64,000 bases of DNA from Xiphydria camelus (lineage: Eukaryota; Arthropoda; Insecta; Hymenoptera; Xiphydriidae): assembly GCA_963678675.1 (NCBI GenBank), contig OY783193.1:16505746-16569745 (forward strand), read 5' to 3'. The notes beneath the pieces were generated by a model. That model was given only the letters and a program-made list of their open reading frames with translations, had not been told where the DNA came from and did not search any database. This document shows, in pieces, positions 1 through 64,000 of this stretch (position 1 is the stretch's first letter; every line of letters starts with the position of its first letter). The translations under genes and the position numbers were made by a program.

Positions 1-344
1 ATGTTTTGCAACATTCGCGAATTTATAGAGAAATATATATTTCTAACATACGGTAGTGTTCACGAATATTGTAAAATATTGCAGAAATGTTACAGAAAAG
101 TTATGATATTTTATAATTTCTATCGTTACACTAGAGGCGAAGAAGAGATGAAATAGAAGTGAGGTACATGTACACTTCACGTTTGACAGGTCGGTATATA
201 AATTGGAACTTGTGTGATAGTATAATACGAAAGATGAAATATATCATTTTTAATAATTCTGTCATTAGAATTGGTTAACTCAGATTAATATAGTTTCTTA
301 ATTTCTACGTTGAGTAAGTTCGGTATATTTTAAATAGTGAAACT
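1..344. repeat. Foldback family A fragment
   Basis: The first ~230 bases match, with scattered changes, the segment at about 8015-8240, and in inverted form 17450-17700. This is one arm of the foldback family that recurs through the left third of the window. A block from about 230 to 344 matches 4155-4290. No protein-coding potential is seen. Confidence 0.75.
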
Positions 345-347
345 GCA

Positions 348-1153
348 AATGATTATGTTATTTACAATTTGTTACAGATCTTATGCGAACCCGAGGGGAT
401 TTCTTTCGAGAACCAGTTGCATTAGTTCATTCGGCGAGCTGGATCTGCTATCTCGAGTGCATGGACGTGTGCCACTTTAAATGGATATTTTGTAATTTCC
501 ATTGTTACATCAGAGGCGAAGAAGAGATGAAATAGAAGTGAGGTACATGTACACTTCACGTTTGATAGGTTGGTATATAAATTGGATCTTCTGATAGTAT
601 AATACGAAAGAGGAAATATATCGATAAAGAAAAAATAATAATAAAGTAGTTACTACATTATTGTAATCCAATTCTATTGTGTATCCTTTATTTTTCTGCC
701 ACAACTTTGATTGTTGATAGTAGATGGATCAACCAATAAATTTGATTTTTCTTCACTATCAACGATCAAAGTCGTGGCAGAAAAGTAAGGGATACAATGG
801 AATTAGATTACAATAATGTAGTAACTACTTTATTATTGTTTTTCCTTTATCGATATATTTCCTCTTTCGTATTATACTATCAGAAGTTCCAAATTATATA
901 CCAACCTATCAAACGTGAAATGTACATGTACCTCACTTCTATTTCATCTCTTCTTCGCCTCTGATGTAACGATGGAAATTACAAAATATCCATTTAAAGT
1001 GGCACACGTCCATGCATTCGAGACAGCAGATCCAGCTCGCCAAATGAACTAATGCAACTGGTTCTTGGAACAAGAAGTGGATGATCCTTCGTTCGAAAGA
1101 AACCCCCTCGGGTTCGCATACGATCTGTAACAAATTGTAAATAACAATCATAT
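348..1153. repeat. Foldback family A, ~0.8-kb palindrome
   Basis: The left arm (348 to about 725) reappears as its reverse complement in the right arm (about 735-1153), with a short AT-rich loop near 727-760. The right arm has a ~30-bp insertion relative to the left near 1065. Reading frames in this stretch occur as mirror pairs on both strands, as expected of a palindrome, and I do not regard them as genes. The same arms occur around 4260-4450, 8100-8520 and 17447-17570. Confidence 0.85.
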
Positions 1154-2279
1154 GGGGTGGTTTTGAAGTGAAACTTCTTTGCGGAGGGTACTGAATGCGT
1201 GCCCGAGGAGACGAAAATCGTAACGAAACCCACACACTCCACGCTCTCGACCGTGTCTCACTCATACAGCGCTCTCGACCCTGTCCCAATACACCGCTGT
1301 CGACTCTGCCCCATTCCGTCGCCCGCGATCCTGCCCCATTCCATCGTTCCCGACCGTGCGTAAGTTAAAGCCATGTGTTGACTTTGCGAGGCTGGCTCGC
1401 GAAGCCGCCGCGCGAAGCGTGCCACGTGTTGGATCACCTTGCCTAGTGAAGCTGCCGCCGTTCGTTTGTCTACATATCCTCGTAGCCAGCCTCGCAAAAT
1501 ATGTGTTCCGTCGCAAAGGGGACTTCTACGTCATTTCTTACCGCTTACTATTATCTCAACCTAAGTAAAACGCACTAATCTAGATCTAACCTGTACATCG
1601 GTCGCAACAGCGAGGCGGGCGGTATGTTTTGGTGAATGGGGGTTGCGAATGCGTTCGCAGTCCCACACCTTTCCCTCAAAACAACCTCGCAGTGTATCTA
1701 ATTGTAAACCAGTGCTACATCACGGAATTACTGTATCTCTTTGAATCCAATATAATCACCAGTAATATTGTGAGTGCAGTGTTAAATCATTTCAACTAAC
1801 CGATACCGATTAAATCCACCACACCACATTTTCGGTCACTAGTCGTGTCACGCAGTAGTGCCTTTGGGATTTACGACCTCGAGGAGATCGCACTTGTTAT
1901 AGTTATTAATTTGAAACTGAAGAATAAATGAAGCAAAAATCAATCGCGGTTTAGACTGTGCAGAGGGGGTCTGGTTTGTGTTGCTCGAGAGGGTTTCTTC
2001 GGGCAATGGAAGCTATTGTTCATATTACGAGGCGACGTAGTGTCGCACCTCCACTAAGAGGACTGTTAGGCTCACCATAAATCTAGCGTTTAGGACCCTT
2101 TTTGAGCGTATCCTTTGGAGAAGCCAGACTAGAGGGCGCAGAGTTACTTGTGAGTTGTTTGTATTTCGTTTGTCGCATTTTTAGTTTTCCGGATTTTACC
2201 GCTTCGAGTGGCCGGCCATGCGGAGCTCGTGTAGTCTGCGATCGGAGTCGCGACTTTTCTCGAGTAACCACCGTGCATG
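1154..2279. other. No gene recognised; short degenerate tandem repeat near its start
   Basis: From 1237 to about 1356 there are four or five degenerate units of roughly 27-29 bp built on GCTCTCGACCSTGTCYCA. The rest (to 2279) is of higher GC than its surroundings, with one short open frame (1356-1568) that I cannot assign. It could be the untranslated end of an unrecognised element. No terminal repeats or splice-bounded exon were found. Confidence 0.5.
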
Positions 2280-2525
2280 TACATTCTTTCGCGCGCGCGC
2301 GCGCGTGTGTGTGTGTTAATTTATAATTATTATTGCAAAAAACGCCACAGAACGGTCGAAATAGTACAGTGACAGGCAACGTGTTAAATAAATTTTCTAT
2401 TTCGTAAACGTCAATGAACACTGAACATTCTTTCGCGTGTGTGTTATATTAAAATTATTATGGCAAAAACAGGAAAACAACGGGCAAAAGAGTTTCGTGA
2501 GAGGCAACGTGTAAATAAAGCGATG
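2280..2525 (+). repeat. Imperfect ~145-bp direct duplication with CG/TG run
   Basis: The block from ACATTCTTTCGCG (about 2281) to GGCAACGTGTTAAATAAA (about 2390) is repeated from about 2425 to 2520. The first copy contains an alternating GCGCGC...GTGTGT tract at 2290-2316. The second copy carries the start of the small open frame at 2460; in the first copy the corresponding frame is broken. Confidence 0.7.
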
Positions 2526-2624
2526 ATGAAGGTATTACCTAAAACTAGTACAGAACGAAATCGAGGATGGAGAGAAAGAATTAAATTCACACAATCACAC
2601 ATTGATGGATCTGAGCATAGTTGA
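2460..2624 (+). CDS. Small basic ORF, unknown function, probably a transposon fragment
   Basis: This is a 54-residue frame starting at ATG 2460; an in-frame GTG at 2439 is a less likely start. It is highly basic and contains two copies of an R-x-R-E-(F/W)-R-x-R type motif (RAKEFRERQR and RNRGWRERIK). Similar arginine-rich repeats occur at the N-termini of several insect transposon proteins, but I cannot name a family. It lies directly upstream of the hairpin MITE at 2643, which suggests truncation by that insertion. A decayed duplicate of its 5' end lies at about 2330-2395. It may not be expressed. Confidence 0.3.
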   Translation: MAKTGKQRAKEFRERQRVNKAMMKVLPKTSTERNRGWRERIKFTQSHIDGSEHS

Positions 2625-2642
2625 GGGTGAAAAAAAAATAAC

Positions 2643-2852
2643 AAAACGTGTGGCCGCCACACGCGGAAGAAGTAAAACTTCGATACCAGTTTCTCTGAAT
2701 TTGATTCCGGTGGTATTAGTTTCATTTGGCTCTACGAAGAAGCATAGTAAAAGACTTGTATAGAGCCAATTGAAACTAATACCACCGGAATCAAATTCAG
2801 AGAAACTGGTATCGAAGTTTCACTTCTTCCGCATGTGGCGGCCACACCTTTT
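2643..2852. mobile_element. Hairpin MITE, 210 bp
   Basis: Two ~95-bp arms are reverse complements around a ~20-bp loop near 2742-2760. Termini read AAAA(C/G)GTGTGGCCGCCACA on both ends. The arms differ at only a few positions. It splits a family A sequence. The subterminal TGGCNNCCA palindrome resembles that of the hairpin at 22504-22642. Confidence 0.8.
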
Positions 2853-3189
2853 GTTTTATAATTATTTTAGGAAGTCCCAAAAGAAAACAGGTGCAGTAAA
2901 ATATCGATGCTGTGCTAGAAAGAATAAGGAATAACCCTCGAACCCTAATCGGTATCAGTGATTCCTCATTGACTGTCGTTACAACGGAGACAAAGAACAG
3001 ATGAAATAGAAGTGAGGTATATGTACACTTCAGGTTTGACAGGTCGGTGTGTAAATTGGAACTTGTAACAGTACGAAAGAGGAAATATATCGGTAGAGAA
3101 AAAATAATGATAAAGTAATTACTTGATTGTGTGTTGTGATCCAACTCCATTGCATCTCCTATTTTTCTCCCACGGCTTTGATTGTGACA
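2853..3189. repeat. Foldback family A single arm
   Basis: This matches 17800-17880 (inverted) at its start and 8160-8350 at its end. Near 2920-2990 it keeps a decayed stretch resembling the mariner-like helix-turn-helix fragment at 4453-4548. Positions 2915-2945 serve as the uninterrupted version of the site into which the 4552-7843 transposon inserted. Confidence 0.7.
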
Positions 3190-3477
3190 GAGAAGAAAAG
3201 CCATCAATTCGTCTCGTGCTCGCATGACGCTGAAACAAAAAATAGAATTATCACAAAGATAATTGTCCTTCCATCGAAAGTGAGGTTAAAGCTGTCAGAT
3301 GGCAATTAAACTTATCTGATGGTAATTCTTCTGAGATACTGCCGTCTCCTTTCCTACTCTTTATGCACAGGCAACCAGAGAAACACAGCACTGCATCCGT
3401 TCACTATCTCGATTATCGAAAAAAAACAAACGATTATTAAACTATACGGAGCGTCTGTCACATTCACCACTATTGAG
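3190..3477. repeat. Foldback family B right arm
   Basis: This matches 20575-20886, 37130-37435 and 58865-59180, ending in CTGTCACATTCACCACTATT. In the complete copies this is the outer end of a large inverted-repeat element. Here only one arm remains, joined to a family A arm on its left. The next ~75 bp lead into repeat E. Confidence 0.8.
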
Positions 3478-3554
3478 ATTCATAACTCCGATTACACTGA
3501 ATTTTTACATTTTATTAACAAGCGCGTCCGAGGAACGAAATAAACGCGAGGTTA

Positions 3555-4071
3555 ATCGTTTCGCGAATGGAAATATTTTATTAATTTTGAAAAACAACTA
3601 AACATTCAAGGAATATATTCTCTCACACACTCTCACATACATTTGATGGCGTATGCGTGTGGCCGCATCTGTATACACATTTCCGACCATGGCCGAATAT
3701 CACCGAAGACAGGTGGAATTTTTGTGAGATTTTGACATATATATATCGCCCGAGAAATCGGATTCTCGACTTTTAGGTGCAAGGGGCGTGGCTTTGCGTT
3801 GCTAAGGAAAAATCCCTGTTAATATGTAACTTACAACATTTACTCTGGTCTCTATCGATAGAGAATAGTCGATTTATATTGCGTAACTAAGCATAGTTGT
3901 GGTTTTAACCGTATATTTATTGAGAAAATTCGATGTAAAAATTGAGGGGTGCAGGGGGCAGACATTTGTGGTGTAAAGAGACACGGGTGCTCGCGACATC
4001 AGCGCTGTCGTGTCTGAGCGCGGAACTACTTGAACGAACATGCCGCGAGACACTGCCGTGTCTCTTGATTT
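3555..4071. repeat. Repeat E, copy 1 (about 515 bp)
   Basis: This is nearly co-linear with 20887-21402, from ATCGTTTCGCGAATGG to CGTGTCTCTTGAT. In both places it follows a family B right arm, so B-arm plus E probably moved or was duplicated as a unit. The last ~35 bp form a small hairpin around GAGACACNGCCGTGTCTC that recurs inverted at about 24300-24335. No coding potential is seen. Confidence 0.8.
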
Positions 4072-4452
4072 CATCTCTTCTTCATCTCCGGTGTAAAGAC
4101 TGTCAATGAGGAATCACTGATACCGATTAGGCAGATAAGTGCTGAATAAAGTAGTATAATACGAAAGATGAAATATATAATTTTTAATAATTCTGTCATT
4201 ATTAAAATAGAATTGATTAACTCAGATATAATTTTTTAATTTCTACGCTCGAGTAAGTTCAGTATATTTTAAATAGTGAAATGCTGCATATAATTGTGTA
4301 ATTTACAATTTATTACAGATCGCATGCGAACCCGAGGAGGTTTCTTTCAAATGAGGGATCATCCACTTGTTGTTCAACAAGAACCAGTTGTTAGTTCATT
4401 CAGCGAGCTGGATCTGCTGTCTCGAGAGTGCATGAAAGTACGTCACTTTAAA
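4072..4452. repeat. Foldback family A fragment
   Basis: This matches parts of 2930-3000 (inverted), 230-480 and 990-1130. It continues into the mariner-like fragment at 4453 and forms the left flank of the long-TIR transposon. Confidence 0.65.
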
Positions 4453-4548
4453 TGGATGAACATCCTTTAATATCCTCCGAACCGTAGACTTGCTGATTCT
4501 AACCTCTGTTGCCATAGCCCGAATAATATTCGTTCGAGGGTTATTCCT
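4453..4548 (-). pseudogene. Mariner-like transposase N-terminal helix-turn-helix fragment
   Basis: A 32-residue stretch on the minus strand reads RNNPRT...ATEVRISKSTVRRILKD. This is the pattern of the second helix-turn-helix in the paired-like DNA-binding domain of insect Tc1/mariner transposases. No catalytic domain follows. The fragment is part of family A; a more decayed version lies near 2920-2990. The 4552-7843 transposon inserted at its edge. Confidence 0.55.
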
Positions 4549-4551
4549 TAC

Positions 4552-5190
4552 TAGTCCAGTGCATTTAGGAATTGACCCAAAAATTTCGGGTACATTTTTT
4601 CTTTTGTTGCTCATTCGAAAGGGTCATCGATGGAGACCTTAACCCTGAATTTGCGCATTTCTCAAATTGCCCCGTCCGCCGCCATCTTGGATTCTTTTTT
4701 TTTTTTTCAACTACTCATATCTCGCGTTCTAATAATCCCACAGCAGTCGCTTTGGGGTCGTTGGATTCGTCAGAATTTACTCTTTAATTGAGTTTATATC
4801 AAGTAAAACTCTCCAACGTACTGGAAAAAAGTTATTAGCGTTCAAAGTTGAAAGTTGTTTGCCAAAAGTTCTTGCGCCCGGGTTTTCCGCGCGTAGTTCT
4901 TTTCCAGTGCATCAGAGACCCCTATCGATGCTTAACTATTTAAACTAGACTCAATTTGCAGTATTTTAAAAAAAGAATCATCCCGATCGGTTGATTCCTC
5001 GCCCGGCAATCCACGCTCGAAGTTGCGCTGTTTATTATCGTGCTGTTTTGAAGCCTCTAATACTCGCGCGTCGCGCTTTGGCGAGTTCGCGGTTCGCGCT
5101 GCATTTCTCGCTTTTGTAACTAATATAACTCAAATTACTTAAGATCAACGACATATTCGTTAAATCTATGCTAAGAACACGCGTTTTACT
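4552..5190 (+). repeat. Left terminal inverted repeat of the nuclease transposon
   Basis: About 639 bp, matching the reverse complement of 7194-7843. It differs by a 12-bp indel about 20 bp from the tip (the right copy is longer), one base in the T run near 4695, and a few substitutions. The outer part contains an open stretch (4572-4787) that appears mirrored at 7596-7811; because it lies in both repeats I do not treat it as a gene. Inner boundary set where the match ends after GCGTTTTAC. Confidence 0.9.
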
Positions 5191-5424
5191 TTAATTTTAA
5201 GGTGTTCAGTTATATTTTAAAGGTGTGTTTGGGTAGAAAAGAATGACTTAAGAACGTTCTCGGTTAAGATGTTTTTATTTTGCTTAACTTTCTCTCAACT
5301 CGTTTCCACACCACCTTTGAGGTATAGTTGATGGCGCGTTTTTTTTAACGTGGTTTCCCCGAGAGGCATAATCCACGGTTTTTTCATCCTGTTTTTCATG
5401 TATCTTGAAATTTGCATTCGGATT
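5191..5424. other. Internal non-coding segment of the nuclease transposon
   Basis: This lies between the left terminal repeat and the stop codon of the nuclease/CXC frame. It is AT-rich, with no frame or repeat recognised. It would be the 3' untranslated part for a minus-strand transcript. Confidence 0.5.
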
Positions 5425-7168
5425 TCAGCCGTCTCGTTCTTCAGTTTCATGGTCGATATAATTGTTGTCGTTGTCAATGTCGTCGTCGTCGGTTGTCGGG
5501 GTCAATTCCCTTACCTTCCTTTTCATTGATTTCGTCGCTCTGGGTAAAGGTACCATCGTTGGGAGGTCGTCGCAATCTTCTTCGTCGTCATCATTCGAGT
5601 CCTCTGCGTCTTCGTTCACGTTCGTGCAGGTATCGCCACAGCAAATCTTGCATAGGTTTGAACATTTCAATCCTGCCTTTCGACATCCACAAGCGTTACC
5701 GCATTTTTTTGTGCAGCCACAGGATATGATGTCCAATAGAACTCGTGGAATTGGTTCCTGCTCGCTAGTCACTGGCTCCAAACCCCGGTTACTTTTTTTC
5801 CAGCCCCAGTCAAGCGCATTTTTCTCTTCTCCAAGCCACTTCTGAACCTGGTAATATGTCCGCAGGGAATGTTGGCGTGCTGCTGAGCTCGTTGGAGGCA
5901 ATCGTGATAAGTCGGTCTTCGTTTTGAGGCCTGAACGTGCAAACATTTTATATCTGAATTGATCAGTAGAAGCATCGGATTCTTTTCCTCCGTACAGTGC
6001 AATCAACACACTCTCCCCAGCTGCAGCGATGTTATTTTGTCCGGGAGTGGTTTTCTGAAATAATTTTATTCCTTCTCGAAGGTGAACATTTTTTCTAATG
6101 ACGTCAATTATTTTTTTTTTTCCCCATTCCACAGATCGCAGACACGGTGTCGCATCCCGAAAATGCGTGCATGAAAAGTATGTGCTCTATCATATTTTTA
6201 TGCTTGAAGCTACTCGTAGAATACATTTTCGATGCGGTTGCTCCCCTTCCGACTTTACGAAAATAGATATTTTTGAGATTTTTTCCAAGTGCGCACATCA
6301 ATACGAGTAGATCCACGTCCTCTCCTACGACTATGGCGGAATCAAATCTTGAAGGCACTTCAATTGCCGTTCTAACGATGTCCACGTCCGCATCCTCCCA
6401 TGCTTGTCTCACTTCGAATCCATGATTGATCAAGTGCTTCTTTAACATCTCAATGAAATTCTTTTTATTGCGTTCATTAGCGAGAAACTCTTTTTGTGAT
6501 GTTTTAAAAAATGTCGTGGACTCGTTGAAAAGAATATCGATTGCGCGTCCACCTCTTGCCCGCCTGTATCTTTCGGAGATTTTTGTGCTCGAGTTCGAAC
6601 CATCTTCAGGATAACCGTCGAAAACGATGATCGGATTTTTTCCATAGTTGTTTGAAATGTAAGTGACGTAACTCGTACAAATATCTTCAAAGGGTGCGTC
6701 GTGTTGCCATGTCACTCTATGGAGCAAGAATCCCCCGTCGATTACCTCGCATATTGCGTTCCCCAAGGAAATTTTTGGCAAGAGTGAATCGAATTCTTTG
6801 AACAACGCTGACTTTTGTGTTTTCCTCATGCCACAATCATCGAATAAAGATAATGGATATGGTGAGAGTTCATATTTTAGACAATCGGCTAACTCCTCGC
6901 TCGTCCTTTGCGTCAAGATCATTCGATGGAAAATTGTTTCAGTAGAAATCGTTACTCGTTCTGAGTTGACAGTTATGCTGCGAGACATTGTGGCAAAAGT
7001 GTTAACCCGATCCTTCCGGCGCAATGTAATATTCTCAAAAAATTGTCCCGTGACTTTCTCAAGCAGTTTTGCTCCAACTTTATCAGCTTCATGACAATTT
7101 ATAGAAGTATCAACGACTAATCCTGAAGCAATCGAAAAAAGTTCAGCAACTTCGTGGTGACAGTGCGG
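5425..7168 (-). pseudogene. FEN/XPG-like nuclease with C-terminal CXC domain, frameshifted
   Basis: The frame is open from 7168 and has no ATG near its start, so the N-terminus is missing or lies in an unseen exon. Counting from 7024, a PIN/FEN-type fold is suggested by VIDGG (D96), VFDGY (D136), WEDADVDIV (E210, D211, D213, D215), GEDVDLLVL (E235, D236, D238) and a GCDTVSAICGMGK motif (D292) like the helix-hairpin-helix GCD of FEN1. That frame stops at 6104 just after an A-run, and a second frame starting at 6132 continues in register, which points to a 1-base indel. The second part has RQHSLRTYYQVQKWLG, DWGWKK, a cysteine cluster CGCTKKCGNACGCRK...CSNLC...CCGDTCTN (tesmin/CXC-like), then acidic and basic tails. 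The family is common and multicopy in insects and cnidarians, with unknown function. Confidence 0.8.
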
Positions 7169-7193
7169 TTATAAATTTAAGTAAAAAATTAAT

Positions 7194-7843
7194 GTAAAAC
7201 GCGTGTTCTTAGCATAGATTTAACGAATATGTCGTTGATCTTAAGTAATTTGAGTTATATTAGTTACAAAAGCGAGAAATGCAGCGCGAACCGCGAACTC
7301 GCCAAAGCGCGACGCGCGAGTATTAGAGGCTTCAAAACAGCACGATAATAAACAGCGCAACTTCGAGCGTGGATTGCCGGGCGAGGAATCAACCGATCGG
7401 GATGATTTTTTTTTTAAAATACTGCAAATTGAGTCTAGTTTAAATAGTTAAGCATCGATAGGGGTCTCTGATGCACTGGAAAAGAACTACGCGCGGAAAA
7501 CCCGGGCGCAAGAACTTTTGGCAAACAACTTTCAACTTTGAACGCTAATAACTTTTTTCCAGTACGTTGGAGAGTTTTACTTGATATAAACTCAATTAAA
7601 GAGTAAATTCTGACGAATCCAACGACCCCAAAGCGACTGCTGTGGGATTATTAGAACGCGAGATATGAGTAGTTGAAAAAAAAAAAAAGAATCCAAGATG
7701 GCGGCGGACGGGGCAATTTGAGAAATGCGCAAATTCAGGGTTAAGGTCTCCATCGATGACCCTTTCGAATGAGCAACAAAAGAAAAAATGTACCCGAAAT
7801 TTTTGGGTCACACCTATAAAATATTCCTAAATGCACTGGACTA
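7194..7843 (-). repeat. Right terminal inverted repeat of the nuclease transposon
   Basis: This is the reverse complement of 4552-5190, about 650 bp. It carries a 12-bp insertion near the tip (about 7811-7823) absent from the left copy. The nuclease frame begins within 30 bp of its inner edge, so the promoter for that frame should lie in this repeat. Confidence 0.9.
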
Positions 7844-7846
7844 TAC

Positions 7847-8519
7847 TCTTTCTAGCAGAGCATCGATATTTTGCTGCACCTACATTCTTCTGGAACTTCC
7901 TAAAATAATTATAAAAACCCTATATAATTCAGCCCGAACAAGTACAATCTTATCGGACTATACCTTAGTGAGGAGATTTTTCGACGTAATGATTCCGAAA
8001 CGTTTTTATCGAGAAGTATATATTTCTAACATACGCTGTAGTGCTCACAAATATTGTAAAATATCGCAGGAATGTTACGGAAAAGTTACTTGAAAAAAAC
8101 GTGCTTTGTGTGGTGTAAATGGTGATATTTTGTAATTTCCATTGTTACACCAGAGGCGAAGAAGAGATGAAATAGAAGTGAGGTACATGTACACTTCACG
8201 TTTGACAGGTCGGTATATAAATTGAAACTTGTGATAGTATAATACGAAAGAGGAAAAACTTATATCGATAAAGAAAAAATAATTATAAAGTAGTTACTCT
8301 ATTATTATAATCCAATTCCATTGTATCCCTTATTTTTCTGTCTCGACTTTGATTGTTGATAGTGGATGGATCAACCAATAAATTTGATTTCTCTTCACTA
8401 TCAGCAATTAAAGTCGTGGCAGAAAAACAAGTGATACAATGTTATTGTATTACAATAATTGAGTAACTACTTTATTATTATTTTTTCTTTATCGATATAT
8501 TTCCTCTTTTGTATTATAC
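7847..8519. repeat. Foldback family A palindrome, left arm and loop (split by gypsy)
   Basis: From about 7860 this matches the reverse complement of 17447-17870. The loop lies near 8355-8410, and the arm after the loop is cut at 8520 by the LTR retrotransposon. It continues at 17447. Without the insertion the palindrome would be about 1.1 kb. Confidence 0.85.
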
Positions 8520-8523
8520 TATC

Positions 8524-9252
8524 TGTCACGTCATGGACAACTAGAACTACTACTAACTATCAATTCGGGGAAAACAATAGGGATCATCGATACACTCAGG
8601 ACATTTTATATCGCAAAAGAATATTCTGTTCCTACTAACCTTTCTTTGTCCTTCGATCTCTCTCTCTCTTCCTCCTCCTGTCGGCCGTGGGATCCTTGCT
8701 CCGAGGGGTGGATCGAAAGGGGTGCGCTCTCTCTTTGGTCACTCACTTTAGGTAGCACGACAGGGATAGAAATTGAGGTTTCCACAAATCACAGTCTCGG
8801 AACTTCTTTATTTAGAACGGAACACGCGTTACTCGAGGAAAAAGACAAAAGACAAAAAGCAAAAGGCTCTTCTCGGTGTCCAGGATTCTCCTTATATAAG
8901 CCGTTAGACTTCGTTTCGGGTGGGGATCCTTCCTGATGTTGAAAAGGGGAAGGAGAAGGAATGCGTTGAATCATGGAGGTTTCTTCCTGTCAGCGGCTGC
9001 TTGGTGGCCACTTGGCGTCTTGTTTTTCGCTGGTGCATTTCCTTAAATGCTACGCGGGTGGCACGTGGAGGTTTTCGCGCCTTCACCTTGCGCGAGGGTT
9101 CGTGTTACTCGCGGTGCAGTTTTGGCTCGATGCGGAGTCGGCATTCCGGCCTTCGCAGCGGCCTTGCTCGTCGCTATTTGATTCCTCTTATTCTATCGCT
9201 TTATTCGCCGCTGCGTTTTATTCCATGAAAACGGCTACGTTAGGACGTTACA
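8524..9252 (-). repeat. 3' LTR of the gypsy element
   Basis: This 729-bp repeat is identical to the other LTR except for two substitutions. It includes a CT-rich stretch near 8660, a TATATAA core at 8891-8900 and, on the minus strand, AATAAA near 8808-8813. Confidence 0.97.
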
Positions 9253-9264
9253 CCTCCCCCCTTA
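9253..9264 (-). promoter_or_regulatory. Polypurine tract of the gypsy element
   Basis: On the minus strand, CTTAAGGGGGGAGG runs directly into the 3' LTR. This is the expected position and composition for plus-strand DNA priming. Confidence 0.85.
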
Positions 9265-9709
9265 AGTCTGAACGTTAGGTGAGCCTAACGTGAAGGTTGG
9301 GGTTCATATCCCTCTTTCGGAAAAAATTTAGTTAGTTAGAGCGCATATTATTATTGTAGCCGTGTTCGTAGATTATTTCCTTAAAATGATATCTTGAGTA
9401 TTTGAAGAAGTTGACAAAAATTGCATATATCTATTTGTGAGTTTTAAATCGGATTACTAAATTATAGGTGATTTTACAAAAGTAAATGATTGTATTAAAA
9501 ATGAAATTAAGTGTATTAAATCAGTTATTAAATATATAACGGATTAGCGTAATTAACGAAGAAAAGTGTGCAAAACGAGTTATTAAGGGAAGTAATTTGT
9601 GGAAGGAATTTACTTGTAGAAAGGAGAGAATAGGAAAGAAATATTGTAGATCAGATAAATAGGATTACAGATCTTCCTCTTCATTCGTTCAGTCCCAGGC
9701 CAATTCGTC
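9265..9709 (-). other. 3' non-coding part of the gypsy element
   Basis: About 445 bp between ORF3 and the polypurine tract. AT-rich, with no frame, hairpin or motif recognised. Confidence 0.6.
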
Positions 9710-10390
9710 TCACTCTGGGAACTCCCAATCTTCCTCTTCATTCGCGCTGTCCCAGTCTTCTGGGAAGCGCTGCCAGTAGGTGGGCTTCTGTACTCGATCC
9801 TCGTACGTCCTAAGATCCGCCAGCTCCTGAGGCCAATTTAAGTGCTGCCATTCCTCTGGGGTGTAGGTGGCTACGTCCAGACGCTCGAGGTAGGAGCGAT
9901 CTGGTGGAGGTGGCTCGATGCGGTTCCTCCATTCATGTTCCTCTTCTCTCTGGGCTTGCTGGTACTCGTATTCTTCGAGGGCTTCATTGTATTCACCCCA
10001 TATTACCTCCTGGAATCCCTCCATGACGAACTCAGGTTCGTCCCAAGCTTCGTCATCCGGGTATTCCTGGGTGAATAGTTTTTGGAGATGGAAGACGTTC
10101 TCTTCGAAGTTCCATGTCCATTCCAGATATTGTTGTATGATGTGCTGGTGTACTTGTCTGGACGTTGGTTCGTATGGTAATTCCATTTCGGTTCCTTGCT
10201 GTCTGATTGATCTCTTCAGAAGCGTTTCGGTTTTGTGACTGGCTTTCTTGCGCACTTCGTGAGGTTGTATACCTGGACGGGATTTGGAATTTGAATTCGG
10301 ATTTTGGAAGTCTGCTGCTTTTGATTTGGAATTTGGATTCTGACTTTGGAAGGATTTATTTAGGATCGGTTCGTTGATGCTTGTTAGTAC
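9710..10390 (-). CDS. Third ORF of the gypsy element, acidic protein of unknown function
   Basis: The frame is open from 10390 to the stop at 9710 (about 226 codons) but has no ATG; 10255 is only a GTG. A spliced leader is therefore plausible, as for env-type ORFs of other gypsy elements. The first ~45 residues carry two Asn/Ser/Lys-rich repeats with QNPNSKSK-like units. The rest is rich in Glu, Trp and Tyr, with PPPPDRSYL and clusters such as EEEHEWRNR. I see no signal peptide, transmembrane segment or furin-type site, so it does not look like an envelope protein. It lies downstream of pol and just before the polypurine tract. Confidence 0.6.
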   Translation of the reverse strand, partial: VLTSINEPILNKSFQSQNPNSKSKAADFQNPNSNSKSRPGIQPHEVRKKASHKTETLLKRSIRQQGTEMELPYEPTSRQVHQHIIQQYLEWTWNFEENVFHLQKLFTQEYPDDEAWDEPEFVMEGFQEVIWGEYNEALEEYEYQQAQREEEHEWRNRIEPPPPDRSYLERLDVATYTPEEWQHLNWPQELADLRTYEDRVQKPTYWQRFPEDWDSANEEEDWEFPE

Positions 10391-10761
10391 TTATTGTATA
10401 GCGTACATATTACTTTCTATTTGAAGTATAATGTGATATCGTGCGTAACGCATATCCGTGTACGATATTATCCGTTACTAATTTTATTATTCTAAGTATA
10501 AATATAATTCGTTAGAATCCTGCACTGGCTGTATCGAATGTTAAGAAATTAGACCACATTTTATTCCACGTATTTTCAGCTATTTTATGAATTGTATTTT
10601 CGTCTAATAAATCTATGTTTTGATACATCTTTTTTTTTGTCTGTAATGTCTCTACCGGTCATGCTTCTTGCAATGTTATTAATAATTGTTGGTTTGTCTG
10701 CGGGGAACATAATGTGATCTCTTAGGTTTTGTAATCTATCTTTATTCTGATTTCTAATTTC
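10391..10761 (-). other. Spacer between integrase and ORF3
   Basis: About 370 bp inside the gypsy element, AT-rich, with stops in all frames. A GTACTAAC branch-point-like sequence lies on the minus strand at about 10383-10390, shortly before ORF3 opens; AG dinucleotides follow within 30-60 bases. Whether it is used for splicing cannot be told from the sequence. Confidence 0.4.
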
Positions 10762-12225
10762 TTATGAAATGTTGTAATTGTTTTCTGGGGTTATGTGCGA
10801 TATTCTTAATCTATTGACATGGACTATTTTTGTATTTTTCTTAATTCTAATTTTTACATTTGTTTTATTTATAATTTCCAAAACTTCATGTGGTCCTGTA
10901 TATTGATCACCAAATTTTCCTGATTTAATTCCTTTTAATAAGAATACATAATCGCCTACTTTGAATGTTTGAGGATTGATTTTCTTATCGTAATATTTCT
11001 TTGATTTGAATTTTGAACTTATGAGTTTTTCTTTAGCTACCTCTTGAATTTCGTGTTGTCTTGTTACTAAATCAATTAGATATCCGTCATATGTTTCTAC
11101 TTGTTCATTGTCGCAAATAGGATCATTAGATAGCAATCTTGCTAACTGTCCAAAAACTAGTTCAAACGGTGTATGATCGGTCCCTTCATGTATGCTTGTG
11201 TTGTAGGCAAAAGTCGCGAGTTCCAGCCAATCATCCCATTCTGCGTCTTTATTAACGAAGTGTTTAAGATATTCTAATAAAACGTGGTGTGATCTTTCGA
11301 GTGATCCGTTTGATTGAGGATGGAATGCGGTGGTTTTAAATTGTTTAATTCGAAATCGCTTCGCTAATCTTTTTAACATTCCACTCAAGAAATTTGTACC
11401 TTGATCTGTTAGAACTGCTTTTGGAGCACCAAATGTACATATAAATCGTTTTACAAAGGCATCTGCTATTATAGGCGCTGTTGCGTTTGGTAATTGTATG
11501 GCAATACAATATTTCGTTAAATTATCTTGAATTGTTAGAATGTATTCATTACAATTTTTTGATTTTGGCATAGGGCCAACGATATCCATAGAAATTTTGT
11601 CAAAAGCTCGACCTGGTGTATCAGAAATAATCATGGGATTTTTCGTTTTAACTCTTCTTAATTTTTTTAATTGGCAACTTAAACATTGTTGAATGAATTT
11701 TTGAATATCTACTTTAAGGTTTTCCCAATAGTACCTTTGTCTAATTCTTTTGTACGTTTTCGTAACACCTTTATGACATCCTATTGCTGAGGCGTGGCCT
11801 TCTTCTATAATATTTTTCCTGTCTTTAAATGGTGGATTTTTAATTATTCCGTGACAAATTATTATCTTTGTTTGTGATCCTTGAAAAGCAATTTTGAATT
11901 GTGTTTTAATATCTACCCATGGAATTTTAAGGATTTCTTTTGTCTTTGCAATGCTTATTGATCGTAATTTTAATTGATCGGCTTTTTCACGTAAACTTTG
12001 AATTACATTGGTAATATTATTAAAAGTGGTTGTTAATGATTGCTTTTCGGTTCCTTCTATTGGTAAAGCAATGTGAAAACAATGTCCTTTTTGTATTGAA
12101 TTAGCAGATCCGACTTGAAGATTTTTAAATTTAGGTAATTGATTCTTTTCTGCGAATGATCTCGAGCCTTCGTCTCGTGGATCACCGTTGCTTGTTGTAA
12201 AGTATGCATAATTATCTTTCCTCAT
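10762..12225 (-). pseudogene. pol: Gypsy pol, integrase portion (downstream of an in-frame stop)
   Basis: The 487-residue frame is in the same phase as the upstream pol ORF and follows its stop by 17 sense codons, so it is the 3' part of one broken pol. Residues ~40-130 resemble the C-terminal half of a macro-like fold seen in related insect gypsy elements (SIAKTKEILKIPWVDIKTQF). The zinc-binding HHCC site is H144, H151, C181, C184. The catalytic triad is D214, D274, E310, with 35 residues between D274 and E310. A basic C-terminal domain follows, with FKVGDYVFLLKG and YTGPHEVL, the GPY/F-type signature. Integrase inserts the cDNA into the genome. Confidence 0.93.
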
Positions 12226-12276
12226 CCAAATTTGATCTTTGGTTTCAACAAAATTTGAGTTTGACTGATTTTCTTT

Positions 12277-15162
12277 TTAAACTTGATGTAATTCTTTTGT
12301 ATCATTGTAATTTGGAATGAATGATTCTAAGCTATCTTCCGATGTGATTGATTCGTTATCAGAAATTATATTACCGTCCTCGTCTACGGGTTGTATAAGG
12401 TCTAAGTCGTCGTCAGTCATTTTTTGTATACTGCCGGGTTCATATTTTGGAACATTTTCTTTTATTTTATTCCTTCTGGGTTTTATGGTAATTGAATCTG
12501 TTTGTATATTAGATGATTCAGTGATATTTGGTTTTTTTGCTTGAACTTGATTTTGAATTCTTTTACTTCTTCGAGGATTTGAATCTTTTTGAACTATATT
12601 GACATGTTTAAAATCAATAGGATTGGTATGGATTTGAGCTTCTACTACAAATGTTTCCGATGGGGATTCTAATAATTCTTCTTCTGTGAAGGGTATACTA
12701 TCTCTATTTGTTCTTTCTAAATTTTCTTCATTAAATGGTTGTTTCTGATTTACAGTTAAAATTGGATTTCTGGATAAAGCATCTGCGTTAACGTTTGTTT
12801 TTCCTGCTTTATGTACTACATCAAATTCATATTCAGCAAGTTTAACTCTCCAGTTAGAAACACGGGAGCAAGGGTCTTTGGATTTTTGAAACCAAACTAA
12901 TGGTTTATGGTCCGTGACTAATGTAAATTTTCTTCCGTATAAGTATGGTCGAAAATGTGTGACGCTATAAATTATTGCAAGAGCTTCTTTCTCGTAAGTA
13001 TCGTATCTTTTTTCACAATCTGTTAATACTCTAGAGGTGTACGCGATGGGTCGATCTTTTCCTATCGGTCCTTGCGATAAAATTCCGCCTATTGCATACC
13101 CTGAAGCGTCCGTTGTAACTATAAATGGTTTCGTAAAGTCAGGATATTGTAATACCGGTGCTTCACATAATTTATTTTTTAAAATATCAAATGCTATTTG
13201 TTGTTCGTTTGTCCATTCAAAATTTCCTTCTTTCTTTAAGAGATTAGATAAAGGTTTGGCAATTTTAGAAAAGTTTTCAATAAATCTTCTGTAATAACCG
13301 GCTAATCCTAAAAATTGTCTAACGTTTTTCTGGTTTTTAGGAATCGGAAATTTTTCAACTGCTTCTATTTTCTTTGGGTCTGGCTTTACTCCGTTTTCAC
13401 TTATTATGTGGCCAAGATATGCAACTTCTTTTCGTAGAAATTCACATTTATCCGGTTGTAAACTTAATTTTGCTGTTCGCAGTCGTTCTATGAGTTTAAT
13501 AAATTTTTCCCGATGTTCTTCTAAGGAATTTGCATAAATTACGATGTCGTCAAGGTATACGAATAATTCAATTCCCTGTAAACCTGTTAGTACGCGGTCC
13601 ATGAGTCTCTGAAATGTTGCTGGTGCATTTTTTAATCCGAAGGGCATGCGATTAAATTCGTAATGACCGTATGGTGTGGAAAATGCGGTTTTATGACGAT
13701 CTTTGTCGCTCATTTTTATTTGATGAAAGCCTGAGGCTAAGTCAAATACTGAGAAATATTTCGCTCTACCTAACTGATCTAATATATCTACTATATTAGG
13801 CAGTGGATAAGAGTCTCCTATTGTTTTTTCATTTAACGATCTGAAATCTAATACCAGTCGGTAACGTGGTTCATCTGACTCAGCTTTTTTCTTTTTAGGG
13901 ACTATCCAAAGTGGTGTATTATAAGGTGATTGAGAAGGTCTAACTATTCCTGCTTCAAATAGTTCTTTAACTTGTTTATTGATTTCCTGTTTGTGAATTG
14001 GAGGAAATCTATATTGACGTTTATTAATTGGTAACTCATCTAATGTTGGAATTTCATGTTCTAATACGTTTGTTGCTTCTAAATAATCGTCTTGTACATG
14101 AAATCTATCCTCACTTAATTTGATCAAATATTCGACTTCTTTTCTTTCTTCTTCATTTAAATGATTTAGACGTAGTAATTCTTTTATTTGTTTTATTCTT
14201 TCTGTGTTTTTGTTACGGTTTGAATTATTAATAACATTTTCTGTTATTTTATTTACTTCTTCTATTCTATTAAGGTCTTTTAACGCGATACTATGATCTG
14301 TCCGTTTATTTGCCCTAGAATAGGTTTTTATTTCGTTATTTATTTCTTCTATTCTATTAAGGTCTTCTAACGCGATACTGTGATCTGTCCGTTTATTTGC
14401 CCTAGAATAGGTTTTTATTTCATTATAATCTGATTCATTTGAATTAATAATGTCTTTGACTTTATTATTTAATTTTTCCTCGTACGCGTATAGTTCTAAC
14501 GTTGGGATTAGTACTTCAATTTCTTCTTCAGTAGTATTGAATATTTTTAAATATGCTTTGCCGTTATTATTTGATACTAGTGTTTCTCCGAGGTATATTC
14601 CGTCGATTATTTTTAATCGCGGTATGTATCCTTCTTTTAAGTTCGTTGGTTTTAATCGAATGTAAATTGTTGAGATTGCCCTTGCCGGTACAACAATAGT
14701 TTCTCCAGTCTCGAAAGGGACATTGTGTCCTTTGATTTCCAAACAATTCCCTGCGTAGTTAATCTTAGCATCGTTATCTATAAAGAAATCTGAGCCTAGT
14801 ATACCGTCTTGTTCGATCGGGAAATCATCCGGTACTAAATGAAAAAAGGTATTGCAACCTAAGACATTTATTGAAATTCGGCCTAAGGTCGTCACCTTAT
14901 GGGCCGTAATCCCGCTTAACTGGACGATCTCACTATGATCTACTAAATTTGGGGCACTATTAACTCTTTGCTTTAAAAGATTAGGACCGGCTCCTGTATC
15001 AAGCATTAGGGTTACCGGGATACATAGATTAGCAGGGGCCACGCGAACTGTTGGAACTCTACTTTCTTGACTTAGATTTACTGTTGATGATCGGATATTT
15101 GGCTTTGATTTTGTTGGATTGTGTGTATGGGACGCGTTTGAGTATTTGAGTTCGTTCCCCAT
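12277..15162 (-). CDS. pol: Gypsy pol, protease-reverse transcriptase-RNase H portion
   Basis: This is a 961-residue frame; it is open from 15216 and overlaps gag by about 139 nt in the -1 phase, suggesting -1 frameshift expression, though I saw no canonical slippery heptamer. Protease is LMLDTGAG (D55). Reverse transcriptase has FSVFDLASGFHQ and FVYLDDIVIYA (YLDD about residues 536-539). RNase H has TTDASG (~682), YEKEALA, VTDHKPL and ADALSR (~791). A long acidic/basic linker follows and ends at a TAA (12277-12279), after which the same frame resumes with integrase. A 29-residue unit containing KTYSRANKRTDHSIAL is duplicated in tandem between protease and reverse transcriptase. Confidence 0.95.
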   Translation of the reverse strand: MGNELKYSNASHTHNPTKSKPNIRSSTVNLSQESRVPTVRVAPANLCIPVTLMLDTGAGPNLLKQRVNSAPNLVDHSEIVQLSGITAHKVTTLGRISINVLGCNTFFHLVPDDFPIEQDGILGSDFFIDNDAKINYAGNCLEIKGHNVPFETGETIVVPARAISTIYIRLKPTNLKEGYIPRLKIIDGIYLGETLVSNNNGKAYLKIFNTTEEEIEVLIPTLELYAYEEKLNNKVKDIINSNESDYNEIKTYSRANKRTDHSIALEDLNRIEEINNEIKTYSRANKRTDHSIALKDLNRIEEVNKITENVINNSNRNKNTERIKQIKELLRLNHLNEEERKEVEYLIKLSEDRFHVQDDYLEATNVLEHEIPTLDELPINKRQYRFPPIHKQEINKQVKELFEAGIVRPSQSPYNTPLWIVPKKKKAESDEPRYRLVLDFRSLNEKTIGDSYPLPNIVDILDQLGRAKYFSVFDLASGFHQIKMSDKDRHKTAFSTPYGHYEFNRMPFGLKNAPATFQRLMDRVLTGLQGIELFVYLDDIVIYANSLEEHREKFIKLIERLRTAKLSLQPDKCEFLRKEVAYLGHIISENGVKPDPKKIEAVEKFPIPKNQKNVRQFLGLAGYYRRFIENFSKIAKPLSNLLKKEGNFEWTNEQQIAFDILKNKLCEAPVLQYPDFTKPFIVTTDASGYAIGGILSQGPIGKDRPIAYTSRVLTDCEKRYDTYEKEALAIIYSVTHFRPYLYGRKFTLVTDHKPLVWFQKSKDPCSRVSNWRVKLAEYEFDVVHKAGKTNVNADALSRNPILTVNQKQPFNEENLERTNRDSIPFTEEELLESPSETFVVEAQIHTNPIDFKHVNIVQKDSNPRRSKRIQNQVQAKKPNITESSNIQTDSITIKPRRNKIKENVPKYEPGSIQKMTDDDLDLIQPVDEDGNIISDNESITSEDSLESFIPNYNDTKELHQV
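14261..14434 (-). repeat. In-frame 87-bp tandem duplication in pol
   Basis: Two adjacent 87-bp units encode 29-residue repeats that differ at only a few bases. They lie in the linker between the protease and reverse transcriptase domains. The length is a multiple of three, so the frame is kept. Confidence 0.85.
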
Positions 15163-16268
15163 GCAGCGCCCTGTGATGGGGAACTGTAGGAGTTTCCCGT
15201 TTGAAATTGTTGCATATTATTTCTTTGTTTTTGAAAGCATTTTTCTGTCGTGTGATTAAATTTTCCGCAATAATCACATTTTATTTGAGGTCTATTCCCG
15301 TTATTAAAATTTCGATTTGAATTTTTGTTATTTATTATATTCCTGCAAACGGTTGCTTTATGGCCTGGTTTTCCGCAAAATTGACATATATCTACATTTG
15401 TGAAATTTTTAAAGCGTTGACGACAGTTATCTGTCGTATGATTATTTCTTTTACATATTTGACAAGACATTTGCGGATTGATGTTTTTGGATAGTAATCG
15501 ACAATTGTTTGCTGTATGACCTTTTCGTTTACATATTTGACAAGTTGGAATTTCGGTTTGAACGATATTTATTTTCTGTGGTCGCGATCTACAAACGTCC
15601 GCGGTGTGATTATTTTTATTACATATTTGACATATTGTTCCTATTTTTCTGAAATTGTCTCTATTATTAATCGGGCATTGATTTGCTGTGTGACCTTCTA
15701 TATTACAGATTTGACATTTAATAATTTGGCTGTTTGTTGTAGGAGTTAATTGGTCGTTAGAATTTTGTGGTCCTCTACCTCGCATTTGTTCCACGCGTGT
15801 TAACGTTCGTTCGAGTTCTACTGCTTTAATTCGTGCGCTTTTGAGATTATCTACTTTTCCCATATTGCATCTTATATCTGGATTTAAACCTCGAATAAAA
15901 TATTTTAGTAAATCTTTCTTTACTTCTTCTCCGAAATTTTCGTCGGTTATACGATTTTCTATTCTGTGACCGTCGGTAATTCTTTTGGCTAATTCTCTAG
16001 CTCGATTTAAGTATGTTATGACGTTTTCGTTGTGATACTGGCAAATGTCGCTCAATTCTCCGTAGTATTGATGAATAGTTTTTTCAGGGGCGTATATTTC
16101 TTCTAAAAATGTTGTTAATTGATCTACTTCGGATTCCGATTCGCGTGGTAGCATATTTTTCGCTTCCTTGCATGCTTCGAGAAAATCGCCTAAAGGTATA
16201 TTTTGGCCATTAAAACGCGGTACAATTTCTATTGCTGTTTTAAGAGAAATCTTTTGATTGTTTGCCAT
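15078..16268 (-). CDS. gag: Gypsy gag with six CCHC zinc knuckles
   Basis: This is a 396-residue protein. The capsid-like region (about 1-160) includes FLEEIYAPEKTIHQYYGEL and YLNRARELAKRI. Then come six C-X2-C-X4-H-X4-C knuckles at about residues 185-198, 213-226, 243-256, 269-282, 295-308 and 331-344; the last two are a little different from the first four. Most insect gypsy gags have one to three. A Gln/Asn-rich tail overlaps pol. The step from PRESESEV to DQLTTFL looks shorter than in related capsids, hinting at an in-frame deletion, but that is a memory-based impression. Start chosen at the only upstream ATG, 445 bp from the LTR. Confidence 0.93.
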   Translation of the reverse strand: MANNQKISLKTAIEIVPRFNGQNIPLGDFLEACKEAKNMLPRESESEVDQLTTFLEEIYAPEKTIHQYYGELSDICQYHNENVITYLNRARELAKRITDGHRIENRITDENFGEEVKKDLLKYFIRGLNPDIRCNMGKVDNLKSARIKAVELERTLTRVEQMRGRGPQNSNDQLTPTTNSQIIKCQICNIEGHTANQCPINNRDNFRKIGTICQICNKNNHTADVCRSRPQKINIVQTEIPTCQICKRKGHTANNCRLLSKNINPQMSCQICKRNNHTTDNCRQRFKNFTNVDICQFCGKPGHKATVCRNIINNKNSNRNFNNGNRPQIKCDYCGKFNHTTEKCFQKQRNNMQQFQTGNSYSSPSQGAAWGTNSNTQTRPIHTIQQNQSQISDHQQ

Positions 16269-16690
16269 GGTTGTATTCGAGTTATTTGAATTGTCGATAC
16301 TTGGGCGACCTATGGTTGTTAGGGAGGTTTCTAGAAAACTGTCGCTAAAATCTGTGGAAGTTCGTGTAGGAGTTTGTGGTAATTGTATTACTGGATTTTC
16401 CTTCTAGTTTGCTTTGTGGGGTTATTCTCAGAATCTGGCATATTATTTATGTAGGTAATTAATATCGATCATTTTATATAATTTTGCTATAATTTGTAAT
16501 GATTTTTGTTTGTCTCTTTTTTTTCAAATAAGGCAATTAATAATTAGTGGTATATAGATTCTGCTGGTCAGTTAGGATAGCACCAAGCTAAATTTTAGGA
16601 ATTGAACCTAATATCCAACACTCTACGCGAGCAAACGATCGGAACCTTCCGTATAGCGGGAGTCGAACCCGCGATCTTTCTGACCAGACT
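16269..16690 (-). other. 5' leader of the gypsy element
   Basis: This non-coding leader lies between the primer-binding site and the gag ATG. Apart from the tRNA-like arm at 16656-16672 no feature is recognised. Confidence 0.7.
16656..16672 (-). other. tRNA T-arm-like stem-loop in the gypsy leader
   Basis: The minus strand reads GCGGG-TTCGACT-CCCGC, a perfect 5-bp stem with a T-loop sequence that also fits a Pol III B box. It is followed by TATACGGAA. A box-A-like GGCCGAGTCTGG lies just upstream, overlapping the primer-binding site. The spacing is too short for a complete tRNA and there is no anticodon arm or 5' acceptor strand, so this is not a tRNA gene. It may be a tRNA-derived fragment. 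Confidence 0.6.
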
Positions 16691-16704
16691 CGGCCGATGC
16701 ACCA
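16691..16704 (-). promoter_or_regulatory. Primer-binding site, tRNA-Gly
   Basis: On the minus strand TGGTGCATCGGCC begins nine bases after the 5' LTR and is complementary to the 3' end of insect tRNA-Gly(GCC) with CCA. The match may extend a few more bases with one mismatch. Confidence 0.8.
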
Positions 16705-16713
16705 AAAAGGCGT

Positions 16714-17442
16714 TGTCACGTCATGGACAACTAGAACTACTACTAACTATCAATTCGGGGAAAACAATAGGGATCATCGATTCACTCAGGACATTTTATA
16801 TCGCAAAAGAATATTCTGTTCCTACTAACCTTTCTTTGTCCTTCGATCTCTCTCTCTCTTCCTCCTCCTGTCGGCCGTGGGATCCTTGCTCCGAGGGGTG
16901 GATCGAAAGGGGTGCGCTCTCTCTTTGGTCACTCACTTTAGGTAGCACGACAGGGATAGAAATTGAGGTTTCCACAAATCACAGTCTCGGAACTTCTTTA
17001 TTTAGAACGGAACACGCGTTACTCGAGGAAAAAGACAAAAGACAAAAAGCAAAAGGCTCTTCTCGGTGTCCAGGATTCTCCTTATATAAGCCGTTAGACT
17101 TCGTTTCGGGTGGGGATCCTTCCTGATGTTGAAAAGGGGAAGGAGAAGGAATGCGTTGAATCATGGAGGTTTCTTCCTGTCAGCGGCTGCTTGGTGGCCA
17201 CTTGGCGTCTTGTTTTTCGCTGGTGCATTTCCTTAAATGCTACGCGGGTGGCACGTGGAGGTTTTCGCGCCTTCACCTTGCGCGAGGGTTCGTGTTACTC
17301 GCGGTGCAGTTTTGGCTCGATGCGGAGTCGGCATTCCGGCCTTCGCAGCGGCCTTGCTCGTCGCTATTTGATTCCTCTTATTCTACCGCTTTATTCGCCG
17401 CTGCGTTTTATTCCATGAAAACGGCTACGTTAGGACGTTACA
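16714..17442 (-). repeat. 5' LTR of the gypsy element
   Basis: 729 bp. On the minus strand a TATA-type core (TTATATAAG, 17081-17090) is followed about 85 bases later by AATAAA near 16997-17003, a usual LTR layout with a short R region. The transcription start cannot be fixed from sequence. Confidence 0.96.
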
Positions 17443-17446
17443 TATC

Positions 17447-17949
17447 ACAAGTTCCAATTTATATACTGATCTGTCAAACGTGAAGTTTACATGTACCTAC
17501 CTCATTTCTATTTCATCTCTTCTTCGCCTCTGGTGTAACGATGGAAATTACTAAATATCATCATCATTTACACCCCACAAAGCACGTTTTTGCAAGTAAC
17601 TTTTCTGTATCATTTCTGCGATATTTTACAATATTCGTGAACACTACCATAGGTTAGAAATATATATTTCTCGATAAATTCGTGAATGTTGCAAAACATC
17701 ATAGAAACCTTTCGGAATCATTACATCGAAAGATCACCTCGATAAGGTACAGCTCGATAAGATTGTAGTTGTTAGGGCTGAATTATATAGGGTTTTTATA
17801 ATTATTTTTTAGAAAGTCCCAGAAGAATACAGGTGCAGCAAAATAACGATGCTCTGTGCTAGAAATTTATTCACGAGTAAGGATGAAATTTCAGCGGTGC
17901 ATGCAAAAGGATTTCTTAAAACTATTCCAACGTCTCAAGTTAATATATG
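17447..17949. repeat. Foldback family A palindrome, right arm
   Basis: This is the reverse complement of about 7860-8240, continuing the palindrome interrupted by the gypsy element. Homology ends near 17880; 17881-17949 is unassigned. Confidence 0.8.
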
Positions 17950-18220
17950 TATGTAACAACACATACCGAATGACCTCTGGCAAATTCCCGATTTTGAATT
18001 TCCCTGACATTTGGCCGGAAGTGGTTTAGTCGGTGCTTTAAGAGTTGGCTTCGGGAGAGTGCGCTGCGGTCTTACGAGCCGAGCGAAAAGTGTCAAAAGT
18101 CTGATCTCCCGGTAGCTGTCAATTCGGGAGATCGAAATCGTTAATTTGTAAATAATGATTACTAATGTGTTGAAGTGATAAGAAATAATCATTCGGATTT
18201 CTTCGATGAGATTCCCCAAG
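17950..18220. repeat. Foldback family C, half element
   Basis: This shares the order ATACCGNATG..., GTGCGCTGC, GCGAAAAGTGT, GATCTCCCGGTAGCTGTCAATTCGGGAGATCGAA with the complete palindromes at 21409-22213 and 23311-23733. Only one arm is present. Open frames here are shared by both strands of the other copies and are not genes. Confidence 0.75.
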
Positions 18221-18253
18221 TGTTTAAAAACCGGTGTCCGATTTTTGCTAATA

Positions 18254-19159
18254 ACTGTTGCTTCAACTTCTAGTGATATGAAGTATTACTGCAGAACGAG
18301 AAGGTTAGAAGATTTTCATGGAGACTCACGATTTTCTGACATGTCATCTCGTACAGGTGCAACCGAAGAGGATCTAGCTCGTGTCCTGTCCGTAAAACGA
18401 TGACTCGATGGACATCGGAAAATGTCAAGCTGTCACCGAGCGCCTATTACCCATGGTACATTAATTGCAATATGCGCTTTTCGTTTCAACTATTCCTGCT
18501 TTAAATAACTTTCACTTCTTTCAACGTATTTACCTTGTACGAATTGTTCATTGTAGGGGGCAGTGATCAATGATTGTAACTAATCGTAGACAAATTATTC
18601 CTGCGATGATGTTCCAGTCGCAAAGCATACACTACCAAGTCAGCTTACAGCATCCGATGTTTAGTATCAACTTACCTCTTTTGGAACACCCATCACCCGA
18701 GCATAATCACGATTATGTTAACGTTAATTGCAGAATAGACCGCGAGCTCGGGCACATTATCGCAGTAGTAGTTCGGCACACCGAATTGACTTTTAGTTTT
18801 AATAGACGATATTGTCTACGACGAGTCTATTATCGATCGCTGCCTCCTACCACGAACCGTTCATAAAGGGTTATTACCTTGAAAGAGAAATAAAAGTTAT
18901 TTAACGCTGGAATAGTTGAATGAAACGAGAAGCTCGTATTGCAATTAATGTACCGTGGGTAATAGGCGCTCGGTGACAAGCCTGACATTCTCCGATGCCC
19001 ATCGAGTCATCTTTTTACGGACAGGACACGAGCTAGATCCTCTTCGGTTGCACCTGTACGAAATGACATATCAAAAAATCGTGAGTTCACGAAAATCTTT
19101 TAACCTACTCGTTCTCCAGTAATACTTACAATTAATATACCTGGAAGTTGAAGCAACAG
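18254..19159. repeat. Palindromic element G, ~0.9 kb
   Basis: Arms 18254 to about 18515 and 18890-19159 are reverse complements with scattered mismatches. A ~370-bp unique loop (18520-18890) lacks a recognisable protein. The tips read TGTTGCTTCAACTTC. Confidence 0.85.
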
Positions 19160-19282
19160 GATTGCCGTACCTTTGGTCCAATATTGAAAATAAATCTTCT
19201 CAAGGCTGAATACGACTTTGGCATGTTTCAGCGTACAATTAGCTAGATCCAGCTCGACGAATGAACTATTGTGACAGTGCTC

Positions 19283-20878
19283 GGTGAATGTGACAGACGC
19301 TCTGACAGCTAGCTATTATCAAATCGTTTGGATTTTTTTTTAATAATCAAGATAGTGCACGGAAGCAGTGTCATTTTTCTCTGGTTGCTGGTGCATGAAG
19401 AGCAGGAAAGGAGACATCTGTATCTCGGAAGAAGTGGCATCAGATAAGTTACTTCCTAACTGACTGTCTTAACCTCATTTTCATCCCTTATACAGAACAA
19501 ATATCTTTGTGGTTATTCTATTTTTTGTTTTCAGCGCCATACGAGAACGGGACGGATTGATGGAAATTTAATTTTTCTTCGCAGTCAAAAATCAACCTAG
19601 GTAGAAAAGAATTCTCTAGAATTGCGGTACAATGCCACGGTATGAATATCAGGTTCTACCGACATGACATGCTTCGACAAGTTCTGTATCAACTTTAGCG
19701 GTATATTGGGGGCACTGCACTAATCCTGTGGCACATTTTTCTATCTGGGAAAGCATATTATTATGGTAGTACAGCTGTGCAGCGTTTCGGTAATATACCG
19801 TCTTCCCGTACTGACAGTATACATGCATTTTTTACCTCTAATATGCCGGAATTAAAAATCTCTAGAACTCTGCGGTACAATGCCACGGTAGGAATATCAA
19901 ATTCTACCGACATGACATGCTTCGACAAGGTCTGTATCAACTTTAGCATTATATTGGGGGCACTGCACTAATCCTGTGGCACATTTTTCTATCTGGGAAA
20001 GCCGTGGTAGAAAAGTAGGATATACGATAGAATTGGATTACAATAATGAAGTAATTATTTTATTATCTTTTCTTTATCGATATATTCCCCCTTTCGTATT
20101 ATCAAAAGTTCCAATTATATATTATCGGAACGCTGTACAGCTGTACTACCATAATAATATGCTTTCCCAGACAGAAAAATGTACCACAGGATTAGTGCAG
20201 TGCCCCCAATATACCGCTAAAGTTGATACAGACCTTGTCGAAGCATGTCATGTCGGTAGAACCTGATATTCCTACCGTGGCATTATACCGCAGAGTTCTA
20301 GAGATTTTTAATTCCGGCATATTGGAGGTAAAATGCATGTTACTGTCAGTACGGGAAGACGGTATATTATCGGAACGCTGTACAGCTGTACTACCATAAT
20401 AATATGCTTTCCCAGATAGAAAAATGTGCCACAGGATTAGTGCAGTGCCCCCAATATACCGCTAAAGTTGATACAGACCTTGTCGAAGCATGTCATGTCG
20501 GTAGAACCTGATATTCATACCGTGGCATTGTACCGCAATTCTAGAGAATTCTTTTCTACCTAGGTTGATTTTTGACTGCGAAGAAAAATCAAATTTCCAT
20601 CAATCCGTCCCGTTCTCGTATGGCGCTGAAAACAAAAAATAGAATAACCACAAAGATATTTGTTCTGTATAAGGGATGAAAATGAGGTTAAGATAGTCAG
20701 TTAGGAAGTAACTTATCTGATGCCACTTCTTCCGAGATACAGATGTCTCCTTTCCTCCTCTTCATGCACCAGCAACCAGAGAAAAATGACACTGCTTCCG
20801 TGCACTATCTTGATTATTAAAAAAAAATCCAAACGATTTGATAATAGCTAGCTGTCAGAGCGTCTGTCACATTCACCA
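19283..20878. mobile_element. Foldback family B, ~1.6 kb with nested sub-repeats
   Basis: The ends read GGTGAATGTGACAGACGCTC as inverted repeats. Inside each arm is a ~180-bp unit (GGTACAATGCCACGG ... GGGGGCACTGCACTAATCC) occurring twice per arm: about 19626-19790 and 19870-20003 forward, 20120-20300 and 20355-20540 inverted. The centre (about 20005-20120) is a piece of family A. A second, simpler copy is at 58060-59180. No transposase is seen. Confidence 0.85.
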
Positions 20879-20886
20879 CTATTGAG

Positions 20887-21402
20887 ATCGTTTCGCGAAT
20901 GGAAATTTTTTTTAATTTTGAAAAACAACTAAACATTCAAGGAATATATTCTCTCACGCACTCTCACATACATTTTTGATGGCGTATGCGTGTGGCCGCA
21001 TCTGTGTACACATTTCCGACCATGGCCGAATACCGCCGAAGACAGGCGGAATTTTTGTGAGACTTTGACATACATATATCGTCCGAGAAATCGGATTCTC
21101 GACTTTTGAGGCGCGAGGGGCGTGGCTTCGCGTTGCTAAGGAAAAATCTCTGTTAATATGTAACTTACAACATTTACTCTGGTCTCTATCGATAGAGAAT
21201 AGTCGATTTATATGGCGTAACTAAGCATAGTTTTGGTTATAACCGTATATTTATTGAGAAAATTCGATGTTAAAATTGAGGGGTGAAGGGGGCAGACATT
21301 TTTCCTGTAAAGATACACGGGTGTTCTCGCGGCGACAGCGCTGGCGGCGTCGTTCTGACGACTTGAATGAACATGCCGCGAGACACTACCGTGTCTCTTG
21401 AT
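20887..21402. repeat. Repeat E, copy 2
   Basis: This is the counterpart of 3555-4071, with about a dozen small differences; like that copy it follows a family B right end. Confidence 0.8.
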
Positions 21403-21408
21403 TATACC

Positions 21409-22213
21409 GCATGTCCTATGGCCAACCGCGCAGGTGAGCTGCGACCTGAATTCTTGACTTCGGCAGTATTTATGGTACAGTTAGAGTGGGCTTCAGACGA
21501 GTGCGCTGCATAAGAACGAAAAGTGTCGACTGCTCTTCTAATAGCTGTCAATTCGGGAGATCGAAGCGTTTCGTGTAACCTCAAAATCGTAGTTTTGAAT
21601 TAGTAGTGAATAATTTGTAGAAGTGATGAGAAATAATCGTAAATAATCTTCCGATTTGACACCTTAGGTATCGCTCACGCCACTTCGTAAAACTACTTCC
21701 TAGACACGCGCGGTGCTAGCGCGGAAATAATTTCTGAAACAAATAGGCATGAGGCGTGTAATTCGGTTGGACATCGAAAAAACCCGAATGATTATTAACT
21801 CTCACTTCTGAACATTACTTACCATTTATTCAAAGATTCACGATTTCGAGCTTAGACTTCGATCTCCCGAATTGATAGCCATCGGGAAATCAGACGTTTC
21901 ACACTTTTCGTAAGAACGCAGCGTAAGAGCGAAAAGCGTCGTCTGATTTCCCGATGGCTGTGGATTCGGAAGATTATTTATGATTATTTCTCATCACTTC
22001 TACAAATTATTCACTACTAATTCAAAACTTTACGATTTTGAGGTTACACGAAACGCTTCGATCTCCCGAATTGACAGCTATTAGAAGAGCAGTCGACACT
22101 TTTCGTTCTTATGCAGCCCACTCGTCTGAAGCCCACTCTAACTGTACCATAAATACTGCCGAAGTCAAGAATTCAGGTCGCAGCTCACCTGCGCGGTTGG
22201 CCATAGGACATGC
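21409..22213. mobile_element. Foldback family C, 805-bp palindrome
   Basis: Arms of ~250 bp (21409-21660 and 21970-22213) are near-perfect reverse complements, tips GCATGTCCTATGGCC. A second palindrome is nested in the loop (about 21855-21975), built from the same GATCTCCCGAATTGA / CGAAAAGTG blocks. The 60-80-residue open frames found here are mirror images in the two arms. Confidence 0.88.
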
Positions 22214-22503
22214 TATGATCATATATAATCATTTTTTCCCGGGATGTGAATATTTATTTCAGTGGCAGGTTTTAATCATCTAACTTCCGCTGTACTTATG
22301 AAGCATGTACTTATTTCCAAAATATTGTAAGTTTCTAAACTAAAGTTTTTCAGGAGAAAAGAAAAAAACATTTTTTTCAATGGATGCGTGGCAGCCACGC
22401 GCGTTAGAAGCTTGCGCGCGTTTTCAATAATCTACTTGTTAGCGCAGTTGATTATTAAAACTGTAAAATTAAGATACCTTTAATTATTATTTTAAACAAT
22501 CAG
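22214..22503. other. No gene; partial copy of a TGGC/GCCA hairpin
   Basis: Near 22378-22432 lies GGATGCGTGGCAGCCACGCGCGTT, resembling the tip of the MITE at 22504, but its second arm is not found. The rest is AT-rich and unassigned. Confidence 0.45.
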
Positions 22504-22642
22504 AAAAAATGGGTGCATGGCAACCACGCGCGTTGCAATGTAGTTTCAGAAATCCCTTTATCAGGGAAAGACCAACCGAGGGATAAAGGGATCTCTAAAG
22601 TTTCACTTCTAACGTGCGTGGTTGCCACATGCACCCATTTTT
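22504..22642. mobile_element. Hairpin MITE, ~139 bp
   Basis: The left tip AAAAAATGGGTGCATGGCAA pairs with the right tip, and CACGCGCGTT with AACGTGCGTG. An inner pair is formed by ATCCCTTTATCAGGG and AGGGATAAAGGGAT. Confidence 0.8.
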
Positions 22643-23000
22643 TTTTTCCTCACTCTTGCCCATTTCGAGGACTTTCCCAGCCTATTTTTAGATCGTAAGA
22701 TGGCGTTTTTCCCGCGTGACACTGACCGGGAGTCTGCAGGCTGTTAAAGGATTGCTTAGTCCGAAGTGGATCCTTTTTCCAAACTGATAAACGCAACGTG
22801 AAATGCCGTGTATACTTCTGTTTATTTTGTATTAGAAATGGGCATTCGTGAGAAAAAATAGTATATGTCATTTGTGGCTGAAATCCTCGGATTTTTAAGA
22901 CTGTGTTTAGATCGTAGCACGAGGCTTGGTGAAGGGACGAGGCTCGCCTTCGGAAAAAACCTCGGATTTCCGCCTATTGACATAAGATACTATTTCTCGT
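22643..23000 (-). repeat. Repeat D, copy 1 (inverted relative to 56930-57740)
   Basis: Inverted blocks shared with 57560-57730 are CACGCGGGAAAAACGCCATC, TCGAAATGGGCAAGAGTGAGG and CCACTTCGGACTAAGCAATC. The segment 22905-22975 shares GTAGCACGAGG...CGAGGCTCGCCTTC with 56968-57020. This is probably the ends of one transposon family. No coding remnant is clear in this copy. Confidence 0.6.
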
Positions 23001-23310
23001 TTTGCTCTCCGTGGAAAGAGGTTGTTTTTCGGAACTGGAGATTTATTTTGCGTTATCGCGAGAAATCTTGTAGGTTTTGCGTAATTATAAATGCAAGGTC
23101 TAGAAGATCTCATTATAAAATTTGAAAAATGTTGATTATTCCCCGTATCGTTATGTCAATTATGAGTTATTTACAAGTTCAAGAGAGTGCGTACATTAGT
23201 GAAATAATCATACTACGGTCGTAACCGTATAGGAGATTTCTTCTTCCCTACTTTAGAAATAATCGCCCCTCGTTCATATTACTTTCTATCACAACGAAGG
23301 GCCAACATCC
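23001..23310. other. No feature recognised
   Basis: Unique sequence between repeat D and the family C palindrome. No frame or repeat I can support. Confidence 0.5.
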
Positions 23311-23733
23311 TACCGCATGTCCGAGCCTAAACCGCTCAAGCGCCGATATCTATGGCCGATAACTTGAAATTTGTCTTTGGCTTCGGTTTGCCGACGGTTG
23401 AAAATTTGATAATTAAAGATGGCTTGAGAAGAGTGCGCTGTGTGTACTGCGTGAGAGCGAAAAGTGTAAAACGTCTGATTTCTCGATAGCTGTCAATTCG
23501 AGAGATCGAGGTATTGAATAATAAACGAAACACTTCGATTCCCCGAGTTGACAGCTATTGGGAAATCAGACGTTTGACACTTTTCGCTCTCACGCAGTAC
23601 ACACAGCGCACTCTTCTCAAGCCATCTCTAACTATCAAATTTTCAACCGTCGGCAAATCGAAGCCGAAGACAAATTTCAAGTTATCGGCCATAGGTATCG
23701 GCGCTTGAGCGGTTTGGGCTCGGACATGCGGTA
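23311..23733. mobile_element. Foldback family C, 423-bp palindrome
   Basis: Arms of ~200 bp (23311-23515 and 23535-23733) surround a ~20-bp loop. Tips TACCGCATGTCCGAGCC pair exactly. With so short a loop a transcript would fold into a long hairpin. Confidence 0.9.
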
Positions 23734-24509
23734 TGCCAACTTATCTCGGCCTCCTTTAAGGTAGTATCTACCTCCACGAGATCGTTGAATTAAGAAATGG
23801 TTGAAATTTGACATACATGTTATTTAATGCATTATCCAAACATCTGTGTAATTTAAATAAGTTTGACCACCCCAAACCTGAGATATTTACACTTGAAGTT
23901 GGCTTGATTTACACGTAACAGATACGTTATGATGGGCAAAACAGTACGTCATTAATTCTACCGTCAAAACTAAAATTAAGAAGTTGATAAAAAACGAGGA
24001 TAAGGTAAAATAGGATATCACGAATAATGTGAAAAAAATGAAAATTATTCACCATCTAGTTTCCAAGATATAACCATGAGAAGCCCTCACAATTCTGGTC
24101 GTATAGCATATATCTGCAAGGCCTGCAAGCGAACGAGTGCGTGGAGGGGGAACGGAACAGCGAGCCACGATCGTCGCTCATACGCACACAGAAGAGTGCG
24201 TCGTCTGTATATACAAGCTATTTCGTGTATTGGGGCAAAGCCCGGACAGTCCCGGTAAAAAGTTTACTGGCAATGGTAGATCAAAAACACAATATAGAAT
24301 ATCAAGAGACACGGTAGTGTCTCGCGGTATGTTCGTATATTTTACGGCAATAAATGATATCCATCGTATTGTCTATTAGTACCGAGTTAATATTGCGTAG
24401 TTTTTAATTTTATTTACTACTAATTAAACCAATTATTAATATTTTGAACATGAACATGGTATGTAACTTTTGGTTGAGGTCGTCGCGGAGGAACTACCTT
24501 AAAGGAAAG
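23734..24509. other. No gene; small E-type terminal hairpin
   Basis: At about 24300-24335 ATCAAGAGACACGGTAGTGTCTCGCGG repeats in part the end of repeat E (4040-4071, 21370-21402) in inverted orientation. The rest is unassigned; the open frames at 24076-24379 have no recognisable similarity. Confidence 0.5.
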
Positions 24510-24916
24510 TAGGGGAATTGTGCGCAGTAGGTAATTGTGCACATCGCGGTCTTGGTCACTTCTTCGATAGAAGGAAACGTCATCGAGTCGAAATGTTGAA
24601 GCAAAAGATAATTCTTTATTACAGGGTCATTTCGGGAGAGACGCACCACGTTTTATTTTTCATGCATAAAGTTTTAAATAAAAACAACCGAAAGTGTTAG
24701 TAAACATAGTTTAATTATTTATTCAAACATCTTTAATAAAATGTATAATAATATTAAGTATATAACATTTTCATCTTAATATTCTAATATTGCTTTTTGA
24801 AACGTTAGAAAAAGTGCATCGCTCCCTAGTACTTGGGGTTAATGCACTTCAGATAGGGACAGACGCACTTTTTTTATTTATACCTTCTTCCTCCTGCTTC
24901 TATTCTTTTTTTTTCT

Positions 24917-25084
24917 CTAACACATATTACATAATGGAGGGTATACGGTACATGTTTCATAGAGCCATTGCAGGCACTCCGGACAATAAATCCAATCCGC
25001 TCCAAATCTGGTTGAATTGTAATTTTCTAAACATTTTGTACAGTGATCATCATAGTTCTCATCAGTCTTGGTTAGCGTTCTCAT
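24917..25084 (-). pseudogene. C-terminal zinc finger of a pogo/Jerky-like transposase
   Basis: This 55-residue tail has C-X2-C (HCTKC), then DWIYCPECLQWLYETC and a final C-X2-C (CNMC) right before the stop. This is the PHD-like C-terminal finger found on many insect pogo/Jerky-type transposases. Upstream the frame is closed by stops, so only the last part of the protein remains. The histidine usual between the middle cysteines and the W is replaced here (WLYETC). Confidence 0.65.
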
Positions 25085-26501
25085 TGGTTCTATCTTTGAT
25101 TATTTTTTATTAATCTCTGCCTCTCTTGTTTAGCCTTCTTAGGGTACCTCTTAGTATACACTAGAAAAACCAGTACAGAAAATAACTTGTTAAACATGAT
25201 AACAAACCATGAAAAATAAACTGCTGTCACTATTTTAACCAATAATTATAGTTAAAACTACACATAACATAGTACGAGTAATGGCATTTTTACTCACTGT
25301 ACACTACAATTTTTCATCCGGAATTTGGGTCACTGATAAGAGGGTTACAATTTATTCTGCACATAAACAACACAACCGACACGTAACGTTGATTAAATCT
25401 GTCGCTATGGACTAGAATGTTATTAGTTACCGCTGAATTAATGCTACTAACCGTTCGGTTTGGCTGATACAAGAAATGGTGCATGTCACCCTATGGCGCG
25501 TATCTCCCAAAATGACCCTATAACTGTAAGTTAATCGATTTGAAGCATTGCTAATAATAGAAATCGAAAAAAGTGAAATCCTCTGTTTTGATGTAATTTT
25601 GGCGGTCTAGGAAATAAGGTTTATTTAACTTTGCACGTTTTACGAAAGTAGGTATGTTATTTTGCGTGTCTTTTTAACTATTATTGACTTTTGTCCGATG
25701 AAACATCTATGAATAATTGTTTTTCATATCCAGTTAGGTCGCAGCGGGTAATTGTACACATGCATTCTCAAATACGCAGAATGACTTCTTTTGCACATAT
25801 AGGTATGATTATTTTCAACTGTTTTCACATATTTTCGGATCATACTGTTAGAATAAATATACTACTTAAAGAGAGCTAGCTGACACAGCTAAAAATTATC
25901 TATATCTGTGATTCTTTCTTGAGAAAGTAATTTTTCGAATTTTGTTACTAATTTTCAGTAAAATAAATATTCGCTGAATACATTTTTTCGTTTCCGTATT
26001 AATATTCTATAAAAGGTTCATTTCATTCAGTTATTTCCTATATCTTTCTGTATAGACATACTAAATGTTTATTGCATCTGCTGGTATCGATAATTAAGAA
26101 TGAGGCGAGAGCGTACAAGTTGTGAGAGAGAGTGTTTGATAGCGAGCGCGAGTATCTTTAGAAGAGAGAGAGAGTGAGCGAGAACGCGCGAGGCACTTCG
26201 CGTATGCACTTTCTTGGCTACACTTAGCTGCGTAGAACCAACTGCGATCTCACGAGGCACTTCTGCGGCAGCGATGCACTGGAAAACTGGAAGAAAGCGG
26301 CGAGGGAGCAATGAAAGCCGCGAGAACACTTTAAGAATATTTAATACAGAAGTGAGGTATACACGACTCGGCGAAAGACTTCGATAGACTGAATTGATGG
26401 GCTAGCGACTGATCTAGGCGCTCCGTCCGAGAGCGTACCAACAAAAAAGTAAACAAGGCTCGGACAGAGTACCGAGAGACTCGTTCTTACTTCGCTTCTA
26501 A
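25085..26501. other. Interior of the 24512-27559 element; no gene recognised
   Basis: A short inverted pair (about 24625-24655 with 25490-25520, AGGGTCATTT..GGGAGA and its complement) suggests another nested end. A GA-rich, higher-GC stretch at 26095-26500 has no recognised product. Confidence 0.4.
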
Positions 26502-26646
26502 AGCCGGGTCTTCACTGCGCGAAATTCTACGTGAAACTGTTGCGCGAGTCATGTCCCCTCTTTTTCTCGCGCTCCCTCTTCTCACTCATTCTCTCTTTTT
26601 CGCGAAACAGTTTCGCGAAACAGTTTCGCGCAGTGAAGACCCGGCT
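26502..26646. mobile_element. Harbinger-type MITE, 145 bp
   Basis: Inverted ends AGCCGGGTCTTCACTGCGCG, flanked by TAA at 26499-26501 and 26647-26649. The 3-bp TWA-type duplication is typical of PIF/Harbinger. Confidence 0.85.
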
Positions 26647-26649
26647 TAA

Positions 26650-26775
26650 GGGCCGGTTTTACCAACACGGTATAAACGCGGTATAGCGCTATACTGAGAA
26701 TAACCAGCAATAAGCCTTATGGTTATTTTCAGTATAGCGCTATACCGCGTTTATACCTGTTGGTAAAACCGGCCC
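26650..26775. mobile_element. Harbinger-type MITE, 126 bp
   Basis: Inverted ends GGGCCGGTTTTACCAACA flank TATAAACGCGGTATAGCGCTATA blocks. TAA occurs at 26647-26649 and 26776-26778, so it shares its left duplication with the right one of the neighbouring MITE. A one-ended relative starts at 63260. Confidence 0.88.
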
Positions 26776-26778
26776 TAA

Positions 26779-28722
26779 ATCAGGAATATTCTTGCTTGAA
26801 CACTTTTATTCTGCGCACAATTACCCGACACGCGAAAGATTTTTCGCTTTTGCATTTTTTTGCTCTTTACAAAATACAACATCCGCTAATGAAAGATTAT
26901 TCAATACGAGGATACATAATGATGAAAGAATTTTTGAAGCTTCTATTGCCATGCTTATATTAATTCCAACTCCAAAAATCACTCCATGGCAATGTATTTG
27001 CCTTAAGGTTTCTCGAGCGTTATACTAAAAATAGTGAGAAATGCTTGAAAATGATTGCATTCGGTAGATTGAAGTAAAAAAAAATTCAGTTAAATTTTCA
27101 AATCTTTTAGGAAGCTCGTTGCAAAGATATTTGAATAATAAAAAATAACATGCGTTCTTATGGGTTATAGCTAACAAACCGCGATATTTCTGAGAAAAAT
27201 AGTGAAAAAATTCTGAAATTTTTTGAACAGCAAGTTTAATGAACTAAAATCATCTATACCAATGTTCACGTTCATTAGGAAGCCCGTTATTTTTTTATTA
27301 ATTGTTCTTTATAAATTTAACCTTTGATAAGTCAATGTGGCTACGTTGCGTGACGTACAGATGCATGACCAGATTTTTTGGGCTCCATTTTTGAACTCAC
27401 AGATACACACATACTACTGTACATCAAACGTTGTCGCCACATTGCACGAAGAACATACTTTAGTGTTACTGTACTTCAGTGGACTAACTTTTAGTAGGGA
27501 AAAAGCCCCTGTACCGCTCGAGAAACCTTAAGTGCGCATAATTCGCCCTCTCTCTCCCCTAACTTCAACCGTACGAATTATCGATTTCACGAATCTGCAT
27601 CGCTCGACGCCGGCTGTCGAATATCGCGGCGCTAACGAACAGATAACGATCTTCAGCCCGACCATCATCGAAGCGATCGGTACGCGACGGACGTTCGATC
27701 GGTGGGTTTGAGTCGCGAGGGAATGGAACGAGTACTCGCGGTGCGTGCCATGAATAAAATATCGTAACGTTATTTATCGGCGGATCTATAGCCACGGTAA
27801 ACATTATTATGCCGCGGGACGCGTTTTAGCATTCTCTTAATGCACTAGAAAATTTCTCTGAACGCTGTTGCTTGAATGAGACAGACGGCTGTTGGGGGAT
27901 CGAGCGACGTAGAGTGCGAGGAGAAATAAACGACAAGTGTCGCGCTTCGATGGGGAATAACGTGAGCCGTTGGCCGAGCCGCTCTCCGTGATTTTCCCTA
28001 ACCTCTCGAATCAGAAATTAGGTATTCGTTACACGCGTTACAGATGCCGCTAATGTACGATCGCGTTATGAAAGCAAACGACGATGGAAGGGTACACACA
28101 TACATACCTTTTATCCACTCGCCGCAGCGGTGAGATGAATGGAGACGGGTGTGGCCACCGTGAGATTTCCGTGGGACGTCCAATTATCTCGTCACTCGCG
28201 ATATCGCGTGGTAGAATAAAGTCGTTTTATCGGTCTATGTTAAATTCTTGATAAGGATACATTTTGGGGAATATATTATATTAGTTTGCTGTGGATATAT
28301 ATATATATAGGGTAAATATGACTATATCGGATGGACTTATAATTGAACCGTATTTCTGTAAACTTCGGTTTTAAAGAAAATCTTGAATCTTTTATACGAG
28401 TATGATTCAATAATTTTTTAATCTGTCGAGATTTATATAGATCAGGAGCAAACACTCGAGGCATTTTCCTTATGAGTGACTGTGGTCGTGTACTAGTAAT
28501 TACCGTAACACTTATGCGAGTTTCATTGTACGTATGTTCCACGTCATTTTGGCCATTCCAAAAATAATCATACCCAAAAAAAAATGTGTAGAAATCAAAT
28601 TATACTAGTGCATCGATTCTGCCAAGTTACAGACCACTTCTCCTATAAATCATGAAGTAGATAATCGTATCTTTTTATTTTTATTTTTATTTTCAAAATT
28701 GGGGGTCAAACCCTGTCGGAAG
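26779..28722. other. No gene recognised
   Basis: The left part (to 27559) is the end of the pogo-like element. 27562-28250 is higher-GC unique sequence with short unassignable open frames. 28250-28722 is AT-rich with a TA run near 28295. Confidence 0.45.
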
Positions 28723-28752
28723 TAGGTAGGTAGGTAGGTAGGTAGGTAGGTA
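28723..28752. repeat. (TAGG)n microsatellite
   Basis: About 7.5 perfect tetranucleotide units. Confidence 0.95.
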
Positions 28753-29139
28753 ACCTAACCTATATCTTGTTTCCTTCATATTCGACAAGTGGAAAAATAA
28801 TTTCGTGTAGAGTTACATCATGGAATTCGCAATGATTTGAGAGGTATAACGTTTTAACGATTTTCTCTGTTACAGAAACACTATATCTTTCAAATGACTG
28901 GGATCTCCACCATGCAAATTTGTACAAAATTTTGAATGTGAAAAAAATATATCAAAATATCGAGCAGCACGTATACAGTATGCCAAATTAGCCAGGGGGT
29001 TTTGATGTGTGGCCTGCACCATTCACTTCACCCTGGCAGATCCCTTTTGCTTTGGCATAACGTCATATAATGGAGAGTGGGGCACATTCGGATGGTTGTT
29101 TTTAATCGTCCGTTTTGTGAGTAAGGTACATTCGGGTAA

Positions 29140-29530
29140 AGGTCGAGACATACATACATACATTACCGGGCCGTGCCAGGGTCGAACACGGCCGAAGAGG
29201 AAGAAATGGTCAGAACCCTTGCACGGCGCGTGTATCTAGGAACCACACATGTCCGTCAGTCGTCAGTTGTCTTGGAAACTGCTACGTTGCTAGGCGCTAA
29301 AACACGTAAATTACGGAAACACGAGAAGCGCGGCCGGACCGTCACCGTGAAAAAGTAAAACTGAACTAACTGGCCCGGCCCGGTGACGGTCCGTTGGCGA
29401 CGCCCGGTCACGGCCCGGTAAAGTGAGAACAAAAGCATTTGATTCTATTGGACAGATCGACCGCCGGATGACGGACGATACTCGGCCGCGCTTCGGCCCT
29501 GGCACGGCCCGGTAATGTATGTCCTGACCT
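29140..29530. mobile_element. GC-rich hairpin element nested in a pogo-like relic
   Basis: Left GGTCGAGACATACATACATA...TTACCGGGCCGTGCCAGGG pairs with right CCCTGGCACGGCCCGGTAATGTATGTCCTGACC. CCCGG/CCGGGCC motifs recur inside. The left tip has expanded CATA units. Confidence 0.75.
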
Positions 29531-29963
29531 TAATATGGCCCGGTCGAAAATATGGCCCACCCTGTTTTTCTTGGACATGTTGCGCCATTTTTTAAGCAGT
29601 GGCTGAAAATTGGTATTCTATTAAGATATTGATAACTTCCTGCTAACTTCACTAACAGCTGTTTAGTTAAACCACGAGATAGACGTGAATTCATTTTTGG
29701 ACGGTATTTCTTATAAAATATTGTATTCTTGAAGTGCATTTGTTTCTGTGTTTATTAGGCAAGACCGGTAAGTACATATACAGCTTAGAACATTGTAGTT
29801 TTAGATAGCATTTTACCATATAATATTTAAATTTTGTTTTTCTATTTTCGATACATAACCCCAAATTCGAAAAATGCACGGGGCGGAAATATGACCCATT
29901 TGTTGTGTACTTACATGGGCCATATTTTCGCCCAAGTCTTATTTCCGTCTTAAATAAAACCTT

Positions 29964-30074
29964 TGGATTGAAGATATGCGGCAATGTGCAGCTTGTCGTA
30001 TATGGGTTCACGAAGACTGTGTCGGACTCACTGCGGATGATGAAAAATTTGTGTGTCCAAATTGCTCATTATAA
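29964..30074 (+). pseudogene. C-terminal zinc finger of a pogo/Jerky-like transposase
   Basis: A 36-residue frame ends in TAA and reads C-X2-C (QCAAC), RIWVHEDC, then C-X2-C (CPNC). This is the second half of the PHD-like finger, keeping the W-x-H-x2-C core. No upstream catalytic domain remains in this copy. Confidence 0.65.
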
Positions 30075-30332
30075 ACTTGGGCCATATTTCCGCCCTGCTA
30101 TTTCTTACCGGGCCATATTATCCTTAATGGCGGAAATATATGGCCGGTATTACATCTTTTTAAAATTAATGTTTTTGTTTTTGGGTTATGAGAAACGTTA
30201 CATCAGGGTACATTTTTATTTTTAGTATTTCTAATAAAGATATGTTCAAAAAGTCAGTTGTTTTAGTAATTAAATAATACTTTTATTAGCAATATATTTG
30301 AATGCGGGCCATATTACCCGAATGTGTACCTT

Positions 30333-30465
30333 AGTTTTAAGAGAAGAAAAAAGTTATTGGTACGAACGAATGTATACACATTAGTTGTTTATAGATATAC
30401 ATATGTGCTACAATAAAATATACGTTTTTATATTTGCTATATTTGTGTTGGAAAAAGAAATCTCA
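30333..30465. other. Short unassigned spacer
   Basis: AT-rich. No feature recognised. Confidence 0.4.
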
Positions 30466-30606
30466 TTGAGAGATATGGACTATTAGGAGAGTTACCTGTA
30501 TCATTTTACATTATATTAATAAAATCCTATAAGCATTTGCAATGTGCGAAATATACCGTAAAACCGGGCAACTTCGACATCGGTGCGGCACTTCCACATG
30601 TTATAT

Positions 30607-31498
30607 TAGTCCAAGGCACTTACCCATTTTTACCTATGCCGCAAAACAATCGATGAGGGTAGGCTGATTTTTTCAGGGTTGTTTAAGGGCAGCCTCGAGA
30701 GTACCGAACCAAAAGATCACACTCGAAATCCTCTGGCGTTCGGCGCTAGAGGCTTTTTTTATAAACAAATTTTCTTTTTTTTTCGACAAAATGACCTTAA
30801 TAAAAGTTGTAGATAATAATATTTTGATCAACTTTGCCTTATGACTTTTTTTCCTAGCTATTTTAGTTTAGGCGTTACGGCCACTTTTATGTTTGAGCCG
30901 ACTATACTGAGCCGCATTATACTGACGTACATGGTGCGTCGCCGGCGTCTGCGGTATAAGTCGCATGACGCACCTGGTGTTAACAGCAGCGAAAGTATAA
31001 CAGCAGTGATGATGACGACGAAGATATCGAAGAAACTTCCCAGGCGACGTCCCCGACAGATGAAGATATTTTGAACATCACTGGCGCTGATGTTCCGCCC
31101 GAAATGTTTTCGCCAGGTCCGTCCCGGAAAAGAGGACGTTTTCAGCAATACGGAAACTATTGAACGAATTGATACGTATCGTGAATTAGGCCTACAGGGG
31201 AAATCACGTGTCGGCTCAAACATAAAATGTGGCCGTAACGCCTAAACTAAAATAGCTAGAAAAAAAGTCATAAGGCAAAGTTGATCAGAATATTATTATC
31301 TACAACTTTTATTAAGGTCATTTTGTCGAAAAAAAAATTTTTTTAATTTGTTTATAAAAAAGCTTCTAGCGCCGAACGCCAGAGGATTTCGAGTATGACC
31401 TTTTGGTTCGGTACTCTGGAGACTGCCCTTAAACAACACTGTAAAAATCACACTACCCTCATCGATTTTTTTGCAAAATGGATAAGTGCCTTGGACTA
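30607..31498. mobile_element. 892-bp foldback element, ends like the nuclease transposon
   Basis: Inverted ends TAGTCCAAGGCACTTA(C/T)CC are flanked by a 3-bp duplication TAT (30604-30606, 31499-31501). Arms are about 300 bp. The tip TAGTCCA and the TA(C/T) 3-bp duplication match the element at 4552-7843. The loop (about 30960-31165) contains an acidic coding-like remnant with DIEETSQATSPTDEDIL and PSRKRGRF before a stop. A right half of the same family lies at 37440-37738. Confidence 0.8.
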
Positions 31499-31577
31499 TA
31501 TTCTCTGTGGTCAGTAAAAGTGAAGTTAAGGTTGATACTTGTTTACACTTGTTGCTGAAGGGTTTATTGTTGCAGAA

Positions 31578-32081
31578 ATGCCGAGAAAAGTGCGAAAAGT
31601 GGTGGGCGGGCGTAGCTATCGGCGATACAACCCTCAAGCCATTGAAAATGCATTGACAGATGTTGTGAAGGGCATGACGGTGGCAGCGGCGAGCAGAAAA
31701 CATGGTGTACTGCGGATAACTCTTTTAGATAAATTCCATGGATGGCACATGCACTCAGTGGGCCACCCAATAGCTCTAAAACCTCGTGAGGAGCAACTGA
31801 TTGTCGATACAATAAGTGAATTAGTGAAATGGTCGTATCCACTGACTGAGCTGGATATTCGCCTAATAATCAAGGGCTACCTTGATAAACAGGGCTATAT
31901 TAACCCGGTTTTTCCCAATAACATGCCCGGTAAGGACTTTATGGTGCATTTTATGGCCAGACATAACCTCACACAACGGTTAGCTGCTATAAGCAGTCGT
32001 ACAAGAGCGTTTTTTTCTTTATATATCTTTTTTTTTTGGTGGGGAGAAAAATGTTCCATAGACTTGTATTTACAATATTAG
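31578..32081 (+). pseudogene. Pogo/Jerky-like transposase, N-terminal DNA-binding part
   Basis: From ATG 31578 the frame reads a psq-type helix-turn-helix (YRRYNPQAIENAL, VAAASRKHGVLRITLLDKF), then a CENP-B/Tc5-type segment (REEQLIVDTISELVKW, LDIRLIIKGYLDKQ, NNMPGKDFMVHFMARH, LTQRLAAISSRTRA). This order is standard for pogo/Jerky transposases. After about 32010 the frame runs into unrelated sequence and stops, so the DDE catalytic domain is missing. Family proteins normally start at this MPRK-type methionine. A CAG acceptor-like site lies just upstream. Confidence 0.85.
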
Positions 32082-32607
32082 GTTTCGAAGTTGCCTTAAT
32101 ACATGGTCTACTTCGATTTATTATATAAATTAGGGATATGTCGAAGTTGGACGCAACTGCGGGCAACTTCGACACCAAATAAATCGCCCTCCAACTCGCA
32201 AATGGTTTAATATCTTCAAATAAAATCCATTGTACGTGATGCAGAATTTCCACATTGCACACGTCCGATACTCACTTGTTTGTAAAAAAAAAAATATAGA
32301 AAGGCGCAAATCTCAAAAAAACCTTCAAAAAGTGTCGAAGTTGTCCGCTTTTACGGTAATATAAGCTTATTCGCTCTGTGCAAGTGGGCAAAAAGTGGAG
32401 GGGGAAGGTAGGCAGCGCTTGCGGTGGCCAATTTATAAGTTTTGAACATCGTGTATAGCCATGTGTAGCACTCGATATTCCATAGTAAAACACGTGTCAA
32501 ATTGCTGCCTCCAATGTTTCTTTAACATAAAAGACAAATAAATGATTGTATTGAAATGATTTTTCACTTACCACCAATGTAACTCTGTACAATGTTGATG
32601 TTCATAA

Positions 32608-33060
32608 CTTACAAGGAAACTAGTCGAGGTGTACCTCACCGATTTTCTTCATTCTGCGATATGTTGCAGTATATCAAAAAACATTAGACACGTATAAAAA
32701 AATACGTGCAAAAAAGTACGTGCTAATTCGGTCAATTAAGGGGTGAAAATCACCCCTAGACTTGACCCCCTAAAACCAATTTTCTACGATTTCTACGATT
32801 TTCTACAGTAAAAGTACTTCACAATTCATCGTCTTTCGATAAGGAATAATATTCAATTTGTTTCATTAAGAAATTCAACGTAGTTTTTGAGAAATCGTAG
32901 AAAATTGGTTTTAGGGGGTAAAGTTTAGGGGTGATTTTCACCCCTTAAATGACCGAATTAGAACGTAAAAAAAATACATGTCTAATATTTGTTGATATAC
33001 TACAACATATCGCAGAATGAAGAAAATCGGTGAGCTACACCTCGAGTACTTTCCTTGTTA
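32608..33060. mobile_element. Hairpin element, ~450 bp
   Basis: Left TTACAAGGAAAC...GTCGAGGTGTA pairs with right TACACCTCGAGTACTTTCCTTGTTA. Long stretches of both arms match, including ATCACCCCTAGACTTGACCC and its counterpart. Confidence 0.85.
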
Positions 33061-33110
33061 GAGAACTGGCCACCGGTGGCGCCACGCGTTCAGATGCACA
33101 TAGCGAATAA

Positions 33111-33467
33111 GGTGAGGACTTGGACCTGCGACATAACAAATATAACGTAAGCGATTTTGTTGAAGTATAGACGACGAACGTTCTCGTTGATTGGTCGTAG
33201 TGGGTAGGAGAGGTTAAGCAAAACCGGCAACTCTGTAATGATAAAACTCTTAAACTGAAATAGGTACGCCTGATTCTTACCAGATTTCACTCTAGTTCTA
33301 GTTAGGATCAGGCGTACCTACCTGATTACAGAATTTCATCACTGGCAGTTGCCGATCCTGCTTAACTTCTCCTACCAAACACGACCAGTCAACGATGACG
33401 CTCATCGTCTATACTTCGAAAAAATCGCCTGTTATATTTGCTATGTCGCAGATCCAAGTTCTCACCC
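33111..33467. mobile_element. Hairpin element, ~360 bp
   Basis: Arms pair from GGTGAGGACTTGGACCTGCG to its complement near 33450, with the centre near 33285 (CAGGCGTACC repeats). Confidence 0.8.
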
Positions 33468-33580
33468 TCTATAAGTTTTTACATACTGCAAATGATTACT
33501 ATACATTAGGATTTTATCAATATATTTTAAAAAGATACAGGTAACCCTCCAAGTAGTCCATATCTCCCAATAGTCCACAC

Positions 33581-35731
33581 CCCATTTGTAGAAGAGCTTC
33601 TCAATAGTCCACCATCTTACCGTGTCTACCAATGCGCATCTTCAAGTGCGCAATATCATTACTGCGCATGTGTAATATCGCCAATTCAGTTTAGAGGAAA
33701 ATGACGGAATATCAGGAGAGATGTTTAAGGGAAGAATGGAAGCTATTGGGAGGTAGCCAGACCTGACGATGTGAATTATTATTGGAAAGATTGTCTGTAT
33801 AGTATGTTCGAGTGCAAAGTATACAAACGGACTTTCAGTTTTATATTGATTGTCGTAATATAATACCTACGGTTTCAAGATTAAAACTGCGCAAGTGCAA
33901 GTTTTCGCGTACATGATACAATATGCTGTTAGATGCTGAAATTAAGCACTTTTAATTGCATTTTAACATTAAATAACGCTATTAAAAATTGAAAAAGCAT
34001 TAATCTACTGAATATTTGTGAACATAGAACGTATTTATACGATTGGTTAAAAATTGTTTCCAAATGTCTTCACCCTATACGTGGCTTGTGATTTCATCGC
34101 GAATGAGAAGAGGAAGGAGCATCGGCCGATTCCGGATAGTTTCTATACGCCTCCTCGCAATTAATTTTGAAACCACGATGATCCTCACTCGTGGGAGAAT
34201 TTTTGCAAATCTTCTTTTCGCGACTATTCGAATAGGCGTAGGTTAAATTCTGCGAGGAATATCAAATTATTTGCCGCCTGCCGGCGGCTCTCCATTTTAA
34301 TTCAGCGCGGAGAAGCGAAGCTATCATCTACTGGAAATTTATGTAGAAGACGTGTTGCTTTATATGGAAATATCTGAGACTGGGAGAACGGACGTGTAAT
34401 TTTTTTTAAAGCTGTAAGTAGATAAGTTGATAGGTATCTATAGGTGTAGCGTAACACGCCGTGTGATTTTTTTTATTTTTACGGTTTCTAATCAAAGCTT
34501 TATTTTTTACTTTCATACCTCTTAATAATGGAATTATCGGCGAAAATAAGCTATGCCAAAATTTGGTATCCACTTAAGGTATGAAGTTGTCCCCTCGTTA
34601 CCACACTATTCGGAGTACACAATGGGCAAAAAATACTTTCTTTAAATTTCAATTAATAGATCAAATAAGGCCTTATATCATATCATTAGGTTATTATCCC
34701 TATTGATAAATAAACAATGGTAGATCATTTTACAAATACAATTATCAATTCATTTAATCTCCGTTACTTCTTTTGCTAATCTTTTCTTACAGGGGGCCTG
34801 TTATCCCCCGAATTCCCCTATACATTGGACGTTGGCTTTGTTGTTCAAAAATGCAGATAACCATAAGATACATATACCTGTGAGGGATCGTTAACTTCAC
34901 TAAATATATCCCGTAAATTCAGGAATCCTTTCCAGGATCGATGCACCATCGCACGAACCGGAACACTGGCGCTAGTAAATCAGAATCATTAGGCAATTAG
35001 TTGCGGCTGTCGTGAATGCCCTCGGGCATTTTACGCCCGTGAGTGTGCAAGATTTACGCCCCCATAAAAATGTGTATCAACCCCACCGCGAAAGGACCCC
35101 TCCTTTCCACTGCTTTTTTGTCATCGACATCGTGTAGCGTGGTAGTCGTTTGACCGTTGCGCATGAATTGTAAACGAGCTGATGAGAGTAAAGTGTTTCG
35201 TCTCTCTGTCTTTCTCCTTTTTCCTCTGCCCTCCTTCTCTTTCTTTCTTTTCACTATACATATAGATATGCCTACAGCTTTCAGGCCTAAGCGTTAAGAA
35301 TTCGTTCCGGGAGATTAATTGCGATTCGGTTGATTAATAATTTATGGTAAAGTAGATTATTAATTTTTGTATCTTTGATATCATCTTCCCAAGAGACATT
35401 GTAGAAGCAGAAGCAAAGAGAAGTAGAGGTACGCCGCGACTGCATTACACTTCACAAATCGTTAAAGACGTAGGCTGTTTAAAATATATCGAGATGGAAA
35501 AATTTCAATTAGAAAAATTAAAATATAGCAAAATAAAGTAAAGCGAGAATAGAAAGAAATGGAGAGCAGTATCAAATTAGTTCCAGGACTGATAATCTGA
35601 TCATGATGTTGAATACCATTTTATACGGGGCGATTCTTCTAAAACCCAAAGCCCTGTTTATTTCCTTCATTCGTTACTTCGTGAAAGTCTTTCGAATAAA
35701 AATTGTTCGATGTTGAGAGTGAAATATAATA
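33581..35731. other. No gene recognised
   Basis: Unique AT-rich sequence. A GGGGAATTCGGGGGATAACAG-type end (minus strand, about 34795-34825) looks like a transposon terminus without a visible partner. Pyrimidine-rich DNA occurs at 35205-35250. The short open frames have no recognisable similarity. Confidence 0.45.
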
Positions 35732-36488
35732 CGAGGTAATCCCAGTAGTATACGATCTGACGTATAGGTGGCGGTACTTGTTTGAAAAAATTACTACGTT
35801 AGAAAATACCCACCTTATAAAACTTATATTTCAAGTTTGAAGATGCTACGTTGTTTAGTATTCATTTGACAGCCATCAATACGTACATCCAATTCAATAC
35901 CGCCACAAGTGTAAATTATATAATTTTGAATAAGAAGGAAATAAAACAATGCTAGATCGGAATTCATAGGGCCATATATGCAAATATGGCATATTTTAAA
36001 ACTTAACCACTTGTGGCTGTATTTCTTTTCAAAGTCCAATATGTTGGCACTGCAATAATCGCCATAAAATCAAAAATTAAAATTTTGCAGTTATGGCGGT
36101 ATTGTGTGAACTGGATGTACGAATAGTGAACGTTCTCAATGAAAGTCATCCGTTATCGCAATGGCCAAAATCAATAAGCTCAAGTTCAAATTGTTCCCTC
36201 ATGCACCCTATACTCGCCAGATTTAGCTCCCTTAGATTATTTTCTTTTCCCAAACTTGAAAAAATGGCGCGGTAGTAAAAGATTTTCCAACAATGAAGAG
36301 GTGAAGTCAGCAACTGATGGCTATTTTGAGGAGCTCGACAATTCTCACTATAAACAGGGTATCGAAGCTATTGAACATCGCTGGGAAAAGTGTATCGAGC
36401 TGAAAGGAGACTATGTAGAGAAATAAAGATATTTTTTTCCTTTTTTGTGTTTTCTTTGTTAGGTCAGGTACTTCTGGGACTACCCTCG
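35732..36488 (+). mobile_element. Internally deleted mariner-like element, 757 bp
   Basis: Left CGAGGTAATCCCAGTAGTA and right (inverted) CGAGGGTAGTCCCAGAAGTA are flanked by TA (35730-35731, 36489-36490). The C-terminal transposase fragment lies at 36214-36426. An inner inverted pair (about 35882-35905 and 36095-36120) shows further rearrangement. Confidence 0.85.
36214..36426 (+). pseudogene. Mariner transposase C-terminal fragment
   Basis: 70 codons read SPDLAPLDYFLFPNLKKW ... HRWEKCIELKGDYVEK then TAA, the conserved end of mariner transposases. The D of SPDLAPLDY is the third catalytic aspartate of the D,D34D site. The frame just upstream (HAPY) is out of register by an indel, and the first two catalytic aspartates are absent, so this copy cannot encode an active enzyme. 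Confidence 0.9.
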
Positions 36489-36774
36489 TACATGCAAGGG
36501 ATTTTTAATAACACGTTATTTATGAAATATGAAGATCGCCTGAATTTTTTGAATGAAAATTGATATTTTACTTCCACAAAAGTTATAGTACTCGACGAAA
36601 CAGATGAAAAGGATATAAGGTAAAATACCCACCCCTTCAACCGTTTCTGATATTTCCACTCAAAGTATAAGAGTAAGAGAGAGAGTCGAGTCCGGGTATC
36701 GTGATCTAATCGAAAGAACTTCTATTCGAAAGATTATTTCAAAAAAGGACAAATAACGGAAATAAATGCAGCTT
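36489..36774. other. Short unassigned spacer
   Basis: No feature recognised. Confidence 0.4.
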
Positions 36775-37085
36775 CCCGTGTGGAAATGTTCATTGGGCCC
36801 CAATTGGGGCCCAATTGGGCTTTCGTTGGGCTTGTAACGCTCCGCCCAACCTATGCCCAATTTGGGCCGCCCAATTGGGCCCCATTGGGCAACCCTATTT
36901 ATGCCCAATCAACCTGAAATATTACTTTTAATGAATAATAAGATTAATAATGAATAATAAGATTAATAATAAATAATAAGATTTTATATTTTCTCATAAA
37001 ATGTACAAAAGTAAAACGTATTCAAGCGGAACAATGATTGATACAAATCATACGCGCGGGTTTCCTTAGTTTTTCATAGTTTCCT

Positions 37086-37435
37086 TAGTTATTCCATTGC
37101 ATCTCCTATTTTTCTGCCACGGCTTGTTGATGGAAAAGAAAAACCATTGACTCGTCCCGTGCTCGCATGATGATGAAAACAAAAAATAGAATATCCACAA
37201 AGATATATGTATGTCCTTCATAGGCAATCAAAGTGAGGTTAGAATGGTCAGATAGAAAGTAACTTATCTGATGGCAATTCTTCTGAGATGCTGCCGTCTC
37301 CTTTCCTGCTCTTTATGTACAGGCATCCAGAGAAAAGTAGCACTGCATCCGTTCACTATCACGATTCACGATTATTAAAAAAAAAATACAAACGATTAGC
37401 AAACTACACGGAGCGTCTGTCACATTCACCACTAT
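37086..37435. repeat. Foldback family B right arm
   Basis: This matches 3150-3477 and 20575-20880, ending CATTCACCACTATT, where it joins the foldback half below. Confidence 0.75.
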
Positions 37436-37439
37436 TCGC

Positions 37440-37738
37440 CAGGGCCGTCCCGAAAAAAGGGGACGTTTTCAGCCTCTCTCCAGGGCCGTACTCTTTTCCC
37501 GGGACGGCCCTTGCGAATTTCTAAACACAAAAATAGCCGTAGCGCCTAAACTAAAATAGCTAGAAAAAAAAGTCATAAAGCAAAGATTAGAATGTTATTA
37601 TCTACAACTTTTATTAAGGTCATTTTGTCGAAAAAAATAATAATAAAATAATAAAAGAGGCTTTTCACACTAAAAAATCACACTACCCTCGTCGATTTGT
37701 TTACGGCATAGGTAAAAATGGATAAGTGCCTTGGACTA
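37440..37738. repeat. Right half of the TAGTCCA foldback family
   Basis: TCGCCAGGGCCGTCCC through to AAGTGCCTTGGACTA matches 31108-31498, including the end of the coding-like loop. A second inverted GGGACGGCCC lies at about 37500. The left half is missing. Confidence 0.75.
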
Positions 37739-38371
37739 AGTGATTAGGTACCAACTAAACGCTAATACTATATCGTATCACCTGACCCAAATTTCAGTCA
37801 CTAAAAGTTCGGAATAGATTTCGATTTTATTTATTCTGTAATAGAGAGAAATGGCCAATTTATGATTATATGTATCTTACTCCACTCAATTTGAAAAATG
37901 CTGTAAAGATTATTAAAAACGCAATTATCAAAGAATGAAATATATTATATATTTATTACCAATGTCATCATAATAAAGTTAGTAAAGTTTTTGAGGCGAT
38001 GCTATCAACATTAAAACATAAAAATTATAAAATATTTCTTGCTAGGGTAGTGATTAGGTACCTTAGTTGGGGCCTGATTGGGGTGCCCAACGTAGCCCCA
38101 ACTAGTACCTTAGTTGGGGCCTGATTGGGCTGCCCAACGTAGCCCCAACTAAACGCTAATACTACATCGTATCACCTGACCCAAATTCCAGTCACTAAAA
38201 GTTCGGAATAAGTTCTAAATGTCCAGATTTATTTTTACTTCCGGTACATAAATAAAACAAACAATTGTATCTATTCGATTTATTATATTTTATTCAAATT
38301 GGGCCGCCCAATTGGGGCCTAATTGGCGCCCAATTACTGATTGGGCCAACTTGGGCAGATTTCCACACGGG

Positions 38372-39757
38372 TTCGAGTCTTAGAAAACTCACCCTGTATA
38401 TTTTGCTAACTATCGGGCTGACGCAAATGTTTCCTTCGATTATAAAATATGAAATATCGCTTTCTCTATAACTGCAATAAGATTCCATTGATCGCGTATA
38501 CATACATACATATGTATATGGTTAGTATAAGGATGCTCCAGGATACGTCGAAAACCTGAACGAGAAAATGCCGAAATATCGACTCTGATGGCCAACAGTC
38601 CAATTTCTCGTACTGGTGACGAATGTCAACTCGGTAGTTGCGTCACAACGATAGATCGCCGATAAATGTCTAAAGGCGCCCGACAGGAGTATCTTACATC
38701 GTAAATTCGATCGGGCGCGAGCGCTCTTTCGCAGCCCACACGTCGCAACGTAGGCGAGTTCCTTTTGAACGACATCGATCGTGTCTCAGATATCCGACGC
38801 GACGACAATACGACGGAGATTGTATCTCGAAAGGCCAAGGTGTAAATTCTAGGGGTTAGAGGGGGAGGAGGAAGCGAACAGAACCCCATCCGGCAATTAT
38901 AACACAAAAGGGGGAGATCTATATTACATTGTGGGGTAGATGGTTTCTCTCTCGTATACACATTGTCGCCGCCCAGTAACCGGTTATTAAGTGGGCGGTC
39001 GTGTATGTGGATAGGTTTTCTCCCGATATAGCAACGTCATTAAATGCCGGGGATATACGACACCGCCGAAGATTCGTCGAGCGACGGATAATGCGAGTAC
39101 GACTCACTTGCCACTTCGTCGACGCTGTTTTACGGTTCGCCGCATCGTTTGTCAGCAGCGCCGGTGTAACAATTGGATACGAGGACGACGACGTCGCATT
39201 CTCCCGGAAGACGAATCAACCAGCAAATTGATAGCGCGTTACACGCGTGTTTACACGCGAACCCACAAGTGACGCGTCTGTATTTATAGTTGGTGGCTTG
39301 TTTTCTACGATTGTTGTGAATTTGTTATTGGAGGTGAATTAAGAGTAAACGGGGGTGTTGTTTGAGTTAATCTTTGGTTAAAATAATAAGTCGTGGTGAG
39401 AATAGCGGGGCACGGTCCATTTATTTAAGAAAAAACGTTTTAATATGGTAAAAAAAATTTAATTCATTATCGGGTGAACGAATAGTTCAAAATAATATAG
39501 ACGCGCCTCGTATTTACTTATTTCTCTATCTCATCTTTACTCCATTTTCCTCGGCCCAATGAACACCCATCCGCATATTATGCGTATAATAAATATTTTT
39601 TGGCAAATTTTTGGTGTCAGTACGTAGTAACATTATGAAAGTGAAACGTATATTATTATACGGTTCTTAATATATAACACATATATATAATACGTATATA
39701 ATATTAGTTTTTAAACGTCTTATTTTTTTCCGTTATTATTCGCTTAAAAGATGTATA
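38372..39757. other. No gene recognised
   Basis: Unique sequence. 38640-39240 has higher GC and several overlapping short frames on both strands with no recognisable domain, codon pattern or splice-bounded exon. Confidence 0.45.
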
Positions 39758-40110
39758 CAGGGTGTTCCACTTAGGATAGTCTTTCAATTAAAAGTAGTTT
39801 ATCGAGGACATACGATACATGCAGCACATTTTTTATAACATGTGTTGTTTACAGAATCTTAAGTCACCTTAATTTTTTCATGCGGAACTTAATATTTATT
39901 TTCATAAAACTTATAGTTTATCGAGATTAAAAAAAGTGTATAAGATTAACTCTATAACATTTATGAGGATAAAAGTATTAAGTTTCATATAAAAAAATGG
40001 AGGTAACTTTCATACCTCGTAAGTAACACATGTTATCAAAAATTTGTTACGTGTATCATATGTCCTCGTCACCAAACAACTTTTAGTGAAAGACAATTAA
40101 TTGAACCCTG
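39758..40110. mobile_element. Tc1/mariner-type MITE, 353 bp
   Basis: Ends CAGGGTGTTCCA / TTGAACCCTG are inverted and flanked by TA. An internal inverted pair uses ACATGTGTT and AACACATGT. Confidence 0.75.
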
Positions 40111-41006
40111 TATAATAGACAGTTTTTTAGAAATTATAAATATACGTTTAACTGAGGAGCATTTTTTTAAATAAACGTAGCAGATATGACCTATTCATAT
40201 TACGTATATTATACGAACGAGTATTTATTAGGTGCATTAATACCAAATAGTGGGAACTAATGTAGCGTATATGAAATGTCCAATGAAGAATTTTAGGCAC
40301 GATTCCAAAGATCGTCCCAAATGATGCTTTTCCCACAAGGAGACTGCCTACATCTTCGAGACGCACGCGCGAGTTGATCGCCGCGCCAATGAGTCCACCT
40401 CTCTAAACGGATTAGTGGGTACAAGCACGCGGAAGTACAAATCATCATTCTAACGATACGATTAACTCGCGCGCTATTATGAGTTTATGTACACACAGCC
40501 GGGGCGGTAGATAATCGTTTCGAGGAGTGACTAATCGATGGGTGTGTCCGAGGGTAATGAAACTTTCGTCCTGTTTTATACAGCGGGGACTCACGACGGT
40601 CTGAGAGATAGTGTATCGGCTGGTTGTATCATGGCTCATCTAAGGCTCCTATCTTAATTGTTCGCTGCATCCAGGGGTGTCATGATATTTCTGGAAGGGG
40701 GTGAAGTTTCATTACTCTAATACATGCTTCTTTTTTTTTCTCTTCCATAATGCGACTAATCATCGTTCGTCCATAACCTCAAATAAGATACAATTTAGAT
40801 AGCGAGGGTATTGCAGTACGTAGCAGTTGCAGTCGGCTGAGGTTAGAAGGGAGGAAGGAGTCGAATCGATTCTCGATGAAGCATCCAGCTTATTGACGCG
40901 ATTGAGCTGTTGGATGAACTCAATAGCTCGAGTCGAAAGTCGTCGTTTCCAGAAAAACATATGCTGCTAAATACATGTATGTATATGAGGCATTTCATTC
41001 CACTTC
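40111..41006. other. No gene recognised
   Basis: Unique sequence with short open frames only. Confidence 0.45.
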
Positions 41007-42556
41007 ACACTACAAACCGGCCTCTCGATGAAACGTCTTAAAATAATACGGAAAAGTGTCTTATTGACGTAAAATAAGACGGTTAAGTGTATTGACCAGA
41101 AATTCAAGACACTTAACCGTCTTATTCCAAGACGTTTGTCTATTTTTTCTCAAAAAGACATTTATTTTCCGTCTAAAATCATAAGACACATGGTACTGTC
41201 TTAAGATAAAGACGCTTAATCGTCTTAAAGTAAGACACTTAGCCTGTGACGTTAAGCATCATTATTCACATGTAACCTTAGATATACACTACCCCCGAAA
41301 AGTTTCCAGTCACCCTCAAAAGGGCTTTGAGTGAATGAAATTTGAGTGGTTGATTATATTGGAAACGAAGCAAGATAGATTAAAAACCTTGAAACAAAAT
41401 TTCATTTGACTGACAATTAAAGAAACACATCGAGCATGACAGTTCATTTTCACGTTGAATACTATTCATTGTCAATGTCAACACATCAGCCGAATTTGTA
41501 TCCTTTATTTCTTTTTATTATTAGTTAATAAAAAAATATCTACATCAGCCGTATATGTCGCGTACCGCTTACAGAAAATTTGTACACTCTCTCTTTACTC
41601 AAGTAACGCCGGTCCCGAGGAAAAAACCGACGAGCGCACTCTACTGCAAATGACGTGTACCGTTCGGGGTATACGGTTTTCGGCTCGGTTGGAACAGGGT
41701 AAACGTACTTAGCGTACTTTACTGGGGCCCCTTTCTCGAACTCGCTCGTATTTTTGCGTGCACGCATCTTAGCGAATAGACCAATCAGGATCAAGTATTC
41801 CGTTGTCCGTAACCCCACCACAACCCCCCCCCCCCCCAACCCCACCCCGGATGGGGGTTTTGTGGTTGTGTGGTGTGGGGGTTATAAACCCTGTTCCAAC
41901 CGAGCCGAAAATCGTTTACCGAACGGTACACGTCATGCGCAGTAGAGTGCGCTCGTCGGTTTTTTCCTTAATAAACTATTGAATGCTAGTAGAGGTATTA
42001 TATTTATTGATATAAGTTACTATATTTACTTATATAATCTTGCTTTTCATTAACGAGTCATCGAATTTAAAAATGATAATGCGATATGGTTATAATATAG
42101 ATATATCCAAGGTTACATGTGAATAATGATGCTTAACGTCACAGGTAATAAGACGTTTGAAGTGTATTATTTGTGTAAGTGTCTTACTATTTTAAGCAAG
42201 TTATTCATTTAAATGTCTAACACCTGAAGAAGTGTCTTACTTTAAGACGACTAAGCGTCTTTATCTTAAATTTTTGTCTTCTTTGTCTTGTAAACCTGAT
42301 ATAAAATTTTGTAGTTAAAAATAATATTAGCTAAATTTATACACAATGCTGGACATTTTAAGACAGTACCATGTGTCTTATGATTATAGACGGAAAATAA
42401 ATGTCTTTTTGAGAAAAGACAGAGAAACGTCTTCGTATAAGACACTATTCGTGCCTTGAATTTCTTATCAATACACTTATCTGTCTTATTTTACGTCAAT
42501 AAGACACTTTTCCGTCTTATTTTAAGACGTTTCATCGAGAGGCCGGTTTGTAGTGT
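41007..42556. mobile_element. Inverted-repeat element with GTCTTA subterminal repeats, 1.55 kb
   Basis: Ends ACACTACAAACCGGCCTCTC are inverted. Arms run about 270-450 bp and contain many copies of AAGACACTTA / TAAGTGTCTT and GTCTTA on both strands, probably transposase-binding sites. The right arm has an extra ~150 bp. The loop holds a nested hairpin at 41619-41967. I found no clear target duplication or protein. Confidence 0.8.
41619..41967. mobile_element. Hairpin element with a 14-C tract
   Basis: Arms from GGAAAAAACCGACGAGCGCA to its complement are ~85 bp. The loop contains C14 at 41824-41837 with flanking C-runs, and a G-rich complement at 41852-41882. The opposite strand could form a G-quadruplex. 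The tract lies in repetitive DNA, so assembly errors in its length are possible. Confidence 0.8.
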
Positions 42557-43689
42557 TGCTCTTATGGCAAATTGTTACCGGAATTCCATATTCTAGTTTT
42601 AACGTATACCGTTTTAATAAATCATCATCGCACGCTGGATACGCATCAAAGAGTTCATTCACATTGAACGGTCCAAGGGTATAATGCAGTGTGTAAACAC
42701 TCGGATGCCGAGACGTTGTACTATCGGATTTAGACAAAACAAAGTAGGTATCGCTCTCTTTGGTAGTATTGCACGCTGCTGACTTCGCGCAACGAACCGC
42801 CTTGTGTATCTCGTAGTCGAGAAGCTCCTCGAACCTCGGACCTTACAGTGGCGTACCACAACGTATATAATTATATATCCGGCATTTTTAAATCCCTGCT
42901 CCACTTTATATCGTCCTACTTTTATACTCGCCCGGATATCTGGAGAGAAATAGAATATACCCGGAAGATAAATTCCCGTGAAATTTACTAAAAACTAACT
43001 TCCCACTTCTTACGTAGCTCCCCACGGGACGTCGTTCACACTTTCTACGGAAAGTCCGTAACGTCGAAACCGCGTTGCATGTAAAAGTGGCGCGTACGAC
43101 GGTGGTCTGGTGAGAAAAAACATAACGCAAGGAATGCGCCCGAACAAATAAATAAATAAAAAACCGCAGGGGAGCATTATTGGGGAGCGTGAGTGCCGTA
43201 ACCACTTGGGAATCTACGAGCACCGGAAATCCGGAAGAACAGGCCGTCTTCCTCGGACGTCGCGCTACTACCCCTCACCGAGAGCGCGACGGGGTCTTAT
43301 CTCGTTCTCGCTCGCGTCTCTCAAATTTAGGAGTTGCCCCGCGTGCTCGTAATTTGTGATATACAAATTTCTGCAGTCTCTGGTAAAGGAGACCATCAAA
43401 TTGTTACACGTGGTCTTCATTTTTTGCGGTAATCTATTGTAGTCCAGTAATTAATGATTTGTTAATTCTGGGGAGTAGAGACTTCGTAAAGTTATGTGTT
43501 TGAATTGGAGAAATATTTATCAACAAAACGCGAAGTTAAGACCAGGTATAACAATTTGAAAGTCTCCATTATCAGAAAAATCATGGTTTATCAGAGAAAC
43601 ATATTTTATCTGAACATCAGAACGAATCTAAAATCTAGGAAAAAACATGATGGCTTTCCTAGTGAATCAATCTATGACAGCATGCTTAA
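42557..43689. other. No gene recognised
   Basis: Unique, moderately GC-rich sequence to about 43330, then AT-rich. Several short frames on both strands without recognisable similarity. Confidence 0.45.
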
Positions 43690-43814
43690 GGCCGGTTTGG
43701 CCAAGTCCCCTCAAAGTTAAATGGCACTTGGTTGCCATGATATTAGCTTTGTATTGGCTGCTCCATAGCAACCAAGTGTCACTTAACTTTCACGGAAATT
43801 CGTCCAACCGGTCC
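43690..43814. mobile_element. Hairpin MITE, ~125 bp
   Basis: Left GGCCGGTTTGGCCAA and TAAATGGCACTTGGTTGCCA pair with right TAGCAACCAAGTGTCACTTA and TCCAACCGGTCC. Confidence 0.75.
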
Positions 43815-43818
43815 TCAA

Positions 43819-44407
43819 CCTATCAGTGGTCGCGCGCGGACTCTCGCACCCCATCGATTGTTATTGGGCGATAATTTCATCAGCTTCCCCCTCCAAGTAT
43901 CGTGCTTCTCAGTACCTTCGGGCAACAGCATCTGTTAGTGCATCATTGACTGAGTAGGTGGGTAGTTTAGCGCTTTGACGAATAATTCGGGATTGTAGAC
44001 TGAGAGTCCGCAGCGACCAGAGTGACGTTATTTTAAATTCTTCGTTTATTTTATGAGTGATAAATATTTTCGTGAGAGGGATGCTAGAACCACCGATATT
44101 ACGGAGTTGAAGGGCTGTTATACTTATTGTGTTAGCTGGAGTATTAAAAAGTAATCATCTAAATGCTGAAGATCTCTAGAGAACGAATGGTACCGGGATC
44201 GAAATATCCACTCTTATGATGTCGCTACCGATATTGAAAGCATTTTTTCTTATAAATCTTGTCTTTAATAAAATGTTTTGATTTTTTATAGAGTTTCATT
44301 TAAATAAATGGCAACCATGACTCAAAATTACACAGTTTTTTATATTTCGGACTCAAGAGCCCGCAGCGACCACTGGTGTTTCGAAATTTCACGCGACCAC
44401 TGAAAGG
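43819..44407. mobile_element. piggyBac-like MITE, 589 bp
   Basis: Ends CCTNTCAGTGGTCGCG are inverted. The right flank is TTAA (44408-44411); the left flank is TCAA, one change from TTAA. AGTCCGCAGCGACCA-like subterminal motifs recur. Confidence 0.65.
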
Positions 44408-44411
44408 TTAA

Positions 44412-45389
44412 GCGAATAATTGAATTTTAGCAAAAGAAAAGTCATACAGCTGTAGAGAAATGTGGCTTAAAGTTGTTTTTGTAACTGAAGGAACCGGTTC
44501 ATCATTTTCATTGAAAGACGAATCTAAAATCACTTGTCGTCAACGTAGCAGACTGCGCGCTCTAACAAATCCGACACCATGTGACGGTGTAGCAAAACTG
44601 TCAAGAACACAATTGAACGGTAGTATTACGAAAAGCTGTGATGTATTGTAGAAAGTGGGATCATTCATAGCTCATTTTTAGCAGCGTTTGAAATTAAGCA
44701 CTTTTAATTGCATTTATACGCTAAGTACCTAATGCTACTAAAAATTGCAAACGCATTTTTTGATGAATATTTAGATACGTAAAAGCTATTTATATGATTA
44801 ACTAAAAATTTGTTATCATATATCTCTCCCCCTATTCCGGTCTTTATGGATTCCTATTAAGGTAAATTTTAACCCTGTAAATGAGATGAAACTCGCATTA
44901 TACGGTATGTAATGCTGTTGTATTATTCTACTCCTTGTCTTCTACCTGTTGATCTAACGACGCTTAATTCGTTATCAGGGTATACTTAATAAATATAGCT
45001 CCCTCCCTCCCCCCTCTCTCCCTCCCTTTATTTCTCTCTTTCGCTCTTTTTCCTCCCTCCTCTTTCTCTCTCCCCTAACGCGCAGAAGGGCAAGTAGGTT
45101 TTCTTATGAAAATAATCAATCTAAAAGTAGCTCAATGGCAGTAATTAAAAACTTTCTCGCTCATAATACAAAACAGATTCTTAGGGGCCGTCTTACCCCA
45201 GGGGGCTCACTTGCCTCACTCCCCTCTACATTCTCTTAACCTAATCCAGCGGTTTCACGAAAAAAATCAGTATATTTTAGCCAGATTTTCCAGCCAAACA
45301 ATCCACTAGGCATTTCAGACGGGTGTTTCTAATCGGAACTTACAAGTAAACACGATTAAAGTCGCCCACAAGTGAGCTCCGATGCTGAC
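44412..45389. other. No gene; pyrimidine-rich tract
   Basis: 44998-45077 is almost pure CT on the plus strand. The rest is unassigned. Confidence 0.5.
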
Positions 45390-46460
45390 TTAAAGGTCCA
45401 GATACACATGCTAGTTTCGAGCACGCAAGCATGCTTTTTTCCAGGAAGTGCTCCTAGTAGCATGTGTATCCAAGTCTTGCTCGTTTCGAGCATGCTTAAA
45501 ATAAGCATGTTCACAAATCGACCGGCGGTTGATTTTCGAGCATGCTTCCTGAGGCGGGGGTGAAAAGGGGAACGCTTATGAGCAAGTGTAGACGGTGTTT
45601 GCTAATAAGCATGCTCATATCCGTCGCGTCTAGTCGTGTTCCGTCGTGTCTAGTTGAACCTAATACAAATTTTATTTGAGATGAAAAGGAATTTATTCTC
45701 ATTGAATAAGACTCTATTTGAATTAGATAGGGGAGACTGGGGCACAGTGAAACATGTGGTACAGTGAAACATTTGTAATACCGTAATAAATACTTCTATT
45801 AATGCATGCTGCTCCACCTAGATAAACTCACAGTAAGGCTTCCACAGATCCGCACCAACTCCCAGTAACTAACGGTTATATTTTCGAAACTAAGCTACGC
45901 TTGTGCCTTCGACTAATGAAAGTAAAATTTTGGTAAGTTAAATATTTTGCTTTAACTTTTAAAAACTAACCTTATTAAATCAGGGGATGTCATTTACAAT
46001 AATTGTTATGTTGGCTATTATTTTGCTAGCTCCCAGGTAGAAATCGTACCCCGAAATAAGCTTGTTACAAGGTTGACCGGCAAGGTAGAACCTTGCGGCA
46101 AGGTTGCAAAACAAGGCTGATGCAAGGCAAATCCGTTACGCGTTTCAATGTTGTGACAGTATGCTATGCAAGCTTGTTTCAAGGTAGACTATGGCGTTTG
46201 GGACAAGGTTGCGTTGTCGGTAATGAGTCGGTAATGAAGAACATTTGAGGTTAGAATTAAATTTTTATATTTTATTGATAATTAAAATTGGGTTACAATA
46301 TATAGCGATAGCATTACAAATTTAGAAAAATAATGTATAATACTAAGACGAGTAAAATTTTATTATTCCTACTTTACTATCACTAGGTTTACGGAACCTC
46401 GTCAATTTGACGGGTGACTTATTCAATTTCGATTGTTTAATAATGTATGAGATAATTTTA

Positions 46461-47133
46461 ACTTAACTTTTATTAGGTAATAATCAGGCCAAAAAACAAC
46501 AAAAATCACTGCTCGTCTGACGTTTGGGTTCCTCTTCGAACGAATCCTTCATTTCGTCTCCGAAGAGGGTTCGGAGAGGAATCGAAGCGTCAGACGTGTT
46601 GTGATTTTTGTTGCTTTGGCCTGATTATTACCTAATAAAAGAGTTAAGTTAAATTAACCACATATATTATTAAACAATCGAATTTGAATACCTATACCTC
46701 TCTTGTACAGCGAAATATAATGTACGGAAAAGTATTCTAACAATTTAGTCTAAAATCTCATAGATTCTTAAGATAATATTACTTCTGTCGCCTGTAGTTT
46801 AATATTAATTTAACTTAACTTTTATTAGGTAATAATCAGGCCAAAAAACAACAAAAATCACTGCACGTCTGACGTTTGGGTTCCTCTTCGAACGAATCCT
46901 TCATTTCGTCTCCGAAGAGGGTTCGGGTGTATAAGCGTCAGACGTGTTGTGATTTTTGTTGCTTTGGCCTGATTATTACCTAATAAAAGAGTTAAGTTAG
47001 ATTAACCACATATATTATTAAACAATCGAATTTGAATACCTATACCTCTCTTGTACAGCGAAATATAATGTACGGAAAAGTATTCTACCAATTTAGTCTA
47101 AAATCTCATAGATTCTTAAGATAATATTACTTC
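46461..47133. repeat. ~352-bp tandem duplication containing a hairpin MITE
   Basis: 46461-46789 and 46813-47133 are nearly identical direct copies. Each contains inverted arms AACTTTTATTAGGTAATAATC...GTCTGACG around a loop. The loops differ slightly (GGAGAGGAATCGAAGC against GGGTGTATAAGC), so duplication was followed by divergence. Confidence 0.88.
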
Positions 47134-47149
47134 TTCGGGAGATGTGGAG

Positions 47150-47448
47150 TCAAATCTTCAGTGATGACTGGATTGCTCTGCATGGTTCTATGACGTAGCC
47201 TGAGGGGCACCAGGTCTCATGCCCCTTCCTCTGATCTGAAATACGAATTCGATATAATACTCCTTTTAAGGAATACGAATTCGATATAATACTGCCTACT
47301 ATTAATCTCAGGGACATTACTTACTCGATAGCTGAGCTGCTACACTGACCAATGCCTGCGGTCTCCTTTCCATGTTCCTTCGCCTCCGAGTCGATGGAAT
47401 ATCTGGCCTTCCTGAACCTCGCGTACCTCCTCTGGGCAATTTTTCCAT
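47150..47448 (-). CDS. Candidate spliced mini-ORF in the inner element
   Basis: Two segments read through in frame: 47448-47325 starting at ATG, then 47235-47150 ending in TGA. The intron has GTAAGT at its start and TTTCAG at its end. The first segment sits in an exon whose acceptor (CTCATACAG) lies at 47480. The product would be about 69 residues, starts MEKLPRGGTRGSGRPD and is Arg-rich. I recognise no domain. An alternative frame through the same exon is also open, so the reading is uncertain. Confidence 0.3.
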
Positions 47449-47577
47449 TCTGGCTGCAATGATGACGCTGGATCTGCAACTGTATGAGAGATAAGCATAT
47501 GAGATAATAAAGAAACTTATTCATCTATCTGCTTTTTGCAAATAATTTCATGAAATTAACTATTAATACTTACCCTT

Positions 47578-47802
47578 CTATGCAGGAAGCTGGATAATAT
47601 TTATTTTCTGCTTGTAGGTCCTTATTCCGATGATCTTGCCCCCGAATGTTTTAACCCATTCCGTGTAAACGTTGGTCATTCGTGTCCACGCGATTTTTAA
47701 CCATTTGCTTGGTGCAGTACGCAAATTCGTTATGGTTAATATATGGTTATCTAAACAATTCGTTTTTTTCTAGAGGAATCCTTTTGAAATTTGTTTGAAC
47801 AT
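47578..47802 (-). pseudogene. Coding-like frame of the inner element, one in-frame stop
   Basis: A 75-codon frame from ATG 47802 to TAG 47578 is broken by a TAG at codon 11. The remainder has a protein-like composition with many Trp, Lys and Thr (for example SKWLKIAWTRMTNVYTEWVK). A splice-donor-like GTAAGTATT lies just past the stop. The TAG at codon 11 could instead be an acceptor AG ending an intron. I cannot name a family. Confidence 0.35.
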
Positions 47803-48061
47803 GTTTAAGAAAGTGAGGCTGGACACAAATAACCCACGTTTACACTCAACGTGCACTAAAAAAAAAGTTTACACTCGATGTGCACTAAAGAAACGTTTGC
47901 ACGCGTTAACATTAAACACTGACGGCTTCTTAAACAAAAAAAACACGCGTGAACCGAACTAATCGCCACTGATGGCTCAATCTAAGGGCTCTGACAGCTG
48001 AGGCGATGCGCACGCCAAGCCGCGGATTTTTATGATATCTATTCGCTAAGCGCAGGGCCGT

Positions 48062-48173
48062 GTCTAACGAGGGGCCATTTCGTGCCACGCACTAAGGCGC
48101 ACTAGCCATGGGGCGCCGACACTAGAAAAGGGCGCTAAGCATGAAGACGTCTCAACATCTAGAGGCGGCACTG
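48062..48173. mobile_element. ~110-bp hAT-like MITE insertion
   Basis: It lies between two copies of ATTCGCTAAGC (48051-48061 and 48174-48184). Ends CAGGGCCG and, inverted, CAGTGCCG are of the CAGNG hAT type. The flanking repeat is 11 bp rather than 8, so part of it may be chance. Confidence 0.55.
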
Positions 48174-48479
48174 ATTCGCTAAGCTGCCGGCACAACCTTG
48201 TTTTCGCCTTGTTTTCACCTTGTCGCGCGAACCTGGTATCTCTCTGTTATTGCAAGCTTGAAACAGGCTAACGGTACAGGGCAGTGGTCAGTTTCGGCTA
48301 TGCAAGGAACAGACAGGCTTGCAGCAACCCTGTTTTAACCTTGCATCGTAACCTTGCAAAACGTACCTTGTAACAAGGTTCAACCTTGCACAACCTGGAC
48401 AGATTTCTACCTGGGCTCTTGATATTTTTATAAATGTAGTTAGTCATGATACTTAACCTCAAATCAGTAGTAGACTCAT

Positions 48480-48671
48480 ATGGGTTACAGTGAAACACCA
48501 GAAAGGACGGAAATGACTTATCTATGTTTAATATGTAACAATCTCTGGAAAAATTACTCCGGTCCTGAATGGATTTGTTACACCGACTGCAATAACCGGA
48601 TTTGTGGTTATTGCAACAATGACAGCAGTGATCCATATTATAAATGCTCAAATTGTACTAACAGATTTTAG
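48480..48671 (+). pseudogene. Zinc-finger tail of a pogo/Jerky-like transposase
   Basis: A 63-residue frame has LCLICNNLW, PEWICYTDC, ICGYC and YKCSNC: a C-X2-C, W-I-C, C-X2-C, C-X2-C series like the C-terminal fingers at 24917 and 29964, though with a changed middle (no WxH). It lies near the right end of the middle nested element, the expected place for the 3' end of a transposase gene. Confidence 0.55.
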
Positions 48672-49202
48672 CAGTGATGACAGCGTTGCTAATACAGATT
48701 ATGTTCTGTAATCCAAATTTTTTCCTTTTAGAAACTATTCAGTTTTACTTATTTTAGAGAAGTTGGTTAATAAATGTTTAAAAAAATATTACTTCTAAAT
48801 GTTTCATACTGCCCCACGTGAAGTTTCACTGTACCCCACTAGTGAGGCACAGTGAAACACTTACACCTTTTTTTTTCAAGGAACATATTGTTAATTTTAG
48901 ACATTTGATATAAATATGAGGTATTGTGTATGTTGCCAAATGATGTAATCTTTGCATAGAACTTAGTTTTAACCTTTTACATCAATATTTGTAGAAAATA
49001 TGGCATTTCAAACTTTTTCGTTTCACTGTGCCCCAGTTTCCCCTAAATGTTCTACTAGGTTCGTACTCGATTAAAAAGACATGCAAAACATTAATTTAAT
49101 GTAAATAAACTTTTATTCGATGTAAATAAATGTCTATTTATCTCAAATAAATTTTTGTCTTATATAGGTTTGTATTTAACTAGACCTCTTCCCTCAGAGT
49201 AC

Positions 49203-49357
49203 TTGATTATGGCGAAAAAAATGTTTATTTGGGCCAAGTAAATAGTCATTAGCTATTACTCTATTTTTGTTTGAATGAAAGAGACATTGTAATAATTAAT
49301 ATTATATTTACTTGGCCTAACAAAATATTTTTTCCGCCGTAATCAATTATACATTTA
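49203..49357. mobile_element. Hairpin MITE, ~155 bp
   Basis: TTGATTATGGCG and TGGGCCAAGTAAAT on the left pair with ATTTACTTGGCC and CCGCCGTAATCAA on the right. Confidence 0.65.
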
Positions 49358-49749
49358 TTAACTGCAAATAAACTCTTTTCTCAGTATATGAAGTAACTTT
49401 GATCGAGCGAACAAAGTAATCGCTAAACTGACAAATTTCTAGAAAATCATAAACAGAATCAAGGAATTTTACTTCCAAATTTGACCGTGATAAAAATTTA
49501 ATCGCTGTTTCTCAGAATGTGACATACATTACAAATTATATTTCCTCTTTTATCTTTCAGTGCGATAACAAATATTCGCCAGTTGCAGTTTTTCACGAAT
49601 TACAGCCTGCCTGCTACAGACAGCCTCCTAGTAAATAGCATGTGTATTCGAGTGCTCATATCGAGCAAGTGTAGCAGTTAAAAGAGCATGCTTCTTTTAA
49701 GCATGCTCATAAGCATGCTTTTTTACTAGCATGTGTATCTGGACCTTAA

Positions 49750-50078
49750 GGTATTTGTAGCGTTAAAGACGTTGGGGCGAAGGGGGGCCAAAGTTAATTT
49801 CCGTCATTGACACAATAATAAAAAAAAATCTCGAAAAAGATAGAAATCAGTTTAATTTATAAGTAATAAAGCGCAAATATGAAATTAAAAAACCAAAGAA
49901 GTTAGATTATTTTTTTCTCCGTGTCTCCACGAGAGAACATTTTTATACGGCCCTACCTCCCCATACTAACATGTAGCATATCCCGATACTTGCACACTAA
50001 TACACAGTGCGGGATAGTTACATCGTGGCAACATCGCCTTTATCAGTTGTGAGCATTATGTTGTGGTATATCAGTAAA
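49750..50078. other. No feature recognised
   Basis: AT-rich sequence between the nest and the small basic ORF. Confidence 0.4.
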
Positions 50079-50303
50079 ATGTTACAGCAATTCAGACATA
50101 ACGGCAGATTTGTAAAGAAAAAAGTATTGGAGAGAAGATTAAAAGCTGTAAAAATTATGAATCGTGCAAAAGAAAGGAAGAAAAGTGATAGAGAAGTCGC
50201 TGAAAAGTGTGAGAGTCCGAAATATGAACAGGTCGGAGCTCGGTTTGTGGAATGGAGCGAGCTTGGTAAAAATGCTAAGTGTGGCCAGTGTATAAAAGCT
50301 TAA
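50079..50303 (+). pseudogene. Transposon protein N-terminal fragment (Mutator-like?)
   Basis: From ATG 50079 the frame reads MLQQFRHNGRFVKKKVLERR..., a basic coiled stretch, then VGARFVEWSELGKNAKCGQC. The layout (R-H-N-G-x-F, Arg/Lys helix, G-x-R-x-V-(E/D), C-X2-C) resembles the N-terminus of multicopy insect proteins that I associate with Mutator-like elements. It stops after the first C-X2-C pair, where family members continue. The assignment is from memory and weak. Confidence 0.4.
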
Positions 50304-51696
50304 CAGTTTCGTCAAATTTTGCTCTACATTTTGGAATTAAAAAAAATTGTTGGAATAGTTCTCGCATGGTTGCATAAAAGCGTAAGGAAGAGCACAATTA
50401 TCATTGATTTCAATGGAGAAATAGACAAACTTCAAAATCGAATATCTCTACATAGGTATTTTTAAACGTCAGAATGATTTCATTCAGAAGGAAAAGTTAT
50501 CAGTTCTTTTATAATCTAAAATCTGACAAAATTTTTTAAAAATTGCTCGAAAAGTGCTATAGCGCTACAAATACCTTAAGTCGATGTTTATTTATAAGTC
50601 CCAACTATAAATAAGTACCCTTTTTTAATAGAATCCAAAACCCCACCGGATAACTGTAGTGGAATGAGATGCGGGAATTTACTATTATCAGGCCGTCTTT
50701 AAACCAAGTATGTAATGGTTTTTTCAATCATTCTTGACCTCTCCCTATCTCACATAACACTATATGCAGACATTTAGTTCACTTCTCCCCCTCACATGCC
50801 TCCTCTCCGTATGCTACGTAACTTAATTTTATTGATTAATCTCGCTAATTACTACACTTAGAAACTTAGAAAAACGATGGCTTGGATTAAAACGTGTGAG
50901 TCGTAATTTAAAGTAAATTATAATAAACAGACAAAACAGAGTATTTTAAACAAATTAAATACTATAAGAGATATTAAATTAAAATTTAATTTTTTCATAA
51001 TGTAATAACGCACATTTTGTAATGTGTAACCTACATCAGACCGAATTTTCCATGGATATTCTAGACTTCCATGACAAATTGTACAGGGAGCTTCCGAATG
51101 TGGAAATTCAGAGGACTTTCATAAAAGTTCCATGAATGGATATTGAGAATTGAATTCCATGAGAGGGTTTCAATAATGTTCATATATGTACCTATTCTAA
51201 TATTAAGAGCTAAATTATGTATTAAAGGTGCATCTTTTAGCATTATTGGAATTTGGCAAAATAGAATTGATTTCAATACTTTCTAATACCACCAGATAGA
51301 CTGCGTGTAAGTGTAGGTATACGTAAAACATGGTGGCTTCAGTACCTATGATAGGATTTTAAATTACTTATTAATACTCTACGTTGTATATATGAGGGGT
51401 AGGTATCGATGCAAGACCCGCCAAGTCACATTTATAGCAATTCACAGGAGACGTGAAAAACGGATGCAGATGGCCATTGCCTTGCATGTATAAGCGTACT
51501 TTCTACCTTATATTATTAACGGTTTAAAATGGAATTTGTATCTAAATTATGTTCGACCTTATGCACGTACTTATAAAGAACAAATTCCCGTATCTAACTC
51601 AAATTTCACAAAAATGGACCTGGCGGGTTTTGCATCCTACCCCTCATATAGAAAATGGATATCTCATGTAATTAATAGAAATTTTGGTTACTTAAG
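50304..51696. other. No gene recognised
   Basis: AT-rich unique sequence. TTCCATGA-type motifs recur on both strands at 51045-51165 without a clear structure. Confidence 0.45.
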
Positions 51697-51740
51697 TAGG
51701 GGTAATATGGGGAAAACAAACCAGCTGGGTTTTGGAAGGA
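51697..51740. repeat. Solo end of a pogo-like element
   Basis: TAGGGGTAATATGGGGAAAACAAACCAGCTGGGT is shared with the left end of the element at 53702. No partner end is seen nearby. Confidence 0.75.
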
Positions 51741-52264
51741 AGCAGGCCAGATTGAAATTATAATAAAGGATTTAAAATGCAGAGCAATTATTATATGTAC
51801 CTATTTTTAAGTTCAATCTTTTTACCTCGAGAGCAGTCGCAAGACTGACTAACTTATGACTAATATTCTTTCATATAAAGGCAATGCCATGGCGTCGCTT
51901 ATGTGATCCCATTTCTTAAATATAAACATAAACATTTAAAAACGATTTCAATGAACGACCTCACGCTTAGCTTCTCTCAGAAATGCTATAGTAACCTTAT
52001 TTTAACTGAACTTAATACTCGAGATAAATTACATTAATTATTTTTTGCTCTTTCCAATACTTATTGATGTCCAAAATTCTATATACGATACTAATACGAT
52101 ACGCCATGGGGTAAGTCCGCACTTTCGACGTCACTTCCATTTTGTATTCCGTTTGAAATCACGCTTCTTAATTTGTCAATAACTATGGCGTTGCAATCGT
52201 CGAACGCAATATTCTAGTACACCCACATACATACTTGCACCTGGACATTTTATATATATATATA
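51741..52264. other. No feature recognised
   Basis: AT-rich. Ends in a TA run adjoining the next element. Confidence 0.4.
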
Positions 52265-53347
52265 CAGGGTGGACCAGGTTAAACGTCATTTTTTTATATA
52301 TATGATAGAACAACAACAAAAAAGTAGACTTTCATAAGAAAAGTTTTTTCAAAAATGTTTCCGAACAAAGATACAGGGTGTCAAAGTTTCGAAAAAAAAT
52401 GGTTTTCTCATCATAATTTCTAAACTATATGATCGATTTCCATGAAGTTTCGCACACAGGCTAATGTAGAACAGCTCTAAGCAATAATTAAATAATTTTT
52501 AAAAATTCTCCAGTGGCGTAGATACTGGGGGCCGGTACCCCCCTTTCCCCTTCCCAATCTTCGGCGCCACTGGATATTTTGCAAAGAAAATTTAATTATT
52601 GGATTCCCCGTTTAATTTAAAGAAAAAAATCATCCTTGCAAATTTTTGATTTGTGACTTCGTTTTTGAGATATTTATTTAAATTTATAGGGTTTCGAGCA
52701 GGCTAAACGTTGATTAAACTGCCAAGAAAATACAATATGAGAGGCCAAAACTGTTTTTAACATTTTATTACTGACTAGACATACATCAAAGATACAAAAA
52801 AAGCTAATCAACAATTAATGTATGTTTTACAATAAGTTCTCAAAATGGAATCCACACCGACCTCAATGCATTTTTGAGCTCTTCTGGCCGTGGAATTAAT
52901 TGCCGCTAAGACTTGAGGACGGTTTCTCTTCAGTTGACGGCACGCCTCTTCAATACGTTCCACCAAATCAAAAATTTGCAAGGGTGATTTTTTTCTTTAA
53001 ATTAAACGGGGAATCCAATAATTACATTTTCTTTGCAAAGTATCCAATGGCGCCGAAGATTGGAAGGGGGAAAGGGGGTACCGGCCCCTAGTATCTACGC
53101 CACTGGAGAATTTTTAAAAATTATTTAATTATTGCTTAGAGCTGTTCTACATTAGCCTGTGTGCGAAACTTCATGGAAATCGATCAAGTAGTTTAGAAGT
53201 TATGATGAGAAAACCATTTTTTTTCGAAACTTTGACACCCTGTATCTTTGTTAGGAAACATTTTTGAAAAAACTTTTCTTATGAGTCTACTTTTTTTTGT
53301 TGTTCTATCACATATAAAAAAAATGACGTTTAACCTGGTCCACCCTG
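52265..53347 (-). mobile_element. Tc1/mariner-like element with ~390-bp inverted repeats, 1.08 kb
   Basis: Inverted ends CAGGGTGGACCAGGTTAAAC are flanked by TA. The arms (52265-52655 and 52963-53347) match closely, including a TCCAGTGGCGTAGATAC block. Between them lies a transposase C-terminal fragment at 52808-52975. Confidence 0.85.
52808..52975 (-). pseudogene. Tc1/mariner (IS630-like) transposase C-terminal fragment
   Basis: 55 codons then a stop: LVERIEEACRQL, RRAQKCIEVG. It resembles the helical tail after the DDE domain in insect IS630/mariner-type transposases (ERI-x2-AC ... R-x5-CI-x2-G). The catalytic region is absent. It sits between two long inverted repeats whose ends have TA duplications, which agrees with the assignment. 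Confidence 0.6.
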
Positions 53348-53431
53348 TATATATAGACACTTTACATACATACACCCGGCAATACCCACGCGACACGTGC
53401 GGCGTCTTGGCGCCCGACATTAAATTTGGAC

Positions 53432-53458
53432 CCTCTCTCTCTCTCTCTCTCTCTCTCT
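53432..53458. repeat. (CT)n microsatellite
   Basis: An uninterrupted CT run of about 13 units. Confidence 0.95.
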
Positions 53459-53701
53459 TGGCGGTCTTTTCAGCTCAGTTGTTCATAGACCACCAGCGAA
53501 AGTGCTACAATTTACTGCTTGTCCGCATCTCACTGCGCGGGTAACAATTTTTATCTCGAATAAACGCCTCCTTTTCATTGTTAGATAACCAAACAAACAC
53601 TTCCGAATCACTTTCTAACCACCTACGGCCGATCTACGCGCAACACATTCATATTCATTTTGGATACATTCATTCTTTATCAAAAAATTCTTACAAAAGT
53701 A

Positions 53702-54506
53702 GGGGTAATATGGGGAAAACAAACCAGCTGGGTAAGACCGACCAGGTGCTTTTTATTTGAAAAAGCGCGCCAACTACAGTGTAATACAGCGCTATCGGTG
53801 TGTATATATGCAGACTGTCAAGCAGAAGTGCCGGTGACGCCGTGGTTAGGCTTTGTGGAATTTTGTGCGTTAAAACATTTTTCAACCTGAATTGTTGTAA
53901 CTATTTCGAGTTCTGAAATAGGTGAGTACTCCGAAAAAAAGTTATTTCTTTCCAATATATAAGTATATGGCATCTATTAGCTTGAACATCTATTGTGTTG
54001 AAACCGCACGCAGACATTACCTCATTTTTGTAATAATATCGTACGGGAAAAATTTTTAGAAGCATGCATTATTGGGTAAAACCGACCGCAGTGGTCGGTC
54101 ACATGCAGAATGTGCAGGCGTGGAAATCACTCAACCGTACATTTGCCATTTTTGCCAGCCATAGATCTTTTGAGAAATCGTAAAACTTTGGAGTTACTTA
54201 TTGCTTGTAGTACCATGCCTACGTGTTTGTCAGCTCTGTTCTTTTTTTCATGTCATTAAGGGACATTTTGTAAAAGCTTTTATGGTCGATATTGCCCGAA
54301 TGGGTAGGATAATACCAATCATTTGCATTTATTCTATTTTATGAAATAAATATTTTATTTTATTTTATTTCCATGTTTCCACTGTCTCTTATTCTTCCCT
54401 AATTGTACTTTGTTACATTTTACATAAAACAAGCTTTAAATTCTAGCTGGTTTGGTATATACTAAATATTTTCCTTAAGTGATCGGTATTCTCACCATAT
54501 TTCCCC
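53702..54506 (+). mobile_element. Pogo/Jerky-like element, internally deleted, 0.8 kb
   Basis: Inverted ends GGGGNAATATGGNGA are flanked by TA (53700-53701, 54507-54508). GGTAAGACCGACC / GGTAAAACCGACC repeats lie inside. A zinc-finger end is at 54102-54164. Confidence 0.75.
54102..54164 (+). pseudogene. End of a PHD-like transposase zinc finger
   Basis: Twenty codons then TAG: HAECAGVEITQPYICHFC. The H-x2-C and terminal C-X2-C match the second half of the fingers at 29964 and 24917. The first half is lost. Confidence 0.5.
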
Positions 54507-54707
54507 TACTAACCTAGACCTTAAACTAATTTTCTAGAAGAAAAAAAATTATCATGACTCCTATTTCGTGGACGCCGCGCCACCCTCTCCGACCAGCGCG
54601 CGTGAATCCCACCTCCGACGAGATCTCGATCGCGATCCCACTCGCCTCGCTCGCCCTGAGCTCGCGATCCGGTATACGAATTCCTGCAATCTACGTGTAC
54701 GCGCGAT

Positions 54708-54738
<31 letters not shown>

Positions 54739-54924
54739 AGAGAAGGAGGAAGAGGGAGAGATGGCGCGGTAGACGGTCTCTTCTCGGTCTTCGCACCCGA
54801 GCGACGCCTCGTGGATCGCCTCCGGCGCCGTGGCTTGTTTAATTTTAGGGCATTACGTGCGCGAGCGGCAGCTCCGTCAAAGCTAAAGGGCTCTGTGGAC
54901 GGTATTTGCTAAGATATTATCGCC

Positions 54925-54962
<38 letters not shown>

Positions 54963-55645
54963 GGAGCTACGCGGGTAACGAGGAGGGCGTGTCTCTTCTG
55001 CGGAACGTATCTCGCTAGACGCGGCGGGGCTGACAATGTTTCGCGCGAATTCGTGGTATAGGGCTCTAGCGTACTTCCACAAACGTAGCTTTTGTTTGTG
55101 TTACACGTGTACATATAGAGAATGTACATCCAAGTTTCGCCAAGAAACCCAGCTTGGTGGCGCTGCTTGTATTTACCTTTTGATAACGATTTTCCAAGGA
55201 AAGAATTTATTTGAATGCTTTGAAATCCACATTCTATTATAATTGAGGCCATGTTGATTAAATCTCATAGGTAAAACACTTCAATTATTATCCAAAATAA
55301 CGTGTAAACAGCGCTTATACCACGGACATCTGCTTAATGCTTGGTGCGTGCCACAGATGGCACTCTATCTGTTTTGTGCAGTTACCCAATCGCCCTATAT
55401 GCGAGTCCTCGTTTGCGGCTCGGTCATCCTACAGCAGGGCCACGGAAGTATCGATGCAGCCGGACGGAAACCTCGGAAAGGGGTTCGACGATAGCAGTAT
55501 TGCTGATCGTCGCCAATTCGTGCTGAAAAATTCGCGCGAAAGCTTGTATGCGCGTTCTTCATTTCTAGACTGTAGAAATTAACGCGTCGTACGGTACGAC
55601 GAGTCGAATGCGGGATGCGCTCGGGTTTCGTCTTAGGCTAAAGGG
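54507..55645. other. No gene recognised; two GA microsatellites
   Basis: Runs of (GA)n lie at 54708-54730, followed by a G tract, and at 54927-54958. The region 54570-55060 and 55340-55640 is GC-rich with overlapping short frames on both strands, which could be untranslated or regulatory host DNA, but nothing specific is recognised. Confidence 0.5.
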
Positions 55646-56288
55646 CCCTATTCACATGCGGATATGTCCAGCGGATATGTCCGGCTAACGTATTCGTCGG
55701 ACAGATCCGTATGTGTATATCCACGCGCTCGGCGGATATGTTTTGCTCGCCGTCCGTGGTCCTAGATGACGAGCACGGACAGCGAGCCGGGCAGATCCGA
55801 ACGTGTGTAATCATATTCAACGGATTTGTTTGTCGGGCGTGAAATTGCTTCATTATCCACGCGCAAAAAATTGTGCAAATCATGAGGCTTTTTTGTTTCG
55901 AGTTCTCTAATTAAACTCATATGAGAGTACTTTCTTCTTTCCAATAGCCACCGTTTTGACCACACTCTTTTCTTTTTTTTTTTATCATCAAATAAAACTA
56001 AAAATTCTCCAATTATTGCAAGTTTCTTTTTATTATCCATATGGCAGTACAAAACACAATAATTATCTAGAGATAACGCAGGAACCAGTAGAACCGAGAG
56101 TAGAACCGAATGAAACAGAAATGTGGCCCGCATGTCTGTTGAGATTTGTCCGTGAATGTGTAGCAGCAACGGATCTGTCTGCAGACAAATCTGCCTGTAT
56201 GTAGTTCACGACAGATCTACCCGCCGGACATATCCGCTGGACATATCCGCTGGACATATCCGCTGGACATATTCGCCTGTGAATAGGG
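55646..56288 (-). mobile_element. Harbinger-like element relic, 643 bp
   Basis: Inverted ends CCCTATTCACA are followed by repeats of GCGGATATGTCCA (two on the left, four on the right). The interior carries a Harbinger-type transposase N-terminus (55839-56040). No exact target duplication is visible. Confidence 0.7.
55839..56040 (-). pseudogene. PIF/Harbinger transposase N-terminal fragment
   Basis: From ATG 56040: MDNKKKLAIIGEFLVLF, then KRVWSKRWLLERRKYSH, LIRELETKKPHDLHNFLRV. W-x-(K/R)-x-WLL-x-R ... LL-REL ... NFLRM-D is the conserved start of insect PIF/Harbinger transposases. The frame then enters the end repeats, and the DDE domain is missing. Confidence 0.75.
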
Positions 56289-56929
56289 AGAACATACGAG
56301 TACTGAAGCAGAGAGCGAAGCAGCAATGAGATCGGAAAGCAAAGCTGCGAAAATAAATCTGTACTTTTTCTTATTAGAACACTCATATTGAATCGCATCA
56401 CCGCCATGCGACTCACTACGCGTGTTTCAATAAGAAAGTACAGGTTTGTTTTCGCCGTTTTGCACTCATTCGTTCCGTGCGCTCTGTACTTCATTCGTAG
56501 CTTCTAGCCGGTTGCCAGGCGCGATTCGCCGTCTTAATTCGTATGTTGCACGCGATGTGTAGCTCGTACGCATCGGCGATAATTAATAAAGTCGTGCTCG
56601 CTGTAGTTATTTAACCGGGTGACCGCGCTTCTCCTTCTCGACGATCTCTAAACTGAAAAAAATTGCTTTGGCTAAGTAGCAATATTTTCTGGTTGAACAT
56701 TTCTAATTAAATTCAATATAAAATATTATAAATACAGTTATTAATTGTATTAGCTAGTTTAGTTATGTAGTATAGCTGTATTAATAATAGGGGAACCTGT
56801 TGGCCATCGTTGTGCCTCGTACTTTTCCTTAATTTTATATTTTCGCTGTTTACTTTCTTATAATAGATTATAGTAATTTACAGATCTATCAGTACAAGCT
56901 TACTTAATAGTATCTTATGTTATAAGGCG
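56289..56929. other. No gene recognised
   Basis: Unique sequence. GC-moderate to about 56640, then AT-rich. An inverted pair near 56340-56380 and 56405-56465 (GCAAAGCTGCGAAAA...GTAC / GTAC...TTTTCGCC) may be a small hairpin. Confidence 0.4.
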
Positions 56930-57740
56930 ATAATCCGAGGCTTTTTCAGACTTTGTTCAAATGGTAGCACGAGGGATGGTGGGGTGGAGGGAAGGCGAGC
57001 CCCATCCCCCCACCATACCTCGTTCTACGACATGAACATAGTCTGAAAAATCCAAGGATTAAAGCTGAATGATATATTATACTATTTTTCCTCACGAATT
57101 TACGAAGAGTGGTGGGAGGAGGAGGAGGAGGGGGGTTGGGGTTTATAAACTCAGCCTCACGAGCTTCATTGAGGACACCCTGCGGGATGTTGTTGTCGTC
57201 AGCGAGGTTATTATCACTTTCTACATTCTCTTGATAACTCAACGAATGTAAATTTATCTCTACACTCGATGCCGAAGTACAATTCAGCTCTTGCTTCATG
57301 ATATTTTGAAATTCGTCGCCTTCTTCATCGCTGTTCGGGATAATGACGCTTTTTCTCTCCATATTTTGATTTTACACTTATAGGTTTGGTATACTCTCGT
57401 GCGTCTGTCAGTCGACTCGAATGAATCGATTCGATCCGGTTAATTTCACGTTGCGATCGTCAATTTGAAAAACACCCACTTCGGACTAAGCAATCACGTC
57501 AATCAGAGTACAACAGTGTCAGCTGACAAAGTGAGATAGCTATACTCTGCTCATTTCACGTTCCGTTCGTCAATTTGATAAAAGGACCCACTTCGACTAG
57601 GTATTCGCGTCAGTCCGAGTAAAGTGCTTTTAATAGTCTACGGACTCCTAGTCGGTGTCACGCGGGAAAAACGCCATCTTACGGTCTAAAAGTAGACTGG
57701 AAAAGGCCTCGAAATGGGCATGAGTGAGGAAAAGTTATTT
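56930..57740 (-). repeat. Repeat D, copy 2, with a transposon ORF start
   Basis: This shares blocks with 22643-23000 (see there). Within it, 56950-57050 is a hairpin (CAGACT...GTAGCACGAGGNATGG and its complement). Two ~60-bp imperfect tandem units (TTTCACGTT(G/C)CG(A/T)TCGTCAATTTGA...) lie at about 57446-57505 and 57555-57620, in the leader of the ORF below. Confidence 0.65.
57092..57362 (-). pseudogene. N-terminal fragment of an unidentified transposon protein
   Basis: From ATG 57362 about 90 residues look protein-like: MERKSVIIPNSDEEGDEF, then an acidic, Ser/Asn-rich region ending in a proline run. Acidic N-termini of this sort occur on piggyBac transposases among others. The frame then runs into the hairpin at 56950. 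I cannot name the family. Confidence 0.35.
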
Positions 57741-57865
57741 TCTTTCCTCAAATGGTAAGCAAAAATACTAGAGGCAGCTTTAAAATGTTTCGCCTTCGAA
57801 GTTCCTGTGTAGAAATTTATCCAGGCATTCCATAAGAGGGCGGAGGAGTAAGATAAACAAGGGCA
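57741..57865. other. Short unassigned spacer
   Basis: No feature recognised. Confidence 0.4.
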
Positions 57866-59354
57866 CATACAATCTGTCCCTTTCAATACACGCCAGCGTG
57901 GCACATTGTATATCGGTTGGCGCTATCGGATCCAAGATGGTTTCCTAAAATTCCAAGATGGTTCCCTAAAATTCGGTGACAATACCGACAGCCCGGACTC
58001 GAACCAAATAGCAGGGACACGAACCAAATAGACGTTTCAGTCCGAAAAACATCGGTCATATCAATAGTGGTGAATGTGACAGACGCTCTGACAGCTAGCT
58101 TGATAATCGTTTGGATTTTTTTTTAATAATCAACATAGTGAACGGAAGCAGTGTCATTTTTCTCTGGTTGCTGGTGCATGAAGAGCAGGAAAGGAGACAT
58201 CTGTATCTCGGAAGAAGTGCCATCAGATAAGTTACTTCCTAACTGACTGTCTTAACCTCATTTTCATCACTTATAGAGAACAAATATCTTTGTCGTTATT
58301 CTATTTTTTGTTTTCAGCGCCATACGAGAACGGGACGGATTGATAGAAATTTGATTTTTCTTCGCTGTCAAAAATCAACCTAGGTAGAAAAGAATTCTCT
58401 AGAATTGCGGTACAATGCCACGGTATGAATATCAGGTTCTACCAACATGACATGCTTCGACAAGGTCTGTATCAACTTTAGCGGTATATTGGGGGCACTG
58501 CACTAATCCTGTGGCACATTTTTCTATCTGGGAAAGCATATTATTATAATAGTACAGCTGTACAGCGTTCCGATAATATACCGTCTTCCCGTACTGACAG
58601 TATACATGCATTTTTTTTTACCTCCAATATGCCGGAATTAAAAATCTCTAGAACTCTGCGGTACAATGCCACGGTTGTACCGCTGTACTACCATAATAAT
58701 ATGCTTTTCCAGATAGAAAAATGTGCCACAGGATTAGTGCAGTGCCCCCAATATACCGCTAAAGTTGATACAGACCTTGTCGAAGCATGTCATTTCGGTA
58801 AAACCTGATATTCATACCGTGGCATTGTACCGCAATTCTAGAGAATTCTTTTCTACCTAGGTTGATTTTTGACAGCGAAGAAAAATCAAATTTCTATCAA
58901 TCCGTCCCGTTCTCGTATGGCGCTGAAAACAAAAAATAGAATAACGACAAAGATATTTGTTCTCTATAAGTGATGAAAATGAGGTTAAGACAGTCAGTTA
59001 GGAAGTAACTTATCTGATGGCACTTCTTCCGAGATACAGATGTCTCCTTTCCTGCTCTTCATGCACCAGCAACCAGAGAAAAATGACACTGCTTCCGTTC
59101 ACTATGTTGATTATTAAAAAAAAATCCAAACGATTATCAAGCTAGCTGTCAGAGCGTCTGTCACATTCACCACTATTGATATGACCGATGTTTTACGGAC
59201 CAAAACGTCTATTTGGTTCGAGTCCGGGCTGTCGGTATTGTCACCGAATTTTAGGGAACCATCTTGGAATTTTAGAGAACCATCTTGGATCCGATAGCGC
59301 CAACCGATATGCAATGTGCCACGCTGGCGTGTATTGAAAGGGACGGATTGTATA
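57866..59354. mobile_element. 1.49-kb palindrome including a foldback B element
   Basis: The arms pair over about 700 bp, from CATACAATCNGTCCCTTTCA to its complement at 59354. The family B element (58060-59180, ends ATCAATAGTGGTGAATGTGAC) forms the inner part. The outer ~190 bp on each side (CCAAGATGG..., CGAACCAAATAG...) are not found at the other B copies. The centre lies near 58640. The left arm has an extra repeated CACGAACCAAATAG. Confidence 0.9.
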
Positions 59355-59485
59355 CACTGCTAATACCATCTATTTATCTCGTTGCAATGCTCTGCTTTTG
59401 TGGACATACGCGTAAAAAGTTGCAAGTATATATTATCGCGATAAATAAGCGAGCGTGGACCGAGAAGTTATTTTTGCACTGTACT
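59355..59485. other. Short unassigned spacer
   Basis: No feature recognised. Confidence 0.4.
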
Positions 59486-59706
59486 CCTAGCGTAAATGAT
59501 TCTGATCGACCCGCTATTGGTAATATACTTCAATTGAGTCGACCGTAGTTGAACGGTACGAGCGGATCTTCTTGTTTTGCCATGAAGCACCAATCAAATT
59601 TAGCCTTCATGGCAAAACACTAAGATTCACTTGAATTTTTTAACTATGGTCGATTCGATGGAAGTACCGTCACCAAAGCGGATCGATCAGAACCATTAAC
59701 GCTAGG
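59486..59706. mobile_element. Hairpin MITE, ~220 bp
   Basis: Ends CCTAGCGTNAATGNTTCTGATCGA are inverted, and the inner TGTTTTGCCATGAAG pairs with CTTCATGGCAAAACA around a ~20-bp loop. Confidence 0.85.
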
Positions 59707-61281
59707 TGAACGCACCTGTAAATAATACCCCGCCATTAGTTTATCAAGGAACCTTTATCCGCGACCTGTCTAATCGACAGGAGTGAGGTTACATGGCCTT
59801 GAATGGCCTCACGCAAATAATGATTTATTCCTCTAAAACCACATATTCACTTTACCAATACGCATGAGGAGGTAAATTCTTCCCTATTAATAATAATCAT
59901 TCTTCCTTAATAATCATTTAGGGGTAGGTACTGATAATGTGAGCAAAACTTCAAAACTGAAGGAGAAATCTACTTGTGACATTTTCAATCGTACAGCCGT
60001 ACACGCACGTCACTTATACTATTGCATTAAAATTGTGAAGTGTCCGTGAAGCGGTGGAACAAAGTTGGAGTTATGGTCGATGGATAGCACTAGTAGTGTA
60101 CATGCGTACGCACATATAAACATTCGGCTTGGTCTTCTCCTGTCTTAAGTTTGACTAGGGCCTGATTAGGAGATATTACGGCATGCCTAGATTCAATATT
60201 CTCTTTAGGGTCTGATATGCGCGCGCTAGATTGGGTATACTCCATCCTTATCAAGACCTGACTAGGAAACTGGAGCACGGTTCATGATTTTCATTCTAGT
60301 TTTTCCTGGCTCGATTCAGGCTAGTCCCTGATGTCCGAAACTAATCGAAATATACAATAGATAGCATTGATCTAAAATTGTCCTTAGGAAGCGTTCTAAG
60401 TAATGCGAAAGATTGGAATAGGTTCCACGGGGAACAACGAAGAAACACATTAACTAAAAAGGAGGGTTATTTTATAAACATGTATAACAAATATCATTTA
60501 AGAAGCTCTATTAATAAATTATGTAATATATTTTTTGTACTATTCATATTTTGTGTCAATTTATTTTACATTGTTCATCGATAATCGTCTATTCGTACTA
60601 CGACACAGAGGCTCTTATGCATTAATTGACATTTTTCTCATACGGCTCCTATATGCCTCATGTGTAAAGCTTTTGACCCTGTATAATTAGAAAGTAATCA
60701 TATATTTAACAGATTTTCTGGAATAGAATTGGGAACCGAAAAGAGAAATATGAACTGGCACTGGTCAAGTAATCTAGAGAGGCTCTCGTTAAATAACCTA
60801 AATAAGTCCAGGTTGATAAACCTAGCCAGGGACTAGACAAGGAAACTGTTACAAATATATACAGGAGCCTGGTTAGTTTGCCCTATCAGCGCAATTTTTA
60901 AAGAAGGGAAGTGTGGCCAGTTCTCGATCAGTTCCTAATTACGTTTTCTACATGGGTTAAGTTTCTTCATGCGTTTTATTTCTAAATATCTATCTCTCAC
61001 TACGTTACCTAATGATGGTGAAAAATTAGTTGGTAATTCAATTATTACCTATTTAGGTATGGCAAGAAGTAATCATTATAAAATCGCTGCATTCCTAACC
61101 AAAATGTTTGTGCCCCTGATTCTTTAAATTTTGTCATGCCGTTGTACCTTGAACTTATCCAAGGCAGTTGCGCTTCGCCTCCGACGCTGGCGCATCGATG
61201 TATAATATAATATTTGCAGTCGTTTAGCATCGCGTTTCTAAAGTTGGGTTGTGTGGAAATCGGAGAGCATCATCGATATTA
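59707..61281. other. No gene; degenerate CTGAYTAGG / CTAGTC motifs
   Basis: CCTGATTAGGA, TCTGATATG, CCTGACTAGGA and GGCTAGTCCCTGA occur at 60160-60330, and related forms at 60800-60890 (CCAGGGACTAG, inverted). They may be ends of an old element. No coding region seen. Confidence 0.45.
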
Positions 61282-61285
61282 TTAA

Positions 61286-61693
61286 CCCTTTTAGTGCCGA
61301 GCGAAAACCGTGTGTTTATGCGAAGATAACCGGACGAATTTGACGAATTTACTAAGTTTAGGAAAAAGCTCATAAAAATCAAACAGAATGATATTTAAAA
61401 AATTCTAAATGCAGCGTATTAGAGAAGAAAGAGAGAATAATGTATGCCAATTGTATTTCAATATATATTGAAAATCATACGAATAATGTAAATAGTAAAC
61501 ATGATGAAATCATATAAACAAGTTCCTCTTCTACAAACAATATTTGCGCTTAACAATAATCATCGTTTGATCATAGTTTTATGTAAGTTACGTAGTATGA
61601 AGTATAAGTATTACATTTTTAATCATTTTTAATAAAATAACCAATATCGGTCCTGAGCGAACGACGATACATCGTCGTCCGGCACTAAAAGGG
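61286..61693. mobile_element. piggyBac MITE, 408 bp
   Basis: Perfect inverted ends CCCTTTTAGTGCCG are flanked on both sides by TTAA (61282-61285 and 61694-61697). The interior is AT-rich without a frame. Confidence 0.93.
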
Positions 61694-61697
61694 TTAA

Positions 61698-63257
61698 AGT
61701 TGCATATGTATATGTAAATGTGGCGGATTAGATCAAACGAGGATATTCTAATTTATCACATCGATTTCTCTGTGTTTCCAGCTTGAGCCGAGTCGGCCAA
61801 TTTTCACGGGAGACCGTCTCGTCCGTACGGGAAAGAGAAGGGACCGGGAAACGGATCGAGTTCATCGCACGAAGCGGGACACCGAGCACGCTATATTTTT
61901 CGATGAATTGCAGAAATACGACGTCGCGTCGTGTCGAATCGAATCTCGTTAGCGATCACATTCGCACCTTATATTCGAGTTCCGTCGAGCGCTGCTGCTA
62001 CAGAGCCGACATCGCGGAATGACACGGGGAGCGACAGCTGGAAATATATGCGAAAGTCACTCGTATGATCCGCGCTGCCCCTATAGGTACGGATATCAAA
62101 TCGATAAGCGCGACGTAACGCATACATAAGCAATTTACGAGAAGCTTATTAAATAGGCGGAAGCGAGATTTGAAACTGGCAGATGTTGGACTGTACTGCG
62201 GAGAGATTTATAATATACACCCCTACCTAGTTTTGATTAGAAGAATATAAAAAATCGAATTATTTGCTCGGAATGAATTTTTTACATCAGTTTTCATAGT
62301 CATGGTTGTTGAATAACATCCTGACCAAAATGAGCGACCTCCTAAAACTGTTCGAAATCATTTTATTTCTTAAGATTCGGCCAAATTCAGGTATATGGGT
62401 AAACATCTCTATTAATTTCAAATAATTTCTATTAAGTTTAATACAATAAATGGTATACAAGATATGTGAGCATAAATTTCTACTGTTTAAAAATAATTTT
62501 TATACAAGTGGGTACAATAGTTTTCTGAAGGCCATATTTCGAAGTACAAAGAAGTACCATACAACCCAACCTAAAAATCAATAGGTAATACAATAATTTG
62601 AAAAAATACACATGATGAATCTGTATAGGTAAGTATTTATATAGAAATTATTCAAAAGTAGAAGAGATACGCCCATCATATACAGGCATTAGAAGATTTT
62701 CATCAGTAGTGTACACGGAAAAAATGATGTAATTCGTACATCAGTAGATACGAGAGGGAAATTATTTTTTGTAATTTCTACCAATCTTTTAACAAAATGT
62801 AAGGAACAGACCAGTCATAAATTACTGAGTCAATTGTAAAAGACACACCAGAATTGAGGCCAGACACTCAGATAATTATAGCCATGAGTTATACATCTTC
62901 TATATTCACTTCATGTAAATATTATTTATATTAATAATACGTTACGTTCCACTCATCTATTAGGAATTGTGTCAAAGTGGGATTGTGTCCATGTGAAACG
63001 GATTATGTCCATTTGGAAATCTGTCTAATCAACGCGTTGTCCATCTGGAATTATGTTTCTTCAACACCTACCTTTCATCTGTTGCTCCTAAATGAGTTAT
63101 AACTTCTACTCTTCAAATGAAAGCTATCCCTATATACAGTACTCTCGATACTTTTCCATCCTCCTTCGAACGAGCTCGAGTGCTTCCCCCACCACATCGG
63201 GCTTAACCGTGTGTCGGGTCGTAGGATCAGTTCCTCGATTCTTTTCTCTGTTATTAA
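61698..63257. other. No gene recognised
   Basis: 61740-62160 is higher-GC. It begins after a TTTCCAG acceptor-like site at 61774-61780 and has a 79-codon frame without recognisable similarity, which might be an untranslated host exon. 62200-63257 is AT-rich and unassigned. Confidence 0.45.
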
Positions 63258-63259
63258 GG

Positions 63260-63355
63260 GCCGGTTTTACAAATGCCAAATTATACCTAGAATAACTATA
63301 CCAAGAATAAATATATACTCCTCTTTATACCTGGTATAAAGCGCAACCGTTTTAA
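63260..63355. repeat. One-ended copy of the GGGCCGGTTTTAC MITE
   Basis: GGGCCGGTTTTAC preceded by TTAA matches the tip of 26650-26775. TATACCTNG-type blocks follow, but the second end is missing. Confidence 0.65.
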
Positions 63356-63357
63356 GG

Positions 63358-63570
63358 TTGATTCTCACTATACGTTCCGTTTCCGTTCCATATCGGTTCC
63401 GTTCCGTTTACATAAAATATTATGACATGAAAATAAGTGTAGGTATACACACTTTCCGTTCCGTTTAGATACCGTTTCCGAACACTTCCGTTCAGTTTAA
63501 ACGCAAACGTATTTTTGACGGACAGACTGAAACGTGTCGGAAGCGGTAAGGATAGTGGGAACAGAGTCTT
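63358..63570. repeat. TTCCGTT-rich transposon end, probably Harbinger-like
   Basis: CTCACTATACGTTCCGTTTCCG and, inverted at about 63535-63560, a decayed counterpart. TTCCGTTCCGTTTA units occur several times. It precedes the MADF-like fragment, as would be expected for the 5' end of such an element. Confidence 0.45.
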
Positions 63571-63626
63571 TGCGGGTCAGTTACATATTGTTTGGCGGAC
63601 AGCGCGTTTGCTTTTAATTTTGAAAT

Positions 63627-63689
63627 ATGAATGACGAGAAACTGATTGAACTGGTGAGGCAAAATCCTATCCCTCTGAAGGAGTGCTAA
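63627..63689 (+). pseudogene. MADF/Myb-like domain N-terminal fragment
   Basis: Twenty codons from ATG: MNDEKLIELVRQNPIPLKEC then TAA. This is the first helix of a MADF-type domain, which insect PIF/Harbinger elements carry as their second protein. The rest of the domain is absent. Confidence 0.55.
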
Positions 63690-64000
63690 CGATACATTAC
63701 TCGCAGGATCGACTTTCCTCAACAGCTACCGTTTCTCCATCATTATAGGGGAGCGAGAGGTCACAATGATCTCGCGCGTTCTAGATCTCCCTCGACTTCT
63801 ATTCGTCCATATAATATAACATATTCTCCATCAATATTTCTTTTTTTTAACATTTCATGCACCCAAAATCTTCGTTTTTTTTCTTTTTAAGCAAGCTTTT
63901 TCATCTAACGTAATAGCAGCTATGATTAGGTTTTCATCGGACCACATTTTAACACTATTGCATACAATACCCACTATTTTGATGGAAAGGAAACTGAACA
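63690..64000. other. No feature recognised
   Basis: AT-rich sequence to the window end. Confidence 0.4.

Follow-up and report, generated by a model that had tools for sequence, protein, structure and literature searches.

A nuclease-only transposon in Xiphydria camelus as a probable internal-deletion derivative of a family encoding a transposase-like region joined to a FEN-like nuclease

RESULTS AND DISCUSSION

The window, by which we mean the whole 64,000-nucleotide stretch of the Xiphydria camelus genome that was analysed, carries a real mobile element at positions 4552–7843. The element is recently moved DNA and represents a known kind of transposon in non-autonomous form. Its coding part consists of a FEN/EXO1-like nuclease and a cysteine-rich tail. 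We consider it very probable that this copy is an internal-deletion derivative of a cut-and-paste family whose full-length protein comprises a cysteine-containing N-terminus, a DDE-type region, a FEN/XPG/EXO1-type nuclease and a CXC-like tail. A transposon with only a nuclease is then explained as the remnant of a larger transposase–nuclease protein.

Ends, target-site duplication and empty site

The non-autonomous copy is 3,292 bp long (4552–7843, no strand assigned) and has the ends TAGTCCAGTGCATTT. Self-alignment gave a left terminal inverted repeat of 647 bp (4552–5198, plus strand) and a right one of 659 bp (7185–7843, minus strand), which are 97.9% identical over 659 aligned columns; 626 + 21 nt are a perfect complement, and the main difference between the two is one 12-bp length difference near the ends. 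On the plus strand, TAC at 4549–4551 is exactly matched by TAC at 7844–7846. When the two flanks were joined, 90 nt aligned across the junction to the minus strand of 2854–2943, a related uninterrupted (empty) site, with a score of 148 compared to a maximum of 39 in 200 letter shuffles. The exact TAC duplication and the 640-bp terminal repeats reported in the initial annotation were both recovered, and the uninterrupted site that it had placed at 2915–2945 is the junction-proximal part of the 90-nt match.

Coding content of the window copy

Both coding frames lie on the minus strand. The nuclease frame (6107–7168, 354 codons) is recognized by the motifs IDGGFLLH, VFDGY, EDAD, GEDVDLL and HAFSGCD, and the C-terminal frame (5425–6132) shows a CXC-like cysteine cluster on translation. 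The two overlap and are out of register with each other, parting at a run of 11 A (T11 on the plus strand, 6111–6121). The length of this run is 7 to 12 A in near-identical copies; it is A10 in L019 and L028 and A7 in L018, and in these three copies the nuclease can be read into the CXC-like part in one frame. In the window copy, L014, L017, L020, L021 and L022, its length puts the two parts out of frame. Thus, of the single nuclease–CXC protein that had been annotated, the FEN-type motifs, the GCD and the cysteine-rich CXC-like stretch stand, but in the window they are divided between two frames. The nuclease frame opens directly behind a stop codon that lies close to the inner end of the right repeat, at the deletion junction described below; the gene has therefore lost its N-terminal side. 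The absence of a DDE transposase from this copy, which had also been claimed, agrees with our search, as the transposase region had no match inside 4552–7843.

Copies with the same ends in the host genome

The window lies on contig C10 of a host assembly of 38 contigs and 357,211,407 bases. The 15-bp end TAGTCCAGTGCATTT had 79 exact matches genome-wide (38 forward and 41 reverse), and the reversed pattern, used as a control in the same genome, had none. Sixty of the 79 ends form 30 inward-facing pairs spanning 190 to 12,976 bp, namely the window copy and 29 others; the remaining 19 unpaired ends are outside this set. A 3- or 4-bp duplication flanks 27 of the 30 pairs (3 bp only in 23, 4 bp only in L022, L026 and L037, and ambiguous in L029, where it reads AAAA) and is absent in L013, L015 and L030, the chance expectation per copy being 1/64 for 3 bp and 1/256 for 4 bp. 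Counted from the central base of the 3-bp duplication, the target sites have a weak lean to C/C and G/G at −3/−2 and +2/+3. Their palindromy was not significant (76 of 253 pairs vs 71.4 in shuffles).

The layout of the window copy is common to three copies, and since the other two, L021 and L022, are 99.9% and 99.6% identical to it, the spread was recent. In L023–L026 the repeats are 1.44–1.46 kb long and take in part of the nuclease gene. This corresponds to an enlargement from about 650 to about 1,450 bp, a form that abortive gap repair might yield. The repeats of L030–L033, L035 and L038 measure 0.9 kb, and these copies show no coding match; L013 and L037 retain different fragments of the gene, which come from its transposase region. 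As a separate observation, L009+L010, L012, L013 and L027, copies of up to 13 kb, have the same 15-bp ends around interiors that are wholly or partly unrelated to L011, a 6,857-bp copy discussed below; these may reflect captured DNA or the nesting of one insertion in another.

We used the read-through nuclease as query in a six-frame search and scored the best 75 of 2,515 first-look candidates. Among these, all 19 rows with at least 82% identity lie in 14 of the 30 paired TAGTCCAGTGCATTT copies, in line with the earlier proposal that the nuclease is a mobile-element protein. The other 56 of the best 75 rows are 37–47% identical, and 14 of them are in open frames of at least 1,000 codons. We saw neither full-length copies with these ends that encode a DDE transposase and lack the nuclease nor a nuclease gene that lies mainly outside the ends, the two results named in the initial annotation as speaking against its reading.

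An internal deletion accounts for the nuclease-only copy

One of the paired copies, L011, has the same ends as the window element, is 6,857 bp long and is flanked by TGG. Positions 1–2602 of the window element correspond to L011 1–2605 at 96.7% identity and positions 2617–3292 to L011 6185–6857 at 96.0%. The alignment places the deletion junction at 7154–7167 of the window (no strand assigned), where 14 bp are unaligned and 3,579 bp (L011 element positions 2606–6184) are missing. In L011 these 3,579 bp hold a decayed match to residues 3–913 of a full-length relative on contig C28, and the nuclease and CXC-like parts follow; L011 as a whole aligns to residues 3–1422 of that 1,498-residue protein. 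The motifs DNAD, FDQP and TIEQ can still be read in its decayed transposase region. We therefore attribute the nuclease-only appearance of the window copy to an internal deletion, since the missing N-terminal ~916 residues are still present, in decayed form, in L011. What remains in the window copy is the C-terminal ~40% of the gene, along with the two ends of the element.

The junction of the window copy falls at 2605|6185 on L011, and those of other copies at 2388|5883 (L014, L016 and L017), 2371|5877 (L018–L020) and 2290|5769 (L015). All of these separate deletions spare the part of the gene that encodes the nuclease, and an open frame of 479–501 codons survives in some copies, as might be seen if nuclease-only derivatives were selected as a trans-acting helper or repressor gene. 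This explanation appears very unlikely to us. The nuclease-only copies have lost the N-terminal part of the gene, the A run breaks the frame in the six copies named above, and among the other derivatives, L013 and L037 retain transposase-region sequence instead and some have nothing but their ends. Variable sites in 11 copies are distributed as 5/2/4 over codon positions 1/2/3, which gives no clear sign of constraint and is too few to decide.

The 3,579 bases absent from the window copy were also used as a DNA query, for which the best 40 of 1,340 candidates were scored and gave 52 match rows. Among these 40, at least about 1.7 kb of the missing stretch was present at L011, at C14:13744527 and at C28:8185757, and 1.3 kb was present inside L013. 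Both L011 and the place at C14:13744527 are decayed. Among the matches that were scored and read, none was an intact full-length copy bearing the ends of the window element, so it is by inference that we assign mobilization in trans to the window's own family.

Full-length relatives encode one long protein

Open frames were found in several relatives. At C28:8922006–8926538, a 1,511-codon open frame (1,498 from the first Met) lies between ~600-bp repeats that are 99% identical, with the ends TAGGCCAGT and the duplication GTA. L070 has 1,505 codons, 466-bp repeats, the ends TAGTCCAGTCATT and the duplication TTCA. L073+L074 has a 1,427-codon frame with an apparent separate exon upstream of it, 503-bp repeats at 95% identity and the duplication TAC. 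L072 has an open frame of 1,478 codons and similar ends, with 199-bp repeats at 76% identity and no duplication, and for L071 (1,321 codons) no ends were found within 6.9 kb. Duplications of 3–4 bp were thus seen in three of the four relatives for which both ends were found, L072 being the exception. In two subfamilies, one with L063, L064 and L066 and one with L059–L061, separate insertions cease to be homologous at ...CTGGCCTA or at most 4 nt away; in this comparison, L068 of the first subfamily ends short of that point. The ends of the window family and its relatives can be written as TAG(T/G)C(C/T)AGT.

The open-frame relatives encode a single protein of about 1,470–1,500 residues, in which N-terminal cysteines are followed by a D/D/E-type region, a FEN/EXO1-like nuclease and a CXC-like tail. 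One of two alternatives offered in the initial annotation, that the window copy simply lacks the transposase, is borne out by these full-length copies, in which a single polypeptide contains both the nuclease and a transposase-like region whose acidic residues are invariant. The other was that the nuclease–CXC protein is itself the key enzyme, which we considered in the form of a recombinase that would move a non-DDE element by FEN-type activity. It could draw on the 13 of 14 nuclease-bearing same-end copies, all but L011, that have no match to the transposase region, and on L018 and L019, in which an open nuclease–CXC frame of 501 codons is kept. Against this, relatives with the same kind of ends and 3–4-bp duplications carry the transposase-like region, with its invariant acidic residues, in the same open frame as the nuclease, and L011 shows that the window family once had such a region as well. 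L031–L033, L035 and L038 have moved, judging by their duplications, and have no nuclease match, which shows only that the nuclease is dispensable in cis. We rejected the nuclease as sole enzyme and regard it as extremely unlikely.

When the 1,498-residue C28 protein was scanned against Pfam from its first Met, no family reached the cut-off. Given this result for one protein, and given that 14 of the 56 distant rows (among the best 75 of 2,515) lie in frames of at least 1,000 codons, genes of this kind might wrongly be taken to belong to the host.

Conserved regions of the protein

The five full-length or nearly full-length proteins are 39–47% identical to the first. In their N-terminal two thirds, DNADxN, DQPxYxKAR, GGFH, GHFxYA, YLQDM and WTDxxxEQxLM are invariant. 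The nuclease part has DGGxLLH, FDGY, DAD, DxDLLV and GCDTTSA in all five, and the C-terminal part has in common a cysteine cluster with KAGL and a conserved spacing of cysteines. Invariant across the five are D/N/D, D and D/E, in addition to the acids of the nuclease. The N-terminal motifs look like a DDE catalytic core, which we treat as putative since the catalytic role is deduced from the pattern of residues. The transposase region had no significant match in Pfam or the PDB, including a search of the PDB with a full-length profile, which leaves an RNase H fold putative.

DUF6589, a mainly fungal family, appeared below the cut-off in one of the five full-length members and in two of five pieces (E 0.013 and 0.16). 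The better of these weak matches is to the transposase region at L073:2958–4682 (minus strand), the Pfam family itself being one of unknown function. The match is possibly a link to other Academ lineages, and we note it as a lead only. A search for DUF6589 found none in the insect's own genome nor in 14 control genomes, which decides nothing.

For the nuclease, the best four PDB matches of an eight-sequence profile were all human Exonuclease 1, with weak E values of 0.003–0.027. The alignment begins after the DGG motif and covers VFDG, (E/D)AD, DxDLL and GCD, and the acidic motifs and GCD are invariant in the eight sequences. The Pfam XPG models did not match the nuclease, and a hint of NYN was below the cut-off in two of the eight sequences. 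A single-sequence AlphaFold prediction of the window nuclease alone had a pLDDT of 33, and a single-sequence PDB search returned only designed proteins and ecotin, which are chance matches. The CXC piece had no Pfam or PDB match. Among viral contigs, the window nuclease as query gave no pattern match and two further queries gave 74 (A1) and 16 (A2) stretches with no relatives among them; among prokaryote genome contigs, A1 gave 84 stretches and again no relatives. In insects and cnidarians, proteins of this type may be multicopy, as the initial annotation states.

The alignment of the nuclease core with EXO1 would also be expected if a mobile element had picked up a fragment of a FEN/EXO1 gene from the host. 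The Pfam XPG_I family, however, was found at four places in the host genome, none of them among the 75 scored nuclease places, and several subfamilies, 39–47% identical to the first, have the nuclease and the transposase region in a common frame. On these two grounds host-gene capture was rejected, and we assign it next to no probability.

Relation to AcademX and other systems

The nucleases of Academ elements are of the XPG type, and the AcademX lineage of the Academ superfamily was reportedly described by Kojima in 2020. AcademX elements have 3- or 4-bp target-site duplications and AcademH elements 9- or 10-bp duplications, a difference that is seemingly tied to the encoded nuclease and helicase (PMC10045372). 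The window family resembles AcademX in having a nuclease and 3- or 4-bp duplications, both lengths occurring within the one family, as well as inverted terminal repeats and, in its full-length copies, a transposase-like region; the window copy itself has no transposase part and a broken nuclease frame. On duplications and nuclease the family fits AcademX, and we call it AcademX-like, a likeness in described features. In contrast to the helicase and 9–10-bp duplications given for AcademH in the same source, the Pfam scans of five full-length relatives contained no helicase and the duplications are 3–4 bp, and the window family is therefore not AcademH. What AcademH may share with the window family is the weak DUF6589 hint below the cut-off, and the superfamily if the AcademX placement is right.

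The guess of AcademX in the initial annotation has thus fared well on the duplications in 27 of 30 pairs and on the nuclease; the transposase is so far recognized by D/D/E-type motifs only, with no significant Pfam or PDB match. One might instead suppose that the likeness to AcademX is superficial and that the family forms an uncatalogued superfamily of its own, as the 1,498-residue protein reached no Pfam cut-off and the likeness is by description. This seems quite unlikely given that 3- or 4-bp duplications and a nuclease are the features stated for AcademX in PMC10045372, and that the fit to AcademH is absent on both helicase and duplication length. No openly licensed literature linking an Academ transposase with XPG was found, a result that is silent on the rest of print.

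The family nuclease shares DGG, FDG, (E/D)AD, DxDLL and GCD with the FEN1, XPG and EXO1 nucleases, but it is highly divergent from them, lies within a transposon protein and has a CXC-like tail. In Tn7, labour is divided between the TnsA endonuclease and the TnsB DDE transposase. The family may offer a parallel, in that a second nuclease would deal with the strand that is not cut by the DDE enzyme; unlike TnsA, the nuclease here is of the FEN type and not of the restriction-like fold, and it is fused to its partner in one polypeptide.

Possible mechanism

In the deletion model that we favour, one deletion removed the N-terminal ~916 residues and left both ends of the window element in place, and a full-length protein, now or recently, probably acted in trans on these ends. 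The DDE region would cut and join the 3′ ends. The FEN-type nuclease might cut or trim the 5′ strand at the ends, either as a donor flap or as the non-transferred strand. FEN-type enzymes suit branched or flapped DNA, and 5′-strand cutting or flap removal is for that reason the most natural role. Such a 5′-strand role for the nuclease, next to a DDE transposase, is nevertheless a guess, which we hold as possible rather than probable. A more specific proposal is a two-nuclease transposase in a single chain, with DDE chemistry for the 3′ strand, a FEN-type activity for the 5′ cut or flap, and trimming by the nuclease that would set the duplication at 3 or 4 bp; we think this unlikely. If it were true, this genome would offer natural test substrates in its many deletion copies. 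With intact relatives at hand, and with 3- and 4-bp duplications within one family, the role of the nuclease is directly testable.

Other elements in the window

Ends of the same type (TAGTCCAAGGCACTT) also bound a second element, at 30607–31498 (no strand assigned). It is 892 bp long, has ~300-bp inverted repeats at 89% identity and the duplication TAT, and it showed no match to the nuclease and CXC frames. A single end of its family, 67 bp and 89.6% identical by alignment, lies at 37672–37738 on the minus strand, and additional pieces of the family are present at 37435–37637. Adjoining the second element is a 181-codon frame (31536–32078, plus strand) with a helix-turn-helix-like start, which we take to be of the psq/CENP-B type; it is perhaps the gene of another transposon. 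The window also contains an LTR retrotransposon at 8524–17442, with 729-bp LTRs (8524–9252 and 16714–17442) that are 99.7% identical and long minus-strand frames that we labelled gag- and pol-like by eye. Finally, there are large elements built of inverted repeats: a 1.5-kb near-palindrome (90.9%) at 57867–59353 is about 96% related to inverted repeats at 19283–20888.
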